From positions 2,170,001 through 2,234,000 of the forward strand of contig NZ_JAUSZD010000002.1 of assembly GCF_030817275.1 (NCBI RefSeq): a DNA stretch of 64,000 nt, written 5' to 3'. The position numbers were made by a program, and so were the translations under genes. How positions within the stretch are numbered: the first letter of the stretch is position 1; the number at the start of each line of letters is the position of its first letter. The DNA is from Paenibacillus sp. V4I7. Its GTDB lineage: Bacteria; Bacillota; Bacilli; Paenibacillales; NBRC-103111. Of this stretch, positions 1-64,000 are shown in pieces. Under the pieces are notes generated by a model that was not told the DNA's origin, searched no databases, and saw only the letters and a list, made by a program, of their open reading frames with translations.

Positions 1-2
1 CA

Positions 3-779
3 GAAGCGTTTGTGGATGAGGCCGGACGAATCAAAGGAGATACGCAGACCGTATACGTACTCGCACTGAAGATGAACCTGCTGACAGAAGAGCAGCGCAA
101 CCATGCGGTTCGATATTTGGCGGGAAATATTCAGCTCCACGGCAATCATTTGACGACAGGTTTTCTGGGCGTCGGGTATCTGCTTCCCGCTTTAACCGAA
201 GGAGGGAGAGAAGATCTTGCTTACACCTTGCTTAATCAAGGTACTTTCCCTTCCTGGCTTTATTCCATCAAGCATGGAGCTACGACCATTTGGGAGCGAT
301 GGGACGCCTGGACAGAAACAAACGGATTCCAAAATCCGGGTATGAATTCGTTTAATCATTACTCATTGGGTTCAGTCGGCGAGTGGATGTATCAAAATAT
401 CATGGGGATCAACACAGACGAAGACAGTCCGGGTTACAAGCATATCGTGATCCATCCCCGTCCGGGAGGCGGGCTCGATTTCGCCAAGGGTGAATTTCAT
501 TCCGTATATGGCAGGATCCGAGTAGAGTGGAAACTAGAACGGTCTTTGTTTGTTTTGAAAGTCCAAATTCCTGTGAACACAACTGCCACGATTTATGTGC
601 CGGGTGCCGTCATGAATGAGGATGGGCACGTAACCGAGGGAGTGCATTATGTAGGGACAGAAAACAACAAGTCCGTTTACAGCGCCGGTTCAGGAAGTTA
701 CACATTCATTTCGCGGTGGACAGATGTCGGATTGAGTCTGGGAGCGGAGACAAGTGTCACACATGAGATTGGAGCGTAA
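3..779 (+). CDS. GH78 alpha-L-rhamnosidase, C-terminal part (5' end outside window)
   Basis: Partial gene: the reading frame is open to the window edge, so the true start lies upstream; 258 residues are visible. GH78 enzymes release terminal alpha-L-rhamnose. The visible part covers the end of the (alpha/alpha)6 barrel, with the family-typical stretches GRIKGDTQT near the edge, GATTIWERWDAW about residue 92-103, and NHYSLGSVGEWMY, followed by the C-terminal beta-sandwich (HPRPGGGL onward). The Glu in the WERWD motif lies in the active-site region of this family. The stop overlaps the start of the next gene, so the two are probably co-transcribed. Nothing can be said about a signal peptide because the N-terminus is missing. 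Family assignment is firm; the exact substrate is inferred. Confidence 0.9.
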   Translation, partial: EAFVDEAGRIKGDTQTVYVLALKMNLLTEEQRNHAVRYLAGNIQLHGNHLTTGFLGVGYLLPALTEGGREDLAYTLLNQGTFPSWLYSIKHGATTIWERWDAWTETNGFQNPGMNSFNHYSLGSVGEWMYQNIMGINTDEDSPGYKHIVIHPRPGGGLDFAKGEFHSVYGRIRVEWKLERSLFVLKVQIPVNTTATIYVPGAVMNEDGHVTEGVHYVGTENNKSVYSAGSGSYTFISRWTDVGLSLGAETSVTHEIGA

Positions 780-1533
780 AGTAGCTGTTGTTACCGGAGC
801 GGCATCAGGTATCGGAGAAGCTGTCGCACGGCGATTTGCCGAAGAGGGAGCCTGCGTGATCGTCAATGACATTTCCGAAGAGGGAGTGCGGGTCGTCGAA
901 GAGATCGTAGAGGCAGGTGGGAACGCCTTGTTTGTCCGAGCTGACATTCGCGCCGAAAACAGCGTGATTGCATTGATGGAAGCCGCCAAAATACATTTCG
1001 GCGCCCTGCATATTCTCATTAACAACGCAGGCGTTACATGCAGTACGAACGTCGTGACGGCTGACGAAGCAGCTTGGGATCACGTGATGAATTTGAATTT
1101 GAAAAGCGCGTGGTACTGCTGCAAGCACGCCATTCCGTTCATGATGGAACAGGGTGGAGGCAGCATAGTCAACATCGGCTCGACGCATGTTATCCGTACG
1201 CAGCGAAACCATTTCCCTTATCACTCTTCCAAAGCAGGCATGCTTGCGATGGCCCAAGGGATTTGTGTTGATTTCGGTGGTCAGGGAATCCGTGCGAATA
1301 CCATCATCCCGGGATATATTGAAACACCGCTTGCCGAGACCTACATGCAGTCCTTTTCGAACAGAGAACAGAAGCGCAATGCCATGCTGGCAACACACCC
1401 TGTCGGTCGATTCGGTAAACCGGAAGACGTGGCGAATGCGGCCGTTTTTCTTGCTTCTGATGAAGCTGGGTTCATTGCGGGAGCGAATCTCGTTGTGGAC
1501 GGAGGCAGGTCCGTTCTGCAGGTTTTCGATTAA
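763..1533 (+). CDS. SDR-family NAD(P)-dependent dehydrogenase
   Basis: Classical short-chain dehydrogenase of 256 residues. The N-terminus has the cofactor motif TGAASGIG (about residues 11-18), an NNAG motif, and the catalytic set Ser140, Tyr153 and Lys157 (YHSSK). The C-terminus ends in the usual GANLVVDGG stretch. I chose the ATG at 763 because MRLERKVAVVTG is the standard SDR start; a GTG at 754 is possible and has GGAG nine bases upstream. The gene overlaps the rhamnosidase end and precedes a fucosidase. A plausible role is oxidation of a released deoxysugar such as L-rhamnose or L-fucose, but SDR specificity cannot be read from sequence. Confidence 0.88.
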   Translation: MRLERKVAVVTGAASGIGEAVARRFAEEGACVIVNDISEEGVRVVEEIVEAGGNALFVRADIRAENSVIALMEAAKIHFGALHILINNAGVTCSTNVVTADEAAWDHVMNLNLKSAWYCCKHAIPFMMEQGGGSIVNIGSTHVIRTQRNHFPYHSSKAGMLAMAQGICVDFGGQGIRANTIIPGYIETPLAETYMQSFSNREQKRNAMLATHPVGRFGKPEDVANAAVFLASDEAGFIAGANLVVDGGRSVLQVFD

Positions 1534-1569
1534 AGATCGAACGGTTAATCATAACAAGGGAGAGAGACT

Positions 1570-2874
1570 ATGACATTCGAAGTTGAGAAAACCGCAGGAG
1601 ATAGTGAATGGTTTACACATGACCGATTCGGAATGTTTATCCATTGGGGACTATATTCTCTTGCAGCTAGGCATGAATGGCTGCAGTCCCGGGAAAAATT
1701 GAGTGGGGAAAAGTATAGCAATAAATACTTTAAACGATTTGATCCTGATTTGTACGATCCCGATCTTTGGGCACAGCTTGCTTCCGACGCGGGCATGAAG
1801 TACTTCGTGGTGACGACGAAGCACCATGAGGGCTTTTGCTTATGGGACAGCAAGCTCACCGATTACAAAGCGCCGAATTCGCCGGCAGGGCGCGATGTGT
1901 TAAGGCCGATGGTAGACGCGTTTCGCAAACGCGACATGAAAGTCGGGTTTTATTATTCGCTGCTCGACTGGCATCACCCCCATTATACAGTTGATCCGAA
2001 GCATCCGCTTCGCTTCGATCCCGATCATATCGCTGGGAACACCACGCTGGACTTCGCCAATTACCGGAACTATTTGTCCGGACAAACGAAGGAATTGCTA
2101 ACGGATTTCGGTCAGGTGGATCTGATGTTCTATGATTTTTCATTCCCTGAAGAAAACGGGTTGGCGGGGAAAGGCAAGGAAGATTGGGGCAGTGAAGAAC
2201 TGGTTCAAATGATCCGGACCTTACAGCCAAATATTTTATTGAACGATCGCTTACAGGTTGGAGGCGATATTACAACTCCTGAACAGTATATGCCGACAAA
2301 ATGGGTCCAGGTAAACGGTAAGCGCGTCGTATGGGAAACATGCCATACCTTCAGCGGTTCGTGGGGCTATCACCGTGAAGAAGAGTCATGGAAAAGCGTC
2401 GAAGTGCTTATCAAGATGATGATTGATACTGTCAGCAAGGGAGGCAATCTTCTGCTGAATGTCGGTCCCACCGGACGAGGTGAATTCGACGAGCGTGCAG
2501 TAGACCGATTGAAGGGAATGGGGGATTGGATGAAGCGGCACAACCGCTCCATCTATGGATGCACACAGGCTCCGGAAACGTTCGAGTGCCCCGAGGATTG
2601 TCGATTAACCTACAATCCGCAGATGAATCGCATGTATTTGCATGTATACAGTTGGCCGTTTAAAAATATCCATCTTCACGGATTCGCAGGTAAAGTGGAA
2701 TATGCTCAATTTCTAAACGACGCATCGGAAATCAGATTTAAGGAAGGTTTTGTGCCAAGCGGTATTGATAACGGAGCTTTCAAGGAAGGGCGAGATGAGC
2801 ATACAGTGACCTTATCGCTTCCTGTCAAGAAACCGAATGTTACGGTACCGGTCATCGAACTATTTTTAAAATAA
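1570..2874 (+). CDS. GH29 alpha-L-fucosidase
   Basis: Protein of 434 residues with the GH29 N-terminal hallmark: WFTHDRFGMFIHWGLYS at about residues 15-31, and TTKHHEGFCLWDS further on. The segment QVDLMFYDFSF holds Asp189, the expected catalytic nucleophile position of this family, and KGGNLLLNVGPTGRGEF closes the barrel. A short beta-rich C-terminal domain follows. There is no signal peptide, so the enzyme is predicted to be cytoplasmic, acting on imported oligosaccharides. AAGGGAGAGAG precedes the ATG closely. GH29 enzymes are retaining alpha-L-fucosidases; some accept related L-sugars such as L-galactose, so the true glycone is uncertain. Confidence 0.92.
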   Translation: MTFEVEKTAGDSEWFTHDRFGMFIHWGLYSLAARHEWLQSREKLSGEKYSNKYFKRFDPDLYDPDLWAQLASDAGMKYFVVTTKHHEGFCLWDSKLTDYKAPNSPAGRDVLRPMVDAFRKRDMKVGFYYSLLDWHHPHYTVDPKHPLRFDPDHIAGNTTLDFANYRNYLSGQTKELLTDFGQVDLMFYDFSFPEENGLAGKGKEDWGSEELVQMIRTLQPNILLNDRLQVGGDITTPEQYMPTKWVQVNGKRVVWETCHTFSGSWGYHREEESWKSVEVLIKMMIDTVSKGGNLLLNVGPTGRGEFDERAVDRLKGMGDWMKRHNRSIYGCTQAPETFECPEDCRLTYNPQMNRMYLHVYSWPFKNIHLHGFAGKVEYAQFLNDASEIRFKEGFVPSGIDNGAFKEGRDEHTVTLSLPVKKPNVTVPVIELFLK

Positions 2875-2905
2875 ACCAATAAAGAATGGAGGTTGGGTAA
2901 AAACG

Positions 2906-5617
2906 ATGAAAGCCGTCACTCTTGGATACGCACCCAATCCAGCCCCGCGGGTGGAAAATGGCATCCGGCTGCTGAAACTAGCGCTGCAGAACTGCGGATA
3001 TGATGTGAAAGTTGAAGAAGTGTCCTGGACGTGGGACTGTTATCGGTCAGAAACGGGAAGAAAAATCTTTGTGGGAAACCGCAATGAATCTGAATTGCTG
3101 CGGCAGTTGGAAGAACGTGACGTACTCCTGTATCACACAGAAGCTCCAGAGGGAGAAGGGTTTTATATCGCCACTTGCCCGGGGAATCTGATGACAGTTT
3201 CTGGGGGCAGCGATTCCGGAATACTGTACGGCTGCATGGAGCTTGCGCAGCGTGTCCGTGCTGCAGGGCATCTGCCCGAAGATATGGCCTATGGGGATGC
3301 TCCGCGCTTTGCGCTGAGGGGGCCGGCGATCGGACTGCAGAAAACAACCGTCGAACCGCCACGCCAGACATATGAATATCCGATTACCCCCACACGCTTT
3401 CCCTGGTTTTACGACCGGGCATTGTGGCAGGAATTTCTCGACATGCTGCTGGAACAGCGGTGCAACATCGTCTATTTGTGGGCTGGCCATCCCTTCTCCT
3501 CGTTAGTGAGATTGGAGGATTACCCGGAGGCGCTTGAAGTTACAGAAGAAGAGTTTGCGCTGAACGTTGAAACATTCCGTTGGGTGGCGCAAGAAGCAGA
3601 CCGGCGAGGCATATGGCTCGTATTGAAGTTCTATAACATACATATTCCGCTACCATTCGCGGAGAAGCACGGGTTGAAGCTGCATCAGCCGAAGCCGCTG
3701 CCTATAACAAGCGATTACTATAAGAAATCGATCGCCTCTTTTGTCCGATCATTCCCTAACGTAGGAATGATGGTCTGCCTCGGGGAAGCGCTGCAAGGAC
3801 AAATATACGGAGTGGAATGGTTTAACGAAACGATTCTTGCAGGTTTGTTGGAAGGACTTAAGGATTCAAATGTGAAGGAAAAGCCGCCGATCATTCTGCG
3901 TTCACACGCGATCGAGCCGCAAAAAGTCATTGAGGCGGCGCTGCCTCTGTATCCGAATCTGTATACGGAGGCCAAATATAACGGCGAGTCGTTAACCACT
4001 TATACACCACGGGGTAAATGGCAGGACATTCACAACCGTCTCGGCTCACTGAAGACGATTCATATCGTCAATGTACATATACTTGCTAACCTGGAGCCTT
4101 TCCGTTACGGGGCGCCTTCGTTTATCCAAAAATGTATGCAGGCGGCCAAATATCGGCTGAAAGCGAACGGGCTTCATCTGTATCCGTTGTTTTTCTGGGA
4201 TTGGCCGTTTTCGCCTGATTTGGCACAGCCTAGGCTGAAACAATTGGACCGCGATTGGATTTGGTTCGCAGCTTGGTTCCGTTACGCTTGGAACCCGGAT
4301 CGCGATCCAGCAGCTGAACGGCATTACTGGATCGAATTGCTCGGCCACAGATACGGCAGCCCGGAAGCAGGCGAAGCGATACTAGACGCATATGAAGCGT
4401 CCGGAGAATGTGCGCCCAAATTGCTGCGGCGATTCGGGATCACCGAAGGCAACCGCCAAACGATGAGCTTGGGAATGACCATGAGCCAATTGACGAATCC
4501 GGAACGGCACATGCCGTGGCCAGATTTATGGGAATCCCAGTCGCCTCAGGGTGAACGGCTGGAGGAATATGTGATCCGGGAGTTGAAAGGCGAACCGCAT
4601 GTCGGAGAGACGCCGCCGGAAATTATCGCTGATGCCAGTCGGCATGCGGAAGATGCGGTGCAAGCAATCGAACGGGCGTGTAGTTTAGTAACACGGAACC
4701 GGGAAGAATTCGATCGCTTGTTCGGTGATATGCATGCAATTCACCATATGGTGCAGGTTTATGCGTATAAAGTTCGGGCAGCATTACTAATTTTGACCTA
4801 CAAGTTTAGGGTTCAAGGGGAGTATTTCACGCAGTTGGAATGGTTGGAAGAAGCTGCTGAGCACCTTGGGAGAGGCCTGAATAGTTACCGGGAGCTGACG
4901 GCTTTGACGGAAAAGACTTATTTATTCGCCAACAGTATGCAGACACCGCAGCGGAAAGTACCGATTCGTAATGGTCTCGAATTTAAGCATTGGACGGAGT
5001 GTTTGCCCGTCTATGAGTTAGAGCTGGAACGCTTCCAATTCCATTTGAATGAATTAAAGTCAGGCACTATGCCTGAGGCACTGAAGAACATGAAAGAACC
5101 GATTGTTCCATACAGGGAGGTACCATTCACTTTGATTTCCGGCAACGCGGAAACCTACCAGATTGAGAAGGAAGCACAAGTGTTTGTGGATGGGGATATT
5201 CACATTGTCGGTTGTGCGGAAGAACTGGATGGTTTGACGGGAATCCGATTCAGTCAAATGGAATCGGGTTTGAACGGAGTGACGATCGATATCGAATTGC
5301 AGCAACCATCAAAGGTGTTGATCGGATATTTCAATTCGAAGGATGAGCAGTGGCTTCAAGTCCCAAGCTTGGAGGAAAACACACACGCGGACGACTTGGG
5401 CGGGTATGCTCCGGTATTGCAAAAAGGATTGCGTTTGTACGCGTATCCTTCTGTCAATGTCCATACGTTTCGTTACGAAGCAGGAAGGCATTCGCTAGAT
5501 TTCGGCAAGGGAGCTTACTTGATTCTAGGCGTCGTATCTGCTGATCTAGACATTCGACCAAGGAATGTCGAGCACAAAAACGATGGCATTAACACATTGG
5601 ATTGGCTGTACGAGTAA
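2906..5617 (+). CDS. GH138-like (alpha-galacturonidase-like) glycoside hydrolase
   Basis: Protein of 903 residues without a signal peptide. The first ~125 residues look like the accessory alpha/beta domain found ahead of GH20/GH67 barrels, including the stretch [23 protein letters not shown] barrel follows from about residue 150 ([11 protein letters not shown], then [10 protein letters not shown]). Two Glu on strand-end motifs stand out as catalytic candidates: Glu294 in VCLGEALQG and Glu361 in YNGES. The last third is helical and then beta-rich. From memory, this layout with two catalytic Glu fits GH138, whose characterised members remove alpha-linked galacturonic acid from RG-II chain A. 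I could not align it, so the family call is tentative; GH67- or GH20-related is the alternative. GGAGG precedes the ATG. Confidence 0.55.
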
Positions 5618-5643
5618 GTAATCGACAGATTGGGAGAGAGTCT

Positions 5644-8019
5644 ATGTCAGATAAGAGATCCACACTCTGGTATGGCCAGCCTGCTAAGGATTGGTTCGAA
5701 GCGCTACCTATCGGCAACGGCCGATTTGGCGGGATGGTGTATGGCAGCACGAACCGGGAACACATTCAGTTGAACGAGGACACCCTTTGGTCGGGGGAAC
5801 CCCGGGAGACGGTCCGCTATGATGCGGAGCGGTATTTGGACCCTGTGCGTGAATTGATATTTTCGAAGAAGTACGAAGAAGCGGAGCAGATGATCGAACA
5901 ATACATGGAAGGGCCGGATATTGAGTCCTACATGCCGCTCGGGGATTTGGAACTTATCTACGACGAAGATGGTGAAATATCGGATTATCACAGGGAATTA
6001 GATTTGGATGATGGGGTTGTACGGGTGCGTTACTGTCAAAATGGCGCTATGTTCACCCGTGAAGTGTTCGTATCTGCCGTTGATCAAGTGATGGCGATAC
6101 GTTTGCATAGCGAGAAAAAAACTAGTTTTACCGCCGTGCTTCACAGCCCGCTGCAGTTTTCTGTGCGTAAAACTGCAGCGGATCGGATCACACTCTCCGG
6201 CAGCAGTCCTTATCATGTTTTGCCCAACACGATCAAGTCATCCGACCCCGTTCACTATGCCGAAGGCAAAGGAATGAGCTTCGAAATCCACCTTCAGGCG
6301 ATTTCGGAGGACGGCAAGGTGGAAGTCAGCGGCGGACGGATTCGCGTCAGCGGGAAAGGAACCGTTACTTTGCTGCTTGCCGCTGCTACCAGCTATAACG
6401 GCTTCGATAAAGATCCTTTCGTAATGGGCAAAAATCCAGCGAACTTGTGTGTTGCATGGCTTACGAATGCTGTACGGCTGGGGTACGACCGGTTGAAAGA
6501 GCAGCATAAGAGCGAATACGCATCACTATTCGACAGGGTTTCTATCGAGATTGGCGACAGCGAGGATGACAAAAGCAGTTTACCTACGGATGTCCGCATC
6601 CAAGCGGTTAAAAATGGGAATGATGACCCTGGTCTTGCTGCACTATTCTTTCAGTTTGGGAGATATTTGCTAATATCCTGCTCCCGTCCCGGTACGCAGC
6701 CAGCGAATCTGCAAGGTATTTGGAACGATAAGACCCAACCACCGTGGTGCAGCAGCTGGACAACAAACATTAATACTGAAATGAACTATTGGCCGGTGGA
6801 AGTGGGCAATCTTGCGGAATGCCACCGACCGCTGTTTGATCTGATCGAAGACTTACGGATCACAGGCCGGAAAGTGGCCAGTATCCATTACCGCAGTAGG
6901 GGATGGACCGCTCACCACAACATTGATTTGTGGCGTACCGCGACGCCGGTGGGCGGATCGCCCAGTTGGGCATTTTGGCCGATGGCCGGCGCTTGGTTAT
7001 GCCAACACATGTGGGAGCATTATGCTTTCAGCCAGGATGAACAATTTCTCAAACAAGCGTATCCGGTAATGAAAGAAGCCGCGCTGTTTTGTCTGGATTG
7101 GCTTATCGAGGATCCGAATGGTTATTTGGTCACCTGCCCGTCCACTTCCCCTGAAAATTTCTTCATTTCCACAGACGGTCAGCGAAGCAGCGTAACAAAA
7201 GGAACGACGATGGATTTGGCGCTAATCAAGGGCTTGTTTGCCCACTGCATGGAGGCCAGCCGCATTCTAAACCTAGACTTCACGTATAGGGGAGAACTGG
7301 AAAAGACATTGAGCCGAATGCCCCCGTTCCGAATCGGGAAATACGGCCAGCTGCAGGAATGGGACGAAGACTTCGAGGAGTTGGAACCGGGACACCGACA
7401 CATTGGACATTTGGTCGCTCTTCATCCACTAGATCAAGTAACACGTCATGGACAACCCGAACTGTTCGAAGCCTGCAAGAAAACACTCGAACGCCGTCTT
7501 GCGCATGGCGGAGCGCACACGGGCTGGAGCTGCGCTTGGACGATTAACTTTTGGGCGCGGTTGGGTGAACCGACAGAGGCCTGCCGATTCTTAAACGACT
7601 TGCTGGCTGGTTTACACCCGAATATGATGAATGCTCATCGGCATCCGAAGGTGAAGATGAATATTTTCCAAATTGACGGTAATTTTGCCGGTATGTCAGG
7701 CATTGCGGAAATGCTGCTGCAAAGCCACGGTGGAATGATTCAGCTCCTGCCGGCATTACCGGCCCAGTGGAGGCGCGGTAGCGTGAAGGGATTGAGGGCC
7801 CGCGGTGGATTTGAAATCGATATGGACTGGGAAGATGGAAAATTATCACGCGCCTTCATCAAGTCGATTGCCGGCAAGAAGTGCCGGCTATGGATCGCTC
7901 AGCCAGTTCAAATCCTTCTGAATGGGCAAATCTACCGTTCGTCTAATGACAAGTCGGTGTTTGAAACGGGCAAGGGATTCTGTTACGAAATCGTTCCTGT
8001 ATCGGAGGTTACAAGATGA
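5644..8019 (+). CDS. GH95 family alpha-L-fucosidase/alpha-L-galactosidase
   Basis: Protein of 791 residues opening with the GH95 signature [20 protein letters not shown] and [12 protein letters not shown]. The (alpha/alpha)6 barrel carries the family catalytic elements: the Asn pair N375/N377 in NINTEMNYW, the general acid Glu504 in STSPEN, and Asp678 in QIDGNF. The C-terminus has the usual [15 protein letters not shown]. The start is the ATG at 5644, just after GGGAGAGAG; an upstream in-frame extension to 5602 would run into the previous gene. No signal peptide. GH95 enzymes are inverting and remove L-fucose or L-galactose; L-galactose is the RG-II substrate. It shares the family with the gene at 23416 but is not a recent duplicate. 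Confidence 0.93.
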
Positions 8020-8999
8020 GATATGTCAATACCGTTAAGGAATTCATTTTTGAGGAGGACAGACCCTTCCTCAGCTGTCACGCATCCACTTTGGAACTGC
8101 TGCCCGGGGGTGATGTGATTGCCGCATGGTTTGGCGGAACACGAGAGAAAGCCGGGGATGTTGCAATTTGGATATCACGCAGGGGAGACGAGGGATGGAC
8201 ACCACCCGTGAAAGTGGCGGATCAGGAGGATATTCCTCATTGGAATCCCGTCCTTTTTCGATCGAATGACGGCGTCCTTTTTCTATATTATAAAGTTGGA
8301 ACCAGTATTGCTGAATGGGAAACAATGGTTATTCGCTCTACGGATAACGGATACACATGGACGCCTCCGGTTCCCTTGGTTGAGGGGGATAAGGGAGGAA
8401 GGGGACCTGTCAAAAATAAGCCGATTGTACTGCAAGACGGAACGATTGCAGCCCCAGCTTCACTGGAACCTGCCTGGGATGCATTTGTCGACCTCTCGTT
8501 CGACGGAGGCGAAACCTGGACTCGCAGTGAAATCGTCCCTTTGGAACACAGCCGTATGAAAGGAAAAGGCATTATTCAGCCGTCTTTATGGGAATCTGCC
8601 CCTGGAATTGTACATATGCTCACCCGTAGCACCGAAGGAACTATATATCGCAGCGATTCAACAGACGGGGGAAGAACGTGGTGTCATGCGTATCCCACCG
8701 AATTACCCAACAATAACAGCGGAATTGATCTAGTTCAGCTTAATAACGGCACAATTGCACTGGTCTACAATCCTACTCGACCGGAAAACGGGAAGAATAA
8801 GGGACCGAGAACGCCGCTCGTCATTCGGCTTTCTGAGGACAACGGCCTTACCTGGGAAAATGAAATTGTGCTGGACGAAGGAGAGAAACAGTATTCCTAT
8901 CCGGCTATAGTTGCAAGCGGCTTTGACCTATATGTGACCTATACTTGGAAGCGTGAACGCATTGCCTTCTGGAAAATCACACTTGCAGATTTGGCATGA
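8016..8999 (+). CDS. BNR/Asp-box sialidase-like beta-propeller protein
   Basis: Protein of 327 residues, cytoplasmic by sequence. Four Asp-box motifs of the S-x-D-x-G-x-T-W type are visible ([32 protein letters not shown]), marking a six-bladed propeller of the BNR_2/sialidase superfamily. The N-terminus has the [15 protein letters not shown] and AAWFGGTRE stretches common in this group. The start overlaps the stop of the GH95 gene by four bases (ATGA), which indicates translational coupling. Family members are often labelled exo-alpha-sialidase, but many do not act on sialic acid; in RG-II systems a GH33 relative removes the ulosonic acid DHA. Function here is therefore open. A second, diverged copy lies at 11301. 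Confidence 0.82.
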
Positions 9000-9002
9000 T
9001 TG

Positions 9003-9057
9003 ACCTATAGTTTGAGCAGATAACCACCATCAATCTCTCAGATGTATTCGATATAAT
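9003..9057 (+). promoter_or_regulatory. Regulon promoter A (degenerate half-sites plus TATAAT)
   Basis: GACCTATAG at 9003-9010 is followed by a weaker CCATCAA at 9027-9033, and a TATAAT -10 box lies at 9052-9057. The order and spacing match the promoter architecture found in six other places in this window. The second half-site is poor, so this is the weakest copy. A second TATAAT occurs at 9069-9074. It drives the gene at 9110. Confidence 0.5.
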
Positions 9058-9109
9058 AGACATGGTAGTATAATACACCCATAAGTCGTTATGGGATGGG
9101 AGGTCATCC

Positions 9110-11263
9110 ATGCCAGCTGGCAGCCGATTGGACGAAAAATTGCGTGCGGGAAAAAAAGCGCTTCGTACGCTTCCCGGTGCACTCTTGCTCGGTTCGACCG
9201 GGGCGCGGTTGTGGGCCGATTATTTGGATCCCGTGCCTGGTTTTTCCGGAAGGTTCGATTTTATTCACAAAGTCAATATTCCTTTGTTGTTTAAGATAAC
9301 GAACAATTTGGAAGAAAGCTTTGAGCCATGCCAGACCGAATGGTTTCCGAGTCACTTGCACATGGCATATACAGGTAACCGTCTTTCAATGGTTGAACGC
9401 AAGTTCATCTCCTGGAATGACTGTGCAGTTTCCTGTCAAACTTGGACGAATCGAAGCAGCGAGGAACTCGTACTACGATTAGAGACGTATGGTGATGCGT
9501 TCTTGGAACGCAAAGGGAATTATCTATATGGATTGTTTAACATTGAGCATTATAGCTTTGACGTCGCAGGTGTGATTGCCGTCAGCGATCCCGCATTGCT
9601 CGAAGAAGTGCGTTTGAAACCAGGAGAATCCAAAGTGATTATCGTCTCGGCAGCGTTCGGAATTTCCGGACAGGATGACAATGGCTTGCTAAAGGAACGG
9701 GCTTCGGCGTATGCGGAAAGCGTCTCCACAATCGATCAGGTTATAGAAAATCAGAGTAACGAGTATCAAGAATGGTTTGAAAAAACACCGACATTTACCA
9801 GCAGCGACCCTGTGTTAAACAAGACTTGGACCTATCGTTGGTTTCTGCTTCGGCACAATTTGGCCGATCCACAGTACGGTCACCTGTCCTATCCATTGTT
9901 TTACGAGGGAAGATCTCATAAAAAAAGTAAAAAGCCTTTCAGCAAAGGGGGGTGGGAGTTCAGCAAGCTGATCAATCTGTCCGTTCCTCTGCATATTATG
10001 GACGCCAGATGGTATCACGATCCGGTATATGGCGAAGGTCCGTTCCGAAACATGAAGAATGCTCCAGGTGAAGACGGCATGTTCAGCTGCTTGACGGTAG
10101 ATACCATCATGCATTCGTTTGCTAACTTCTCTTGCTGGGCCGCTTACCAGCTGTATCTCGTGCATCGAAACACCGAAATGATAAACGACATACTGCCAGC
10201 CATGAAATTGAATGTTTCGGCATGGAACCGTGTAAACGGCAACGATCAGGATCATTTAATGATCGAATACAAACATACACGGACGGGAAAAGAATATCAG
10301 CCAAGTTATTGGTATTTCCACCAATTTCCGAAGAATCCGAAGGACAAGGAAACCTACACTCATCTCAAGAGGGTTGATCGCACCGTCTATCACTACTTGA
10401 ACACGCTCGGCGTTGCTAAATTATGCGAGGTTACTGGCGATCCAGAAGCGGAAGAATTTTATCGACAAGCATACAATATCAAGCAGGACATTCTTGACAA
10501 AATGTGGAATGAAGATACAAAGTTCTTCTACGATCTTCATTATCAAACAGACGAGAAAGCGTTTGTCAAAAATATTGTCGGGTTTTATCCTGGTTGGGCG
10601 GAGATCCTTGACGATCGTTTCAATGGGATGATCGAGCATCTGTTCAATGAGCAGGAATTTCATACGAAGTGTCCATTCCCGTCTGTTTCCGCCGATTGTC
10701 CTGCCTATTCGCAAGAAGGAGGCTGGATGGGCCATTTCGTCAAAGGAAGGAACGGCTGCGTCTGGGACGGTCCGACCTGGCCTTACACCAATTCGATCGC
10801 GCTCGACGCGCTCGCAAAGGAAAGTAAGCGGAGAAATCATCAATTCGATCGTCAGTTTGCCTATTATCTACGCGAATATTCGTTTCTCCATTTTATGCAA
10901 AGAGATTTAAACCAGCCTGGTCTTGTTGAGCATTACAATAGTGCAACGGGTGAACCGTTAAGTGACGAACAGGAATACAATCACTCGTATTATATCGATC
11001 TGATAATTTCACATGTGGCGGGATTGACTATTGAAAAAGAGGGAATTGTCCTAGATCCTCTAAGTACGGGATTGGATTATTTTTGTTTGGACCGCGTGAA
11101 GGTAGCTGGCACGGAAATACGGATCACTTACCGGAAACCGAATGTGTCATCAGATATTCCGAATATCGAGGAAGGCTATTGTTTGTATGTAAAAGATAAA
11201 CTTGTTTTCTCAAATCAAACGCTTTGTCGAACAGAGCTATCTTGGAAGGAAATGAACTTATAG
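9110..11263 (+). CDS. MGH1/GH142-like (alpha/alpha)6 glycosidase
   Basis: Protein of 717 residues without a signal peptide. An N-terminal beta-rich domain of about 230 residues precedes an (alpha/alpha)6 barrel. The barrel carries WDGPTWPYTNSIALDAL at about residues 551-567, the hallmark of the mannosylglycerate-hydrolase-like/GH63 clan, and YNHSYYIDLIISHVAGL near its end. GH142, a beta-L-arabinofuranosidase family of the RG-II toolkit, has this type of fold, and the neighbouring enzyme set makes it a plausible choice; GH63-like alpha-glycosidase is the alternative. GGGAGG lies six to ten bases before the ATG. It begins a new transcription unit after promoter A. Confidence 0.65.
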   Translation: MPAGSRLDEKLRAGKKALRTLPGALLLGSTGARLWADYLDPVPGFSGRFDFIHKVNIPLLFKITNNLEESFEPCQTEWFPSHLHMAYTGNRLSMVERKFISWNDCAVSCQTWTNRSSEELVLRLETYGDAFLERKGNYLYGLFNIEHYSFDVAGVIAVSDPALLEEVRLKPGESKVIIVSAAFGISGQDDNGLLKERASAYAESVSTIDQVIENQSNEYQEWFEKTPTFTSSDPVLNKTWTYRWFLLRHNLADPQYGHLSYPLFYEGRSHKKSKKPFSKGGWEFSKLINLSVPLHIMDARWYHDPVYGEGPFRNMKNAPGEDGMFSCLTVDTIMHSFANFSCWAAYQLYLVHRNTEMINDILPAMKLNVSAWNRVNGNDQDHLMIEYKHTRTGKEYQPSYWYFHQFPKNPKDKETYTHLKRVDRTVYHYLNTLGVAKLCEVTGDPEAEEFYRQAYNIKQDILDKMWNEDTKFFYDLHYQTDEKAFVKNIVGFYPGWAEILDDRFNGMIEHLFNEQEFHTKCPFPSVSADCPAYSQEGGWMGHFVKGRNGCVWDGPTWPYTNSIALDALAKESKRRNHQFDRQFAYYLREYSFLHFMQRDLNQPGLVEHYNSATGEPLSDEQEYNHSYYIDLIISHVAGLTIEKEGIVLDPLSTGLDYFCLDRVKVAGTEIRITYRKPNVSSDIPNIEEGYCLYVKDKLVFSNQTLCRTELSWKEMNL

Positions 11264-11300
11264 TGAAATGGTTTACCATGCGGACAAGGAGTGTGTTTTA

Positions 11301-12365
11301 ATGAAACGTTTCAATGGAGTTGTCGTACAGTCGGAGACGGATCCGCATCTGCGTGAAGCTTACCTTCCTATTCCATATCCGAATGACAACCATGCCGCTA
11401 ATTTACTGGAACTAGGCAACGGCGACCTGCTCTGCGTCTGGTTTTCGGGAAGTGGAGAAGGCAATCCCGATACAAATGTATGGATGGCGAGACTTCCTTC
11501 TGGATCCAATCAGTGGACTTCTCCTGTGCAGCTTTCGGGTGATCCTGAACGATCCGAGCAAAATCCGATCCTTCATCAAGCACCGGATGGCAAACTATGG
11601 CTTTTCCATACGTCCAACGAGCCCCATAATCAAAAAACATCGAGGATTGCTTACCGCATATCGGAAGACCAGGGTTTTACTTGGAGCCCTACCGAGGTTT
11701 TGTTTGACGGCCTGGGCATATTTCTGAGGCATCCTCTGCTCGTGCTCAAAAATGGCGATTGGCTTCTCCCGACGTATTACTGTAAACTTGACGGGCACTA
11801 CAGTGTTGTGCAAATTAGCTCGGATCAAGGGAAAACATGGAAGGAATTCGAAGTGCAGGGAAGCACTCATCGGGTTCAAATGAATGTTGTTGAATTAAAC
11901 GATGGTACGCTCTATGCGATGTTCCGAAGCCGTCAGGCGGACCGTATCTATACAAGTGTTTCTCGTGACAACGGGAAAAGCTGGACGGTTCCCGTCAAGA
12001 GCGAACTGCCGAACAACAATTCCTCGATGCAGTTCGTCAAGCTGCAGAACGGCCATTTGGCCTTGATCTACAACAACTCAACGATGGAGCGGGACCAATT
12101 CCGGTGGGTCCAAAGGAAAGGTGAATTCCGGAAAAAACCGCTGCGCACACCACTTACGTTAGCTATTTCGGAAGATGATGGAAAAACATGGCCTTTTTTC
12201 AGAAACGTACAGATGGCGGATTTGGAGTACAAAGAAACCGAAATCGGGTATTCCTACCCTTCGATTATCTCCACGCGTGATGGAAAGATTCATATTGCTT
12301 TTTCATACTTACGTAAAGGAATCAAACATGTTTGTCTAGCGGAAGAATGGGTAAAAGAGGGTTGA
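11301..12365 (+). CDS. BNR/Asp-box sialidase-like protein, second copy
   Basis: Protein of 354 residues of the BNR_2 propeller group. It shares with the gene at 8016 the pattern of Asp boxes (SEDQGFTW, SSDQGKTW, SRDNGKSW, SEDDGKTW) and the SELPNNNSSMQFVKL stretch that parallels [15 protein letters not shown] there. It has no signal peptide. I start it at the ATG at 11301, which has AAGGAG nine bases upstream; an in-frame ATG at 11268 lacks a well-placed ribosome site. Sequence divergence from the first copy suggests different specificities. As for that gene, the sialidase label reflects the fold only. Confidence 0.82.
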   Translation: MKRFNGVVVQSETDPHLREAYLPIPYPNDNHAANLLELGNGDLLCVWFSGSGEGNPDTNVWMARLPSGSNQWTSPVQLSGDPERSEQNPILHQAPDGKLWLFHTSNEPHNQKTSRIAYRISEDQGFTWSPTEVLFDGLGIFLRHPLLVLKNGDWLLPTYYCKLDGHYSVVQISSDQGKTWKEFEVQGSTHRVQMNVVELNDGTLYAMFRSRQADRIYTSVSRDNGKSWTVPVKSELPNNNSSMQFVKLQNGHLALIYNNSTMERDQFRWVQRKGEFRKKPLRTPLTLAISEDDGKTWPFFRNVQMADLEYKETEIGYSYPSIISTRDGKIHIAFSYLRKGIKHVCLAEEWVKEG

Positions 12366-12389
12366 AATCATGTGCCGGAGGTGATGGTC

Positions 12390-13280
12390 ATGAATGGTAG
12401 AATCGGTCATTTAAGTGGAGAATTGTTTTTCGACGAAAAGATGGATATTTTCATAAATCGTGAATTGGAATCGTTTACAACTTCCCAGCATACCCATGAT
12501 TTCGTTGAAATCAGTTATGTGGGGGAAGGAAGCGGTTATCACTACATTGAAGATCAAGTGATTCCCATTAAACAGGGAGATCTGTTTGTGATTCCAATCG
12601 GAACATCACATGTGTTTCGGCCGTCCTCTCCGACGCAGGATAAAATGCTCGTCATTTATAACTGCATTTTTCGAGTGGGGCTATTAGAGAACTGGATGCA
12701 TCTACTTCAGGAAGAATCCCACACCTACAATTCCATCACGTTTCCTTGCAAGTGTCCCGAGCGGTGGCTGCATTTTCAAGATAAGCATGATACGTTTTCA
12801 ACGATCGTTGACAATATGTATCGGGAATATTTGAAGCGAAGCACCGGCTTTGAGACCATTCTGACCGCTTTGCTGATCCAAATGCTGGTGATGCTGCAGC
12901 GTTTTGAATTGAAAAATGAAACAGAAGCTGTTCCTTTTCGAATGTTGGAGGAAGTCGTACATTTCATCAAATCCCATTACACGCAAAACCTTACCGTTCA
13001 GCATGTGGCGGATAACTTTTTTTTAAGTGCCAGCCATTTTCAACGTTTGTTTAAAAAATCAACGGGCTTGTCGTTCACGCAATACTTACAAAACGTACGC
13101 ATTCAAAAATGCTGCGAGCTGCTGAAATCTTCCGATATCCCGATTTACCAAATTGCCAATCAAGTCGGTTATCAGGACATGAAGTTTTTCCATGCCCTAT
13201 TCCGTAAAAAAACGGGCGTTACGCCTCGACAATATCGACAAAACTTCCAAGAGTTCGAAGATAAAGCTATAACGTATTAA
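12390..13280 (+). CDS. AraC-family transcriptional regulator with cupin sensor domain
   Basis: Protein of 296 residues. The N-terminal ~100 residues form a cupin sugar-sensing domain (HTHDFVEISYVGEGSGYHYI, then KQGDLFVIPIGTSHVF). The C-terminal ~100 residues hold two helix-turn-helix units, LTVQHVADNFFLSASHFQRL and IYQIANQVGYQDMKFFHALF, ending in the family sequence GVTPRQYRQ. The ATG at 12390 has GGAGG eight bases upstream and is preferred to an in-frame GTG at 12372. It is the only regulator gene in the window, so it is the first candidate for binding the repeated CCTATAAA promoters, although an unlinked two-component AraC regulator could do so instead. A terminator follows. Confidence 0.93.
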   Translation: MNGRIGHLSGELFFDEKMDIFINRELESFTTSQHTHDFVEISYVGEGSGYHYIEDQVIPIKQGDLFVIPIGTSHVFRPSSPTQDKMLVIYNCIFRVGLLENWMHLLQEESHTYNSITFPCKCPERWLHFQDKHDTFSTIVDNMYREYLKRSTGFETILTALLIQMLVMLQRFELKNETEAVPFRMLEEVVHFIKSHYTQNLTVQHVADNFFLSASHFQRLFKKSTGLSFTQYLQNVRIQKCCELLKSSDIPIYQIANQVGYQDMKFFHALFRKKTGVTPRQYRQNFQEFEDKAITY

Positions 13281-13290
13281 TATGAATGGG

Positions 13291-13323
13291 GCTGACCATA
13301 GCAATGGAACAGCTTTTTTTTTT
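13291..13323 (+). terminator. Rho-independent terminator after the AraC gene
   Basis: Stepped hairpin: GCTG pairs with CAGC and, inside, CCAT pairs with ATGG around an AGCA loop. A run of ten T follows. It separates the 9110-13280 transcription unit from the esterase gene, whose ribosome site begins only a few bases later. Confidence 0.75.
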
Positions 13324-13348
13324 ACTTTTAGAAGTGGAGGAATAACTA

Positions 13349-14371
13349 ATGTTGAATCCGGATGATTATTTGGAGCATTTATACAATAACCTGAACGAAG
13401 AGACCATCCAAGCGCTCAAAAAACCATGGAATGATAGAAAAGTCGATGTGCGGTCAAAATTGCTTGAATGTTTGGGGGATTTCCCCAAAAGGTCCTGTGA
13501 ATTGAACCCGATTGTATGTGAGAGGGTAGATAAAGGAGATCATTATCTAGAGCGTGTCATTTATCAAACAGAAATAAACCTTCAGGTTGCTGCATTTGTA
13601 CTGATTCCGAAACGGCTCATGGGTAGGGCGCCAACCGTGCTTGCCTGGCACGGACACGGATACGGGAGCAGGGAGATCGTGGGATTGCAGCCAGACGGAA
13701 ACACGGATGATGCGGCTCCTGGCATCCATCAGCATTTTGCTTTGAAACTTGTACAAAGAGGTATGATCGTCGTAGCGCCCGAAATCATCGGGTTCGGTGA
13801 TCGTAGGCTGTCGGTGGACAAAGAGAAGGATCCAAAGAAAAACAGTTCCTGCTTTTCGCTAGCCTCCCGCTTGCTGCTTTATGGAAAAACGTTAGCAGGC
13901 CTGCGGATTTATGAAGCAATCAGATCGCTTGATTATTTGTTAACACGGGAGGATGTCGATCCGGAACGGATCGGATGCATGGGTTTTTCCGGAGGCGGTT
14001 TGATTGCTTCACTCGCTTCTGCTTTGGACGAACGCATTAAGGCTACCGTTATTTGTGCGTTTACAAGCACGTTTAGAGGAAGTTTATTAGCAATGAATCA
14101 TTGCATTGACAATTATATGCCTTCGATTCTTCCTTACGCGGATCTTCCTGAATTGATTGGACTGATCGCACCGAGGGCTCTGTTTGTCGAATCGGGAATC
14201 GAAGACCCGCTATTTCCGATTGCTTCCGTAAAGGACGCTATTGTCAAACTCAAAGAGATTTATCATGCCGAGGGAACAGAAGGAAAGTTTGAAGTTGATC
14301 TTTTTCCAGGGAAGCATGAAGTATCCGGGAGAAAATCATACGATTGGTTAGCTGGGCAGTTGAAAGCATGA
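13349..14371 (+). CDS. Alpha/beta-hydrolase esterase
   Basis: Protein of 340 residues, no signal peptide. It has the alpha/beta-hydrolase fold: HGHGYGSRE forms the oxyanion region, GFSGGG holds the nucleophile Ser214, Asp286 lies in ESGIEDPLFP and His323 in PGKHEVSG, giving a complete triad. The overall plan resembles the abhydrolase_7/acetyl-xylan-esterase-like group. In this context it could remove acetyl or methyl esters from imported oligosaccharides. GGAGG lies about nine bases before the ATG. It stands as a single gene between a terminator and promoter B. The natural ester is not readable from sequence. Confidence 0.82.
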   Translation: MLNPDDYLEHLYNNLNEETIQALKKPWNDRKVDVRSKLLECLGDFPKRSCELNPIVCERVDKGDHYLERVIYQTEINLQVAAFVLIPKRLMGRAPTVLAWHGHGYGSREIVGLQPDGNTDDAAPGIHQHFALKLVQRGMIVVAPEIIGFGDRRLSVDKEKDPKKNSSCFSLASRLLLYGKTLAGLRIYEAIRSLDYLLTREDVDPERIGCMGFSGGGLIASLASALDERIKATVICAFTSTFRGSLLAMNHCIDNYMPSILPYADLPELIGLIAPRALFVESGIEDPLFPIASVKDAIVKLKEIYHAEGTEGKFEVDLFPGKHEVSGRKSYDWLAGQLKA

Positions 14372-14374
14372 TTC

Positions 14375-14429
14375 ACCTATAGAGTAAGCCATCATCACCT
14401 ATAAGTTAAAAAGTCGATGGATGTATAAT
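14375..14429 (+). promoter_or_regulatory. Regulon promoter B
   Basis: ACCTATAG at 14375-14382 and ACCTATAAG at 14397-14405 are direct repeats with starts 22 bases apart. The -10 box TATAAT at 14424-14429 lies 18 bases after the second copy, so that copy occupies the -35 position. It serves the importer operon beginning at 14485. Confidence 0.72.
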
Positions 14430-14433
14430 GAAC

Positions 14434-14447
14434 TGAAACCGTTATCA
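14434..14447 (+). promoter_or_regulatory. CcpA cre-like box in the promoter of the importer operon
   Basis: TGAAACCGTTATCA matches 13 of 14 positions of the cre consensus TGWAARCGYTWNCW. It lies 4 bases after the TATAAT of promoter B, over the expected transcription start, where CcpA would block initiation when preferred sugars are present. Confidence 0.65.
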
Positions 14448-14484
14448 TTAGGGAAGATTGAAACAGACTATAGGAGGTGCCGCT

Positions 14485-15612
14485 ATGGGGCGCATTCTTT
14501 TGAATCACGTGGAAAAACGTTATGGCAAAGATGGCGGATATGCCGTCAAAGATTTCCATTTGGAAATACACGACGGAGAATTTCTTGTCATGGTAGGTCC
14601 GTCCGGCTGCGGGAAATCAACGACACTCAGGATGATCGCCGGCTTGGAGGATATAACATCAGGGGAACTTTATATCGGAGATCAATTGGTCAACGATTTG
14701 CCGCCGAAGGACAGGGATATTGCGATGGTATTTCAAAATTACGCCTTATACCCGAACATGAGTGTGTACGAAAATATCGCGTTCGGTTTACGCCTGCGTA
14801 AAATGCCCAAACACGAGATCGATCTAGCAGTTAAGAAATCGTCGAGAATACTGGAAATCGAACCTTTTCTGGATAGGAAGCCAAGGCAACTCTCCGGCGG
14901 TCAGCGCCAACGTGTAGCCCTCGGCCGGGCCATTGTCCGTGATCCCCAAGTGTTCTTAATGGATGAGCCTCTATCCAATTTGGATGCTAAACTGAGAGTC
15001 CAAATGAGAACGGAGATCATTAAGTTACATAAGCAGCTTGGCGTGACGATGGTATACGTGACGCATGATCAGGTGGAAGCGATGACAATGGGACATCGCA
15101 TCGTCGTCATGAAGGACGGCATTATCCAGCAGGTAGATACGCCTCAGAAGATTTACAATAATCCGAGAAATATGTTTGTTGCCGGATTTATCGGAACGCC
15201 GCCTATCAATTTAATCGAGGGGAAAATTACGGAAAGCTCAGACGGCAAGCTGGAGTTCCATACCAACCGGTATTATTTGGAAATCCCCTTAAATCAATCG
15301 AACATTTTAAAGCAAAAAAATAAAGTGAACAGAACGGTTGTTTTAGGAATCCGCTGTGAGAATATCCATGTAAACCTGGAAGTGAATGATGCTAACACTC
15401 ATTCCCATTCTCGAATTAGCGGGGTTCAAAAGATCAACGAATTGATGGGGGCGGACATGTATTTGTACATGGATATCGGCATGCCCAATCTGCTGATTGT
15501 TCGAACACGTGCTGATCATAACTTTGAGGAAAATGAGAAGCTTGTTCTTTCTCTCGATATGCAGAAAGCGCTATTTTTCGATAAGGAGTCAAAGGACAAT
15601 CTATTGTACTAA
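14485..15612 (+). CDS. CUT1 sugar ABC transporter ATPase (MsmX/UgpC-like)
   Basis: Protein of 375 residues. It contains Walker A GPSGCGKST, the ABC signature LSGGQRQR, Walker B VFLMDEP and the H-loop VYVTHDQ, followed by a C-terminal TOBE/regulatory domain from about residue 240. This is the layout of the ATPase that powers CUT1 oligosaccharide importers. TAGGAGGTG lies six bases before the ATG at 14485. It heads an operon with the large binding protein and two permeases. No other importer ATPase is seen in the window, so it may also energise the permease pair at 50130-51991, as MsmX does for several importers in Bacillus subtilis. Confidence 0.93.
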   Translation: MGRILLNHVEKRYGKDGGYAVKDFHLEIHDGEFLVMVGPSGCGKSTTLRMIAGLEDITSGELYIGDQLVNDLPPKDRDIAMVFQNYALYPNMSVYENIAFGLRLRKMPKHEIDLAVKKSSRILEIEPFLDRKPRQLSGGQRQRVALGRAIVRDPQVFLMDEPLSNLDAKLRVQMRTEIIKLHKQLGVTMVYVTHDQVEAMTMGHRIVVMKDGIIQQVDTPQKIYNNPRNMFVAGFIGTPPINLIEGKITESSDGKLEFHTNRYYLEIPLNQSNILKQKNKVNRTVVLGIRCENIHVNLEVNDANTHSHSRISGVQKINELMGADMYLYMDIGMPNLLIVRTRADHNFEENEKLVLSLDMQKALFFDKESKDNLLY

Positions 15613-15633
15613 ATATACAGCGGAGGGATGGAG

Positions 15634-18591
15634 TTGAAGGTGTTTTTTCGAACCCGGGTATGGATTTCAATGATGCTGGCACTCGTATGTATGTTCAGTC
15701 AAACGCTTCCCGGTTTAGCGGATACAAGCCTTTCATCGGGGACAGATGATTCGAAGACAACGAGCATAGAAAACCAGGCGAATTCATCCAAGCAACTGGA
15801 TCCTTATTATTTTGAAAAGCTTGATCAATGGAAAAAGGAAGGCGCTTCGACCGATCATAATGGGAAGATTACAATACTCGGATCGAAGCTCGCCGGTCAG
15901 TCAGCCGACGCCAATGTTTCTATAGGGCCTTATAATGAAAAAAATGGCGTTTTGATCTGGAGTGCCCTAAGGGATGAATGGATCGAATATGAAGTGGATG
16001 TGGCGCAAGGCGGATTGTATACGATTGAAATATCGTACAATCCTTTCATCGGTACGAAATACCGTAAGCCGCTTGCGTTGAACTTGACTTTGGACGGCTC
16101 CAATCATTTTCTGGAATCTAAATCCGTGCAATTATACAGACATTGGAAGGATAAGCTTCCGATTCGTAAAGATGAAAGAGGCGATGAAATTCGTCCGACA
16201 GCCGAGGACGTGTCCGGATGGTTAACGTGGGAATTGCGCGACTTAGCCGGGGCATACGAAGATCCGCTGCAGTGGTACTTAAAGCCTGGGAAGCACAGAA
16301 TCCGTTTGGCGGGCAGTGACCCAATGGCGCTTGAATCGATTACGTTCAAAGCAGCGGGCAAAACGGCGGATTATAAAACGGTAAAAAGCGGACTGCCATC
16401 GGGAACCACTCCTGTGCAGGCGGATCCGATCGTTGTTGAAGCGGAACAGGTACAATGGAAAAACGATTCATCCATACCGCTCGCTTACGATAACGATATT
16501 GCCTCTATGCCCTATGTGCGGGGTCACATTACTTACAATGTGATTGATGGACAACGGTGGGCATCGAATAATCAAGAGATCAGTTGGAACTTTGACGTAC
16601 CGGAGACCGGTTACTACAAAATTGCCATGCGCGCGGATCAATCGTTCGTGTCCAACCGATCATCGTTCCGACAGATCATGATTAACGGTAAAGTGCCGTT
16701 TTCTGAACTGAAAGCGTACCGGTTTTTATATGCGTCAGGATGGAAAGAAATTGCGCTTGCCGACGATCAGGGCAAGCCCTATGAGTTTTATTTGCAAAAA
16801 GGTACCAATGAAATCTCGATGCGCGTCACACATGCTCCCTTGAAACCGATTGCTTACGATCTTGAAAATGTAATTTCCGATCTGAGAAAGCTATCCCGCG
16901 ATTTATTAACGCTGACAGGCGGGGTGGACGATAAATATCGGACATGGGATATTAATAAAGATCTTCCGGGATTTATTGAGCAGTTTAACGATTTAAACAA
17001 AAATTTGAACGGAATTCAAACACGCCTGGAAACGATAAACGATCGTTCGGATGCCGTTTCACAAGCCTTGTTAACTGTCAGGAAAGATATCGAATCGTTG
17101 CTGAAAGATCCAGATGAAATTCCATATAATACAGGCAAAATGATTACGCTGCAAGGCAAGTTGGCTGACCAGATCAAGCAGCTCAGCTTTCAACCACTCC
17201 AGTTGGATCGCCTTTATGTCGTTCCGGTTGAGAAACCGTTTCCAACCATGGTAGCGTCTTTTTACGAAAAAATGGAAGGTGCGGTCGTGAATTTTTTCAA
17301 TTCTTTTAAAGCAAAGGGAAGTAAGAAAACGGATGATAAAGTGCTCGATGTTTGGATGTTGCGCGGACGGGATTACGTCAATATGCTGCAAAGTTTGGCG
17401 GATGAAATGTTTACAACGCAAACAGGAATCAAGGTCAGGGTGAACCTGCTTAAAGATGAGAAGCTGCTCGTGTTGATGAACGCAGCAGGAATTGCGCCTG
17501 ACGTCGCGTTAGGCTTGCAGCAAGATATTCCGTTCGATTATGCCATTCGTAATGGTATATATGATCTGAAGCAATTTCCGGACTTCGAAACGTTCTATCA
17601 GCGTTTTGCCCCGGGTTCGTGGACGCCATTCCAATATAACGGAGGCTTCTACGGTGTACCTGAAACGCAAACGTTCCAAGTGATGTACTACCGGAAAGAT
17701 ATTTTGCAAGGTTTGGGCTTGCAAGTTCCCGACACGTGGGATGAACTTTACAAGATGCTGCCTGTGCTTCAACAGAACGGTATGAACTTCACACCAGTCG
17801 AACATAGTGTTTTCATGCAGATGCATGGAGCGGAATACTATCAGCAAGACGGTACGAAATCGGGTTTGAGCTCGGAAAAAGGATTCGAAGCGTTCAAGAA
17901 ATGGAGCGAATTGCAAAACAAATTTGCGATTGATCAAAGGATGGATAGTTTCTACCAGCACTTCCGGAGTGGAACGTATCCGATCGGCGTTGCCGATTTG
18001 AATACGTACCTTCAATTGACCGTGGCAGCACCCGAACTTAATGGTTTGTGGGGGGTCGCTCCGATTCCCGGAGTTCGGCAGGATGACGGGACGGTAGTTC
18101 GATGGTCGGGCGGAAACATGCAGGCTTCGACCATTATGAAAAACGGGAAGAATCCGCAGGAAAGCTGGGAATTTTTGAAATGGTGGACGTCTGCAGAAGT
18201 GCAGGAGAGGTTTGGAACAGATTTGGAAACGCTCAATGGTGTTACGTTCCGCTGGAACACATCCAATATTGATGCGTTCGTGCAGCTTCCGTGGAAAGAA
18301 GATGATCTCAAAGCCATATTGGAGCAATGGAAATGGTTTAGGGAAATTCCTAACGTACCCGGCAGCTACTTCATGGAACGTGAGCTGCTAAATGCGTGGA
18401 ACCGGACCGTGGTCGACGGGATGAACTATCGAACTTCACTGGAAATCGGAATGAAAGAAGTGGACCAAGAAATCCAAAGAAAACTGCAAGAGTTCAAATT
18501 TATCGATACAAACGGTAAAGTAATACGGTCGTTGAAACTGCCAGTTATTACGAAGCCTTGGGAAGGGGTGGATAAGTATGTTGAAAAGTGA
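15634..18591 (+). CDS. Large secreted substrate-binding protein with N-terminal jelly-roll domains
   Basis: Protein of about 985 residues. An N-terminal export signal (basic RTR, then a hydrophobic core, ending near LPGLADT) has no lipobox Cys. Two galactose-binding-like beta domains follow (about 40-250 and 265-405; WIEYEVDVAQGGLYTIEISY and ISWNFDVPETGYYKIAMRA). A helical linker spans about 410-560. The C-terminal ~420 residues form a family-1 solute-binding fold (KVLDVWMLRGRDY onward, with FYGVPETQTFQVMYYRKDIL). I prefer the TTG at 15634 because GGAGGG ends directly against the ATG at 15628. It should bind oligosaccharides for the permeases that follow. CUT1 binding proteins are normally about 430 residues, so this is more than double the usual size. 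Confidence 0.85.
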   Translation: MKVFFRTRVWISMMLALVCMFSQTLPGLADTSLSSGTDDSKTTSIENQANSSKQLDPYYFEKLDQWKKEGASTDHNGKITILGSKLAGQSADANVSIGPYNEKNGVLIWSALRDEWIEYEVDVAQGGLYTIEISYNPFIGTKYRKPLALNLTLDGSNHFLESKSVQLYRHWKDKLPIRKDERGDEIRPTAEDVSGWLTWELRDLAGAYEDPLQWYLKPGKHRIRLAGSDPMALESITFKAAGKTADYKTVKSGLPSGTTPVQADPIVVEAEQVQWKNDSSIPLAYDNDIASMPYVRGHITYNVIDGQRWASNNQEISWNFDVPETGYYKIAMRADQSFVSNRSSFRQIMINGKVPFSELKAYRFLYASGWKEIALADDQGKPYEFYLQKGTNEISMRVTHAPLKPIAYDLENVISDLRKLSRDLLTLTGGVDDKYRTWDINKDLPGFIEQFNDLNKNLNGIQTRLETINDRSDAVSQALLTVRKDIESLLKDPDEIPYNTGKMITLQGKLADQIKQLSFQPLQLDRLYVVPVEKPFPTMVASFYEKMEGAVVNFFNSFKAKGSKKTDDKVLDVWMLRGRDYVNMLQSLADEMFTTQTGIKVRVNLLKDEKLLVLMNAAGIAPDVALGLQQDIPFDYAIRNGIYDLKQFPDFETFYQRFAPGSWTPFQYNGGFYGVPETQTFQVMYYRKDILQGLGLQVPDTWDELYKMLPVLQQNGMNFTPVEHSVFMQMHGAEYYQQDGTKSGLSSEKGFEAFKKWSELQNKFAIDQRMDSFYQHFRSGTYPIGVADLNTYLQLTVAAPELNGLWGVAPIPGVRQDDGTVVRWSGGNMQASTIMKNGKNPQESWEFLKWWTSAEVQERFGTDLETLNGVTFRWNTSNIDAFVQLPWKEDDLKAILEQWKWFREIPNVPGSYFMERELLNAWNRTVVDGMNYRTSLEIGMKEVDQEIQRKLQEFKFIDTNGKVIRSLKLPVITKPWEGVDKYVEK

Positions 18592-19552
18592 TTCGCAAGT
18601 GCTTCCTGGTCTGCATACTTCCACAAACAGGGTGAAGAAAAAGAATCCTTCTTTTTTGCAAACGATTTGGTCATACCGGACGTCATATTTATTCGTAACA
18701 CCTTTTATGATCTGTTTCACTCTCTTTATTTTTCTTCCGGTTATTTCCGCTATTTTACTTAGCTTTACGCATTATAATTCAATTGAACCTCCCGAATTCG
18801 CCGGTTGGGACAATTTCCGGCGCATGCTTTCCCAGGATCTAATATTGATCAAACACGCTTTGCCGAACACCATCACGTTTGCATTAATTGTCGGACCGGG
18901 TGGATATATCGCCGCTTTTATGTTGGCGTGGTTAATTTCGATCTTGCCTGGTGTTTACCGTAAATGGTTTACGCTCGCCATGTATACACCATCCTTGGCG
19001 GGCATGGTTGCCATGAGCATTATTTGGACTCCGATGTTGTCCAGTGATCGGATCGGTTATTTGAATAGTGTTCTTCTTAATTTTGGCTTCATTAGCGAAC
19101 CGATATTATGGGTTAACAGCAAAGAATATTTGATGGGCTCCATGATTTTCGTCACGCTTTGGAAAAGCATGGGGATTGGTTTTCTAGCCATGCTGGCCGG
19201 TATTTTGAATGTGAATTCGGAACTGTACGAGGCTGGAAGGCTTGACGGTATTCGAAGCAGATTGGAAGAAATTTGGTACATTACAATTCCTGCGACAAAG
19301 CCGCAAATGCTTTTCGGCGCAGTCATGGCCGTCGTCGGGGCGATTCAATCCGGAGGAATAGGAACTGCGCTTTCAGGAATGAATCCGACACCTCAGTATT
19401 CCGGTCATGTGATCGTTACCCATATTGACGACTACGGCTTCACACGTTTTGAGCTCGGCTATTCGACTGCGTTATCCGTTCTCCTACTTATATTTATTTA
19501 TTTCGCCAATAAGCTATGTAATAAGTTATTCGGCACAAAGGAGGACGAATAA
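18578..19552 (+). CDS. Sugar ABC transporter permease, CUT1 type (LplB/UgpA-like)
   Basis: Integral membrane protein of 324 residues with about six transmembrane helices, the first at residues ~36-58 (LFVTPFMICFTLFIFLPVIS). The cytoplasmic EAA loop is seen as YEAGRLDGIRSRLEEIWYITIP, the site that contacts the ATPase. The start overlaps the end of the binding-protein gene by 14 bases, and GGAAGGGG lies nine bases upstream. It pairs with the permease at 19554 to form the channel of the first importer. Confidence 0.93.
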   Translation: MLKSDSQVLPGLHTSTNRVKKKNPSFLQTIWSYRTSYLFVTPFMICFTLFIFLPVISAILLSFTHYNSIEPPEFAGWDNFRRMLSQDLILIKHALPNTITFALIVGPGGYIAAFMLAWLISILPGVYRKWFTLAMYTPSLAGMVAMSIIWTPMLSSDRIGYLNSVLLNFGFISEPILWVNSKEYLMGSMIFVTLWKSMGIGFLAMLAGILNVNSELYEAGRLDGIRSRLEEIWYITIPATKPQMLFGAVMAVVGAIQSGGIGTALSGMNPTPQYSGHVIVTHIDDYGFTRFELGYSTALSVLLLIFIYFANKLCNKLFGTKEDE

Positions 19553-19553
19553 A

Positions 19554-20453
19554 ATGAATAACGTGGTAGCTCTCCGAAAATTCAATTCGTGGCGAAAACG
19601 CAAACGACTGCGCAAGTTCAGCCCTACAGAAAAAGTTTCGATGGTTATACTCGTTTTGATGAGTATCTTCTTGCTGCTGCCATTGATCTATATTTTTAAT
19701 CATGCGTTCAAACCGTATCATGAGCTGTTTATTTATCCGCCGAACATATTCGTAAGGGAGCCCTCTTTTCAAAATTTTTTGGAATTGGTTTCAATCACGA
19801 AGAGCACGGCAGTTCCGATAACCCGTTATCTTTTTAACAGCTTTGTCGTAACCGGACTAGCTGTCGTTGCAATCACCATCGTAAGCGCCATGTGTGCTTA
19901 TCCGATTTCTAAACACAAATTTCCTGGGCACAAAATTATGTTCGCGACGATCCTTTTGACGCTTCTGTTCGTGCCTGAGGTCGTTGCAATTCCCCGGTAC
20001 TTGATCGTCAGCAATTTGGGCATTTTTAATACGTATTGGGGGCACGTCCTGCCGCTCGTAGCCGTACCGACCGGCGTGTTTCTCATGAAACAGTTCATCG
20101 ATCAGCTACCGGATGAATTGCTCGATTCCGCTAGAATTGATGGAGCTAAAGAGTTTACGCTTTTTATAAAAATTGTCATACCGGTTGTTATGCCCGCTAT
20201 TGCGACCATCGGGATCATAGCATTCAATTCCGCATGGGGGAATACGGAAACATCAGCGATGTTCATGCAGGATGAAGAAATGAGAACATTCCCGTTCTAC
20301 ATGGAGACGTTGACCAGCGGTTTGGCGAACAGTGTGGCAAGGCAAGGCGCTGCGGCTGCGGCTGCGATGCTCCTGTTTTTACCGAATTTTATCATGTTTT
20401 TGGCGTTCCAAAGTAAGGTCATCGCTACAATGGCACATTCTGGTATCAAGTAA
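19554..20453 (+). CDS. Carbohydrate ABC transporter permease, CUT1 type (LplC-like)
   Basis: Membrane protein of 299 residues with about six helices; the first spans VSMVILVLMSIFLLLPLIYI. The EAA loop is LDSARIDGAKEFTLFIKIVIP. AAAGGAGG precedes the ATG at 19554, which starts one base after the previous stop; the longer open frame back to 19425 lies inside the upstream permease and is not used. It is the second channel subunit of the importer encoded from 14485. Confidence 0.93.
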   Translation: MNNVVALRKFNSWRKRKRLRKFSPTEKVSMVILVLMSIFLLLPLIYIFNHAFKPYHELFIYPPNIFVREPSFQNFLELVSITKSTAVPITRYLFNSFVVTGLAVVAITIVSAMCAYPISKHKFPGHKIMFATILLTLLFVPEVVAIPRYLIVSNLGIFNTYWGHVLPLVAVPTGVFLMKQFIDQLPDELLDSARIDGAKEFTLFIKIVIPVVMPAIATIGIIAFNSAWGNTETSAMFMQDEEMRTFPFYMETLTSGLANSVARQGAAAAAAMLLFLPNFIMFLAFQSKVIATMAHSGIK

Positions 20454-20486
20454 TAATAATGAAGGATTGAGGGGGATAACGAACCG

Positions 20487-21959
20487 ATGGGCATTCAACA
20501 GAATGGGCGAGAAGTGGATAAATGGGAACGGTTCGAGCTTATGTTAAAGGGACCTTCTGGAGGAAATCCGTTTCAAGAAGTTCAGCTATCCGCCCGATTT
20601 CAATACAAGAACCTCATTGTTGAGCCAGAAGGCTTTTACGACGGAGACGGAACGTACCGGATCCGCTTCATGCCTGATCGAACTGGCGTTTGGCGCTATG
20701 TTACCCGCAGCAATCACAGTGATCTTGATGGTCACTCCGGCGAGTTCGTATGTGTGGAGCCATCTTCAGGGAACCACGGTCCCGTGAGGGTAAAGGATCA
20801 GTATTTGTTCGCTTATGAGGATGGTACGCCTTATATGCCGTTCGGCACTACGTGCTATCACTGGACTCACTACAATGAACAGCTGGAGGAGCTTACTTTA
20901 CAAACGTTGAAAGGGTCTCCTTTCAATAAAGTAAGGATGTGTCTTTTGCCTACGCAGGATATGCGTCCCCCTTTGCGGTTGGCTTTCGTAGGAACAAATC
21001 CGGAAGATATTGACAAAACGCGATTCAATACCGATTTTTTTGCCCATTTGGAAAAGAGGATCGACGATTTGATACAGCTTGGCATAGAAGCCGATCTCGT
21101 CTTATTCCACCCGTACGATAAGGGGTATTGGGGTGTCGACAACATGGATGCGGAAGCTGATCTTTTTTACTTGCGTTACGTGATCGCGCGCTTATCCGCT
21201 TACCGCAACGTCTGGTGGTCTCTATGCAATGAATACGACTTTAATAAATTTAAAACAGTGGACGACTGGGATCGACTTATCCAATTCGTGCAGCATCGCG
21301 ACCCATATCAACATCTTCGTTCGATCCATAACGGCACAAAGATGTATAAATCCTCTTGGCTGTACGATTATTCCAAGCCTTGGATTACTCATCAAAGCAT
21401 ACAACATTGGGATGCTGAGCTTACGACAAGCTGGCGGGAGGCGACTCCGAAACCGATCGTCATTGACGAAATATCCTATGAAGGCAATAGCTCTAGACGT
21501 TGGGGCAATATTTCCGGAGAGGAAATGACCCACCGATTTTGGGAAGCCATATCCCGAGGCGGGTTTGTCGGGCATGGTGAATCATTCATTGAGCGGGAGA
21601 CAAGGGCATGGATATCCTCCGGGGGTAAACTGTACGGAGAAAGTACGGAGAGAATCGCTTTTTTGCGAAAAATCATGGAAGAGGGTCCAGCTGATTGGAT
21701 GAAGGCATGGCAACTAGGAACTTATGGGCTCTTGTATTTCGGTCATCATCAGCATGCTTATAAATACGTTGATTTACCTGAAAATGCTTCCTACCACATC
21801 GAGATCATCGATACTTGGAAAATGACCATTACACCGGTTAAAGGCACGTTTCGCGGAAGAAGCAGGGTTGACCTTCCAGGGAAATCGAATATCGCTTTAC
21901 GCATATTGAAGGTAAGTGAAGCAAACTCGGCAGGAGGAGATCAGTCTGAAGTTAACTAA
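20487..21959 (+). CDS. DUF5060/DUF4038 (GH140 apiosidase-like) protein, copy 1
   Basis: Protein of 490 residues, no signal peptide. The first ~95 residues form the DUF5060 beta-sandwich (FELMLKGPSGGNPF, YRIRFMPDRTGVWRY). A TIM barrel of the DUF4038/apiosidase-like group follows, and a small C-terminal beta domain (IDTWKMTITPVKGTF) ends the protein. Catalytic candidates are Glu249 in LCNEYD and Glu328 in VIDEISYEGN. The characterised GH140 enzyme releases apiose from RG-II, but this branch with DUF5060 is not known to me to have been tested. GAGGGGG precedes the ATG. It follows the importer permeases and is next to a close paralogue. Confidence 0.78.
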   Translation: MGIQQNGREVDKWERFELMLKGPSGGNPFQEVQLSARFQYKNLIVEPEGFYDGDGTYRIRFMPDRTGVWRYVTRSNHSDLDGHSGEFVCVEPSSGNHGPVRVKDQYLFAYEDGTPYMPFGTTCYHWTHYNEQLEELTLQTLKGSPFNKVRMCLLPTQDMRPPLRLAFVGTNPEDIDKTRFNTDFFAHLEKRIDDLIQLGIEADLVLFHPYDKGYWGVDNMDAEADLFYLRYVIARLSAYRNVWWSLCNEYDFNKFKTVDDWDRLIQFVQHRDPYQHLRSIHNGTKMYKSSWLYDYSKPWITHQSIQHWDAELTTSWREATPKPIVIDEISYEGNSSRRWGNISGEEMTHRFWEAISRGGFVGHGESFIERETRAWISSGGKLYGESTERIAFLRKIMEEGPADWMKAWQLGTYGLLYFGHHQHAYKYVDLPENASYHIEIIDTWKMTITPVKGTFRGRSRVDLPGKSNIALRILKVSEANSAGGDQSEVN

Positions 21960-23400
21960 GGAAGTGGAACGCTGGGGAGTGTTTGAGTTGACCTTGGAAG
22001 GTCCCTCCGAAGGAAACCCGTTTAATGACATACAGCTTGGCGCTCAATTCAAGAAGGGTTTGCTCTATGCTGAAGCGGATGGATTTTACGATGGGAATGG
22101 GAAGTACCGCATACGGTTTATGCCGAAGGAAGAAGGCGTTTGGGCTTTTACAACGTCAAGCAATTGCTCGGTTCTGGACGGGATTGTGGGAGAGTTTACC
22201 TGCACAATTTCTGAGGACGGCAATCATGGACCCGTCCAAGTAAAGAATGCTGTTCATTTTCAATATGCGGATGGTACACGGTTTATCCCGGTTGGCACGA
22301 CTTGTTATGTATGGCATCTGCAAAGCGAACAACTTCAAGAGCAAACGCTGCGTACTCTGCAGCAATCGCCATTTAACAAAATCCGCATGTGTGTTTTCCC
22401 AAAAAGTTATGTGTTCAATAACGCCGAGCCGGATGCCTATCCTTTTGAAGGTTCGCCGGAACAAGGTTTCGATTTCTCCCGCTTTTGCCCGGAATATTAT
22501 ACCCATTTAGAACGAAGGGTAAAGGATTTGGCAGATTTGGGCATAGAGGCGGATCTTATACTGTTTCATCCGTATGACGAAGGACGGTGGGGCTTCGATG
22601 AGATGTCACCCGATGAGGATGAGCATTACCTACGCTATGTGATCGCACGTCTCGGCGCTTACCGCAACGTGTGGTGGTCGCTTGCCAATGAATACGACTT
22701 AATGAAGCACAAAAAGACCGAGGATTGGACGCGCTTGTTTCGTATTGTTCAGGAATACGATTATGGCGGACACTTACGCTCGATCCATAATTGTCGAACA
22801 TGGTATGATTTCGGCGTTCCATGGGTGACACATGCGAGTATCCAACATAACGACGTGAGAGTTGCATCGGAAGCCACCAAACAATACGGAAAACCAGTCA
22901 TTATTGACGAGTGTGGGTACGAGGGTAATCTCGATACTCGCTGGGGGAGTTTGACACCTGAAGAGTTAGTTTGCCGGATTTGGGAAGGAAATTGCCGCGG
23001 GGGCTATGTAACTCATGGCGAAACGTATTTGAATGCGGAGCAAGTGCTTTGGTGGTCGCATGGAGGGGAACTTCATGGACGAAGCGTTCGGAGAATCGAA
23101 TTTATGCGTGGTATTCTTCAAGATGCGCCGGGTCAAATGACATACAGCAGCGATCGGCTTGATGCCGCCACATTGGAGGTAAGGGGCGAATATTATTTGC
23201 AGTACTTTGGCCCTCATCGTTTTGCATTCCGCGAATTTTCGCTGCCTGATGGTAAATATGAAGTAGATCTGATCGATACATGGAACATGACCATCACGCC
23301 ACTAACTGGGTCGTATGAAGGACGATTCCGAATCGATTTGCCTGGGAAGCTTTATTACGCTTTGAGAATTCGAAAAATGACTGATTCGTCTAAAAAATAG
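21946..23400 (+). CDS. DUF5060/DUF4038 (GH140 apiosidase-like) protein, copy 2
   Basis: Protein of about 484 residues and clear paralogue of the preceding gene, with the same three domains. Equivalent Glu residues are Glu249 in LANEYD and Glu322 in IIDECGYEGN. No ATG fits: the best ribosome site, AGGAGGAG at 21932-21939, lies six bases before a CTG at 21946, and that CTG gives an N-terminus lining up with copy 1. A GTG at 21916 is the alternative but has no such site. The start lies 14 bases inside copy 1, so the genes are probably translationally coupled. Tandem duplication with divergence suggests two related substrates. Confidence 0.8.
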   Translation: MKLTKEVERWGVFELTLEGPSEGNPFNDIQLGAQFKKGLLYAEADGFYDGNGKYRIRFMPKEEGVWAFTTSSNCSVLDGIVGEFTCTISEDGNHGPVQVKNAVHFQYADGTRFIPVGTTCYVWHLQSEQLQEQTLRTLQQSPFNKIRMCVFPKSYVFNNAEPDAYPFEGSPEQGFDFSRFCPEYYTHLERRVKDLADLGIEADLILFHPYDEGRWGFDEMSPDEDEHYLRYVIARLGAYRNVWWSLANEYDLMKHKKTEDWTRLFRIVQEYDYGGHLRSIHNCRTWYDFGVPWVTHASIQHNDVRVASEATKQYGKPVIIDECGYEGNLDTRWGSLTPEELVCRIWEGNCRGGYVTHGETYLNAEQVLWWSHGGELHGRSVRRIEFMRGILQDAPGQMTYSSDRLDAATLEVRGEYYLQYFGPHRFAFREFSLPDGKYEVDLIDTWNMTITPLTGSYEGRFRIDLPGKLYYALRIRKMTDSSKK

Positions 23401-23415
23401 CTTAATCAGGGAGAG

Positions 23416-25782
23416 ATGTCATTGGAACATTTGCGGAAATCAACTGGAAGTACAAAGTTATGGTATGAAAAACCGGCAAAAACGTGGAATGAGGCATTGC
23501 CGATCGGTAACGGACGTCTGGGTGCGATGATATTCGGAAAAGTAAATCAAGAACGCCTGCAATTGAACGAAGACTCGGTTTGGTACGGCGGACCGGTGAA
23601 CGGAGACAATCCGGATGGTCGGCGATATTTTCCGGAAGTAAGGCGTTTATTAAGTAAAGGGAAACAAATTGAGGCAGAAGAGTTGGCGCAAATGGGGTTA
23701 ATGTCTAATCCCAAATCTATGCGTCCTTATCAACCGTTAGGTGATTTGCATTTCTACCACGACGGGGAAAAAAAGATGATTTCCAATTATTACAGGGATT
23801 TGGACATTGAGCAGGGTATCGCCCATGTCAGCTATTGCCTAAACGACGTTCTCCATGTAAGGGAATTGTTCAGTAGTGCGGTCGATCAGGTGATGGTTAT
23901 CAGGATCACGTGCAATCGGCCTGCAACATTGAATCTCAGGATGCATTTGAGCCGTAGACCGTTTGACGAAGGTACGCAAAGGATGGCCCATGATACTTTG
24001 ATGATGAGCGGAGAAAGCGGAAAAGATGGTGTGACGTACTGCACGGCAGTGAAAGCTGTTCCAGAAGGTGGAACGGTTGAAGCAATCGGTGATTTCCTCA
24101 CGGTTCATCAGGCGGAAGCTGTTACCATCTATCTGTCGGCTGCAACAACATTTCGTCATGAGGACCCTCAAGCCGAGTGCATTCAACAGCTGGTTCATGC
24201 AGCAAGCAAGGGATTTGAGCGGGTTAAGAAGGATCACGTATCGGATCATGTCTCTAAATTTGGGCGTGTAAAGCTGGAGCTGGACAGTCCCGAAGATGCC
24301 GGTGAAACCGAAATACTACCTACCGATGCTAGGTTGCAACGATACAAAGAAGGCGGGGAAGATCCCGGGCTTATTTCGCTGTTTTTCCAATATGGGCGTT
24401 ACTTGCTAATGGCCAGTTCCCGCCCTGGTTCAAATCCTGCGAATTTGCAGGGCATTTGGAATGAAAGCTTTACTCCGGCGTGGGAGTCCAAATATACGAT
24501 TAATATTAACACGGAGATGAATTACTGGCCTGCGGAAATTTGTAATTTGTCCGAATGTCATGAACCTTTGTTCGATTTGATCGATCGCATGCGTCCTCAT
24601 GGCAGGAAAACAGCACAAAAAGTGTACGGCTGCGGAGGGTTCGTCGCTCATCATAATACCGACATGTGGGGATCAACTCAAATTGAAGGGAATCATATAC
24701 CAGGTTCGATTTGGCCGATGGGTGCCGCTTGGTTGTCTCTTCACCTCTGGGAACACTATCGGTTCGGCTTGGATGACCAATTTCTTCGTGAACGGGCGTA
24801 CCCTGTGATGAAGGAAGCGGCGGAATTTTTCCTGGATTACTTATTTGAAGACGAAAAGGGACGTCTTGTTACGGGCCCCTCTACCTCTCCCGAAAATAAA
24901 TTCATCGGTCCCGACGGAAGCGTGGGTTGTCTGACTATAGGTCCTTCCATGGATACCCAAATCATCTATACATTGTTCAGCGCTTGTATGGAGGCTTCCA
25001 ACATTCTTCAAACGGATGAAACAATACGGGAGAAATGGGAAACTACACTTCGCAAGCTGCCGCAACCGCAAATTGGCAAACACGGGCAGCTGCAGGAATG
25101 GGTGGAGGATTGGAACGAAGTCCATCCTGGTCACCGCCACATCTCCCACTTGTTCGCGCTCCATCCTGGAGAAATCATTCATGTGAGGCATACACCGGAA
25201 TGGGCGCAAGCGGCTAAACGTACGCTGGAACGCAGGTTGGAGAACGGAGGCGGCCAAACGGGATGGAGCCGAGCTTGGATCATTAATTTTTTTGCGCGCT
25301 TGGAAGATGGGGAACAATCTTATGAGCATCTTCGCTTGCTGCTTTCCCTCTCGACATTACCGAATTTGTTCGACAATCATCCACCGTTTCAGATTGACGG
25401 AAATTTCGGCGGAACTGCGGGAATTGCTGAGATGCTCCTGCAATCGCACCGTGGGGAGATTGCGCTGCTTCCGGCCTTGCCGAAGGCTTGGCAAGGCGGT
25501 AGAATCAGCGGTTTTCGCGCTCGTGGCGGTTTCGAGATCGAGATGGAATGGGAGAAGGGCGAGCTTACCCACTGTGTCATAAAAGCGACGAAAAGCCAAT
25601 TATGCACCGTAACATGCAGACGCCCGCAATCGGCTCTTATTGTGGAAACAGATGGGAAACCAGTTGAAACCATTACTTCGGAGTATTTGACCAAGTTCGA
25701 CGCTGTTGAGGGTAAGACGTACGTGCTCACAGCAAGGAAGCAGACTCAGCTTGAAGAAGCGAAGATGGTAACCAACATATAG
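23416..25782 (+). CDS. GH95 family alpha-L-fucosidase/alpha-L-galactosidase, second copy
   Basis: Protein of 788 residues with the same motifs as the GH95 at 5644: [20 protein letters not shown] at the start, [12 protein letters not shown], the acid Glu493 in STSPEN and Asp661 in QIDGNFGG. A beta-rich C-terminal domain follows ([16 protein letters not shown]). No signal peptide. The ribosome site AGGGAGAG directly abuts the ATG at 23416, so a TTG at 23422 could be the true start; the difference is two residues. It is the last gene of the importer operon and ends 20 bases before an insertion sequence. Two GH95 enzymes in one locus suggest separate fucose- and galactose-type substrates. Confidence 0.93.
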
Positions 25783-25802
25783 CGTTGGAAATAGGATCAT
25801 GC

Positions 25803-25840
25803 ACAAGGCCACCGTTATCGGCAATGTCATTAAGTTAAGG
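25803..25840 (+). repeat. Left terminal inverted repeat of the IS
   Basis: ACAAGGCCACCG, then CCGTTATCGG overlapping it, then CAATGTCATTAAGTTAAGG. It is the inverted partner of 27452-27488. Confidence 0.8.
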
Positions 25841-25859
25841 CGAAAGGCCAAAATCAAGA

Positions 25860-25898
25860 AAAAGAGCAGGTTATCGAAAAGATAACCCGCTCTTTTTT
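25860..25898 (+). terminator. Rho-independent terminator inside the left end of the IS
   Basis: AAGAGC-A-GGTTATC pairs with GATAACC-C-GCTCTT around a short GAAAA loop, followed by seven T. It would end transcription entering from the GH95 operon and so shield the transposase from outside promoters. Confidence 0.85.
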
Positions 25899-25979
25899 TA
25901 CGTCCAAAAGAAAAAAGAACTTGACAAGCAGTTGGAAATGTGTGGCGAAGCCCCTTGAAAAAACGAGGAGGTTACGCCA

Positions 25980-27302
25980 ATGGATGAGTACTCGAATTCG
26001 CTAAAAGAAACACTGACATCCCTCATACGAGAAATGTCAGCTGCACCAGCACCTTTTGTCAAAAACCCCGAAAAAGATTTTACCCGAAAGAAAAAGCTTC
26101 CCTTTGAAACGGTTATGCAACTCCTGATCTCAATGGGGGGCAACAGCTTATATAAGGAACTCTTGGAATCGCAGGGCTATGACGTAAATACCGCAACCAC
26201 CTCTGCATTTGTCCAACAGAGGAATAAAATCCTGCCATCTGCTGTGGAATTCTTGTTTCACGAATTTACGCAATCGTATACCGATATCAAGGACTACCGT
26301 GGGTATCGATTACTTGCCGTTGACGGTTCGGATTTGCATATCGCAACTGACTCTGCGGACACGGACACCTATTTTCAAAGTCAACCGAACACAAAAGGCT
26401 ATAACCTTCTGCATTTGAACACAGCCTATGACTTGTGCAATAGACTTTACGTGGATGCGATTATTCAGCCACGAAGGTTGAGCAATGAGGGAAGGGCGCT
26501 GGCTGCTATGGTTGACCGTTCCCCCATCAAGGGCAAAACCATTGTTACTGCCGATAGAGGTTATGAAAGTTACAACAATTTCGCTCATATTGAACGAAAA
26601 GGGTGGAATTATGTCATACGGGTAAAGGATTTGGATTCCAGTGGTATTCTTTCGGGTTTGTGTTTGCCCTCTGGCGGAGCGTTTGATCTGGACGTTCATC
26701 TGACACTCACCAAAAAACAAACCAAAGAGGTCAGGGCTCATCCCGAGATTTACAAGTTCGTCCCTTCCACGTCTACCTTTGATTTTTTGGATTTGCATGA
26801 GAACTTGTTTTACCCGATTTCCTTTCGGGTTGTTCGTTTCGTCTTGCCAAATGGCGCTTATGAAACCGTCATTACGAATCTTTCTGCCGCTGATTTCCCA
26901 CCCGATGAAATCAAGTCCATTTACAACATGCGATGGGGCATCGAAACCTCTTTCAGGGCATTAAAATACACGGTAGGTCTGACGAATTTTCACGCAAAGA
27001 GACAAGAGTCCATCACCCAAGAGATTTTCGCAAGAATGATCATGTACAATTTCGCTGAAATGATTACCTCGCACGTAGTCATTTCCCAAATGGATAAACG
27101 GCACCAATACCAAGTCAACTTCACAGTTGCCGTTCACGTTTGTAGACATTTCCTGCGCTCAAGGGACGATGAACCCCCGCCCGATGTTGAAGCACTGATT
27201 CGCAAAAACATTTTGCCGATTCGACCCATCCGCCCAGGACAGCAGAATACGCGCAAAATCCGCTACAAATCCGTTGTTAGCTTCGTCTATAGAGTAGCAT
27301 AA
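25980..27302 (+). CDS. IS4-family transposase
   Basis: DDE transposase of 440 residues, apparently intact. The acidic triad is visible: Asp115 in LAVDGSDL, Asp192 in VTADRGYESYN and Glu322 in YNMRWGIETSFRALK. That last segment contains the YREK signature of the IS4 family, Y-2-R-3-E-6-K. GAGGAGG lies about eight bases before the ATG. The gene is in the same direction as the flanking operons. Because the frame has no lesions, the element may still be active. It separates the importer operon from the oxidoreductase operon. Confidence 0.93.
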   Translation: MDEYSNSLKETLTSLIREMSAAPAPFVKNPEKDFTRKKKLPFETVMQLLISMGGNSLYKELLESQGYDVNTATTSAFVQQRNKILPSAVEFLFHEFTQSYTDIKDYRGYRLLAVDGSDLHIATDSADTDTYFQSQPNTKGYNLLHLNTAYDLCNRLYVDAIIQPRRLSNEGRALAAMVDRSPIKGKTIVTADRGYESYNNFAHIERKGWNYVIRVKDLDSSGILSGLCLPSGGAFDLDVHLTLTKKQTKEVRAHPEIYKFVPSTSTFDFLDLHENLFYPISFRVVRFVLPNGAYETVITNLSAADFPPDEIKSIYNMRWGIETSFRALKYTVGLTNFHAKRQESITQEIFARMIMYNFAEMITSHVVISQMDKRHQYQVNFTVAVHVCRHFLRSRDDEPPPDVEALIRKNILPIRPIRPGQQNTRKIRYKSVVSFVYRVA

Positions 27303-27328
27303 TTCGTTTCATATGAACATTTTTTTAA

Positions 27329-27417
27329 GCGGAAAGTTCATCCGCTTTGTTTGCTGTACGCTTTTTCCTTGCTGGCGCAAGAAAACAAACGGCACAGGGC
27401 TTTTCCCATGCCGTTTT
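27329..27417 (+). terminator. Hairpins downstream of the transposase
   Basis: Two stem-loops: AGCGGA...TCCGCT at about 27329-27350, followed by TTGTTT, and a longer one at about 27387-27417 where AAACGGCA-CAGGG pairs with CCCA-TGCCGTTT around CTTTT. They lie inside the IS and probably end transposase transcription. Confidence 0.6.
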
Positions 27418-27451
27418 GGATTCTATTTTTATTCACGGTCTTGTCTTTGAG

Positions 27452-27488
27452 CCTAACTTAATGACATTGCCGTTATCGGTGGCCTTGT
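27452..27488 (-). repeat. Right terminal inverted repeat of the IS
   Basis: CCTAACTTAATGACATTGCC at its inner side, ending GGTGGCCTTGT at 27488. It is the reverse complement of the left end with about two mismatches. Confidence 0.8.
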
Positions 27489-27547
27489 TTTTAGTCGTAC
27501 AGCATATCCCTCAGTCATCCTCGGCGACTTTTTGCACAGCCACTTTT

Positions 27548-27741
27548 GCTGCAATGATGTTTTTCATCGTTAGATTCAAGTTGAGGTAGCATTGCGATTC
27601 CTGCAACGATGTTTTACATCGTTATGAGTGGGGTCGGGAGTATGACGGTACATAAAAGATTGATGCAACGATGGTTTACATTGTTGCAAGGGAGCTCAAT
27701 CTTCGTTTCTATGCTGTAACGATACTTTTCATCGTTGCGTC
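27548..27741. repeat. Four short palindromic repeats (TGCAACGATG-loop-CATCGTTGC)
   Basis: Copies begin at about 27548, 27601, 27662 and 27713, each about 28 bases long. The common form is TGCAACGATG, then TTTTA or similar, then CATCGTTGC, which folds as a hairpin with a 4-5 base loop. Copies differ at the outer arm and in the loop. The spacer sequences between them (about 25-35 bases) are unrelated, so this is not a CRISPR array. The rest of the stretch from 27489 to 27780 shows no gene. Confidence 0.7.
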
Positions 27742-27782
27742 ACAGGTCAGCAAATTCTGCTGTTATGGAATGTGATAAGAGA

Positions 27783-28352
27783 TTAGACGTACATTCGTTG
27801 CTTACCGCGTGCGCCAGGGATAAGTATTCCCTTTGAGAGTAAGCTGTGGAGCAGGGTGCGTGCTTTTTGCTGCTCAACATTTAACGCCGTACATACGTCA
27901 CTCTGTTTTACTTTTCTATTGCTGCGTAGCGCCAAACAAATAATCTCTCTTTCTTCGACAGAACAACTGCTGTACCGACCGGAGTTACTGCTTCCAAACC
28001 ATTTTCCCATGAATTGATGGATCATTTGCTCGCACATTCTCGGTTTGTCTTTCACATCATCGAAGGAGAAGCGGAGCAATTTCCAGCCATCGAGCATCAA
28101 ATGATTTTGCCTGATCCATTGATCGGAAAACTAAGAGCGTGTAATCTTCTGCAAGTGAGGACCGTAGCCGTCGATTTCGATTGCCAACCGGATGTGCCCG
28201 CGAATGAACGCAAAGTCGATAAATCGTGTGCCGTCGCGAAAGTCCTGGATTTCATACTCAGGTACCAGATTGTCAAACCACCATACCTCCTTAGGGAAAA
28301 ATAAAGCCGCTCCCCAGTCAGGATAACCTGAAACTGAGCAGCGGCGTGTGCT
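27783..28352 (-). pseudogene. Broken endonuclease-like (DUF559/Vsr-type) gene
   Basis: Read on the minus strand, one continuous frame runs from about 28352 to 27783 and is interrupted by a single in-frame TAG at 28131-28133. Before the stop it encodes FRDGTRFIDFAFIRGHIRLA then IEIDGYGPH; after it, WIRQNHLMLDGWKLLRFSFD. These are the consecutive core motifs of the DUF559-type endonuclease fold, in which Glu/Asp of FIDFAF and IEIDG bind metal. The N-terminal part also lacks a recognisable start and is shorter than relatives. I therefore read it as a decayed gene. The downstream fragment alone (27783-28100) could be translated from the ATG at 28100 but lacks the catalytic half. Confidence 0.72.
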
Positions 28353-28515
28353 TCACAACCGTATATCTATTGAAATATTATAGCACAAAGCTGAAAGCTA
28401 CTGCTACTTTGAAAATTGTCTATCTTTGGAATAGATAAAGACAAGGCTCCTGAACTCTGTGTCCAAAGGCACACATTACACCATCAAAATGATTCAATCA
28501 TTGTGGTCGAATGAT

Positions 28516-28566
28516 CCCTAAAAAAAGCATGAACAGCCTATAAATGTTTTTTCGTTGTGATGTAAT
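28516..28566 (+). promoter_or_regulatory. Regulon promoter C
   Basis: CCCTAAAA at 28516-28523 and CCTATAAA at 28537-28544 are direct repeats with the two half-sites in the opposite order to most other copies. A -10-like TGTAAT lies at 28561-28566, 16 bases after the second half-site. It drives the operon starting at 28589. Between 28353 and 28515 I see nothing else recognisable. Confidence 0.65.
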
Positions 28567-28588
28567 GTAGTAATTAAGAGGTGATACC

Positions 28589-29686
28589 ATGGAATTTATT
28601 AGACCTGAGAATTATTTGCCAAGAAAGCAAAATATACCGGACTTGAAGAAATACGGAATCGGCTTAATCGGCTGCGGGAGCATTGCGAATACGGCGCATT
28701 TACCCGCCTATCGTAAATATGGATTGCATATTGCGGCTGTCTGCGACGTCAACGAGGAAGCGGCTCGCGCAACAGCGCAAAAATTTGATATTCCGCACTG
28801 GACGACCGATGTCAATGAACTATTGCAAAATGATGAAGTAGGCATTATAGATTTGGCGATCCATCCTGAACCGAGACTGGAAGTGCTGAAACTGATTGGC
28901 AAGGCACCTCGGCCGGTATTATGCCAAAAGCCGTTAGCGCTGGATTTGGAGCATGCTCAGGTGCTTAGACAAGAGGCGAATCGGTTAGGTATCGTGCTTG
29001 GCGTGAACCAACAGGCTCGCTGGGCTCCAGCTCACAAAGCGCTGAAGATGGTACTTGAGCAGGATCTCATAGGTGAGGTATACAGCATTCACCATGATAT
29101 GCGTTCATTCCAAGATCAAGCTGGCTGGTGGTGGACGAAAATGAACAATTTCAATATTGTAGATCACGGAGTCCACTATGTGGATTTGTGCCGATATTTT
29201 AACCCTAATCCCGAAGAAGAGTGGTCCCGGGTTCACTGCACGACAGCGCAGTTGAAGCAGCAGAACGCGATTGACCCGCTGATCTATTCGGCTAACGTCG
29301 AGTTTGGTCCGAAAGGCGGACGAAACCCGCTCATGGCTTCGCTTCATTTTAACAATATTGCAAAAGCAAGCCGTTCCCACAGCAACACATGGTGGATTGA
29401 CGGGACGGAAGGAAGCCTCTGGTGTACGCAAGAAACTCTCTATATGGCGCTGAACAAGCACAAAAACGTCGTGCACGAGATCAAGCTGAAAGGAACTTGG
29501 TTCCCTGACGCCTTTGCAGGCTCCATGATCGCATTCATGACTGCCATGGAGGAAGGCAAGCGCCCGCCGGTCACTCCGGAAGATAACATACAGACCGTGG
29601 CCATGACGACTGCAATGGTTATTTCCAGTCAAGAAGGATGCGTGGTTGAAAGAACGGACGTGTTGAAAGGAAGCGATCAATCATGA
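28589..29686 (+). CDS. Gfo/Idh/MocA-family oxidoreductase
   Basis: Protein of 365 residues. The Rossmann motif GLIGCGSIANTAHLPAY is at about residues 25-41. The usual EKP motif appears as CQKPLAL, keeping the catalytic Lys. The stretch NIVDHGVHYVDLCRYF supplies the Asp/His pair used in catalysis. The C-terminal half is the family's alpha/beta dimerisation domain. AAGAGGTGAT precedes the ATG. It is the first gene of a long operon and overlaps the isomerase-like gene by four bases; the pair is a common unit for interconverting sugars or sugar acids by oxidation and isomerisation. The substrate is not known. Confidence 0.9.
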   Translation: MEFIRPENYLPRKQNIPDLKKYGIGLIGCGSIANTAHLPAYRKYGLHIAAVCDVNEEAARATAQKFDIPHWTTDVNELLQNDEVGIIDLAIHPEPRLEVLKLIGKAPRPVLCQKPLALDLEHAQVLRQEANRLGIVLGVNQQARWAPAHKALKMVLEQDLIGEVYSIHHDMRSFQDQAGWWWTKMNNFNIVDHGVHYVDLCRYFNPNPEEEWSRVHCTTAQLKQQNAIDPLIYSANVEFGPKGGRNPLMASLHFNNIAKASRSHSNTWWIDGTEGSLWCTQETLYMALNKHKNVVHEIKLKGTWFPDAFAGSMIAFMTAMEEGKRPPVTPEDNIQTVAMTTAMVISSQEGCVVERTDVLKGSDQS

Positions 29687-30531
29687 ACAAACTTGGTTTT
29701 ATGAGTTACATATATCTTGGCTGGAGCGCGGAAGCAATCGCCGAAGACGCGAGCAAACACGGGTTAGCTTATGTGCAGATCGACCCGAAACAAGCTATGC
29801 AGGTGATGGACGATGAGCCGTTTTCTCTGACTCGTGCTGAAAAAATCCGTACCATCTTTGAGAATAAAGGGATTTCCGTCGTAAGCTTGTCGGGATACAC
29901 CAATTTGCTGAACCCTAACCTACAGAAAAGGGAAGACAAGTTAAAACAGCTCGAGAAGATGATCGACCTATGTTCAGCTTACGGTACACGGTATATCGCG
30001 ACAGAAACAGGTAGCCTACACCCTACCAACGCTTGGCGCGATTTTGAAGGAAACCGGACCCCTGAAGCATGGGATGAGCTGTTGAAAATGGTTGACCGTT
30101 TGCGGAACCGGGCTGTGAAGAACAGTGCCGTATTGTTGATCGAAGGATTCGCGCTTAATGTGCTGGCGAGTCCGGAACAGGGTGTCCGTTTGATGGAACA
30201 ACTCGGAACCGAAGGGTTGGCGCTCATTATGGATCCTTTCAATTATTTGACGCAAGAAGATTTGAGCCGACAGGAAGAGGCTATGGCAAACATATTCGAC
30301 TGCATTGCCCCTTATTCTCCGATTGCGCATGCCAAAGACGCACTTTACGGAGACGGAGGATTTACAACACCTCGGGTAGGGGCGGGACAGGCGGATTGGA
30401 GCGTGTATGCAGCGCTGCTTGCCAGTCGATTGCCGGATGTTCCGTTGATTCTGGAGCATGCAAAGCCGGAAGAAGTAGCGGAATGTTTGGATTTGATCCG
30501 AAAATCCTTTGAAAGTGCAGTTAGGATGTGA
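29683..30531 (+). CDS. Sugar isomerase/epimerase (AP-endonuclease-2-type TIM barrel)
   Basis: Protein of 282 residues of the xylose-isomerase-like TIM-barrel family. Probable metal ligands are visible at strand ends: Glu in IATETGS, Asp in LIMDPFNY, His in IAHAKDA and Glu in LILEHAK. The start overlaps the oxidoreductase stop by four bases (ATGA). No signal peptide. It probably isomerises or epimerises a monosaccharide or sugar acid released by the locus, working with the preceding oxidoreductase. Confidence 0.87.
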   Translation: MNKLGFMSYIYLGWSAEAIAEDASKHGLAYVQIDPKQAMQVMDDEPFSLTRAEKIRTIFENKGISVVSLSGYTNLLNPNLQKREDKLKQLEKMIDLCSAYGTRYIATETGSLHPTNAWRDFEGNRTPEAWDELLKMVDRLRNRAVKNSAVLLIEGFALNVLASPEQGVRLMEQLGTEGLALIMDPFNYLTQEDLSRQEEAMANIFDCIAPYSPIAHAKDALYGDGGFTTPRVGAGQADWSVYAALLASRLPDVPLILEHAKPEEVAECLDLIRKSFESAVRM

Positions 30532-30540
30532 AGGATTTCT

Positions 30541-32190
30541 ATGACGCATAAACCGAGATTGGGTATACAGGGTCCTGTCGTCGCATGGCAGGACTCATGG
30601 GCAGGCGAAGCTTCAGAGCTTATTATGCGGACGGGAACGGGAAGTATTTGTCCGTCTCAAGACCGAAAGCCTGAGCCTGAAGAATTTCTACACGCCTTGC
30701 ACGAGTTGGAAGCGGACTTTTATGTTCATCATGTGATTCCAGAAATGAAAGGGTATTCAGAGCTCTTGGCAGATATCGCGGAAGCGGGATTAGACATTTG
30801 CCTCGGCAACGAATACGGAAATATAAACGGGCCCTGGACGGAAGGAACGAACCGGTACGACGTGCCCGATGAGACGATCATGCAAGCAGCGCGCTCGGGT
30901 CGGTGTATCGGACTGCTTTACGATGAACCGGAGCATCTGCAAATAAATGCCGGACAGTATCGGCATGACGGCTGGTTCCCGCACTGGGGCAGCACCGATG
31001 ATAGGAATTTGGAAGAGTCGCGCGACAAGGTTGAGCAGTCGGTTCAATCCCATGTCCAGCATGTACAGAGCGTTGTGGAGCAAGCCGGATCACCCCGCAT
31101 AACCATGCCATTAATTGCGGAGCATGTGTTTCCTACCATGTTCCACACGTTTGCCAGAGCGGGAATGGACATTTGTCCCAAGATTATGAAGGAATCGTTT
31201 CAATCCTTGCAGTTATCTACCGCATTGGGAGCGGCCAAACAATATGACAGAGCTCTATGGATTTGTGCCGATTTGTGGGGCCCGGATACGGGAAGGTGGT
31301 TCACCCGTTTTCAAGGATTTCCCGGCCACTCTCCGCAGGAATTTGAGTCCGCTTTGAAAATGGGCTACTTGATGGGACCGTCCCATTTGTTCGTGGAAAA
31401 TATCGATGTTCTGTTCAAACATACTTCTATGGGATTTGAAACAACCGAATTCGGTGAAGTGTGGAAAGAGTTCGTCCGTAAATTTATCCCTGAGCATACG
31501 TTGACCTGGCACCATTCGCAGGCGAATCCAGATATCGTAATCATTCATTCGGATGACGGTAATTACGGGCAAAACGAAAGGTTGTTCGGCAATAGGACAC
31601 TGGTTGATTTGGGCGGTTCCCAAAGCGTATTTCACATCTGGCATTTGCTTAGCCGAGGAACGATACCTGCTCACGGCAGCTGCATGCATATCCCAGGCTA
31701 CGACTTTCCAAGACACGAATTGAAAAGAGACGTAGCTTATGAACAATTTCCGTTAGAACAAGGGTATGTTTCAAGCGATGGAAGAAGGGTGCATCCGTTA
31801 TTTTATCCGGTTCAAAATGTCCTTGCTTTTGACAATCAAGTCAGCGCAGAACAGCTGGGCCGACCGAAATTGATTATGGTTGGAGGGTCGTCTCTTTCCG
31901 CCGAAACACTGTTTGCTGTCATTAAAAGGGCAGAAGATGGGGGAGTCGTCGTGATCGCAGAATGGTTGCTCCCTCCTGATTGTTCGGAAAAGCTAAGGAA
32001 GAGTGGAAAAATGGGCTTTGGAAAGTGGATCGTCACGAACGATTTTTTGGATGAACGAGTGAAAGAAATCGTTGAACCCTTTTTGGGGAAGGAACGCTGC
32101 TGGACGCAGCGTTTTGGCACGACAGAAGTAAGGATGTACCCAAAGGACAGGGAAGGGTATACACTCGATTTTGAGATTGCAGCTGTATGA
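30541..32190 (+). CDS. Unrecognised protein, possible glycoside hydrolase of a new family
   Basis: I do not recognise this 549-residue protein as a named family. It has no signal peptide. The first ~330 residues look like a TIM barrel: alternating strands and helices with acidic residues at strand ends, notably LLYDEPEH (Asp128, Glu129, Glu131) and LFVENID (Glu286). The spacing of these Glu is compatible with the acid/base and nucleophile of clan GH-A enzymes. From about residue 390 an alpha/beta domain follows (KLIMVGGSSLSAETLFAVIK, GGVVVIAEWLLPPDC), like the trimerisation domain of GH42. It starts nine bases after the isomerase and overlaps or abuts the GH2 gene. The function is inferred from context only. 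Confidence 0.6.
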   Translation: MTHKPRLGIQGPVVAWQDSWAGEASELIMRTGTGSICPSQDRKPEPEEFLHALHELEADFYVHHVIPEMKGYSELLADIAEAGLDICLGNEYGNINGPWTEGTNRYDVPDETIMQAARSGRCIGLLYDEPEHLQINAGQYRHDGWFPHWGSTDDRNLEESRDKVEQSVQSHVQHVQSVVEQAGSPRITMPLIAEHVFPTMFHTFARAGMDICPKIMKESFQSLQLSTALGAAKQYDRALWICADLWGPDTGRWFTRFQGFPGHSPQEFESALKMGYLMGPSHLFVENIDVLFKHTSMGFETTEFGEVWKEFVRKFIPEHTLTWHHSQANPDIVIIHSDDGNYGQNERLFGNRTLVDLGGSQSVFHIWHLLSRGTIPAHGSCMHIPGYDFPRHELKRDVAYEQFPLEQGYVSSDGRRVHPLFYPVQNVLAFDNQVSAEQLGRPKLIMVGGSSLSAETLFAVIKRAEDGGVVVIAEWLLPPDCSEKLRKSGKMGFGKWIVTNDFLDERVKEIVEPFLGKERCWTQRFGTTEVRMYPKDREGYTLDFEIAAV

Positions 32191-32233
32191 ATCGAATCCA
32201 AGCGGTACGGTTTCGGTAGAGGGGGAGATAAGT

Positions 32234-35200
32234 TTGGAGCAAATCAAACATCAGGATCCGTTTGCGGAGATTGCCTTCCGCGAACATCCCGGAAATAAAG
32301 ACGAATTGCGGGAGATTCCTCCTGTAGCTTATGAAAAAAAATATTTCACGCCGGGATCGGAAAAAGCGACGAACGTATCTCTTTACACCTACGAGGAACA
32401 AATCGCATTTTTCCATGAAGAGTTGAAGCTGCTGCGTGAGAAGTACAGCCCGTTTATGAGAAATTTGGCTTCCTCCTCTACAATGCGCCGTAACCGACAG
32501 GCATGTAAGGAGTTTCAATTTCGCTATCAATCGTCTGAGGACGCCAACTTTACGAATGTGCTGGAAGGAGCAGGGGATTGGGAATCAGTAATGGTTCCTG
32601 ATTTCCGCGGACCGACGGGAGAAAACGGCAAATGGACAGGATTTTACCGCAGTGAATTTCCCTATGCTCCCGTTCCCGAAGGAAAGAGAGTCTACCTCGT
32701 GTTTAAAGGGGTTGACTATAAAGCGACGGTATATCTCAATCGCAAGTGCATTGGCAGCCATGAGGGGTTCTTTGCTCCTTTTGAATTTGACGTAACTGAT
32801 TTGCTGCAGGACCTCAACACGCTGGTCGTTGAAGTGTATAACGATTATCCGATGATGGGGGTAGGCGGTACGAAGCTGGATGGGGATAAAATGTACGCGG
32901 CGACTGGCCCGGGATGGGACGATGCATACAGCGGCTGGAGCCACTGTCCACCAGGTGCCGGCATATACAATTCGGTCTATTTGGAAGAGCGTTCGACTTT
33001 GTTTATTCAGGATATTTTTGTGCGGCCGAATATCGATGACGGCTTCGTGGAAGTATGGATTGATGTGGTTAATACGACGAATAATCTGAAGGAAAACTTC
33101 GAATTGATTCTTGATATCATGCCGAAAAACTTCACCGGTCAGGGAATCGGACCCATCTCGTTTCAAGCGGCCTACGCCGGTCCGGGTCTCAATTATTACC
33201 GCTACAAGGTGGATTTCCCGTCTTTCCGGATGTGGGAGCCGGAAACTCCTTTTTTATATATGGCTCGCGCTCAAGTAAAGAACAATACAGAATATTTGGA
33301 TACCCAAGACCGCACCTTCGGCATGCGAAAATTTCATATGGATGAAAAGGACACCCCGAAAGGTACGTTGTATCTCAATAACCAACCGATTATCTTAAGA
33401 GGCGCCAATGAAATGGGGCATTTGCAGCAATGTGTTATGAACAACGATTTCGAGCAGTTAATTGACGATATTCTGATCGCGAAACTTGCTCATATGAACT
33501 TTTACCGCATCACACAGCGTCCTGTTCAAGAAGAAATATATGACTATTTCGATATGCTCGGCATGATGCATCAATGCGATCTTCCAACGTTCGGATTTAT
33601 CCGCCGCAACCAATTTGTTGAGGGAGTCCGGCAGGCGGCGGAGATGGAGAGACTGATCCGCAGTCACCCGTCTTCGGTCATGGTATCGCTGATTAATGAG
33701 CCTTCACGTACTGAAAAGAGGCGAAAAGGCCACCGCCATTTGCATCGTAACGAACTGGAAGCCTTCTTCGTTGCCGCCAGACAGGCGATTTTCATTGAAA
33801 ATCCGGATCGTGTAGTAAAAAACGCGGACGGGGATTACAATCCTCCTACCCACGAAGGACTGCCCGATTTTCATTGTTATAACATGTGGTATACGAACAA
33901 TACGATCTCTGTAGGTAAAATGTATAAGGGTTTTCTTCCTTCGATTAGAACGGGATGGAAGGCGGGATGCGGAGAGTATGGCACGGAAGGCTTGGATAAT
34001 GTCCAGTTGATGATGAATCGTTATCCGAAAGAATGGCTTCCCTCCTCTGAGAAGGAGCATTGGCTGCCAAACCAAATTAAAGGCGCTCAAACCTACGGTT
34101 TGCATGGGGATTGGTATGCCGAACAGCATACGATTCGCGAGTGGGTCGAGGTGAGCCAGAGGCACCAATGTTTGGCGACGAAGCTGATGACAGATGCATG
34201 GCGAAGGAGGGCTGATTTGGTGGTTTCCACCGCCATTCACCTGCTCATTGATGCATGGCCATCCGGCTGGATGAAAGCTCTCGTTGGTGTTGACAGGATT
34301 CCGAAACCGGCGTACTTCACGTATAAGGAATGTCTGGAACCGGTACGCATCCATCTAAGAAGCGACAGGTGGAAGGTGTATGAAGGGGAAACGCTTGAAA
34401 TAGAAGCCTGGCTCTTGAACGATACGGCGAAGGAATATGACCGGTGCCGTGTCGTCGCTACGCTTCGGGATGATAACCGGGATTACGGCAATTATGAAAT
34501 GACAGGCACTGTGCTTAAGGCAACGTCCAGATATGCAGGCACGATCAGCTTTTCGGTTCCATCGATAATAGATAGACAGACCTTGTACATGGATGCCTGC
34601 TTATTGGATGAAAACGGGGAATTGATAAATAAGGAAAGATTTTCTTTCGAGGCATTTGCGAAAATGAGACATCCGAAATCGCAGAAGATCGCTTTTCTAG
34701 ATACGGAATCAGAACTGCTCTGCTCCTTGCTAAACATAGAAGGTCAATCTTATGACGGAGATACGCAAAAAGAGGGCACGCTTGTCGTTTCTTCTAAGGA
34801 AGCATTTGATCGCCATCAAGTATCCATTCTAGAGAAGGTCCGTAATGGTGCGGTAGCCGTTATGATTCTACGCAGCCCAGACAGTGACACTTGGGATATC
34901 GAGAATACGACGGTCCGAACAGTCAAATTACGTGGGATGTATACCTTAGCCGTTCAAGCCGATGACCCGCACTTGCAGTGGATGAAAGCGGACGATTTCT
35001 CCTATTTTTATCATTTGACGAACGACAGGATAGATGGGATAACCAATTGTTACCTGCAAGGAGAAGGGATCGAACCTATTGTGTTCGCATACCACCCTCA
35101 AGGCGAGCCCGATGGCAAACCAAAGCTGCCTGTCGTGGGAGTGAAACGGCTCGGAGAAGGGCAAGTCTACTTCGTATGCTTACCATTATCGGGTAGAGTG

Positions 35201-35311
35201 GGATTCAACCCAACGCTGGACCGATTCTTAATTTCCTTATTAAAGGAGAGAGGAGTGGATGAGAATTGTACGCCATTATTAGCCGAGATAAGCAAAAACG
35301 GGCAGAAATAG
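32234..35311 (+). CDS. GH2-family glycoside hydrolase
   Basis: Protein of about 1025 residues, no signal peptide. A jelly-roll sugar-binding domain lies at ~85-270 (WTGFYRSEF, VFKGVDYKATVYLNRKCIGSH), then an Ig-like domain, then a TIM barrel from ~370 (LYLNNQPIILRGANEMGH). The acid/base is Glu489 in SLINEPS and the nucleophile Glu581 in GCGEYGTEGL. An Ig-like domain and a C-terminal alpha/beta domain follow. I start at TTG 32234, with GGGGGAG seven bases upstream; the open frame extends back to 32171 inside the previous gene. The barrel lacks the LacZ-type signature, so it is a divergent GH2; arabinopyranosidase, glucuronidase or galacturonidase are options. Confidence 0.85.
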   Translation: MEQIKHQDPFAEIAFREHPGNKDELREIPPVAYEKKYFTPGSEKATNVSLYTYEEQIAFFHEELKLLREKYSPFMRNLASSSTMRRNRQACKEFQFRYQSSEDANFTNVLEGAGDWESVMVPDFRGPTGENGKWTGFYRSEFPYAPVPEGKRVYLVFKGVDYKATVYLNRKCIGSHEGFFAPFEFDVTDLLQDLNTLVVEVYNDYPMMGVGGTKLDGDKMYAATGPGWDDAYSGWSHCPPGAGIYNSVYLEERSTLFIQDIFVRPNIDDGFVEVWIDVVNTTNNLKENFELILDIMPKNFTGQGIGPISFQAAYAGPGLNYYRYKVDFPSFRMWEPETPFLYMARAQVKNNTEYLDTQDRTFGMRKFHMDEKDTPKGTLYLNNQPIILRGANEMGHLQQCVMNNDFEQLIDDILIAKLAHMNFYRITQRPVQEEIYDYFDMLGMMHQCDLPTFGFIRRNQFVEGVRQAAEMERLIRSHPSSVMVSLINEPSRTEKRRKGHRHLHRNELEAFFVAARQAIFIENPDRVVKNADGDYNPPTHEGLPDFHCYNMWYTNNTISVGKMYKGFLPSIRTGWKAGCGEYGTEGLDNVQLMMNRYPKEWLPSSEKEHWLPNQIKGAQTYGLHGDWYAEQHTIREWVEVSQRHQCLATKLMTDAWRRRADLVVSTAIHLLIDAWPSGWMKALVGVDRIPKPAYFTYKECLEPVRIHLRSDRWKVYEGETLEIEAWLLNDTAKEYDRCRVVATLRDDNRDYGNYEMTGTVLKATSRYAGTISFSVPSIIDRQTLYMDACLLDENGELINKERFSFEAFAKMRHPKSQKIAFLDTESELLCSLLNIEGQSYDGDTQKEGTLVVSSKEAFDRHQVSILEKVRNGAVAVMILRSPDSDTWDIENTTVRTVKLRGMYTLAVQADDPHLQWMKADDFSYFYHLTNDRIDGITNCYLQGEGIEPIVFAYHPQGEPDGKPKLPVVGVKRLGEGQVYFVCLPLSGRVGFNPTLDRFLISLLKERGVDENCTPLLAEISKNGQK

Positions 35312-37344
35312 CGGGCACTAGTAAAGGAATACAGCTCACTCTGCGAAGCGATGGCGAGCAATCCCCTCATTTCACGGGACATTTAGATGAGATGCTCATC
35401 TGTTCCTTCGGAAGACCGTGGCGTTCAGATTTTGTGCGGTTAGAGGATGTACAAATCATCTCCGAGTCGGATTTGATACGAATTTGCGGGAAAATGGAAG
35501 CGTTAACCTTCACAATGGAGCTTGCCTTCGACGAGCGTCATTTATTGAAAATAAACGCGACTTGGGAAAATCGGACGGACCGCACACTTAATGATGTCGC
35601 TGCGGGATTCCTATTCGTACTGCCAAGGTGGAGCAAGGAAATAATTACGATTCCCCACATGATCTACAATAACAATCCTTCCGCTGATCCGAGCCGGGTT
35701 GTTCCTCGACTTGGACTAGGTTCTGACAAAGGATTTATTTGTGAAGAACACCGATTACCGATCCCCTGTGTGAATGTGGAGTGGACGGAAGCTGCCGAGG
35801 CCCGCTTCATCTCCTTGTTTTCGGTGCCTGCGTACATGGAATCAGCGGATGGAGTCGTGCACTACGGCTCGCTTGGAGCGATCCAAGAGGAAGACCGAAT
35901 TATGCTGGCAGCGATGAGCGGAGTCTTGATGTTTAATGGCGAGAAGGATATGTATTATGTGGGTAAAAACAAAACAGGACCTTATAGCAGTGGTTATGTG
36001 GACATAACACCCGGTTTTTCATTAACCAAACAATACGCTTTCGATTGGGGAGTTGTTGCTCATCCCGGGCAGGGCTTCCGCGAAATCGTTCGCAAAGGCA
36101 TGGAGCTGTTTGCACCGGTAGGGGCAAAACCGCTCGCACTCGAAGAGATGATCCAACTGAAGAAGAACGCTCTGGACGATAGATGGAGAACTGGCGAAAA
36201 TGGGGCCGCTGGCTATGTGAAATTTTCCGATTCAAATGAGTTCGGCAACGTCTCTAAACGTCCGCTGCACTATATGTACGGGTGGACGGGACAATGCTTG
36301 AAGCTGGCATGGTGCGATGCCAAATTAGGGTTTACCCACGGTCAGGAAGAACGGATCTCCCATTGCGAACAGGCCGTTGATTTTTATTTGCGCAAAAGCC
36401 GTACTAACATTCCTGGTATTAGACACAGCTCTTACCGTCTAGTGGAGGGACAATGGGATGACTTCAACTGGAATAAGCAGGCTGTCGTTTCCAGCCGTGC
36501 TCTCGGGGAAACCATAGCCGATTTGGCGGAAATCATCCTTTTGTTCCGAGATATGGGCAGGGAAGTTCCGGCTTACTGGGTGGAGGCTCTTAGCGAGTCG
36601 ACTGATTTCTTCCTCGCCGGTTCCCTACCGTCAGGCATTTATCCGGCAGCATGGCTGTTGGATGGCAGTTCAGCGGAAGATAGGATTACAGCAGCTGGTC
36701 TTCCTTGCCTGATCGCTGTTGTTAAGTCTTACCGGGTTACAGGTGAAAAGCGGTATTTGGATGCTGCCGAAACAATGATGCAGCGATATTATGAGCTTCA
36801 TGTTAAGACATTTGAACGGCCGTTTGCATGCTCAACGCTCGATGCGAACTGTGAGGATAAGGAAGCTGGCATGTACTTCTTCCTGGCTGCTTATGAATTG
36901 TATGTCTTAACAGAAAATGAGCGCTACAGTGAATGGGCCGAAATATCGGGGGATTGGCTCCTTACTTATGTTTATATGTGGAATCCGGTGTTTGATCGGG
37001 GGTCACAGTTCAGGAACGCTGGGTTCACCGCTACCGGATGGCCAGGAGTCAGTGTGCAAAACCATCATCTTGACGTGTTTTTTCCGACATTTGAATTTTG
37101 GCATTTCGGTCGATTAACTGGCAAAACGCAATATGAGCGTTTAGGTCGAATGGTGTTCGATGCCTTGGGGCAGGGAATATGTACGAAACCTGGAGAATGG
37201 AATTTCACCGTGGTTGGTGAACAGGGAGAAGGCTTTTTCCAAACGCATTGGCATCACCGGGGACATAGTAACAAATGGAATCCATCCTGGGTGACAGCGC
37301 TTGTTCTACATAATGCCTTACGATTCCTAGATGCTGCTGAGTGA
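35266..37344 (+). CDS. Unassigned (alpha/alpha)6-barrel glycosidase-like protein
   Basis: Protein of 692 residues without a signal peptide. The N-terminal ~270 residues are beta-rich and resemble the super-sandwich domain found before (alpha/alpha)6 glycosidase barrels. The rest is helical, with repeated hairpin-like segments (HYMYGWTGQCLKLAWCDAKL, then LGETIADLAEIILLFRDMGR) and a distinctive FTATGWPGVSVQNHHLDVFF. I cannot place it in a numbered GH family. The likely start is TTG 35266, ten bases after AGGAG, giving a 46-base overlap with the GH2 gene. Position between two GH2 genes implies a role in the same degradation pathway. Confidence 0.62.
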   Translation: MYAIISRDKQKRAEIAGTSKGIQLTLRSDGEQSPHFTGHLDEMLICSFGRPWRSDFVRLEDVQIISESDLIRICGKMEALTFTMELAFDERHLLKINATWENRTDRTLNDVAAGFLFVLPRWSKEIITIPHMIYNNNPSADPSRVVPRLGLGSDKGFICEEHRLPIPCVNVEWTEAAEARFISLFSVPAYMESADGVVHYGSLGAIQEEDRIMLAAMSGVLMFNGEKDMYYVGKNKTGPYSSGYVDITPGFSLTKQYAFDWGVVAHPGQGFREIVRKGMELFAPVGAKPLALEEMIQLKKNALDDRWRTGENGAAGYVKFSDSNEFGNVSKRPLHYMYGWTGQCLKLAWCDAKLGFTHGQEERISHCEQAVDFYLRKSRTNIPGIRHSSYRLVEGQWDDFNWNKQAVVSSRALGETIADLAEIILLFRDMGREVPAYWVEALSESTDFFLAGSLPSGIYPAAWLLDGSSAEDRITAAGLPCLIAVVKSYRVTGEKRYLDAAETMMQRYYELHVKTFERPFACSTLDANCEDKEAGMYFFLAAYELYVLTENERYSEWAEISGDWLLTYVYMWNPVFDRGSQFRNAGFTATGWPGVSVQNHHLDVFFPTFEFWHFGRLTGKTQYERLGRMVFDALGQGICTKPGEWNFTVVGEQGEGFFQTHWHHRGHSNKWNPSWVTALVLHNALRFLDAAE

Positions 37345-37350
37345 TAATGA

Positions 37351-42557
<5,207 letters not shown>

Positions 42558-42617
42558 AAATGTTTAGATGGCGGCCTATGGTACGGAAGCTGGTTTCAGA
42601 GAAGGAGGCGGATGCCG

Positions 42618-45600
42618 ATGGAAGTAAGCGAACAATTACGCAAAAAATTCGACCATCCATCGGTCGAATATAGGTCTTTGCCATTCTGGGCATGGAATGA
42701 TGAATTGCAAGAAGACGAGCTTATCCGTCAAGTGAATCAAATGAAGGAACAGGGGATGGGCGGATTTTTCATCCATTCCCGCGATGGATTAGAAACCGTT
42801 TACATGGGTCGCGAGTGGATGGCATACACACGGAAGACCGTGGAAACAGCCAAAGAGATCGGCATGCAAGTGTGGTTGTACGACGAGGACCGTTGGCCAT
42901 CTGGGTTTGCTGGCGGACTTGTGCAAGATAGAGGCGGGGACGCATTCCGCGCCAAAGGTTTGACGATGGAGGTACGTCAGGAAATCGGTTCGGACGATTT
43001 GACAGATAGCGTGGTGCTGTTTAAGGCTGTCATCGACGAAAGAAACTTGGTCCGCTGCGAGAAACTGCATGATGGCAAATTTATCGCGTTGAATGAAGAC
43101 GAAGTGCTGCTGGTCTTTCGCGTAGAAATTTCCGAGCGAAGTGCTTGGTTCAACAATGAAGCGCCGCCTGATAATTTAAATCCGGAGACGGTGCAGGCCT
43201 TTATCGACATCACTTATGAAGCCTACAAGCAAGAGGTGGGGGAACACTTCGGACATACCATCCGCGGCGTTTTCACGGACGAACCTAGCGTACACGACAG
43301 CCACTGCAAGTTTACTGCTGGCCGCGGTTGGCTTCCGTGGAGTTGGTCATTTCCTGACTTTTTTCAAGAAAGACGGGGATACGATCTCTTGGATCTCATA
43401 CCCTACATGTACTTCAATGGCGAGTATTCAACACAAGTCCGTCATGATTACTGGTGGACGCTCACCGAAAGGTTCAGCGAGTCGTATTCCAAGCAGCTTG
43501 GTGAATGGTGCGAGAAAAATGGTATCGACTTCACCGGACATTATCTCTGGGAAAATAATATGGGCACCGCCACCCGCGTTTGTGGAGCCGTTATGCCTAA
43601 CTACCGGTATCAGCAGCTTCCGGGAATCGATATGTTAAACGAGCAGACGAACGAATATATCACGGTCAAGCAATGCACCAGCGTAGCGAACCAATACGGT
43701 AGAAAGTTCGTTCTCTCCGAAACGTATGGATGCACTGGCTGGGCGTTCACTTTCGAGGGACAAAAGTGGATGGGAGATTTTCAATATGTGCTAGGTGTCA
43801 ATTTGAGGTCGCAGCATTTGGCGCTTTATTCGATCAAAGGGTGCCGGAAGAGGGACTATCCCCCTGTGTTTAACTACAACACGAGCTGGTGGAAATACAA
43901 CCATGTGATGGAAGATTATTTTGCCAGACTGTCGTCGGTTTTCACGGAAGGAAGGCCGATCCGCGATGTACTCGTCCTGCATCCTTCTTCCACCGCCTGG
44001 AGCATGGTCGGTACGGGGCCGTACGGTTTCCCTGCTCGAGGGAAGGATAGGGACGTTTCTGCAACCAATACGTTTGGCCATGAATTTAATGCGTTTCTTG
44101 GCAAACTGCTCAGGGCGCATTACGATTTCGATCTCGGCGATGAGATCATCTTGGCGGAAACAGGGGAAATACGCGGGGGTAATCTTGCTGTGAATCTGGT
44201 GGAATATCCTATCGTAGTCATTCCGGTCATCCAAACGATGTTGAGCAGCACCTTTCGGCTGCTGTCAGACTTTCTGGAGGCAGGGGGAAAAGTGATTGCC
44301 GTCGGACAGCGTCCAACGATGATCGAGGGCAGACAGTCGGACCTGCTGTCCAAACTTTACGATCACGCGAACATGACCGTCGTAGTGGACATTGAAGATA
44401 CGGTAACAGCTCTGGAACGCATACAGCCTCGGCGAGTCAGCTTGACGAACACGCAATCAATAGAAGCGAACGAAATGTTGTATATGCTGAGAGAAATAGG
44501 CGATTGTCGCGTATTATTTGTCGTGAATAACGATCGAAAGGGTACACATCGGATAAGCATAACCATGGAAGGCACCGGCAGTGTGGAAGAATGGAATGCT
44601 CTGACAGGAGAAGCGAAGGACGTGGAGATCGTCGTCCGTGACGGGTACGTTCATTTCGAGGACGTGTTCGGCCCAGCGGATTCCAAGCTATATATCATGA
44701 ATGCAAATAAATCTGTAGAAAACCACCCGGTACTTGGTAGGAGTAGTGCGGATGAAACTTCCGTGACGGTTGTGGAGCTTGGTCCGGTTTGCCGGTTCAC
44801 GCGCTCGATGCCTAACGTATTGACCCTTGATACCTGCTCATATCGGTTAGGGGATGACAGCTGGTCGGAAGAAACTGGCGTATGGCAAGCTCAAAGAGCA
44901 GTCCGGGACGCCTTGGGCATGAGACAGGTTTATTACAACGGGCTTGAGCAAAGGTATAAATGGATTGACGAGCCACATCCGGAGAACGGCACATCGGCAG
45001 TATTCAGATTCACATTCCAAGTATCGGTCATGCCATCGGATGACGTTTATCTCATCGTGGAGTCCGCGGAATATTACGACATTCAGCTTAATGGCGAAAT
45101 GATTTCGAACCTACCTGTTGGTTGGTTTCTCGATCGAACGTTTGATAAGGTGCTTCTCCACGGACTAAGAGAAGGTGCGAATGAGCTGCTTTTATCTTGC
45201 AAGTACCATAACCGCATGGAAGTAGAGGATATTTACCTGATCGGCGATTTCGGGGTCGATGCCGACAGAGCGGTTGTGGCAGAGCCTGAAACATTGAAGT
45301 TCGGTGACTGGTGCTTGCAAGGTTATTTCCATTACTGCGGCAGCATGATCTACCATTTCGACGTTATCGTGGAGAACAATGCGAAGAACCGGATGGTGCT
45401 TGAGCTCGGTGAGTATTCCGCGGTAACAGTTGAAGTGCGGGTAAACGGCAGAACAGCGGGGCACGTGCCTTGGCGGGCTGCGAACCAACTCGACTTGACG
45501 GAGCATCTTAACGATGGAGCTAACCAGATTGAAATCGAAGTCATGGGAAGTCCTCGCAACATGCTCGGCCCTTTTCATCATACGGCTGGTGATACGTCGA

Positions 45601-45704
45601 CGACCAACTGGGCATCTTTCCGCAAAGAAGGCGACGATTACACGCCGGAATATAAGCTGCGCTCATACGGTTTGTTTGACCAAATCAAACTGTACCGTAT
45701 CTGA
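42618..45704 (+). CDS. GH106-like alpha-L-rhamnosidase
   Basis: Protein of about 1028 residues, no signal peptide. The N-terminal barrel has RSLPFWAWNDELQEDELIRQ, then MKEQGMGGFFIHSRDGL and WLYDEDRWPSGFAGG, the standard opening of GH106-type proteins. Candidate catalytic Glu are Glu222 in VFTDEPS and Glu368 in LSETYG. The C-terminal part contains galactose-binding-like beta domains. I choose ATG 42618, nine bases after AAGGAGG; ATG 42612 is too close to it. GH106 includes the RG-II and RG-I alpha-L-rhamnosidases of Bacteroides. Many proteins with this architecture are uncharacterised, so rhamnose is likely but not certain. Confidence 0.8.
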   Translation: MEVSEQLRKKFDHPSVEYRSLPFWAWNDELQEDELIRQVNQMKEQGMGGFFIHSRDGLETVYMGREWMAYTRKTVETAKEIGMQVWLYDEDRWPSGFAGGLVQDRGGDAFRAKGLTMEVRQEIGSDDLTDSVVLFKAVIDERNLVRCEKLHDGKFIALNEDEVLLVFRVEISERSAWFNNEAPPDNLNPETVQAFIDITYEAYKQEVGEHFGHTIRGVFTDEPSVHDSHCKFTAGRGWLPWSWSFPDFFQERRGYDLLDLIPYMYFNGEYSTQVRHDYWWTLTERFSESYSKQLGEWCEKNGIDFTGHYLWENNMGTATRVCGAVMPNYRYQQLPGIDMLNEQTNEYITVKQCTSVANQYGRKFVLSETYGCTGWAFTFEGQKWMGDFQYVLGVNLRSQHLALYSIKGCRKRDYPPVFNYNTSWWKYNHVMEDYFARLSSVFTEGRPIRDVLVLHPSSTAWSMVGTGPYGFPARGKDRDVSATNTFGHEFNAFLGKLLRAHYDFDLGDEIILAETGEIRGGNLAVNLVEYPIVVIPVIQTMLSSTFRLLSDFLEAGGKVIAVGQRPTMIEGRQSDLLSKLYDHANMTVVVDIEDTVTALERIQPRRVSLTNTQSIEANEMLYMLREIGDCRVLFVVNNDRKGTHRISITMEGTGSVEEWNALTGEAKDVEIVVRDGYVHFEDVFGPADSKLYIMNANKSVENHPVLGRSSADETSVTVVELGPVCRFTRSMPNVLTLDTCSYRLGDDSWSEETGVWQAQRAVRDALGMRQVYYNGLEQRYKWIDEPHPENGTSAVFRFTFQVSVMPSDDVYLIVESAEYYDIQLNGEMISNLPVGWFLDRTFDKVLLHGLREGANELLLSCKYHNRMEVEDIYLIGDFGVDADRAVVAEPETLKFGDWCLQGYFHYCGSMIYHFDVIVENNAKNRMVLELGEYSAVTVEVRVNGRTAGHVPWRAANQLDLTEHLNDGANQIEIEVMGSPRNMLGPFHHTAGDTSTTNWASFRKEGDDYTPEYKLRSYGLFDQIKLYRI

Positions 45705-45736
45705 TTGAATGAAGAGACAGAAATGGAGGTTTGAGC

Positions 45737-47857
45737 ATGAAAATAAGATGCCATAGGTGGAGGCTTTTCCTTTCCTTGATCATCTTGTGCACCGCGCTGT
45801 TGCCTGCAACTACGCACGCCGAAGTGAAATATTCTACCTACACAAAGGATAGTTATAATAATCAGATATGGCTTCAACCGGCTTACTTTCCACTGGGTGT
45901 AATCGGAGAGGATCTGTATACAACGGATCCTAAGCAGCCAACCATTAAAACGCCCTCACCATTGCGAAATCCAAAAGACATCTTTATAGATGTAAAGAAC
46001 GAAGTCTACATCGTTGATACGGGCAACAACCGGATAGTCCATATGACGGAAACGGGACAACTGCTGCGCTATATTACACTTCCAGAAAGTCCGTTAAACA
46101 AACCCGAAGGTATATTTGTCACCAAAGAAGGAGACATCTATATCGCAGATACGGGTAACAAAAGAGTGCTTAAGCTGGATAAAGATGGAAAGATGCAAAT
46201 TGAATTCAAACGACCGGAATCCAGATACATCCCAGCGACATTTGTCTTCGATCCGGCAAAGGTGATGGTAGACGAACGGGGGTTTCTGTATATTGCGGTG
46301 CATGGCGGTTACGAAGGGATCGTGCTGCTTGACCCGAAAGGTAAATTCCAGGGCTTTTTCGGCGCAAACAAAACGACGCTATCTCCGTTAGATGCTTTAA
46401 AGCGCATGTTGTACCCCAAGAAAATGTATGCCAATGAGGTCGCAAAGAGACCGGAGACGATTAACAGTGTCGCTACGGATAAGAACGGTTATATTTATAC
46501 GGTCACTGGTGGTATGGCCAAAAGCGACCAATTAAAGAAATTAAATATTAAAGGGAATAATTTACTCCGCAGCTCCAACAAAACATTCGGGGAAGTCGTT
46601 AATGGGGATGTTCCGATAGGGCCAATAACCTCAGGTCCGCAGTTGATTGATGTGGCCGTTGACCAAAGCGGTAACATGATCGTGGTGGACCAGCAATTTA
46701 AATATATCAGTCATTATGATGCTTCTGGTAATTTGTTGTACTTTTGGGGTGGTGCTTCAGCGGTCGGATCGTCTCAAGTGGGTCTCTTGAAGAGCCCTGT
46801 GGCGCTCGATGTGAATGCAAGGAATGAATTGTTCGTTTTGGACGATCAGGAAAATATCGTTCAAGTGTTCCGTTTATCGGAGTTTGGCCAAAAGGTGGAC
46901 CAAGCGAACCAACAGACTCTTGCGGGTTATTATGAGGCCAGTGAAAAATTGTGGCAGGATGTGCTCCGTATGAATGCCCAATTTACTCCGGCCATTATGG
47001 GATTGGCTGCAGCGGCTTTTACAAAGGAACAGTATCCAGAAGCGAAAAAACTGTTTAAAGAGGCAGGGAACCAGGAAGGGTACTCTGACGCCTTTTGGCA
47101 AATCAGAATGAAGTGGCTGCAACATAACTTCTCCTGGATTGCGAGCCTTATTTTATTCAGCGGAATTTTATACATGTTGATGAATAAATGGACCTCAAAA
47201 AGTCGGTTTCGAGAAAAATGGCGCAATAGACAGCGAACACGAAACAACTTTCTACTGAATTGCAAACATGTACTTTACATGATGAAGCATCCAATCGATG
47301 GGTTTATAGCCATCCGTTATGAGGGTAGAGGCAGCTATTTAAGTGCGATTCTCATCTTACTCGGCGTGTATGCTTCTCTGGTGATCAAAGGACTTGTCAC
47401 TAGCTTTTCCTTTAACGCATCGACGAGTGTAGATATATATTCGATATTTACGCAGTTTTTCATCGTATGGATTGCGTGGGTCATTGCGAATTATCTCGTG
47501 AGCTCCATCTATCGAGGAGAGGGCAGGTTTAGAGATATTTTTATCGGAAGTGCCTATGCGCTCGTACCGTATCTGGTTATTGGCATTCCTCTTGCCTTCA
47601 TTTCGAACGTCATGACGATGTCTGAGTCAAGCATTTACCATTATGTGGCACAAGGGATGATTATATGGATCGGTTTATTGATATTCTGGAAAATTCAGTG
47701 TATTCATAATTACAGTGTAGGAGAAACCGCATTGAACATCATTTTTACGCTTTGTACCATGTTGGTCATTGGCGTTCTCCTCTTTATTACAGCCGGACTA
47801 TCTAGTGATTTGGTTTCATTAATCTATGAAATGTATCAGGAGGTGATCTTGAGATGA
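45737..47857 (+). CDS. NHL-repeat and YIP1-like membrane protein
   Basis: Protein of about 706 residues. A signal peptide (LFLSLIILCTALLPATTHA) is followed by an exported NHL beta-propeller at about 60-385, seen as repeats such as NEVYIVDTGNNRIVHM and GDIYIADTGNKRVLKL. A short helical TPR-like region follows (YYEASEKLWQDVL). The C-terminal ~230 residues hold a transmembrane helix (WIASLILFSGILYML) and a YIP1-like bundle of about five helices. GGAGG lies seven bases before ATG 45737. It is followed directly by the DUF5696 protein and two permeases, an arrangement seen in Paenibacillus sugar importers. Its role may be sensing or scaffolding at the membrane; this is not established. Confidence 0.82.
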   Translation: MKIRCHRWRLFLSLIILCTALLPATTHAEVKYSTYTKDSYNNQIWLQPAYFPLGVIGEDLYTTDPKQPTIKTPSPLRNPKDIFIDVKNEVYIVDTGNNRIVHMTETGQLLRYITLPESPLNKPEGIFVTKEGDIYIADTGNKRVLKLDKDGKMQIEFKRPESRYIPATFVFDPAKVMVDERGFLYIAVHGGYEGIVLLDPKGKFQGFFGANKTTLSPLDALKRMLYPKKMYANEVAKRPETINSVATDKNGYIYTVTGGMAKSDQLKKLNIKGNNLLRSSNKTFGEVVNGDVPIGPITSGPQLIDVAVDQSGNMIVVDQQFKYISHYDASGNLLYFWGGASAVGSSQVGLLKSPVALDVNARNELFVLDDQENIVQVFRLSEFGQKVDQANQQTLAGYYEASEKLWQDVLRMNAQFTPAIMGLAAAAFTKEQYPEAKKLFKEAGNQEGYSDAFWQIRMKWLQHNFSWIASLILFSGILYMLMNKWTSKSRFREKWRNRQRTRNNFLLNCKHVLYMMKHPIDGFIAIRYEGRGSYLSAILILLGVYASLVIKGLVTSFSFNASTSVDIYSIFTQFFIVWIAWVIANYLVSSIYRGEGRFRDIFIGSAYALVPYLVIGIPLAFISNVMTMSESSIYHYVAQGMIIWIGLLIFWKIQCIHNYSVGETALNIIFTLCTMLVIGVLLFITAGLSSDLVSLIYEMYQEVILR

Positions 47858-50133
47858 TAAGGATAAACAAACAAGGTAAAATCACAGCAGTCGTTACCAT
47901 CCTGCTCTTGGTCGCCGTTTACTTGGTAGTGGCTAATGTCAAAATTGAGTTCAAAGCTCCGGAAAATCGTGTGGCTTTACCGGCGGCGGTACAAGGTTCT
48001 ACAGCTTCTGTGAAGAACGTTGACTCCCAAATACCTAAAGAGAATGACTTTAAAAAAGTCGCCGAAACCGAGGCACTGCGTTTAAAAATGGATGAAAACA
48101 CCGGTCATTTTACGGTGGAAGACAAACGGAACGGAAACGTCTACCGTTCTTTTCCAAATCCGGAATCTTGGGCTAAAGAAAAGATCTCCGAGACTTGGAA
48201 AAAGCATTTGGTCTCGCCGTTGATGGTTCAATACGTTGATTTCTCGAAAAACATCCTGCAAGCAAAAGAAACAAACTTAGCTGCGGATGGAGGACGGATC
48301 AAAGAGGTACAAATGATTCCCGGCGGCTTCTCATTGGTTTATGAACTGCCTGCCACAGGCTTTACCATCCCCATACAGGTTAAAATCGAAAACGATTATG
48401 TAGAGACGAAGATTATACGCGAAGGTATCAAGGAAGCAAACATGGGTCTGGTCTGGGTCAGGCTGTTTCCATTCTTCGGAGCCGAATATACCGCCGCCGG
48501 GCAGGACGGATATATGTTCATACCGGACGGCGCTGGCGCGTTGGTGCGGTTTAAAGATAATCAACTGAACGTCAACAAGATATATGATGAAGCTGTGTAC
48601 GGTCAAGATCATACCTTCGCGGGACTTAGCAACAATCGCAACAAGATTGTTATGCCGGTATTCGGTATGAAGACGGGTTCCAAAGGTTTTGTAGCCATCG
48701 TTCACGACGGAGACGAATACACGAACATCGTTGCTGCTCCCGCAGGAGTACTCAGTGACTATAATTGGGTTACCGCACAAATGAATTTCCGTTCGAGCTT
48801 CTTGCAGTTTACAACCAGAAATACGAATGTCCCTGATTCATGGGGGTTTATCGATTATAACAGAGACGAATTGTTCGGCAGCGACCGTGTCGTACGTTAC
48901 TACATGTTAGAAAGTCAAAAATCGGATTATGTAGGAATGGCTCAAACATACCGTCAATATCTGATGAAGGAAAAGGGGGTTAAGCCCGTCACTGTCAGTA
49001 ATCCCAATATACCCATGCACGTAAACTTCATCGGGGCGGATCAGGAAGACGGCTTGGTCACCTCACGATACCTCAATTTGACCACGACGGACGACGCCAT
49101 TCAAATGGTCAATTCTTTACATGACAAAGGTATAACCAACATGTCGCTTACGTTTAAAGGGTGGCAGAAGGGTGGCATCAGCGCCTTTGGGAACACGTTT
49201 CCGGTTGATTCCCGTATCGGTGGCGATAAAGGAATGAAAGCGTTCATTGATAATGCCCACAATTACGGTTTACCAGTTTATTTAGAGGCTGAATATGCCT
49301 TGAACAACACGGGGGGGGCAGGTTTTGATGAGAAATATCATGCCATCGTCAATTTGGCCGGGCGTAATCAAAAGGTCAGTGCTTTATATAACAGAGAACG
49401 AACGCCAGCGGTCAGCTATAAATTTGCAGAAGAGATGGTTAAGAAAGACCTGAATCAATATAAAGCGATGGGTGTTGACGGAATTGCTGTCAACATACTC
49501 GGACAAAAATTGTTCAGTGACTATAATTCGGGGTTCGGTTCGACAAGAGATGAAGCTCGGGATGTACAGGAGCGTATTTTAAAAACGATAAAAGAATCAT
49601 TAGGTGGCGTAGAAGGGAAATATTCAAATCTTTATGCACTGCCTCATATGAATTATATTCAAACGCTGGTTTACGATCATTCCTACGATTTATTTACAGA
49701 TGAAGCCGTTCCTTTTGTTCAGATTGCTACCCACGGTTTAGTCTCCTACTCATCGGAATTTGTAAATAACCGGCAAGAAGACGTACACGACTTTTTGCGT
49801 GATATTGAATACGGCGCGGAGCCATCTTTTATTTTCACAAGGGAGGAATCGAAAAAATACGTGAATTCTTTCGGCATACGATACTATAACACGTATTATC
49901 CCTATTGGGAGACTTTTGCCGTAGAGCAGTATAAGCGATACAACGAAGCGCTCGGTGATGTACAGGATCAGTTTATTGCCGATCACAAGACGCTAGCCCT
50001 GGGCGTAAAGGAAACAACCTACGAAAATGGTACACGGGTCATTGTCAACTATAATTTAGAGCCGTACCGCAGCGGAGATCTTGCCGTTCCAGCACAAAAC
50101 TTCGTTGTGATTCGAGGAGGGGCAAGCCGATGA
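47854..50133 (+). CDS. DUF5696-type membrane-anchored protein
   Basis: Protein of 759 residues with one N-terminal membrane segment (ITAVVTILLLVAVYLVVANV) and the rest outside the cell. A beta-rich domain of about 300 residues (LKMDENTGHFTVEDKRNGNV) precedes a TIM-barrel-like region in which ITNMSLTFKGW, GLPVYLEAEY and MGVDGIAVNILG look like successive strands. It may therefore be a carbohydrate-active or sugar-binding protein at the cell surface. It overlaps its neighbours by four bases on each side, so it is tightly coupled to the NHL/YIP1 protein and the permease. I recognise it as a DUF5696-like protein from its context and motifs; the function is unknown. Confidence 0.75.
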   Translation: MIRINKQGKITAVVTILLLVAVYLVVANVKIEFKAPENRVALPAAVQGSTASVKNVDSQIPKENDFKKVAETEALRLKMDENTGHFTVEDKRNGNVYRSFPNPESWAKEKISETWKKHLVSPLMVQYVDFSKNILQAKETNLAADGGRIKEVQMIPGGFSLVYELPATGFTIPIQVKIENDYVETKIIREGIKEANMGLVWVRLFPFFGAEYTAAGQDGYMFIPDGAGALVRFKDNQLNVNKIYDEAVYGQDHTFAGLSNNRNKIVMPVFGMKTGSKGFVAIVHDGDEYTNIVAAPAGVLSDYNWVTAQMNFRSSFLQFTTRNTNVPDSWGFIDYNRDELFGSDRVVRYYMLESQKSDYVGMAQTYRQYLMKEKGVKPVTVSNPNIPMHVNFIGADQEDGLVTSRYLNLTTTDDAIQMVNSLHDKGITNMSLTFKGWQKGGISAFGNTFPVDSRIGGDKGMKAFIDNAHNYGLPVYLEAEYALNNTGGAGFDEKYHAIVNLAGRNQKVSALYNRERTPAVSYKFAEEMVKKDLNQYKAMGVDGIAVNILGQKLFSDYNSGFGSTRDEARDVQERILKTIKESLGGVEGKYSNLYALPHMNYIQTLVYDHSYDLFTDEAVPFVQIATHGLVSYSSEFVNNRQEDVHDFLRDIEYGAEPSFIFTREESKKYVNSFGIRYYNTYYPYWETFAVEQYKRYNEALGDVQDQFIADHKTLALGVKETTYENGTRVIVNYNLEPYRSGDLAVPAQNFVVIRGGASR

Positions 50134-50996
50134 AACGTAAGAGGAGACTAAGCTCGTCACTAGTCGAATATTTGGAAGGTACGCTCTTTATTGCCCCTTG
50201 GTTTATTGGTTTTATCGTATTTATGGCATTCCCAATAGGCTTCTCTTTGTTTATGAGCTTTCAAAAAGTGACGATAACGGCAACGAAAACAACAACCGAG
50301 TACGTTGCATGGACCAATTACCGATATATCCTTTTTGAGAATGGCAAACTCTTGTACGACGATTTATTGCCGTTTCTTAGGCAAGCGTTGTTTATGATCC
50401 CTATTATCGTCATATTTGCTTTGATGATTGCCATCATTCTGAACCAAAAATTTGTTGGTCGAACATTTTTCCGCGCGATATTCTTTCTTCCTGTCATTTT
50501 AGCGACAGGTCAAGTTGTAGCGGAATTTCTGACACAAGGTGAGGGTAACCTGGGCTTTATGTCGAAGTACAATGTTTCAGGCCTCATAAGTGCCAATCTA
50601 TCGTCGACATGGTCAGATCCACTAATCAAGATTCTCGACTCGTTCGTATTGATCTTGTGGTATTCAGGGGTACAAATTTTAATCTTCCTGGGAGGTAGGC
50701 AGACCATTTCGAATTCGGCCTATGAAGCGGCGCGAATTGACGGCGCCGGTCCTTGGGAAACGTTCTGGAAAATTACTCTGCCAGCTATGATACCATTTAT
50801 TTTCCTTAATACGATCTACACAGTAGTTGACTTATTTACTTTCCCGACTAACCCCATATTGGCAAAGGTTAGAGAAAGTGAGTATGGCCAGCAAAGCGCG
50901 CTTGTATGGATTTATTTCCTTATTATCAGCTTCTTCCTGGCGATTATTTTCATCATCTTCAGCAGGGTTACAAAGTCCCAAAGAGAGACTGTTTAA
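50130..50996 (+). CDS. Sugar ABC transporter permease, CUT1 type (second importer)
   Basis: Membrane protein of 288 residues with about six helices; the first is GTLFIAPWFIGFIVFMAFPI. The EAA loop reads YEAARIDGAGPWETFWKITLP. The ATG overlaps the DUF5696 gene by four bases, after GAGGAGGGG. It pairs with the permease at 51035. No ATPase gene accompanies this pair. Confidence 0.93.
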   Translation: MKRKRRLSSSLVEYLEGTLFIAPWFIGFIVFMAFPIGFSLFMSFQKVTITATKTTTEYVAWTNYRYILFENGKLLYDDLLPFLRQALFMIPIIVIFALMIAIILNQKFVGRTFFRAIFFLPVILATGQVVAEFLTQGEGNLGFMSKYNVSGLISANLSSTWSDPLIKILDSFVLILWYSGVQILIFLGGRQTISNSAYEAARIDGAGPWETFWKITLPAMIPFIFLNTIYTVVDLFTFPTNPILAKVRESEYGQQSALVWIYFLIISFFLAIIFIIFSRVTKSQRETV

Positions 50997-51034
50997 AATT
51001 TAAATAACAAAAAACTTATTGTAGAGGTGAAGCT

Positions 51035-51991
51035 ATGATCGGATTAAAAATCAAGAAAGAGCAATCGCAATCGTTTCTGCTTTGGTTAAATAAAGCCCGC
51101 TATACGATTATAGGCAGAGAAGCGGATAAAGGGATGTTATTTAAATTTTTTATTTATTTAATATTGCTGGATACGGCTTACATTTATCTGAAGCCTATCC
51201 TCCATATGATAACCACTATGGTCAAAAACGCAGATGATTTGCTAGATCCTTCCGTTAACTGGTTTCCACGGACGCTGTACCTTGGAAACCTGCAGGAAGC
51301 TTGGGCTTGGTTGAAATATCCGAAAGCTTTCGGCATCAGCTTGACGCTCTCTCTTTCAGTGGCCATATTGCAAACGTTATCCTGTGCTGTGACCGGTTAT
51401 GCCTTTGCAAGATTGAAATTCCCTTTTAAGAGGTTGATGTTTTTTTTATTGCTGCTGACATTTATTGTACCGATTCAGGTTACCATCTTGCCGAACATCA
51501 TTTATGCGAGAGAACTAGGACTTTTGAATACGATTTACCCCATTATTGTGCCTGCATTTTTCGGCCTCGGTTTAAAGGGTGCGCTGTTCGTCATCATTTA
51601 TCGTCAATTTTTCTCCACTCAACCGAAGGAGCTGGAGGAAGCCGCCAGAATTGATGGGGCCAATGTTTTTAAAATATTTTACAAAGTGATGATGCCGCTT
51701 GCCAAACCTGCCATTCTCGTCGTATTTTTGTTTTCCTTCGTTTGGACCTGGAACGATTTCTATTTGCCAAGCATGTATTTGTCCGATATCGAAACTGCGC
51801 CTCTCTCAATGGGGATATCACGCATTGCCTCTGCGCTGAGACAGCAAGCAGAAGTATACGGGCCGTCGGTTAATGACGAAGCGATTAGAATGGCTACAAC
51901 ATTCATGATGATCATACCGCCGATGCTTTTGTATACATTTACGCAACGCTGGTTCGTTGAGGGCGTGGAAAGAACTGGATTGGTGGAATAG
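51035..51991 (+). CDS. Carbohydrate ABC transporter permease, CUT1 type (second importer)
   Basis: Membrane protein of 318 residues with an N-terminal cytoplasmic extension of about 45 residues before the first helix (FFIYLILLDTAYIYL). The EAA loop is LEEAARIDGANVFKIFYKVMMP. AGAGGTGA precedes the ATG at 51035. It completes the second importer channel; substrate-binding lipoproteins that could feed it lie at 56720 and 59469. Confidence 0.93.
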   Translation: MIGLKIKKEQSQSFLLWLNKARYTIIGREADKGMLFKFFIYLILLDTAYIYLKPILHMITTMVKNADDLLDPSVNWFPRTLYLGNLQEAWAWLKYPKAFGISLTLSLSVAILQTLSCAVTGYAFARLKFPFKRLMFFLLLLTFIVPIQVTILPNIIYARELGLLNTIYPIIVPAFFGLGLKGALFVIIYRQFFSTQPKELEEAARIDGANVFKIFYKVMMPLAKPAILVVFLFSFVWTWNDFYLPSMYLSDIETAPLSMGISRIASALRQQAEVYGPSVNDEAIRMATTFMMIIPPMLLYTFTQRWFVEGVERTGLVE

Positions 51992-52019
51992 GACCATTCA
52001 GAATTGGAGGATAATGGAA

Positions 52020-52736
52020 ATGAAACGACTTCTTGCTTTTTTTATTGTTGCCGTCATGGTGGTTTCCCTTATTGCGTGTTCATCAACGGATTCGGCAAAT
52101 TCACAGGTGACATCGGAAAATGCCAAAAAAGTGCTTGTTGTAAGGGCTAAGGAAGGAGGCGGAGAGAATTTTATCATCAATCGTTTAAAAAAGCAGGGAT
52201 ACACAGTCTTTGATATTGTTGACGCTCACTTCACCGTGGAAAAAGCGAACGGATATGGAGTAATCTATATAAGCTCTGCTGTAAACTCTTCCAATATCGA
52301 CAGTAAGCTGAAACAGTCTACTGTGCCTGTTGTCTCATCCAAAACTCAAGTAGCGGGCATGATCGGTATGGGAGGGGCTTCAAATTTTGGCGAAACATCA
52401 GAAGTAAGAACTAATTTAATCATAGACAGCAAGCATCCAATTGCGGCTGGATTAAAGGATACCTTCGCAATTTATAAAGCAGACGGGAAATTATCATACA
52501 GCCAAAGTCCGAGTAAAGAAGCTACGATTATCGCTGAGAATCCGGTCAATGGCAACAATAAACAATACACCTTATTCGCCTATGAGAAGGGCGCGAAAAA
52601 CATATTGGGCGATCCCGTACCCGCGCGGCAGGTGTTTTTCTCCTTGCCGGTCGGTCAAGAGCCCAATTTGACCGATAATGGGTGGAAGCTATTTGACGCC
52701 GCCATTCAATGGGCCTCACAAAATGGAAAGAAGTAA
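52020..52736 (+). CDS. Exported lipoprotein with ThuA/GATase-like domain, paralogue 1
   Basis: Lipoprotein of about 238 residues: signal peptide with lipobox SLIACSS, then a Ser/Asn-rich linker, then a domain of about 200 residues. The domain begins KKVLVVRAKEGGGENFIINR, with GYGVIYISSAVNSS, then SKHPIAAGL and NGWKLFDAAIQWA at the end. This pattern (Rossmann-like start, HPIxxGL, terminal GWKLFDAA) suggests a ThuA/class-I-GATase-like fold, but I cannot name the family. GGAGG lies nine bases before ATG 52020. It is the first and most diverged of five paralogues; it carries VVRAKEGGG where the others read FVGR. Confidence 0.75.
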   Translation: MKRLLAFFIVAVMVVSLIACSSTDSANSQVTSENAKKVLVVRAKEGGGENFIINRLKKQGYTVFDIVDAHFTVEKANGYGVIYISSAVNSSNIDSKLKQSTVPVVSSKTQVAGMIGMGGASNFGETSEVRTNLIIDSKHPIAAGLKDTFAIYKADGKLSYSQSPSKEATIIAENPVNGNNKQYTLFAYEKGAKNILGDPVPARQVFFSLPVGQEPNLTDNGWKLFDAAIQWASQNGKK

Positions 52737-52778
52737 TTTTTGAGCATTACTACTATTTTGGTAAAGGGGATTTGGTCT

Positions 52779-53516
52779 ATGAAACGTTTACTGAACATGA
52801 TCGTTGTCTTCATGCTGTTTTTAGCACTAATGGCTTGTACATCAGCACCGGTTAATATGGATTCCGTGTCCAATCAACAGACAGCTCCGAACAAATCGCA
52901 GAGCAATGGGAAAAAAGTTCTATTTGTCGGAAGAGACAGCGGTGGAGATGCTATCGTTTCCAAACGCTTAAAAGAAGTGCATGGCTTAGAAGTCACGGTA
53001 ATATCGGACAAAGAAGTTTCTCCTGAAAAAGCGAATGGATATACGCTAATCTATGTAAGCGAATCCGTAAATTCCGGTAAAATCCGTGACAATTTTGTAA
53101 AGGCTGCCGTACCCGTTATTTATGCCGAGCCTCAATCAACCTCGGATACAGGAATGACGATTACCGATGGATACGGTAAATTGGATGCAGGGAACGTGGC
53201 AAAGACGATTCAAATCAAAGACAGTAAGCATCAACTTGCAGCAGGGCTTCAGAACCAGGTGGACGTCTATAAAGATAACGGGAAAATGGGATATGCTACC
53301 CCTGGCTCCGAGGCGATTGTTGTGGCTACGGTACCGAACGATGATCAAAAAGCGACCATTTTTGCCTATGAAAAAGGCGTGAAAAATGCAAAGGACCAAC
53401 CTGTACTCGCGCGCGAAGTGTTCTTCTATTTGTTCAATGGTGAAGAGATTAATCAAACTGAAAGTGGCTGGAAACTTTTCGATGCAGCCGTTCGTTGGAC
53501 CGTTGGGAAAAAATAG
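52779..53516 (+). CDS. Exported lipoprotein with ThuA/GATase-like domain, paralogue 2
   Basis: Lipoprotein of about 245 residues with lipobox LMACTS. After a short linker the domain reads KKVLFVGRDSGGDAIVSKRL, then LIYVSESVNSGKI, VPVIYAEP, SKHQLAAGL, ATIFAYEKGVK, ending GWKLFDAAVRWTVG. It is about as similar to paralogue 3 as any pair in the set. The ATG at 52779 follows AAAGGGG with good spacing. Function unknown; presumably displayed on the outer face of the membrane. Confidence 0.76.
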   Translation: MKRLLNMIVVFMLFLALMACTSAPVNMDSVSNQQTAPNKSQSNGKKVLFVGRDSGGDAIVSKRLKEVHGLEVTVISDKEVSPEKANGYTLIYVSESVNSGKIRDNFVKAAVPVIYAEPQSTSDTGMTITDGYGKLDAGNVAKTIQIKDSKHQLAAGLQNQVDVYKDNGKMGYATPGSEAIVVATVPNDDQKATIFAYEKGVKNAKDQPVLAREVFFYLFNGEEINQTESGWKLFDAAVRWTVGKK

Positions 53517-53541
53517 CATGTACTGCTAAGGAGGATATTTC

Positions 53542-54270
53542 ATGAAGCGATTTTTGAGCCTTCTCATTATTGCGATGATCATGATTTTCGCTACGGCTTG
53601 CACAGCAACAACACAGGGTAATCCTGATGCGAGTCAGGGTGGGAATACTCCGAAAGTATCTGGAAAAAGTAAGAAAGCGCTCTTTGTCGGTAGGGAGAGC
53701 GGTGGAGATGCCATTACAATTAAACATTTGAAAGCACTCGGATTTGAAGTTGCAGTGACTTCGGACAAAGAGCTTACTGCCGCCGAAGCGCTGAAATATG
53801 CTTTGGTATTTGTCAGTTCAACTGTCAACTCCGGTCGAGTTAGCAACAAGTTAATTGCTTCACCGATACCCGTCATATATGCTGAATCTCAAAATATAGG
53901 TGATGTGGCTTTGTCGGGTAAATCGACGGACACGGATAATGGCGATTTCTCCGGTAAAACGGTTACGATTAAAGCCGGCAATCATCCGATGGCAGCTGGG
54001 TTAAAAGGCAATGTGGATGTCTATAAGCTAGACGGGAAGATCGGTTTCGTCGTGCCAAGCACGGAGGGAGTCATTGTTGCCTCAGCTCCCGATGATGACC
54101 AAAGAGCCGTCATTTGCGCGTTTGAGAAGGGCGTCAAAAACTTAAATAACGAATCTGTACCGGCACGTCAAGTGTACTTTTATTTGGTAAATGGAGAAGA
54201 AATCAACCAGACCGACGATGGCTGGAAGCTCTTCGATGCAGCCGTAAAATGGGCAATCGGAAGCAAGTGA
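53542..54270 (+). CDS. Exported lipoprotein with ThuA/GATase-like domain, paralogue 3
   Basis: Lipoprotein of 242 residues with lipobox ATACTA. The domain has KKALFVGRESGGDAITIKHL, then FVSSTVNSGRV, IPVIYAES, NHPMAAGLKG, AVICAFEKGVK and GWKLFDAAVKWAIG. AAGGAGG precedes the ATG. Only 25 bases separate it from paralogue 2, which fits a recent tandem duplication. It is followed by a nested hairpin. Confidence 0.76.
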   Translation: MKRFLSLLIIAMIMIFATACTATTQGNPDASQGGNTPKVSGKSKKALFVGRESGGDAITIKHLKALGFEVAVTSDKELTAAEALKYALVFVSSTVNSGRVSNKLIASPIPVIYAESQNIGDVALSGKSTDTDNGDFSGKTVTIKAGNHPMAAGLKGNVDVYKLDGKIGFVVPSTEGVIVASAPDDDQRAVICAFEKGVKNLNNESVPARQVYFYLVNGEEINQTDDGWKLFDAAVKWAIGSK

Positions 54271-54279
54271 TACTCCTTT

Positions 54280-54330
54280 ACGAAAAGGAACAAATTCTTT
54301 AGGCTTCTCCGTTCAGGAGGGCCTTTTCGT
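54280..54330 (+). terminator. Nested hairpin between two secreted-protein genes
   Basis: ACGAAAAGG at 54280-54288 pairs perfectly with CCTTTTCGT at 54322-54330; inside it CTCC (54307-54310) pairs with GGAG (54316-54319). There is no long T-run immediately after, so it is either a weak terminator or an RNA structure that limits read-through into the gene at 54374. Confidence 0.45.
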
Positions 54331-54373
54331 TGGTGCGCTTTACAGTCACAAATCTGAAGGAGGTCGTATAACT

Positions 54374-56524
54374 ATGAACATCAAGTTCCGCTACAATCAC
54401 TTAGCAACCATTGCCTTGTCTGCCACATTGGCTTTGGGAGCCATCACACCTGTTTGGGCAGATGGCAATCAAATCGAAATTTCGTTGGCGGTAGGTAGGG
54501 TACCGATAACTGGAAGCAGTTATTTTGAGTTGAAACAGATTCATGTTTTACCTAATCAAAGTGGGAATCTAGCGACATTTACCATTACCATTCACAACGA
54601 AGGAAGCAGCGAGTTGCAATTTATTGATTATTGGGCTCGGTTGAATAGCAAATCCGGTAATCAATTTACAGCGCGTTTACTGCCTGCTGATAAAGATAAG
54701 AACCGGGTTGCTCCTGGTTCAACGACAGATTTAACATTCTATGCGACTGTTAACCCCAGCACGAAATTGCAAGATCTCGTTGTCCAATTTATCAAATGGG
54801 ATTTTGGTCAATCAAATTTTGAAAGGGTACTTGGAGAAATCGCGGTACCAGATGATTATACAGATATAACGCCCCCAGATGGTGCTGCAGCCATTTCAGT
54901 AGGCGGTGTCCAAGTAAATGCTTCTATTAAGAAGTTCGTCAGCAATAAGAACGAAAAATATCACGTTCCAAATGTGTATGTGACTTTAGAAAATGCTGGC
55001 AGTCAAACAGTTGCCATTCCTGCGTACCTCTTCTCGATTCGCACGCCAGAGGGGCTGCTTTATCCGCTTGAAGCTAAGGGACTGAAAGAGTTAAAGATCA
55101 ATCCGAAGGAGAGCAAGGAGATTCAGCTCTCTGGTTCCATTCCGGTGACGGTTGCCGCGGATTCTTGGCAGTTATCCGTAGCGGAAACCATTTCAGACCT
55201 GAAGTTAAATGTATCCGTCGCGAATTTTGGGCTGCCAGCAGTTACGTCTCAGGAAGGCGGATCAATTGGAAAAGAGTATTCCTTCACAAGTAAATCGGGT
55301 GTTTATACCACTCAACTGGGTGGACTTTATCGACTGCCTTGGGAAGATCAAGACATATTGACGGCCGATTTGACACTAAGTAATAAAGGTGAAGAGTCAT
55401 TGCCTATCCCAAAGTTATCCGGATATTTCCTGCTTGATGATGCTGTCAAAATCGATGCTAAGCTTATTCAGACAGCTAAAGTGATTGGATTGGGAGCAGG
55501 AGCAAGCGTCAATCTGCAAATTGCGGGCAAAGTGCCGTATACGTATGAGTTTTCTCACGTGAAGTTAGTTCTGCAAGAAAATGATGCTGAAGCGCCAGCT
55601 TCAGAAACGGATAACGGCGGTGCCACAGCTACGGATGTTTTGGAATTCTCCACACAGTCAGAGCTTCAGGCGATTCCTTTCATCGGTTTGGGCCAGTCTT
55701 ACTCAGTCAATGATGTAGGGCGTAAGGCAAAGTATGTGATTCACAGTGTGTCCACCTATGAGGACAAAACGAATATCATGTACTCGGCCATGGTTGAGGT
55801 AACGAATTTGGAGAAGCGATTCACTAATGTTTCCAAGCTATTCGCCAATTTTCGTTCACCTGACGGTACGGTATTCCCGGCCTCGGTTGCAGAAGTGAAG
55901 AATAAGATTAGTCCATCAGGAAAAGCACTGCTAAATGTATGGGCTTCAGTACCAAGAGGCTACTCTACTTCAAATATGAACTTACTTCTTGGAGAAGCAG
56001 TCACCGAAGGCAAGCTATCGGAAGGTGAGAAAGCCGTTGCTGATTCCTATGTGAACCCAGTTGCTTACTGGCTGCCGGCTGAGAAGACTAACGTAGCCAC
56101 AACGCTTAAGAATGTCGAATTATTCCCGTATACGATAACGGTTGATAAAATTGGTACGAAGATTGAGGATAAAGTATTTACTTTAAAGTTCAACTACGAG
56201 TTAACAAAGGAAAAACTAACAGAAATTAATACCGAAGGCCATAACTTGCTGCTTGTTTTTGAAGATGGCGGCGGGATGAAACGCTTTGAGAAAAAATTTG
56301 ATTTCAAAGACTTTGACGTTATAAATGGAGACTCCACAGCGGATGAAGATACGAAGATTCGACTTGGCAAGAGAGAGAATTTTCAAATCACGATCCCAGA
56401 CCCGGGACTCATTTATAACACTAAATTCCTCGAGAAATATACGCTCAGTATTTATGACGAGTTCCAAGGTCAAAGAAAGCTGCTGGCGTCAGAGAAAGCT
56501 GATTGGTTTATTACAACGGACTAG
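54374..56524 (+). CDS. Secreted multi-module beta-sandwich protein
   Basis: Protein of 716 residues with a signal peptide (IALSATLALGAITPVWA) and no lipobox. The mature part appears to be a chain of four or five beta-sandwich modules of 110-140 residues. Comparable positions in successive modules read TFTITIHNEGSSELQFIDY, PNVYVTLENAGSQTVAIPAY, TADLTLSNKGEESLPIPKLS and YSAMVEVTNLEKRFTNVSKL. I see no catalytic motif or cell-wall anchor. Such proteins may mediate adhesion or bind carbohydrate at the surface. AAGGAGGTCG precedes the ATG. It lies between lipoprotein paralogues and substrate-binding proteins, implying a surface role in the same system. Confidence 0.7.
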   Translation: MNIKFRYNHLATIALSATLALGAITPVWADGNQIEISLAVGRVPITGSSYFELKQIHVLPNQSGNLATFTITIHNEGSSELQFIDYWARLNSKSGNQFTARLLPADKDKNRVAPGSTTDLTFYATVNPSTKLQDLVVQFIKWDFGQSNFERVLGEIAVPDDYTDITPPDGAAAISVGGVQVNASIKKFVSNKNEKYHVPNVYVTLENAGSQTVAIPAYLFSIRTPEGLLYPLEAKGLKELKINPKESKEIQLSGSIPVTVAADSWQLSVAETISDLKLNVSVANFGLPAVTSQEGGSIGKEYSFTSKSGVYTTQLGGLYRLPWEDQDILTADLTLSNKGEESLPIPKLSGYFLLDDAVKIDAKLIQTAKVIGLGAGASVNLQIAGKVPYTYEFSHVKLVLQENDAEAPASETDNGGATATDVLEFSTQSELQAIPFIGLGQSYSVNDVGRKAKYVIHSVSTYEDKTNIMYSAMVEVTNLEKRFTNVSKLFANFRSPDGTVFPASVAEVKNKISPSGKALLNVWASVPRGYSTSNMNLLLGEAVTEGKLSEGEKAVADSYVNPVAYWLPAEKTNVATTLKNVELFPYTITVDKIGTKIEDKVFTLKFNYELTKEKLTEINTEGHNLLLVFEDGGGMKRFEKKFDFKDFDVINGDSTADEDTKIRLGKRENFQITIPDPGLIYNTKFLEKYTLSIYDEFQGQRKLLASEKADWFITTD

Positions 56525-56535
56525 TTTATTTATCG

Positions 56536-56565
56536 AAGCGAAGGCACTCAGCCTTTGCTTTTTTT
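56536..56565 (+). terminator. Rho-independent terminator
   Basis: AAGCGAAGGC pairs with GCCTTTGCTT (one G-U pair) around ACTCA, followed by five or more T. It closes the unit ending with the beta-sandwich gene. Confidence 0.85.
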
Positions 56566-56610
56566 GCAAAACACCGTATGACGGGAATATATGGCAAGAT
56601 GCAACAAACA

Positions 56611-56659
56611 ACCTATAAAAAGAAACTATCCCCTAATGAAAGCACAATTCATTTTTAAT
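56611..56659 (+). promoter_or_regulatory. Regulon promoter D
   Basis: ACCTATAAA at 56611-56619 and CCCCTAA at 56630-56636, start-to-start about 20 bases. A -10-like TTTAAT lies at 56654-56659, 17 bases on. The flank GATGCAACAAACA is shared with promoter E. It drives the binding-protein gene at 56720. Confidence 0.72.
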
Positions 56660-56669
56660 AAAGTTGTTT

Positions 56670-56683
56670 AGAAAGCGCTTCCG
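56670..56683 (+). promoter_or_regulatory. CcpA cre-like box downstream of promoter D
   Basis: AGAAAGCGCTTCCG matches 12 of 14 cre positions and has a perfect GAAAGCGCTTTC-like core apart from its edge. It lies just after the expected transcription start, in a roadblock position. Confidence 0.6.
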
Positions 56684-56719
56684 TGTAAAGCGAAAATCAT
56701 AAAGGAGGTTTAATGAAGA

Positions 56720-58051
56720 ATGAAAAAGTATCTTTTGTCATCCTTATTGATTGCGTTGGCATGTTTAGTCATGGCGGGTTGCGAGTCAGAGTCTGTAAGT
56801 TCTGAGCAAACTCCGGCAGTCGCCAAAACAACGGAATCACCGGAGAATGAATTGTTCATCTACACGGCCTGGCCTGCGTTTTACGTCAAGGAAGAAATAT
56901 TTGAAAAGCAGATTGGCCAATATATCAAGAAGAAGTTCCCGGATATTAAAGTCAAGCATATTCATTGGGATAATCCGGGCAGACGGTATGAGGACTTGAT
57001 TGCAGCGGGCACTATTCCCGACATTGTATTTGATGAAGTACGCCGCAACACATACAGACAGGTTCGAAGATTTGATATGCAATATGACATGACCGATTTG
57101 ATCAAAAAATACAATTTTGATACCAACAAACTGAACCCGGCAGACATGCAGCATTCCATTAATACATCGGATGGAAAACTGTATTCGCTGCCCTTTAATT
57201 CGAACGAGTGGGTGCTGTTTTATAACAAAGATATATTTGACAAGTTTGGTGTGGAATATCCGAAGGATGGCATGACTTGGGATGAAACTTATGAGATGGC
57301 CAAAAAGTTGACGCGTCAAGAGGGAGAAATCACCTATAAAGGTTTTCAGATGAATCCTGCCCATTATTTGAAGTTTAACCAGCTATCGGAACCTGGACTC
57401 GACCCCAACGAAGACAAGGCTTCCATGGTATCAGATAAATGGGTGAAGAGTGTAGACAATATTAGGAGATTCTATGATATTCCCGGCAATCAGTTAGTCA
57501 AAACGAATGCCTTTTCTAAGGGGAATATTGCGATGATTGTGGACTCCTTGGAAAATGCGGTGAGATTGGTTAACGAGAACAAAAGCTTAAACTTCGATGT
57601 TTCTTCCGTTCCAGTTTTTCCGGAGGCGCCTAAGTCCAAATTTCAGCCCAACACGAACGGCATGTTTATAACGAATCAATCCAAAAAGAAGGATCTGGCG
57701 TTTCAGGTCATTGCTTATCTTCTGTCGACAGAGATTCAAATTGAACAATCCAAACAAGGAATCATTTCTCCTCTAATAGACCCTGCGGTTCAACAGGTAT
57801 TCGGGCAAGGTATTCAGGAGTGGAAAGGAAAGCATCTCCAGTCGCTCTTTTATTTAAATAGTGCTAAGCCTGCTCTTCGTAAACCCGGTTTGACCTTCAT
57901 AGACTCGAATACGGATATGGTGTGGAATTTAATTGCGGAAGAATCCAAAGATAGCCAAACGGCACTGCGTATGACCAATGATGCCATGAACAAAGCAATA
58001 GAAGAAACGAAAGTGATTCAGAAGGATGGCGGAACTAGTCAACATCAATAG
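56720..58051 (+). CDS. Sugar-binding lipoprotein of a CUT1 importer, copy 1
   Basis: Family-1 extracellular solute-binding protein of 443 residues. The signal peptide ends in lipobox VMAGCES. The mature protein has NELFIYTAWPAFYVKEEIFE, then RRYEDLIAAGTIPDIVFDE and LYSLPFNSNEWVLFYNKDIF, the usual hinge-region motifs. GGAGG precedes the ATG. Transcribed alone from promoter D with a cre box. It is a close paralogue of the protein at 59469. The likely partners are the permeases at 50130 and 51035, but this is inferred from proximity. Confidence 0.92.
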   Translation: MKKYLLSSLLIALACLVMAGCESESVSSEQTPAVAKTTESPENELFIYTAWPAFYVKEEIFEKQIGQYIKKKFPDIKVKHIHWDNPGRRYEDLIAAGTIPDIVFDEVRRNTYRQVRRFDMQYDMTDLIKKYNFDTNKLNPADMQHSINTSDGKLYSLPFNSNEWVLFYNKDIFDKFGVEYPKDGMTWDETYEMAKKLTRQEGEITYKGFQMNPAHYLKFNQLSEPGLDPNEDKASMVSDKWVKSVDNIRRFYDIPGNQLVKTNAFSKGNIAMIVDSLENAVRLVNENKSLNFDVSSVPVFPEAPKSKFQPNTNGMFITNQSKKKDLAFQVIAYLLSTEIQIEQSKQGIISPLIDPAVQQVFGQGIQEWKGKHLQSLFYLNSAKPALRKPGLTFIDSNTDMVWNLIAEESKDSQTALRMTNDAMNKAIEETKVIQKDGGTSQHQ

Positions 58052-58084
58052 AGTTTACCACGGTACGGAAAGATGCAACAAACA

Positions 58085-58136
58085 ACCTATAAAATAGAAC
58101 TACCCCCCTAATGTAAGCGCAATAAATTAGTAATAA
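58085..58136 (+). promoter_or_regulatory. Regulon promoter E
   Basis: ACCTATAAA and CCCCTAA half-sites at 58085-58093 and 58105-58111, start-to-start 21 bases, then a -10-like AGTAAT/TAATAA near 58129-58136. The 13 bases before the first half-site, GATGCAACAAACA, are identical to those of promoter D, so the two regions are duplicates. Confidence 0.72.
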
Positions 58137-58198
58137 AGTAAGGATATAAAAGAGTGCCAAACGAAGTTGCCGGTACTCGCTTCATTTTTTAATAAAAA

Positions 58199-58212
58199 TA
58201 GAAGCGTTTACA
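58199..58212 (+). promoter_or_regulatory. CcpA cre-like box downstream of promoter E
   Basis: TAGAAGCGTTTACA matches 12 of 14 cre positions. As with promoter D, it lies downstream of the -10 box in the transcribed leader. Confidence 0.6.
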
Positions 58213-58234
58213 TGGCGAATAATGGAGGCGAGCT

Positions 58235-58354
58235 ATGAAGAAGAATCTCTTGTTAATTGCGACGAATCACCGTTATTGCAGGCTACAAATCAGAACCTAT
58301 GTAGAAGAGCTATCAGCAACATCCAGGTTTGTATATGAGAAAGCCGCCAAGTGA
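58235..58354 (+). pseudogene. Remnant of a binding-lipoprotein gene (signal peptide with frameshift)
   Basis: An ATG with GGAGG eight bases upstream begins MKKNLLLIAT, like the signal peptide of the copy at 56720. Shifting the frame after that gives TVIAGYKSEP, which matches a lipobox (IAGC) in which Cys is replaced by Tyr, then stops. The uncorrected frame ends at 58354 after 39 residues. I read it as the decayed start of a third substrate-binding protein whose promoter (E) and cre box survive. An unrelated 39-residue leader peptide is the alternative. The rest of 58052-58410 holds only these elements. Confidence 0.5.
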
Positions 58355-58410
58355 AAATCACCTTCCAAAGCGAATGTATCAAGATCAAGAATTTAGGGGG
58401 AATTAGTTCA

Positions 58411-59412
58411 ATGAAACGTTTTCTCATCCTGCTCGTCATCGCTTTGATGACAATGACCATGATCGCCTGCTCGTCATCCAAAGAAAATCCTGATGCGAGC
58501 GTCTCGCCAAAAGTCACCGAATCGGTCGCGCCTACGATGTCACCAGTGCCTACAGTAACGGCAGCGCCTACGGAATCTTCCAAGGCTTCTGCACTGCCTA
58601 CGGCTACTTCAATGGCTTCAGTAACGCCTGCACCTACGGAATCTTCTAAAGCATCAGTAACGCCTGCAGCTACAGATTCATCCAAGGCTTCGGCAACGAC
58701 TGTACCTAAGGATTCTCCGAAAGCTACAGTGGCGCCTTCACCAGCTGCGGCCAAACCCGAGCCAACGCCGCAGCCCGAAATATCACCTAAAGGGAAAAAA
58801 GTGCTCTTTGTTGGGCGGGAACAAGTTCCTGTGCCTGCGGAAGATGTTGCAATAGCCGATCGTTTGAAGGGTATGGGCTTCATTGTTACTAAGCTTGGCG
58901 ATAAAGATTTTACTGCCGATGAAACCAAAGGTTATGATTTGCTGTATTTCAGTCAAACGGTGAACTCTAAGTTTTTGAAGGGTGGCGTCATGAAAGATGT
59001 CGCGATTCCAACCGTCTATGTGAAAAGCCACGGTATGTTCTATCTGGGCCTATCCTCGCTCGAGGAAGGAGCTACGGTTAAAAAAATAAAATCGATCGAC
59101 ATCGTTGATAGCAAGCATAAAGTTGCCGGTGGATTATCAGGCACAGTGGACGTGTTTAAAGAAGCTGACACGGGTTACGGTGTTAGTTTCGGAATAGTGG
59201 GCAAGGAAGCGAAAGTGATTGCAACGATCCCGGGAGATAAGACGAAAGCTGCACTCTATTATTACGATAAAGGCTCGAAAGCCGATAACGGATACACGAC
59301 TAAAGCTCGGTTATCGTTCTACTATTGGAGCAATGGAATGCAGGATAATTCAACTGACGCAGGGTGGAAGCTTTGGGACAATATCGTTCTATGGACTTTG
59401 CAAAACGGCTAA
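58411..59412 (+). CDS. Exported lipoprotein with ThuA/GATase-like domain and Thr/Ser/Pro linker, paralogue 4
   Basis: Lipoprotein of about 333 residues with lipobox MIACSSS. A low-complexity linker of about 100 residues follows, made of repeated APTESSKAS-like units, which would hold the domain away from the membrane through the wall. The C-terminal domain begins KKVLFVGREQ and has YFSQTVNSKFLKGGVMKDVA, SKHKVAGGL and GWKLWDNIVLWTLQNG. It is closest to the domain of the S-layer-type protein at 61009. TAGGGGG precedes the ATG at 58411. It would be transcribed from promoter E. Confidence 0.77.
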   Translation: MKRFLILLVIALMTMTMIACSSSKENPDASVSPKVTESVAPTMSPVPTVTAAPTESSKASALPTATSMASVTPAPTESSKASVTPAATDSSKASATTVPKDSPKATVAPSPAAAKPEPTPQPEISPKGKKVLFVGREQVPVPAEDVAIADRLKGMGFIVTKLGDKDFTADETKGYDLLYFSQTVNSKFLKGGVMKDVAIPTVYVKSHGMFYLGLSSLEEGATVKKIKSIDIVDSKHKVAGGLSGTVDVFKEADTGYGVSFGIVGKEAKVIATIPGDKTKAALYYYDKGSKADNGYTTKARLSFYYWSNGMQDNSTDAGWKLWDNIVLWTLQNG

Positions 59413-59468
59413 TAGTTGTAGAAGCAATCGAATAGGACAATTATTCTTCATTGGAGGTACTAAACACC

Positions 59469-60812
59469 GTGAAAAAATATGTAAAGAGTACTTTTTTTAT
59501 CGTTTCATTGCTCACACTGTTGGCAGGATGCGAGAAAGGTCCAGACTCCGCTCCTGTTGCTGAAGCCAACAAACCGATAAACAAGTCACCTGAAAATGAA
59601 TTGTTTATTTACACGGTTTGGCCATCTTTTTATGCAAAAGAAGAAAATTTCGACAAACAAATCGGCCAATTTCTTAAAAAGAAATTTCCAGATATGACGA
59701 TTAAGCATGTGCACTGGGATAATCCGGGCAGACAATATCAGGACTTGATTGCGGCCGGCACGATCCCGGACATTATCCTTGATAACACCCGTATGAATGC
59801 GCATAGATATATTATCGATAACGATCTTCAGTATGACATCAGCGATTTGATCAAAAAGTATAACTTCGATACAAATCAATTAAATCCGGCCCACATGGCT
59901 CAGATGAGAAATATGACGCCGGATGGGAAGATATACGGTTTACCATTCAATAATAACGATTTCGTTCTATTCTATAACAAAGACATTTTTGACAAATTCG
60001 GCGTCGACTATCCGAAGGATGGCATGACCTACGACGAAGCATACGAATTGGCCAAAAGGCTGACCCGTGTGGAAGGCGAAATCACATATAAAGGGTTTTC
60101 TCAAAACCCAGGCCATTATATGAACTATAATCAGCTTTCTGTTTCGCCGCTTAGCCAAACGGAAGACAAGGCAAGCTTGAACACACCGGAGTGGAAAAAG
60201 ATTGTCGACAACTTGAGACGTTTCTATGATATTCCCGCCAATCAGTTTGATACCGTCGAAACTTTTGCTACAAAAGGAAATATTGCCATGGCTGTGGCAA
60301 CGGTGGACCATATTGTTTCGTTTCATGAACAAAACAAAAACTTGAACTTCGATGTCGTGTCGGTACCTTCATTTAGCGATGTTCCGGATACGAGGTATCA
60401 ACCAAACCTATATGCCATGTACATTACGAAACAATCGACGAAAAAGGATCAAGCTTTTCAGGTTATGGCCGCAATTCTCTCCGAAGAGCATCAAGTCGAT
60501 TTGGCAAAAGAAGGTGTAATCGTGCCTTTGGAAAGCAAAGCTGTCCAAGAAGCGTTCGGACAAAATTTAACTCAAATGCGAGGTAAGAACACGAAAGCTA
60601 TTTTCCATGGCAAAACTGCTATGCCTCCGGCAGCACGCGCAGCAGGTTTAGCCTGGTATGACGTTCCGATGCAGAATGTATTCGGCCCGTTGATTTTCAA
60701 AGAGTCGAAAGACTCTGTAACGGCACTACGCATGATTGAAGAACAATCGACGAAAGGAATCGAAACAAAGAAAGCTGAACAGGCTGCACTCGATAAAGCT
60801 GTAAAGAAATAA
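59469..60812 (+). CDS. Sugar-binding lipoprotein of a CUT1 importer, copy 2
   Basis: Solute-binding protein of 447 residues, lipobox LLAGCEK. It aligns along its whole length with the copy at 56720: NELFIYTVWPSFYAKEENFD, YQDLIAAGTIPDIILDN and IYGLPFNNNDFVLFYNKDIF correspond to segments there. I start it at GTG 59469 because that matches the start of copy 1; GGAGG lies 11 bases upstream. It follows paralogue 4 of the unknown lipoprotein family, probably in one transcript from promoter E. Two diverged binding proteins would let one importer take up different oligosaccharides. Confidence 0.92.
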   Translation: MKKYVKSTFFIVSLLTLLAGCEKGPDSAPVAEANKPINKSPENELFIYTVWPSFYAKEENFDKQIGQFLKKKFPDMTIKHVHWDNPGRQYQDLIAAGTIPDIILDNTRMNAHRYIIDNDLQYDISDLIKKYNFDTNQLNPAHMAQMRNMTPDGKIYGLPFNNNDFVLFYNKDIFDKFGVDYPKDGMTYDEAYELAKRLTRVEGEITYKGFSQNPGHYMNYNQLSVSPLSQTEDKASLNTPEWKKIVDNLRRFYDIPANQFDTVETFATKGNIAMAVATVDHIVSFHEQNKNLNFDVVSVPSFSDVPDTRYQPNLYAMYITKQSTKKDQAFQVMAAILSEEHQVDLAKEGVIVPLESKAVQEAFGQNLTQMRGKNTKAIFHGKTAMPPAARAAGLAWYDVPMQNVFGPLIFKESKDSVTALRMIEEQSTKGIETKKAEQAALDKAVKK

Positions 60813-60828
60813 TCAAACCTATTAAAGA

Positions 60829-60880
60829 CCTATAAACATGAGTAAAAGCCCCTATAATAGATTCATCTTTTCGTATTAAT
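60829..60880 (+). promoter_or_regulatory. Regulon promoter F
   Basis: ACCTATAAA at 60829-60837 and CCCCTATAA from 60850, 22 bases start-to-start (CCT to CCT), with a -10-like TATTAA at 60875-60880. An extra half-site-like ACCTATTAAA lies at 60818-60827. It drives the S-layer-type gene at 61009, leaving a leader of over 100 bases. Confidence 0.68.
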
Positions 60881-61008
60881 GTTAGGATAGTGCAACGATG
60901 CCTTTGCTGAGGAGGTGTATATGTTAGTCGTGTAAAATAATACCTGATTTTTTCTTAACTGACTGCAAGCTCGTCTCTTTGCAAATCTAAAATTGGAAGG
61001 TGATCTGT

Positions 61009-62370
61009 ATGAAACGTATAACAATGCTATTCATGGTTCTTCTCTTGTCATTATCTTTACTTCCGCTTGCTTTTGCAGCCGATACCGCTTCGGATAATCA
61101 AGCTTCTACTACTAAATCCGTGGATGATTTCAAGGATTTGAAGGATCTGCCGCAAGATGTGAAGGACAAATTTGATTCGCTGATTAAAGGTGGCGTTTTT
61201 AACGGATTGACGGAAGATACTTTCGGTTTGGATGCCGAAATGAATCGCGCGCAGTTCGCCAAAGTGGCTGGCATTATTTTTAAATTAACAATTGATGAAA
61301 CGCTTACAAGCTCTACATTTACCGATGTTCGCTCTGACGATCCGGCAAATTCCTATGCACTTCCCTATATTGAGGCGCTCAAGAAAGCAGGGCTAACAAA
61401 CGGGTATGATGCAGAAGGGAAAACTTACAAACCATCCGGTGCAGTGTCTCGGCAAGAGCTTGCCGCATTCCTCATAAGGGGTCTTGGTTTGGAGGAAGAC
61501 GCTAAACAAGCTACGCCTGTTACGGACAACACTGTGGACGCTTGGGCAAAAGGATATGTCGCGCTTGCGCTTGAAAAGAATCTCATGACGAACCAAGATG
61601 ATGATAAATTTGGCGGTACGAAATCGGCTACAAGAAAAATGTTAGCGCTCGCAAGCTTTGAAGCGAAGAATCTCTTCGATGGGGATGGCACGACAGAGCC
61701 GGGCACACCGACTACTGATCCAGTTACACCTTCCGGTGAAGTGTCCGCAGAAGGAAAAAAAGTACTATTTGTAGGAAGGGACGCATCTAGCATACCTCCG
61801 GATGATGTTGTTGTTCAAGATCGTTTGAAGGCTCTTGGTTTTAGGGTGACCAATATTGTTGATAGAAAATTCACCGCCGATAAAACGGAAGGATATGATT
61901 TGATCTATATCAGTCAAACCGTGAATTCCAAGTATCTTAAGGGTGGAGTCATGAAAGATGTCGCGATTCCAACCGTATATGTGAAAAACCACGGCATGTA
62001 TTATCTCGGTCTTTCCTCAGTAGAGGAAAATACAACGGTTCTAAATATTAAGTCTATAAGCATTGCAGACAGTAAGCATAAAGTTGCGAGCGGGTTAACA
62101 GGTAATGTAGATGTATTTAAAGAAGCTGGACCCAAATTTGGTGTTGGTTACGGTGTTATGGGCAAGGAAGCAAAAGTGATTGCTACCATACCCGGCGACA
62201 AGTCGAAGGGTACTATATATTATTATGATAAAGGCACGAAAGCTGATAACGGGTATGCCGTTAAAGCTCGTATATCGTATTTCTCTTGGAATGGGCAACA
62301 TGATATTACTACTGAGGACACATATAAGCTTTTGGATGCTCTCGTTTTATGGACATTGCAAAACGGTTAA
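61009..62370 (+). CDS. S-layer-homology protein fused to ThuA/GATase-like domain, paralogue 5
   Basis: Protein of about 453 residues. A signal peptide (MLFMVLLLSLSLLPLAFA) has no lipobox. Residues ~35-215 hold S-layer-homology repeats, with FDSLIKGGVFNGLTEDTFGL then EMNRAQFAKV, and AVSRQELAAFLIRGLGLEED. A short Thr/Pro linker (GTTEPGTPTTDP) leads to the paralogous domain KKVLFVGRDASSIPPDD ... YISQTVNSKYLKGGVM ... SKHKVASGL. This places the same domain on the cell wall that its four relatives place on the membrane. GGAAGG precedes ATG 61009. A terminator follows. Confidence 0.82.
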   Translation: MKRITMLFMVLLLSLSLLPLAFAADTASDNQASTTKSVDDFKDLKDLPQDVKDKFDSLIKGGVFNGLTEDTFGLDAEMNRAQFAKVAGIIFKLTIDETLTSSTFTDVRSDDPANSYALPYIEALKKAGLTNGYDAEGKTYKPSGAVSRQELAAFLIRGLGLEEDAKQATPVTDNTVDAWAKGYVALALEKNLMTNQDDDKFGGTKSATRKMLALASFEAKNLFDGDGTTEPGTPTTDPVTPSGEVSAEGKKVLFVGRDASSIPPDDVVVQDRLKALGFRVTNIVDRKFTADKTEGYDLIYISQTVNSKYLKGGVMKDVAIPTVYVKNHGMYYLGLSSVEENTTVLNIKSISIADSKHKVASGLTGNVDVFKEAGPKFGVGYGVMGKEAKVIATIPGDKSKGTIYYYDKGTKADNGYAVKARISYFSWNGQHDITTEDTYKLLDALVLWTLQNG

Positions 62371-62386
62371 TTTCTTTTCGCTGTAT

Positions 62387-62418
62387 GAAAACTCCAGTTT
62401 ATGGACTGGAGTTTTTTT
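62387..62418 (+). terminator. Rho-independent terminator
   Basis: ACTCCAGT at 62391-62398 pairs with ACTGGAGT at 62405-62412 around TTATGG, followed by seven T. It ends the S-layer-type gene. Confidence 0.9.
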
Positions 62419-62449
62419 CAACATAATAATTTAATAAGGAGTGGTAAAA

Positions 62450-62935
62450 ATGAAACAGATAAAGTTTTTTAGCATGAGGTTAGTTATCTGTTCATTGTTT
62501 TTCTTAACTCAATCGGCTTTTGCGCAAAATAACCCTACGATACAATGGACTAATGCCATATCAAGCAGTGATTCTAATTATAACCATTGTTATTCCTCAG
62601 CAAATGTCGGTGATGGCTATGCCAATGTAGCAGGATACAATGATAAAGAAAATTGTTCGGGAATATCTACAAGTGAGACTTATGTTGAAAACATTTCCCG
62701 AATTACATTTGGTTGGGCGTATTATGTGGAGAGAGACGCTAATATCACGGTAACAGTCTCTACATATGCAGGAGATTTGTTCAACATTACGAAAAATGAC
62801 AGCAGTGATTATGAGTATGAAACGGCTATCGATTTACCAGGAGGATATTCTGGCCCCCTATATTTCAATGTCGATGTCAGTGCATGGGATAATGGTTACG
62901 GTGAAGCGAAAATTGAGAATATTGTTTTTCAATAA
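62450..62935 (+). CDS. Small secreted protein of unknown function
   Basis: Protein of about 161 residues with a signal peptide (LVICSLFFLTQSAFA). I do not recognise the family. The mature part is rich in Asn, Ser, Tyr and Asp, has two Cys (NHCYSS and ENCSG) that could form a disulfide, and looks all-beta (ITVTVSTYAGDLFNI). Base composition is more A+T-rich than its neighbours. AAGGAG lies eight bases before ATG 62450. It lies between two terminators, so it is probably a single-gene unit. Confidence 0.68.
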   Translation: MKQIKFFSMRLVICSLFFLTQSAFAQNNPTIQWTNAISSSDSNYNHCYSSANVGDGYANVAGYNDKENCSGISTSETYVENISRITFGWAYYVERDANITVTVSTYAGDLFNITKNDSSDYEYETAIDLPGGYSGPLYFNVDVSAWDNGYGEAKIENIVFQ

Positions 62936-62944
62936 TTGAATGTT

Positions 62945-62958
62945 TGAAAGCGTTCGCA
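62945..62958 (+). promoter_or_regulatory. CcpA cre-like box
   Basis: TGAAAGCGTTCGCA matches 13 of 14 cre positions. It lies nine bases after the stop of the small secreted protein and before its terminator, about 85 bases upstream of promoter G, so its target is unclear. Confidence 0.45.
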
Positions 62959-62992
62959 AAGAGGAAACAACCCTGTTTCCTCTTTGTTTTTT
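62959..62992 (+). terminator. Rho-independent terminator
   Basis: AAGAGGAAACA pairs with TGTTTCCTCTT around ACCC, followed by GTTTTTT. It ends the small secreted protein gene. Confidence 0.9.
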
Positions 62993-63041
62993 ATTTCACA
63001 GAAATTCAATCTGTTTCCACTCGTTAATGTTGGAGCAAACA

Positions 63042-63094
63042 ACCTATAAAGATGAAAAGAAACCCCTAAACTTCGCTGACGTTTTCATAGTAAT
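63042..63094 (+). promoter_or_regulatory. Regulon promoter G
   Basis: ACCTATAAA at 63042-63050 and CCCCTAA at 63063-63069, start-to-start 22 bases by their CCT cores, with a -10-like AGTAAT at 63089-63094. The flank GCAAACA resembles that of promoters D and E. It drives the ABC exporter genes beginning at 63156. Confidence 0.72.
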
Positions 63095-63155
63095 GTTAAG
63101 TTTGCAAAAACTTCGAATGATAAGACGCAACGGCGATTTAGGAGTGTGACTATCC

Positions 63156-63863
63156 ATGATGATCGAGCAAAAACAGCAAAGCGCCACAGTTCTAATGCAG
63201 GCGGAAGGTATTACCAGGGTGTTCGGACGCGGCTCTACCGCCGTTCACGCTCTGAAAGGAGCCAACCTATCGATCGCCTCACATCAATTAGTTGCTCTCA
63301 AAGGGCGGTCTGGATCAGGTAAAACGACGTTAATGAATATGTTGGGTGCTCTTGACAGGCCTACGGAAGGCAAAGTGTACTTTCAAAATGCTGAAATCAG
63401 TGGATTCTCAGAAAAGAAACGCAACGAGCTGAGACGTGTTCACATGGGATTGATTTTCCAATCCTTTGCGTTAGTTCCATTAATGACGGCTTATGAGAAT
63501 GTGGAGTTCGGGTTGCGCATTGCGGGCATTCCTTCTGTGCACTATAAGGACTATACGGAAAGGGCACTTGATTTCGTAGGGTTGAAAACCAGAATGAAAC
63601 ATCGTCCTTATGAGATGTCCGGTGGAGAGCAGCAGCGGGTAGCTATTGCTAGAGCGATTGCTCATAAGCCTTTATTGATTTTGGCGGACGAGCCGACAGC
63701 GGAACTGGACAGTAAGATGGGACTTCAAGTAATGAAAGTATTCAAGGATTTGGTTCAACACGAGGGGATGACCATCATTATGACGACTCATGATCCCTCA
63801 ATAATGAGCGTAGCCGATCATGTATACACATTGGAGGATGGTCAAATTGTCGAAGAAGCTTAG
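63156..63863 (+). CDS. ABC transporter ATPase, MacB/LolD type
   Basis: Protein of 235 residues with Walker A GRSGSGKT, Q-loop LIFQSFALVPLMTAYENVEF, signature MSGGEQQR, Walker B LLILADEPTAELD and H-loop MTTHD. This is the compact ATPase of tripartite or peptide-type exporters, not of sugar importers. GGAG lies some 11 bases before the ATG; an adjacent ATG at 63159 is equally possible. It overlaps the adaptor-like gene that follows and shares promoter G with the sugar regulon. Confidence 0.92.
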   Translation: MMIEQKQQSATVLMQAEGITRVFGRGSTAVHALKGANLSIASHQLVALKGRSGSGKTTLMNMLGALDRPTEGKVYFQNAEISGFSEKKRNELRRVHMGLIFQSFALVPLMTAYENVEFGLRIAGIPSVHYKDYTERALDFVGLKTRMKHRPYEMSGGEQQRVAIARAIAHKPLLILADEPTAELDSKMGLQVMKVFKDLVQHEGMTIIMTTHDPSIMSVADHVYTLEDGQIVEEA

Positions 63864-64000
63864 CAAAATCCTGTTCCCGATGCTTGGAATATGGTGTATG
63901 GCTGGTACCTTGGCAGGCTGCTCTTTGCTGCCGATTGAAGAACCAGAATTGAAACCGCCGCTTGTTCAACCTCTCACAGAATCCTTAACGCTTTTTGAGG
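63847..64000 (+). CDS. Exporter adaptor lipoprotein (MacA/HlyD-like), 5' part only
   Basis: The frame is open to the window end, showing about 51 residues. A signal peptide ends in lipobox TLAGCSLLP, followed by IEEPELKPPLVQP, typical of adaptor subunits paired with MacB-type ATPases. GGAGG directly abuts an ATG at 63838, so I prefer the TTG at 63847, nine bases downstream. It overlaps the ATPase gene by 17 bases. The diagnostic barrel-sandwich domain lies beyond the window, so the call rests on the N-terminus and context. Confidence 0.65.
   Translation, partial: MSKKLSKILFPMLGIWCMAGTLAGCSLLPIEEPELKPPLVQPLTESLTLFE

Follow-up and report, generated by a model that had tools for sequence, protein, structure and literature searches.

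A 549-residue protein encoded in a 64,000-nucleotide stretch of the Paenibacillus sp. V4I7 genome (the window, analysed here as a whole) is, with a probability of about 0.6, an exo-glycosidase that acts inside the cell, belongs to a family without a name, resembles the trimeric GH42 and GH164 enzymes in its build and helps to degrade side chain A of rhamnogalacturonan II (RG-II). RG-II is the most complex plant pectin and is present in all land plants. The target is a conserved and unclassified barrel protein, its gene is co-inherited with that of the chain A enzyme GH138 and often adjoins a fucosidase gene, and this makes it a concrete candidate for acting on the RG-II bond that the best-studied degrader, Bacteroides thetaiotaomicron, leaves uncut. 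Its hydrolase activity, its action on chain A and the roles of its catalytic residues are what we infer from the comparisons below. The features of the window are collected in Table 1.

Table 1. Features of the window; positions count from its first nucleotide
Feature	Position	Strand	Basis or remark
Target gene, 549 aa, unclassified glycosidase-like protein	30541..32190	+	ATG start, relatives, no family match
Ribosome-binding site GAAGGA	30530..30535	+	5 bases ahead of the target ATG
Predicted (beta/alpha)8 barrel, residues 1-320	30541..31500	+	DSSP of two AlphaFold models
Strand-4 end motif YDEPEH, residues 127-132	30919..30936	+	Candidate general acid E129 or E131
Strand-7 end CADLW, residues 242-246	31264..31278	+	D244 on the clan GH-A nucleophile strand
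Strand-8 end motif FVENID, residues 284-289	31390..31407	+	E286
Predicted C-terminal alpha/beta domain, residues 332-549, like the GH42/GH164 trimerisation domain	31534..32187	+	VIA alignments
GH29 alpha-L-fucosidase, recurrent target neighbour	1570..2874	+	PF01120 E 6e-87; 6gn6 E 1e-107
GH138 alpha-D-galacturonidase orthologue, 903 residues, RG-II chain A, putative functional partner	2906..5617	+	
GH95 gene (fucosidase or L-galactosidase type)	5602..8019	+	PF22124 E 8e-172
ABC importer genes: ATPase, solute-binding protein, two permeases	14458..20453	+	
Apiosidase-like (GH140-type) gene 1	20487..21959	+	PF13204 E 1e-16
Apiosidase-like (GH140-type) gene 2	21916..23400	+	PF13204 E 7e-17
Second GH95 gene	23416..25782	+	PF22124 E 7e-181
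Gfo/Idh/MocA oxidoreductase	28589..29686	+	PF01408 E 6e-15
Xylose-isomerase-like (AP_endonuc_2) sugar isomerase or epimerase	29683..30531	+	PF01261 E 2e-22
GH2-type gene	32171..35311	+	Closest in the PDB to GH2 enzymes of beta-glucuronidase-like type

A conserved family without a match in Pfam, NCBIfam or the PDB sequences

The open reading frame of the target is a real gene, as judged by its ribosome-binding site, its full-length relatives and an excess of changes at third codon positions. Comparison with L002 gave 23, 20 and 102 changes at codon positions 1, 2 and 3, and comparison with L005 gave 99, 64 and 297. Twenty full-length relatives share 51–93% identity with the target; they come mostly from Paenibacillus, with one from Cohnella and one from a Microbacterium MAG. 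Within the order the gene was found in 41 of 395 genomes, and at the scale of the phylum in one of 398, this one being the window's own, with one actinobacterial MAG contig in addition. We looked for plasmid-borne homologues and found none, and inspection of the N-terminal sequence revealed no evident signal peptide. The sequence-only reading from which this work started had described a 549-residue frame between a sugar isomerase and a GH2 gene, and both neighbours were borne out. One genome (G592; L052 8202–9887 and 9895–11490) carries the target in tandem with a paralogue of 31% identity and without GH138, an arrangement that perhaps reflects a changed substrate.

Searches with the target, with a profile of 21 relatives and with four divergent members against Pfam, NCBIfam and the PDB sequences returned no credible match. 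The 21 family members left PF02449 (GH42) unmatched at E values up to 10. The four divergent members, which include the 31%-identical paralogue, likewise had no Pfam match up to E 10, and with this the idea that distant members might link the target to a known family was rejected. Assignment of the target to GH42 by sequence was rejected on an hhalign probability of 0.9% against the GH42 alignment. Alignment of the target profile with nine neighbouring families gave hhalign probabilities of at most 1% each, and membership in GH2, GH138, GH140, GH29 or GH95 was rejected at this level (≤1% each). The AP_endonuc_2 family was also rejected, there being no Pfam match and an hhalign probability of 0.2% against the neighbouring isomerase family. 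GH164 entries are present among the PDB sequences, although none of them was matched, and a literature search found no characterised member of the target family. The family is real and glycosidase-like, and with respect to Pfam, NCBIfam and the PDB sequences it is unclassified. The suggestion that the protein is the founding member of a new family holds only in so far as the search turned up no characterised member; dozens of uncharacterised members already exist.

Predicted fold and active site

AlphaFold models were built for the full-length protein, on the alignment of 21 sequences (pLDDT 78, pTM 0.86), and for the barrel only (pTM 0.82). Eight strand-helix repeats are present in both models and their strands agree; the full-length model adds an alpha/beta domain behind the barrel. 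Foldseek placed GH42 at the top for the full-length model (E 4.6e-10), and VIA returned GH42 and GH164 enzymes as the closest structures (Z 18–19 over 404–430 residues, 8–12% identity), in alignments that run from model residue 1 or 5 to residue 548 or 549. The best 50 VIA rows for the barrel-only model are all glycosidases or transglycosidases, with GH42, GH164, GH35 and GH5_18 in the lead (Z 17–19) and beta-amylase and GH99 lower. Since F420 enzymes, epimerases and others come out nearly level in Foldseek when the barrel is used alone, the clear GH42 signal is a property of the complete architecture; the likeness of the predicted barrel fold is weak functional evidence. As modelled, the target shares the GH42 architecture of a barrel and a trimerisation-like domain (VIA Z 17–19 over 404–425 residues, model residues 5–549). 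The TIM barrel and the GH42-like alpha/beta domain that had been read from the sequence both appear in the AlphaFold models, but the likeness to GH42 is confined to the fold, as the hhalign value of 0.9% indicates.

Closest in fold, along almost all of the chain and at 8–13% identity, are the GH42 beta-galactosidases and alpha-L-arabinopyranosidase (1kwg, 6lvw, 5xb7), in which, as in the target model, a barrel is followed by an alpha/beta trimerisation-like domain. They differ from the target in size (about 650–700 residues against 549) and in strand 7, which in the target has no Glu nucleophile. The GH164 beta-mannosidase Bs164 (6t7g) agrees with the target in domain layout and fold score (Z 18–19), at 8–10% identity. 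In Bs164, strands 4 and 7 carry Glu160 and Glu297 respectively (PMC7105311); strand 7 of the target carries D244. The GH5 exo-mannosidase Op5Man5 (7bob) matches the target model in Foldseek with E values of 4e-5 to 1e-4 and, unlike the target, has Glu156 and Glu281 on strands 4 and 7. Both GH164 and Op5Man5, the latter with no significant sequence similarity to GH42, are precedents for a GH42-type architecture in enzymes that do not resemble GH42 in sequence (PMC7105311, PMC8233224).

The motifs singled out at the outset, YDEPEH with E129 and E131 and FVENID with E286, were found at the residues listed in Table 1 and are near-invariant across the 21 relatives. In 44 full-length sequences, including the 31%-identical paralogue, D128, E129, E131, H132 and E286 are invariant. 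The full set of invariant charged residues at strand ends in these sequences comprises E91 (strand 3), D128, E129, E131 and H132 (strand 4), E194 (strand 5), K214, K217 and E218 (strand 6), D244 and D249 (strand 7) and E286 (strand 8). Of all charged residues between positions 1 and 320, 12 of the 20 on the strand-end face are invariant compared with 3 of the 68 elsewhere (Fisher P 2e-7), a clustering that is the mark of an enzyme.

Enzymes of clan GH-A have the acid/base Glu on strand 4 and the nucleophile Glu on strand 7. Strand 4 of the target is predicted at residues 122–128, with D128-E129-P130-E131 at its end, whereas strand 7 (239–243/244) ends in the invariant D244; E286 comes after strand 8 (282–286) in both models. 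The clan GH-A barrel and strand-4 Glu are thus present in the predicted structure, and the strand-7 Glu is not. Canonical clan GH-A catalysis is not supported, since strand 7 ends in Asp244 and Glu286 belongs to strand 8, and the proposal of a retaining clan GH-A enzyme with E131 and E286 is not supported in that form. The strand-4 DEP resembles the NEP of clan GH-A, which favours E129 over E131. The general acid/base would then be a strand-4 Glu, probably E129 and less likely E131, and the second carboxylate would be D244 on strand 7 or E286 on strand 8.

Co-inheritance with GH138 and gene context

The product of the gene at 2906–5617 is, by sequence comparison, clearly a GH138 alpha-D-galacturonidase. 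It matches PDB 6hzf (BPa0997) at E 7e-211 with E294 and E361 conserved, and it matches NCBIfam NF049878 over the full length with 1020.8 bits, short of the curated cut-off of 1300; Pfam gave no match. In Bacteroides, BT0997 takes alpha-GalA off RG-II side chain A (PMC7939467), and GH138 is reported to co-occur with GH137, GH139, GH142 and GH143, which have the same polymer as substrate (PMC7922503). GH138 is specific to side chain A of RG-II, and its gene in the target's cluster would mark that cluster as a chain A system.

A full GH138 orthologue occurs in 38 of the 395 genomes of the order, and all 38 are among the 41 target carriers (P 7e-50, computed without correction for genome relatedness; since the genomes are related, the co-occurrence P values given here are inflated). 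For the window's own genus, the members listed gave 11/11 against 0/19 for the target and GH138. Only three target carriers are without GH138 (G592, G755 and G771), and G592 and G755 additionally lack close GH29 and GH2 orthologues. The spacing between target and GH138 is 62–111 bp in six copies, and the two genes adjoin on a Microbacterium (actinobacterial) contig of 69.5% GC (L020). Their pairing is kept in differently composed clusters and across phyla, and also where a genome has a second copy (G507, G521). At the level of gene linkage the RG-II context of the target family is firmly supported, and the earlier choice of RG-II as the likely substrate gains direct support from the linkage to GH138.

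GH29 is almost as constant a companion as GH138: 36 of the 41 target genomes have an orthologue of the GH29 gene, at 36–47 bp from the target in six, and 33 of the 41 have one of the neighbouring GH2 gene. The target, GH138 and GH29 form a constant core, surrounded by GH2 and GH95, and this combination points towards side chain A. The RG-II degradome of B. thetaiotaomicron has GH138, apiosidase, GH95 and GH2 types in common with the target cluster; B. thetaiotaomicron uses BT1002 for fucose, whereas the target clusters pair the orphan with GH29. Given the ABC importers of the cluster and a target without signal peptide, import followed by intracellular trimming is probable. Oligosaccharides would be taken up by the ABC importer and then shortened by one sugar at a time in the cytoplasm, where the target would act alongside the alpha-galacturonidase (GH138), the fucosidase (GH29) and the GH2 and GH95 enzymes.

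Several distant target clusters also hold a BT_1020-type propeller (PF24067), GH28 or GH78. Full-length PF24067 was found in 18 of the 395 genomes of the order, 11 of these 18 with the target (P 7e-8). The window's own genome gave no match to PF24067 (GH143-type), so full RG-II use there is not established. The same genome was also searched for a GH141 (BT1002-type) fucosidase, the lack of which would have favoured the methyl-xylosidase reading discussed below. It has 23 beta-helix matches, and one candidate of fitting size, compared with the PDB sequences, showed a weak match to BT_1002 (E 2e-9). At one locus the target is followed immediately downstream by a beta-propeller of BT_1020 type (PF24067; L016 9708–11567), which includes a sialidase-like CBM domain, and then by GH28.

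Candidate reactions and further genes of the cluster

B. thetaiotaomicron cleaves 21 of the 22 linkages of RG-II, and the one that stays uncut is 2-O-Me-Xyl-alpha1,3-Fuc (PMC7939467). Our leading choice, put forward tentatively, is that the target family consists of 2-O-methyl-alpha-D-xylosidases that cut this bond of chain A. An exo-acting GH29 needs the methyl-xylose gone first, which makes an orphan travelling with GH29 and GH138 a natural candidate; removal of the methyl-xylose by the target would expose fucose to the co-inherited GH29 exo-fucosidase. Such an enzyme would work with a GH42-like barrel whose catalytic carboxylates are arranged unlike those of clan GH-A. The searches made found no literature on Paenibacillus GH138 clusters or on an RG-II methyl-xylosidase. 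GH42-like barrels usually cut equatorial bonds, and the 2-O-Me-Xyl-alpha1,3-Fuc bond is axial; a role as beta-uronidase is for this reason nearly as likely. The target would then be a beta-D-uronidase (glucuronidase or galacturonidase) of chain A, the GH42-like counterpart of the Bacteroides GH2 enzymes BT0996 and BT0992. Chain A holds two equatorial beta-uronide bonds (PMC7939467), a type usually cut by clan GH-A-like barrels, and the invariant K214, K217, R105 and R256 in the barrel part could hold a carboxylate. The neighbouring GH2 orthologue is absent from 8 of the 41 target genomes, but a glucuronidase-like enzyme of this kind already exists in the other 33, often adjoining, and further GH2 genes are common in these bacteria. 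The Asp on strand 7, where clan GH-A has its Glu nucleophile, also argues against a uronidase, and we hold this role to be possible but doubtful. Were it correct, the target would still represent a family of glycosidases of which no member has been described, and one whose GH42-like scaffold carries the conserved carboxylates at unusual places.

It is rather improbable that the target acts on another pectic or fucosylated glycan, with GH138 only carried along in a large polysaccharide cluster common to both: the window is rich in enzymes that are not specific to RG-II (LacZ-type GH2, GH42, GH106) and three target carriers miss GH138, yet the pair persists in unlike clusters, as second copies and across phyla. 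A departure from hydrolysis altogether, with the target as a metal-dependent, xylose-isomerase-like isomerase or epimerase of a released chain A sugar, appears very unlikely. The invariant carboxylates E194, E218, D244 and E286 end strands 5, 6, 7 and 8, a pattern that we take to be reminiscent of the metal sites of xylose isomerase, and isomerases and epimerases are also among the Foldseek matches (3kws at E 5e-5; 7dz4, 2hk0 and 6wn6 at E 9e-6 to 2e-5). However, the full-length architecture is that of GH42 and GH164, isomerases are absent from the best 50 VIA rows of either model, and the hhalign probability against the neighbouring isomerase family is 0.2%; the invariant DEPE cluster of strand 4 is glycosidase-like.

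Further observations concern other genes of these clusters. An aldose 1-epimerase gene (L013 9629–10654) overlaps the end of the target by 4 bases, which suggests handling of a released aldose. In six genomes (G461, G491, G503, G507, G521 and G565), one or two in-frame TGA codons were flagged within the match to the target-adjacent GH2 gene; these may be effects of the match ends or signs of broken genes. In the window, about 580 extra residues of no confident family precede the solute-binding protein domain (15628–18591), and a DDE transposase gene (25980–27302) lies between the second GH95 gene and the Gfo/Idh/MocA gene, a position from which it is absent in most related clusters. The gene at 35266–37344 encodes a 692-residue protein with only sub-threshold matches to GH76, GH88 and GH127 and no PDB match; it is kept in close orthologous clusters and is a second orphan enzyme candidate.
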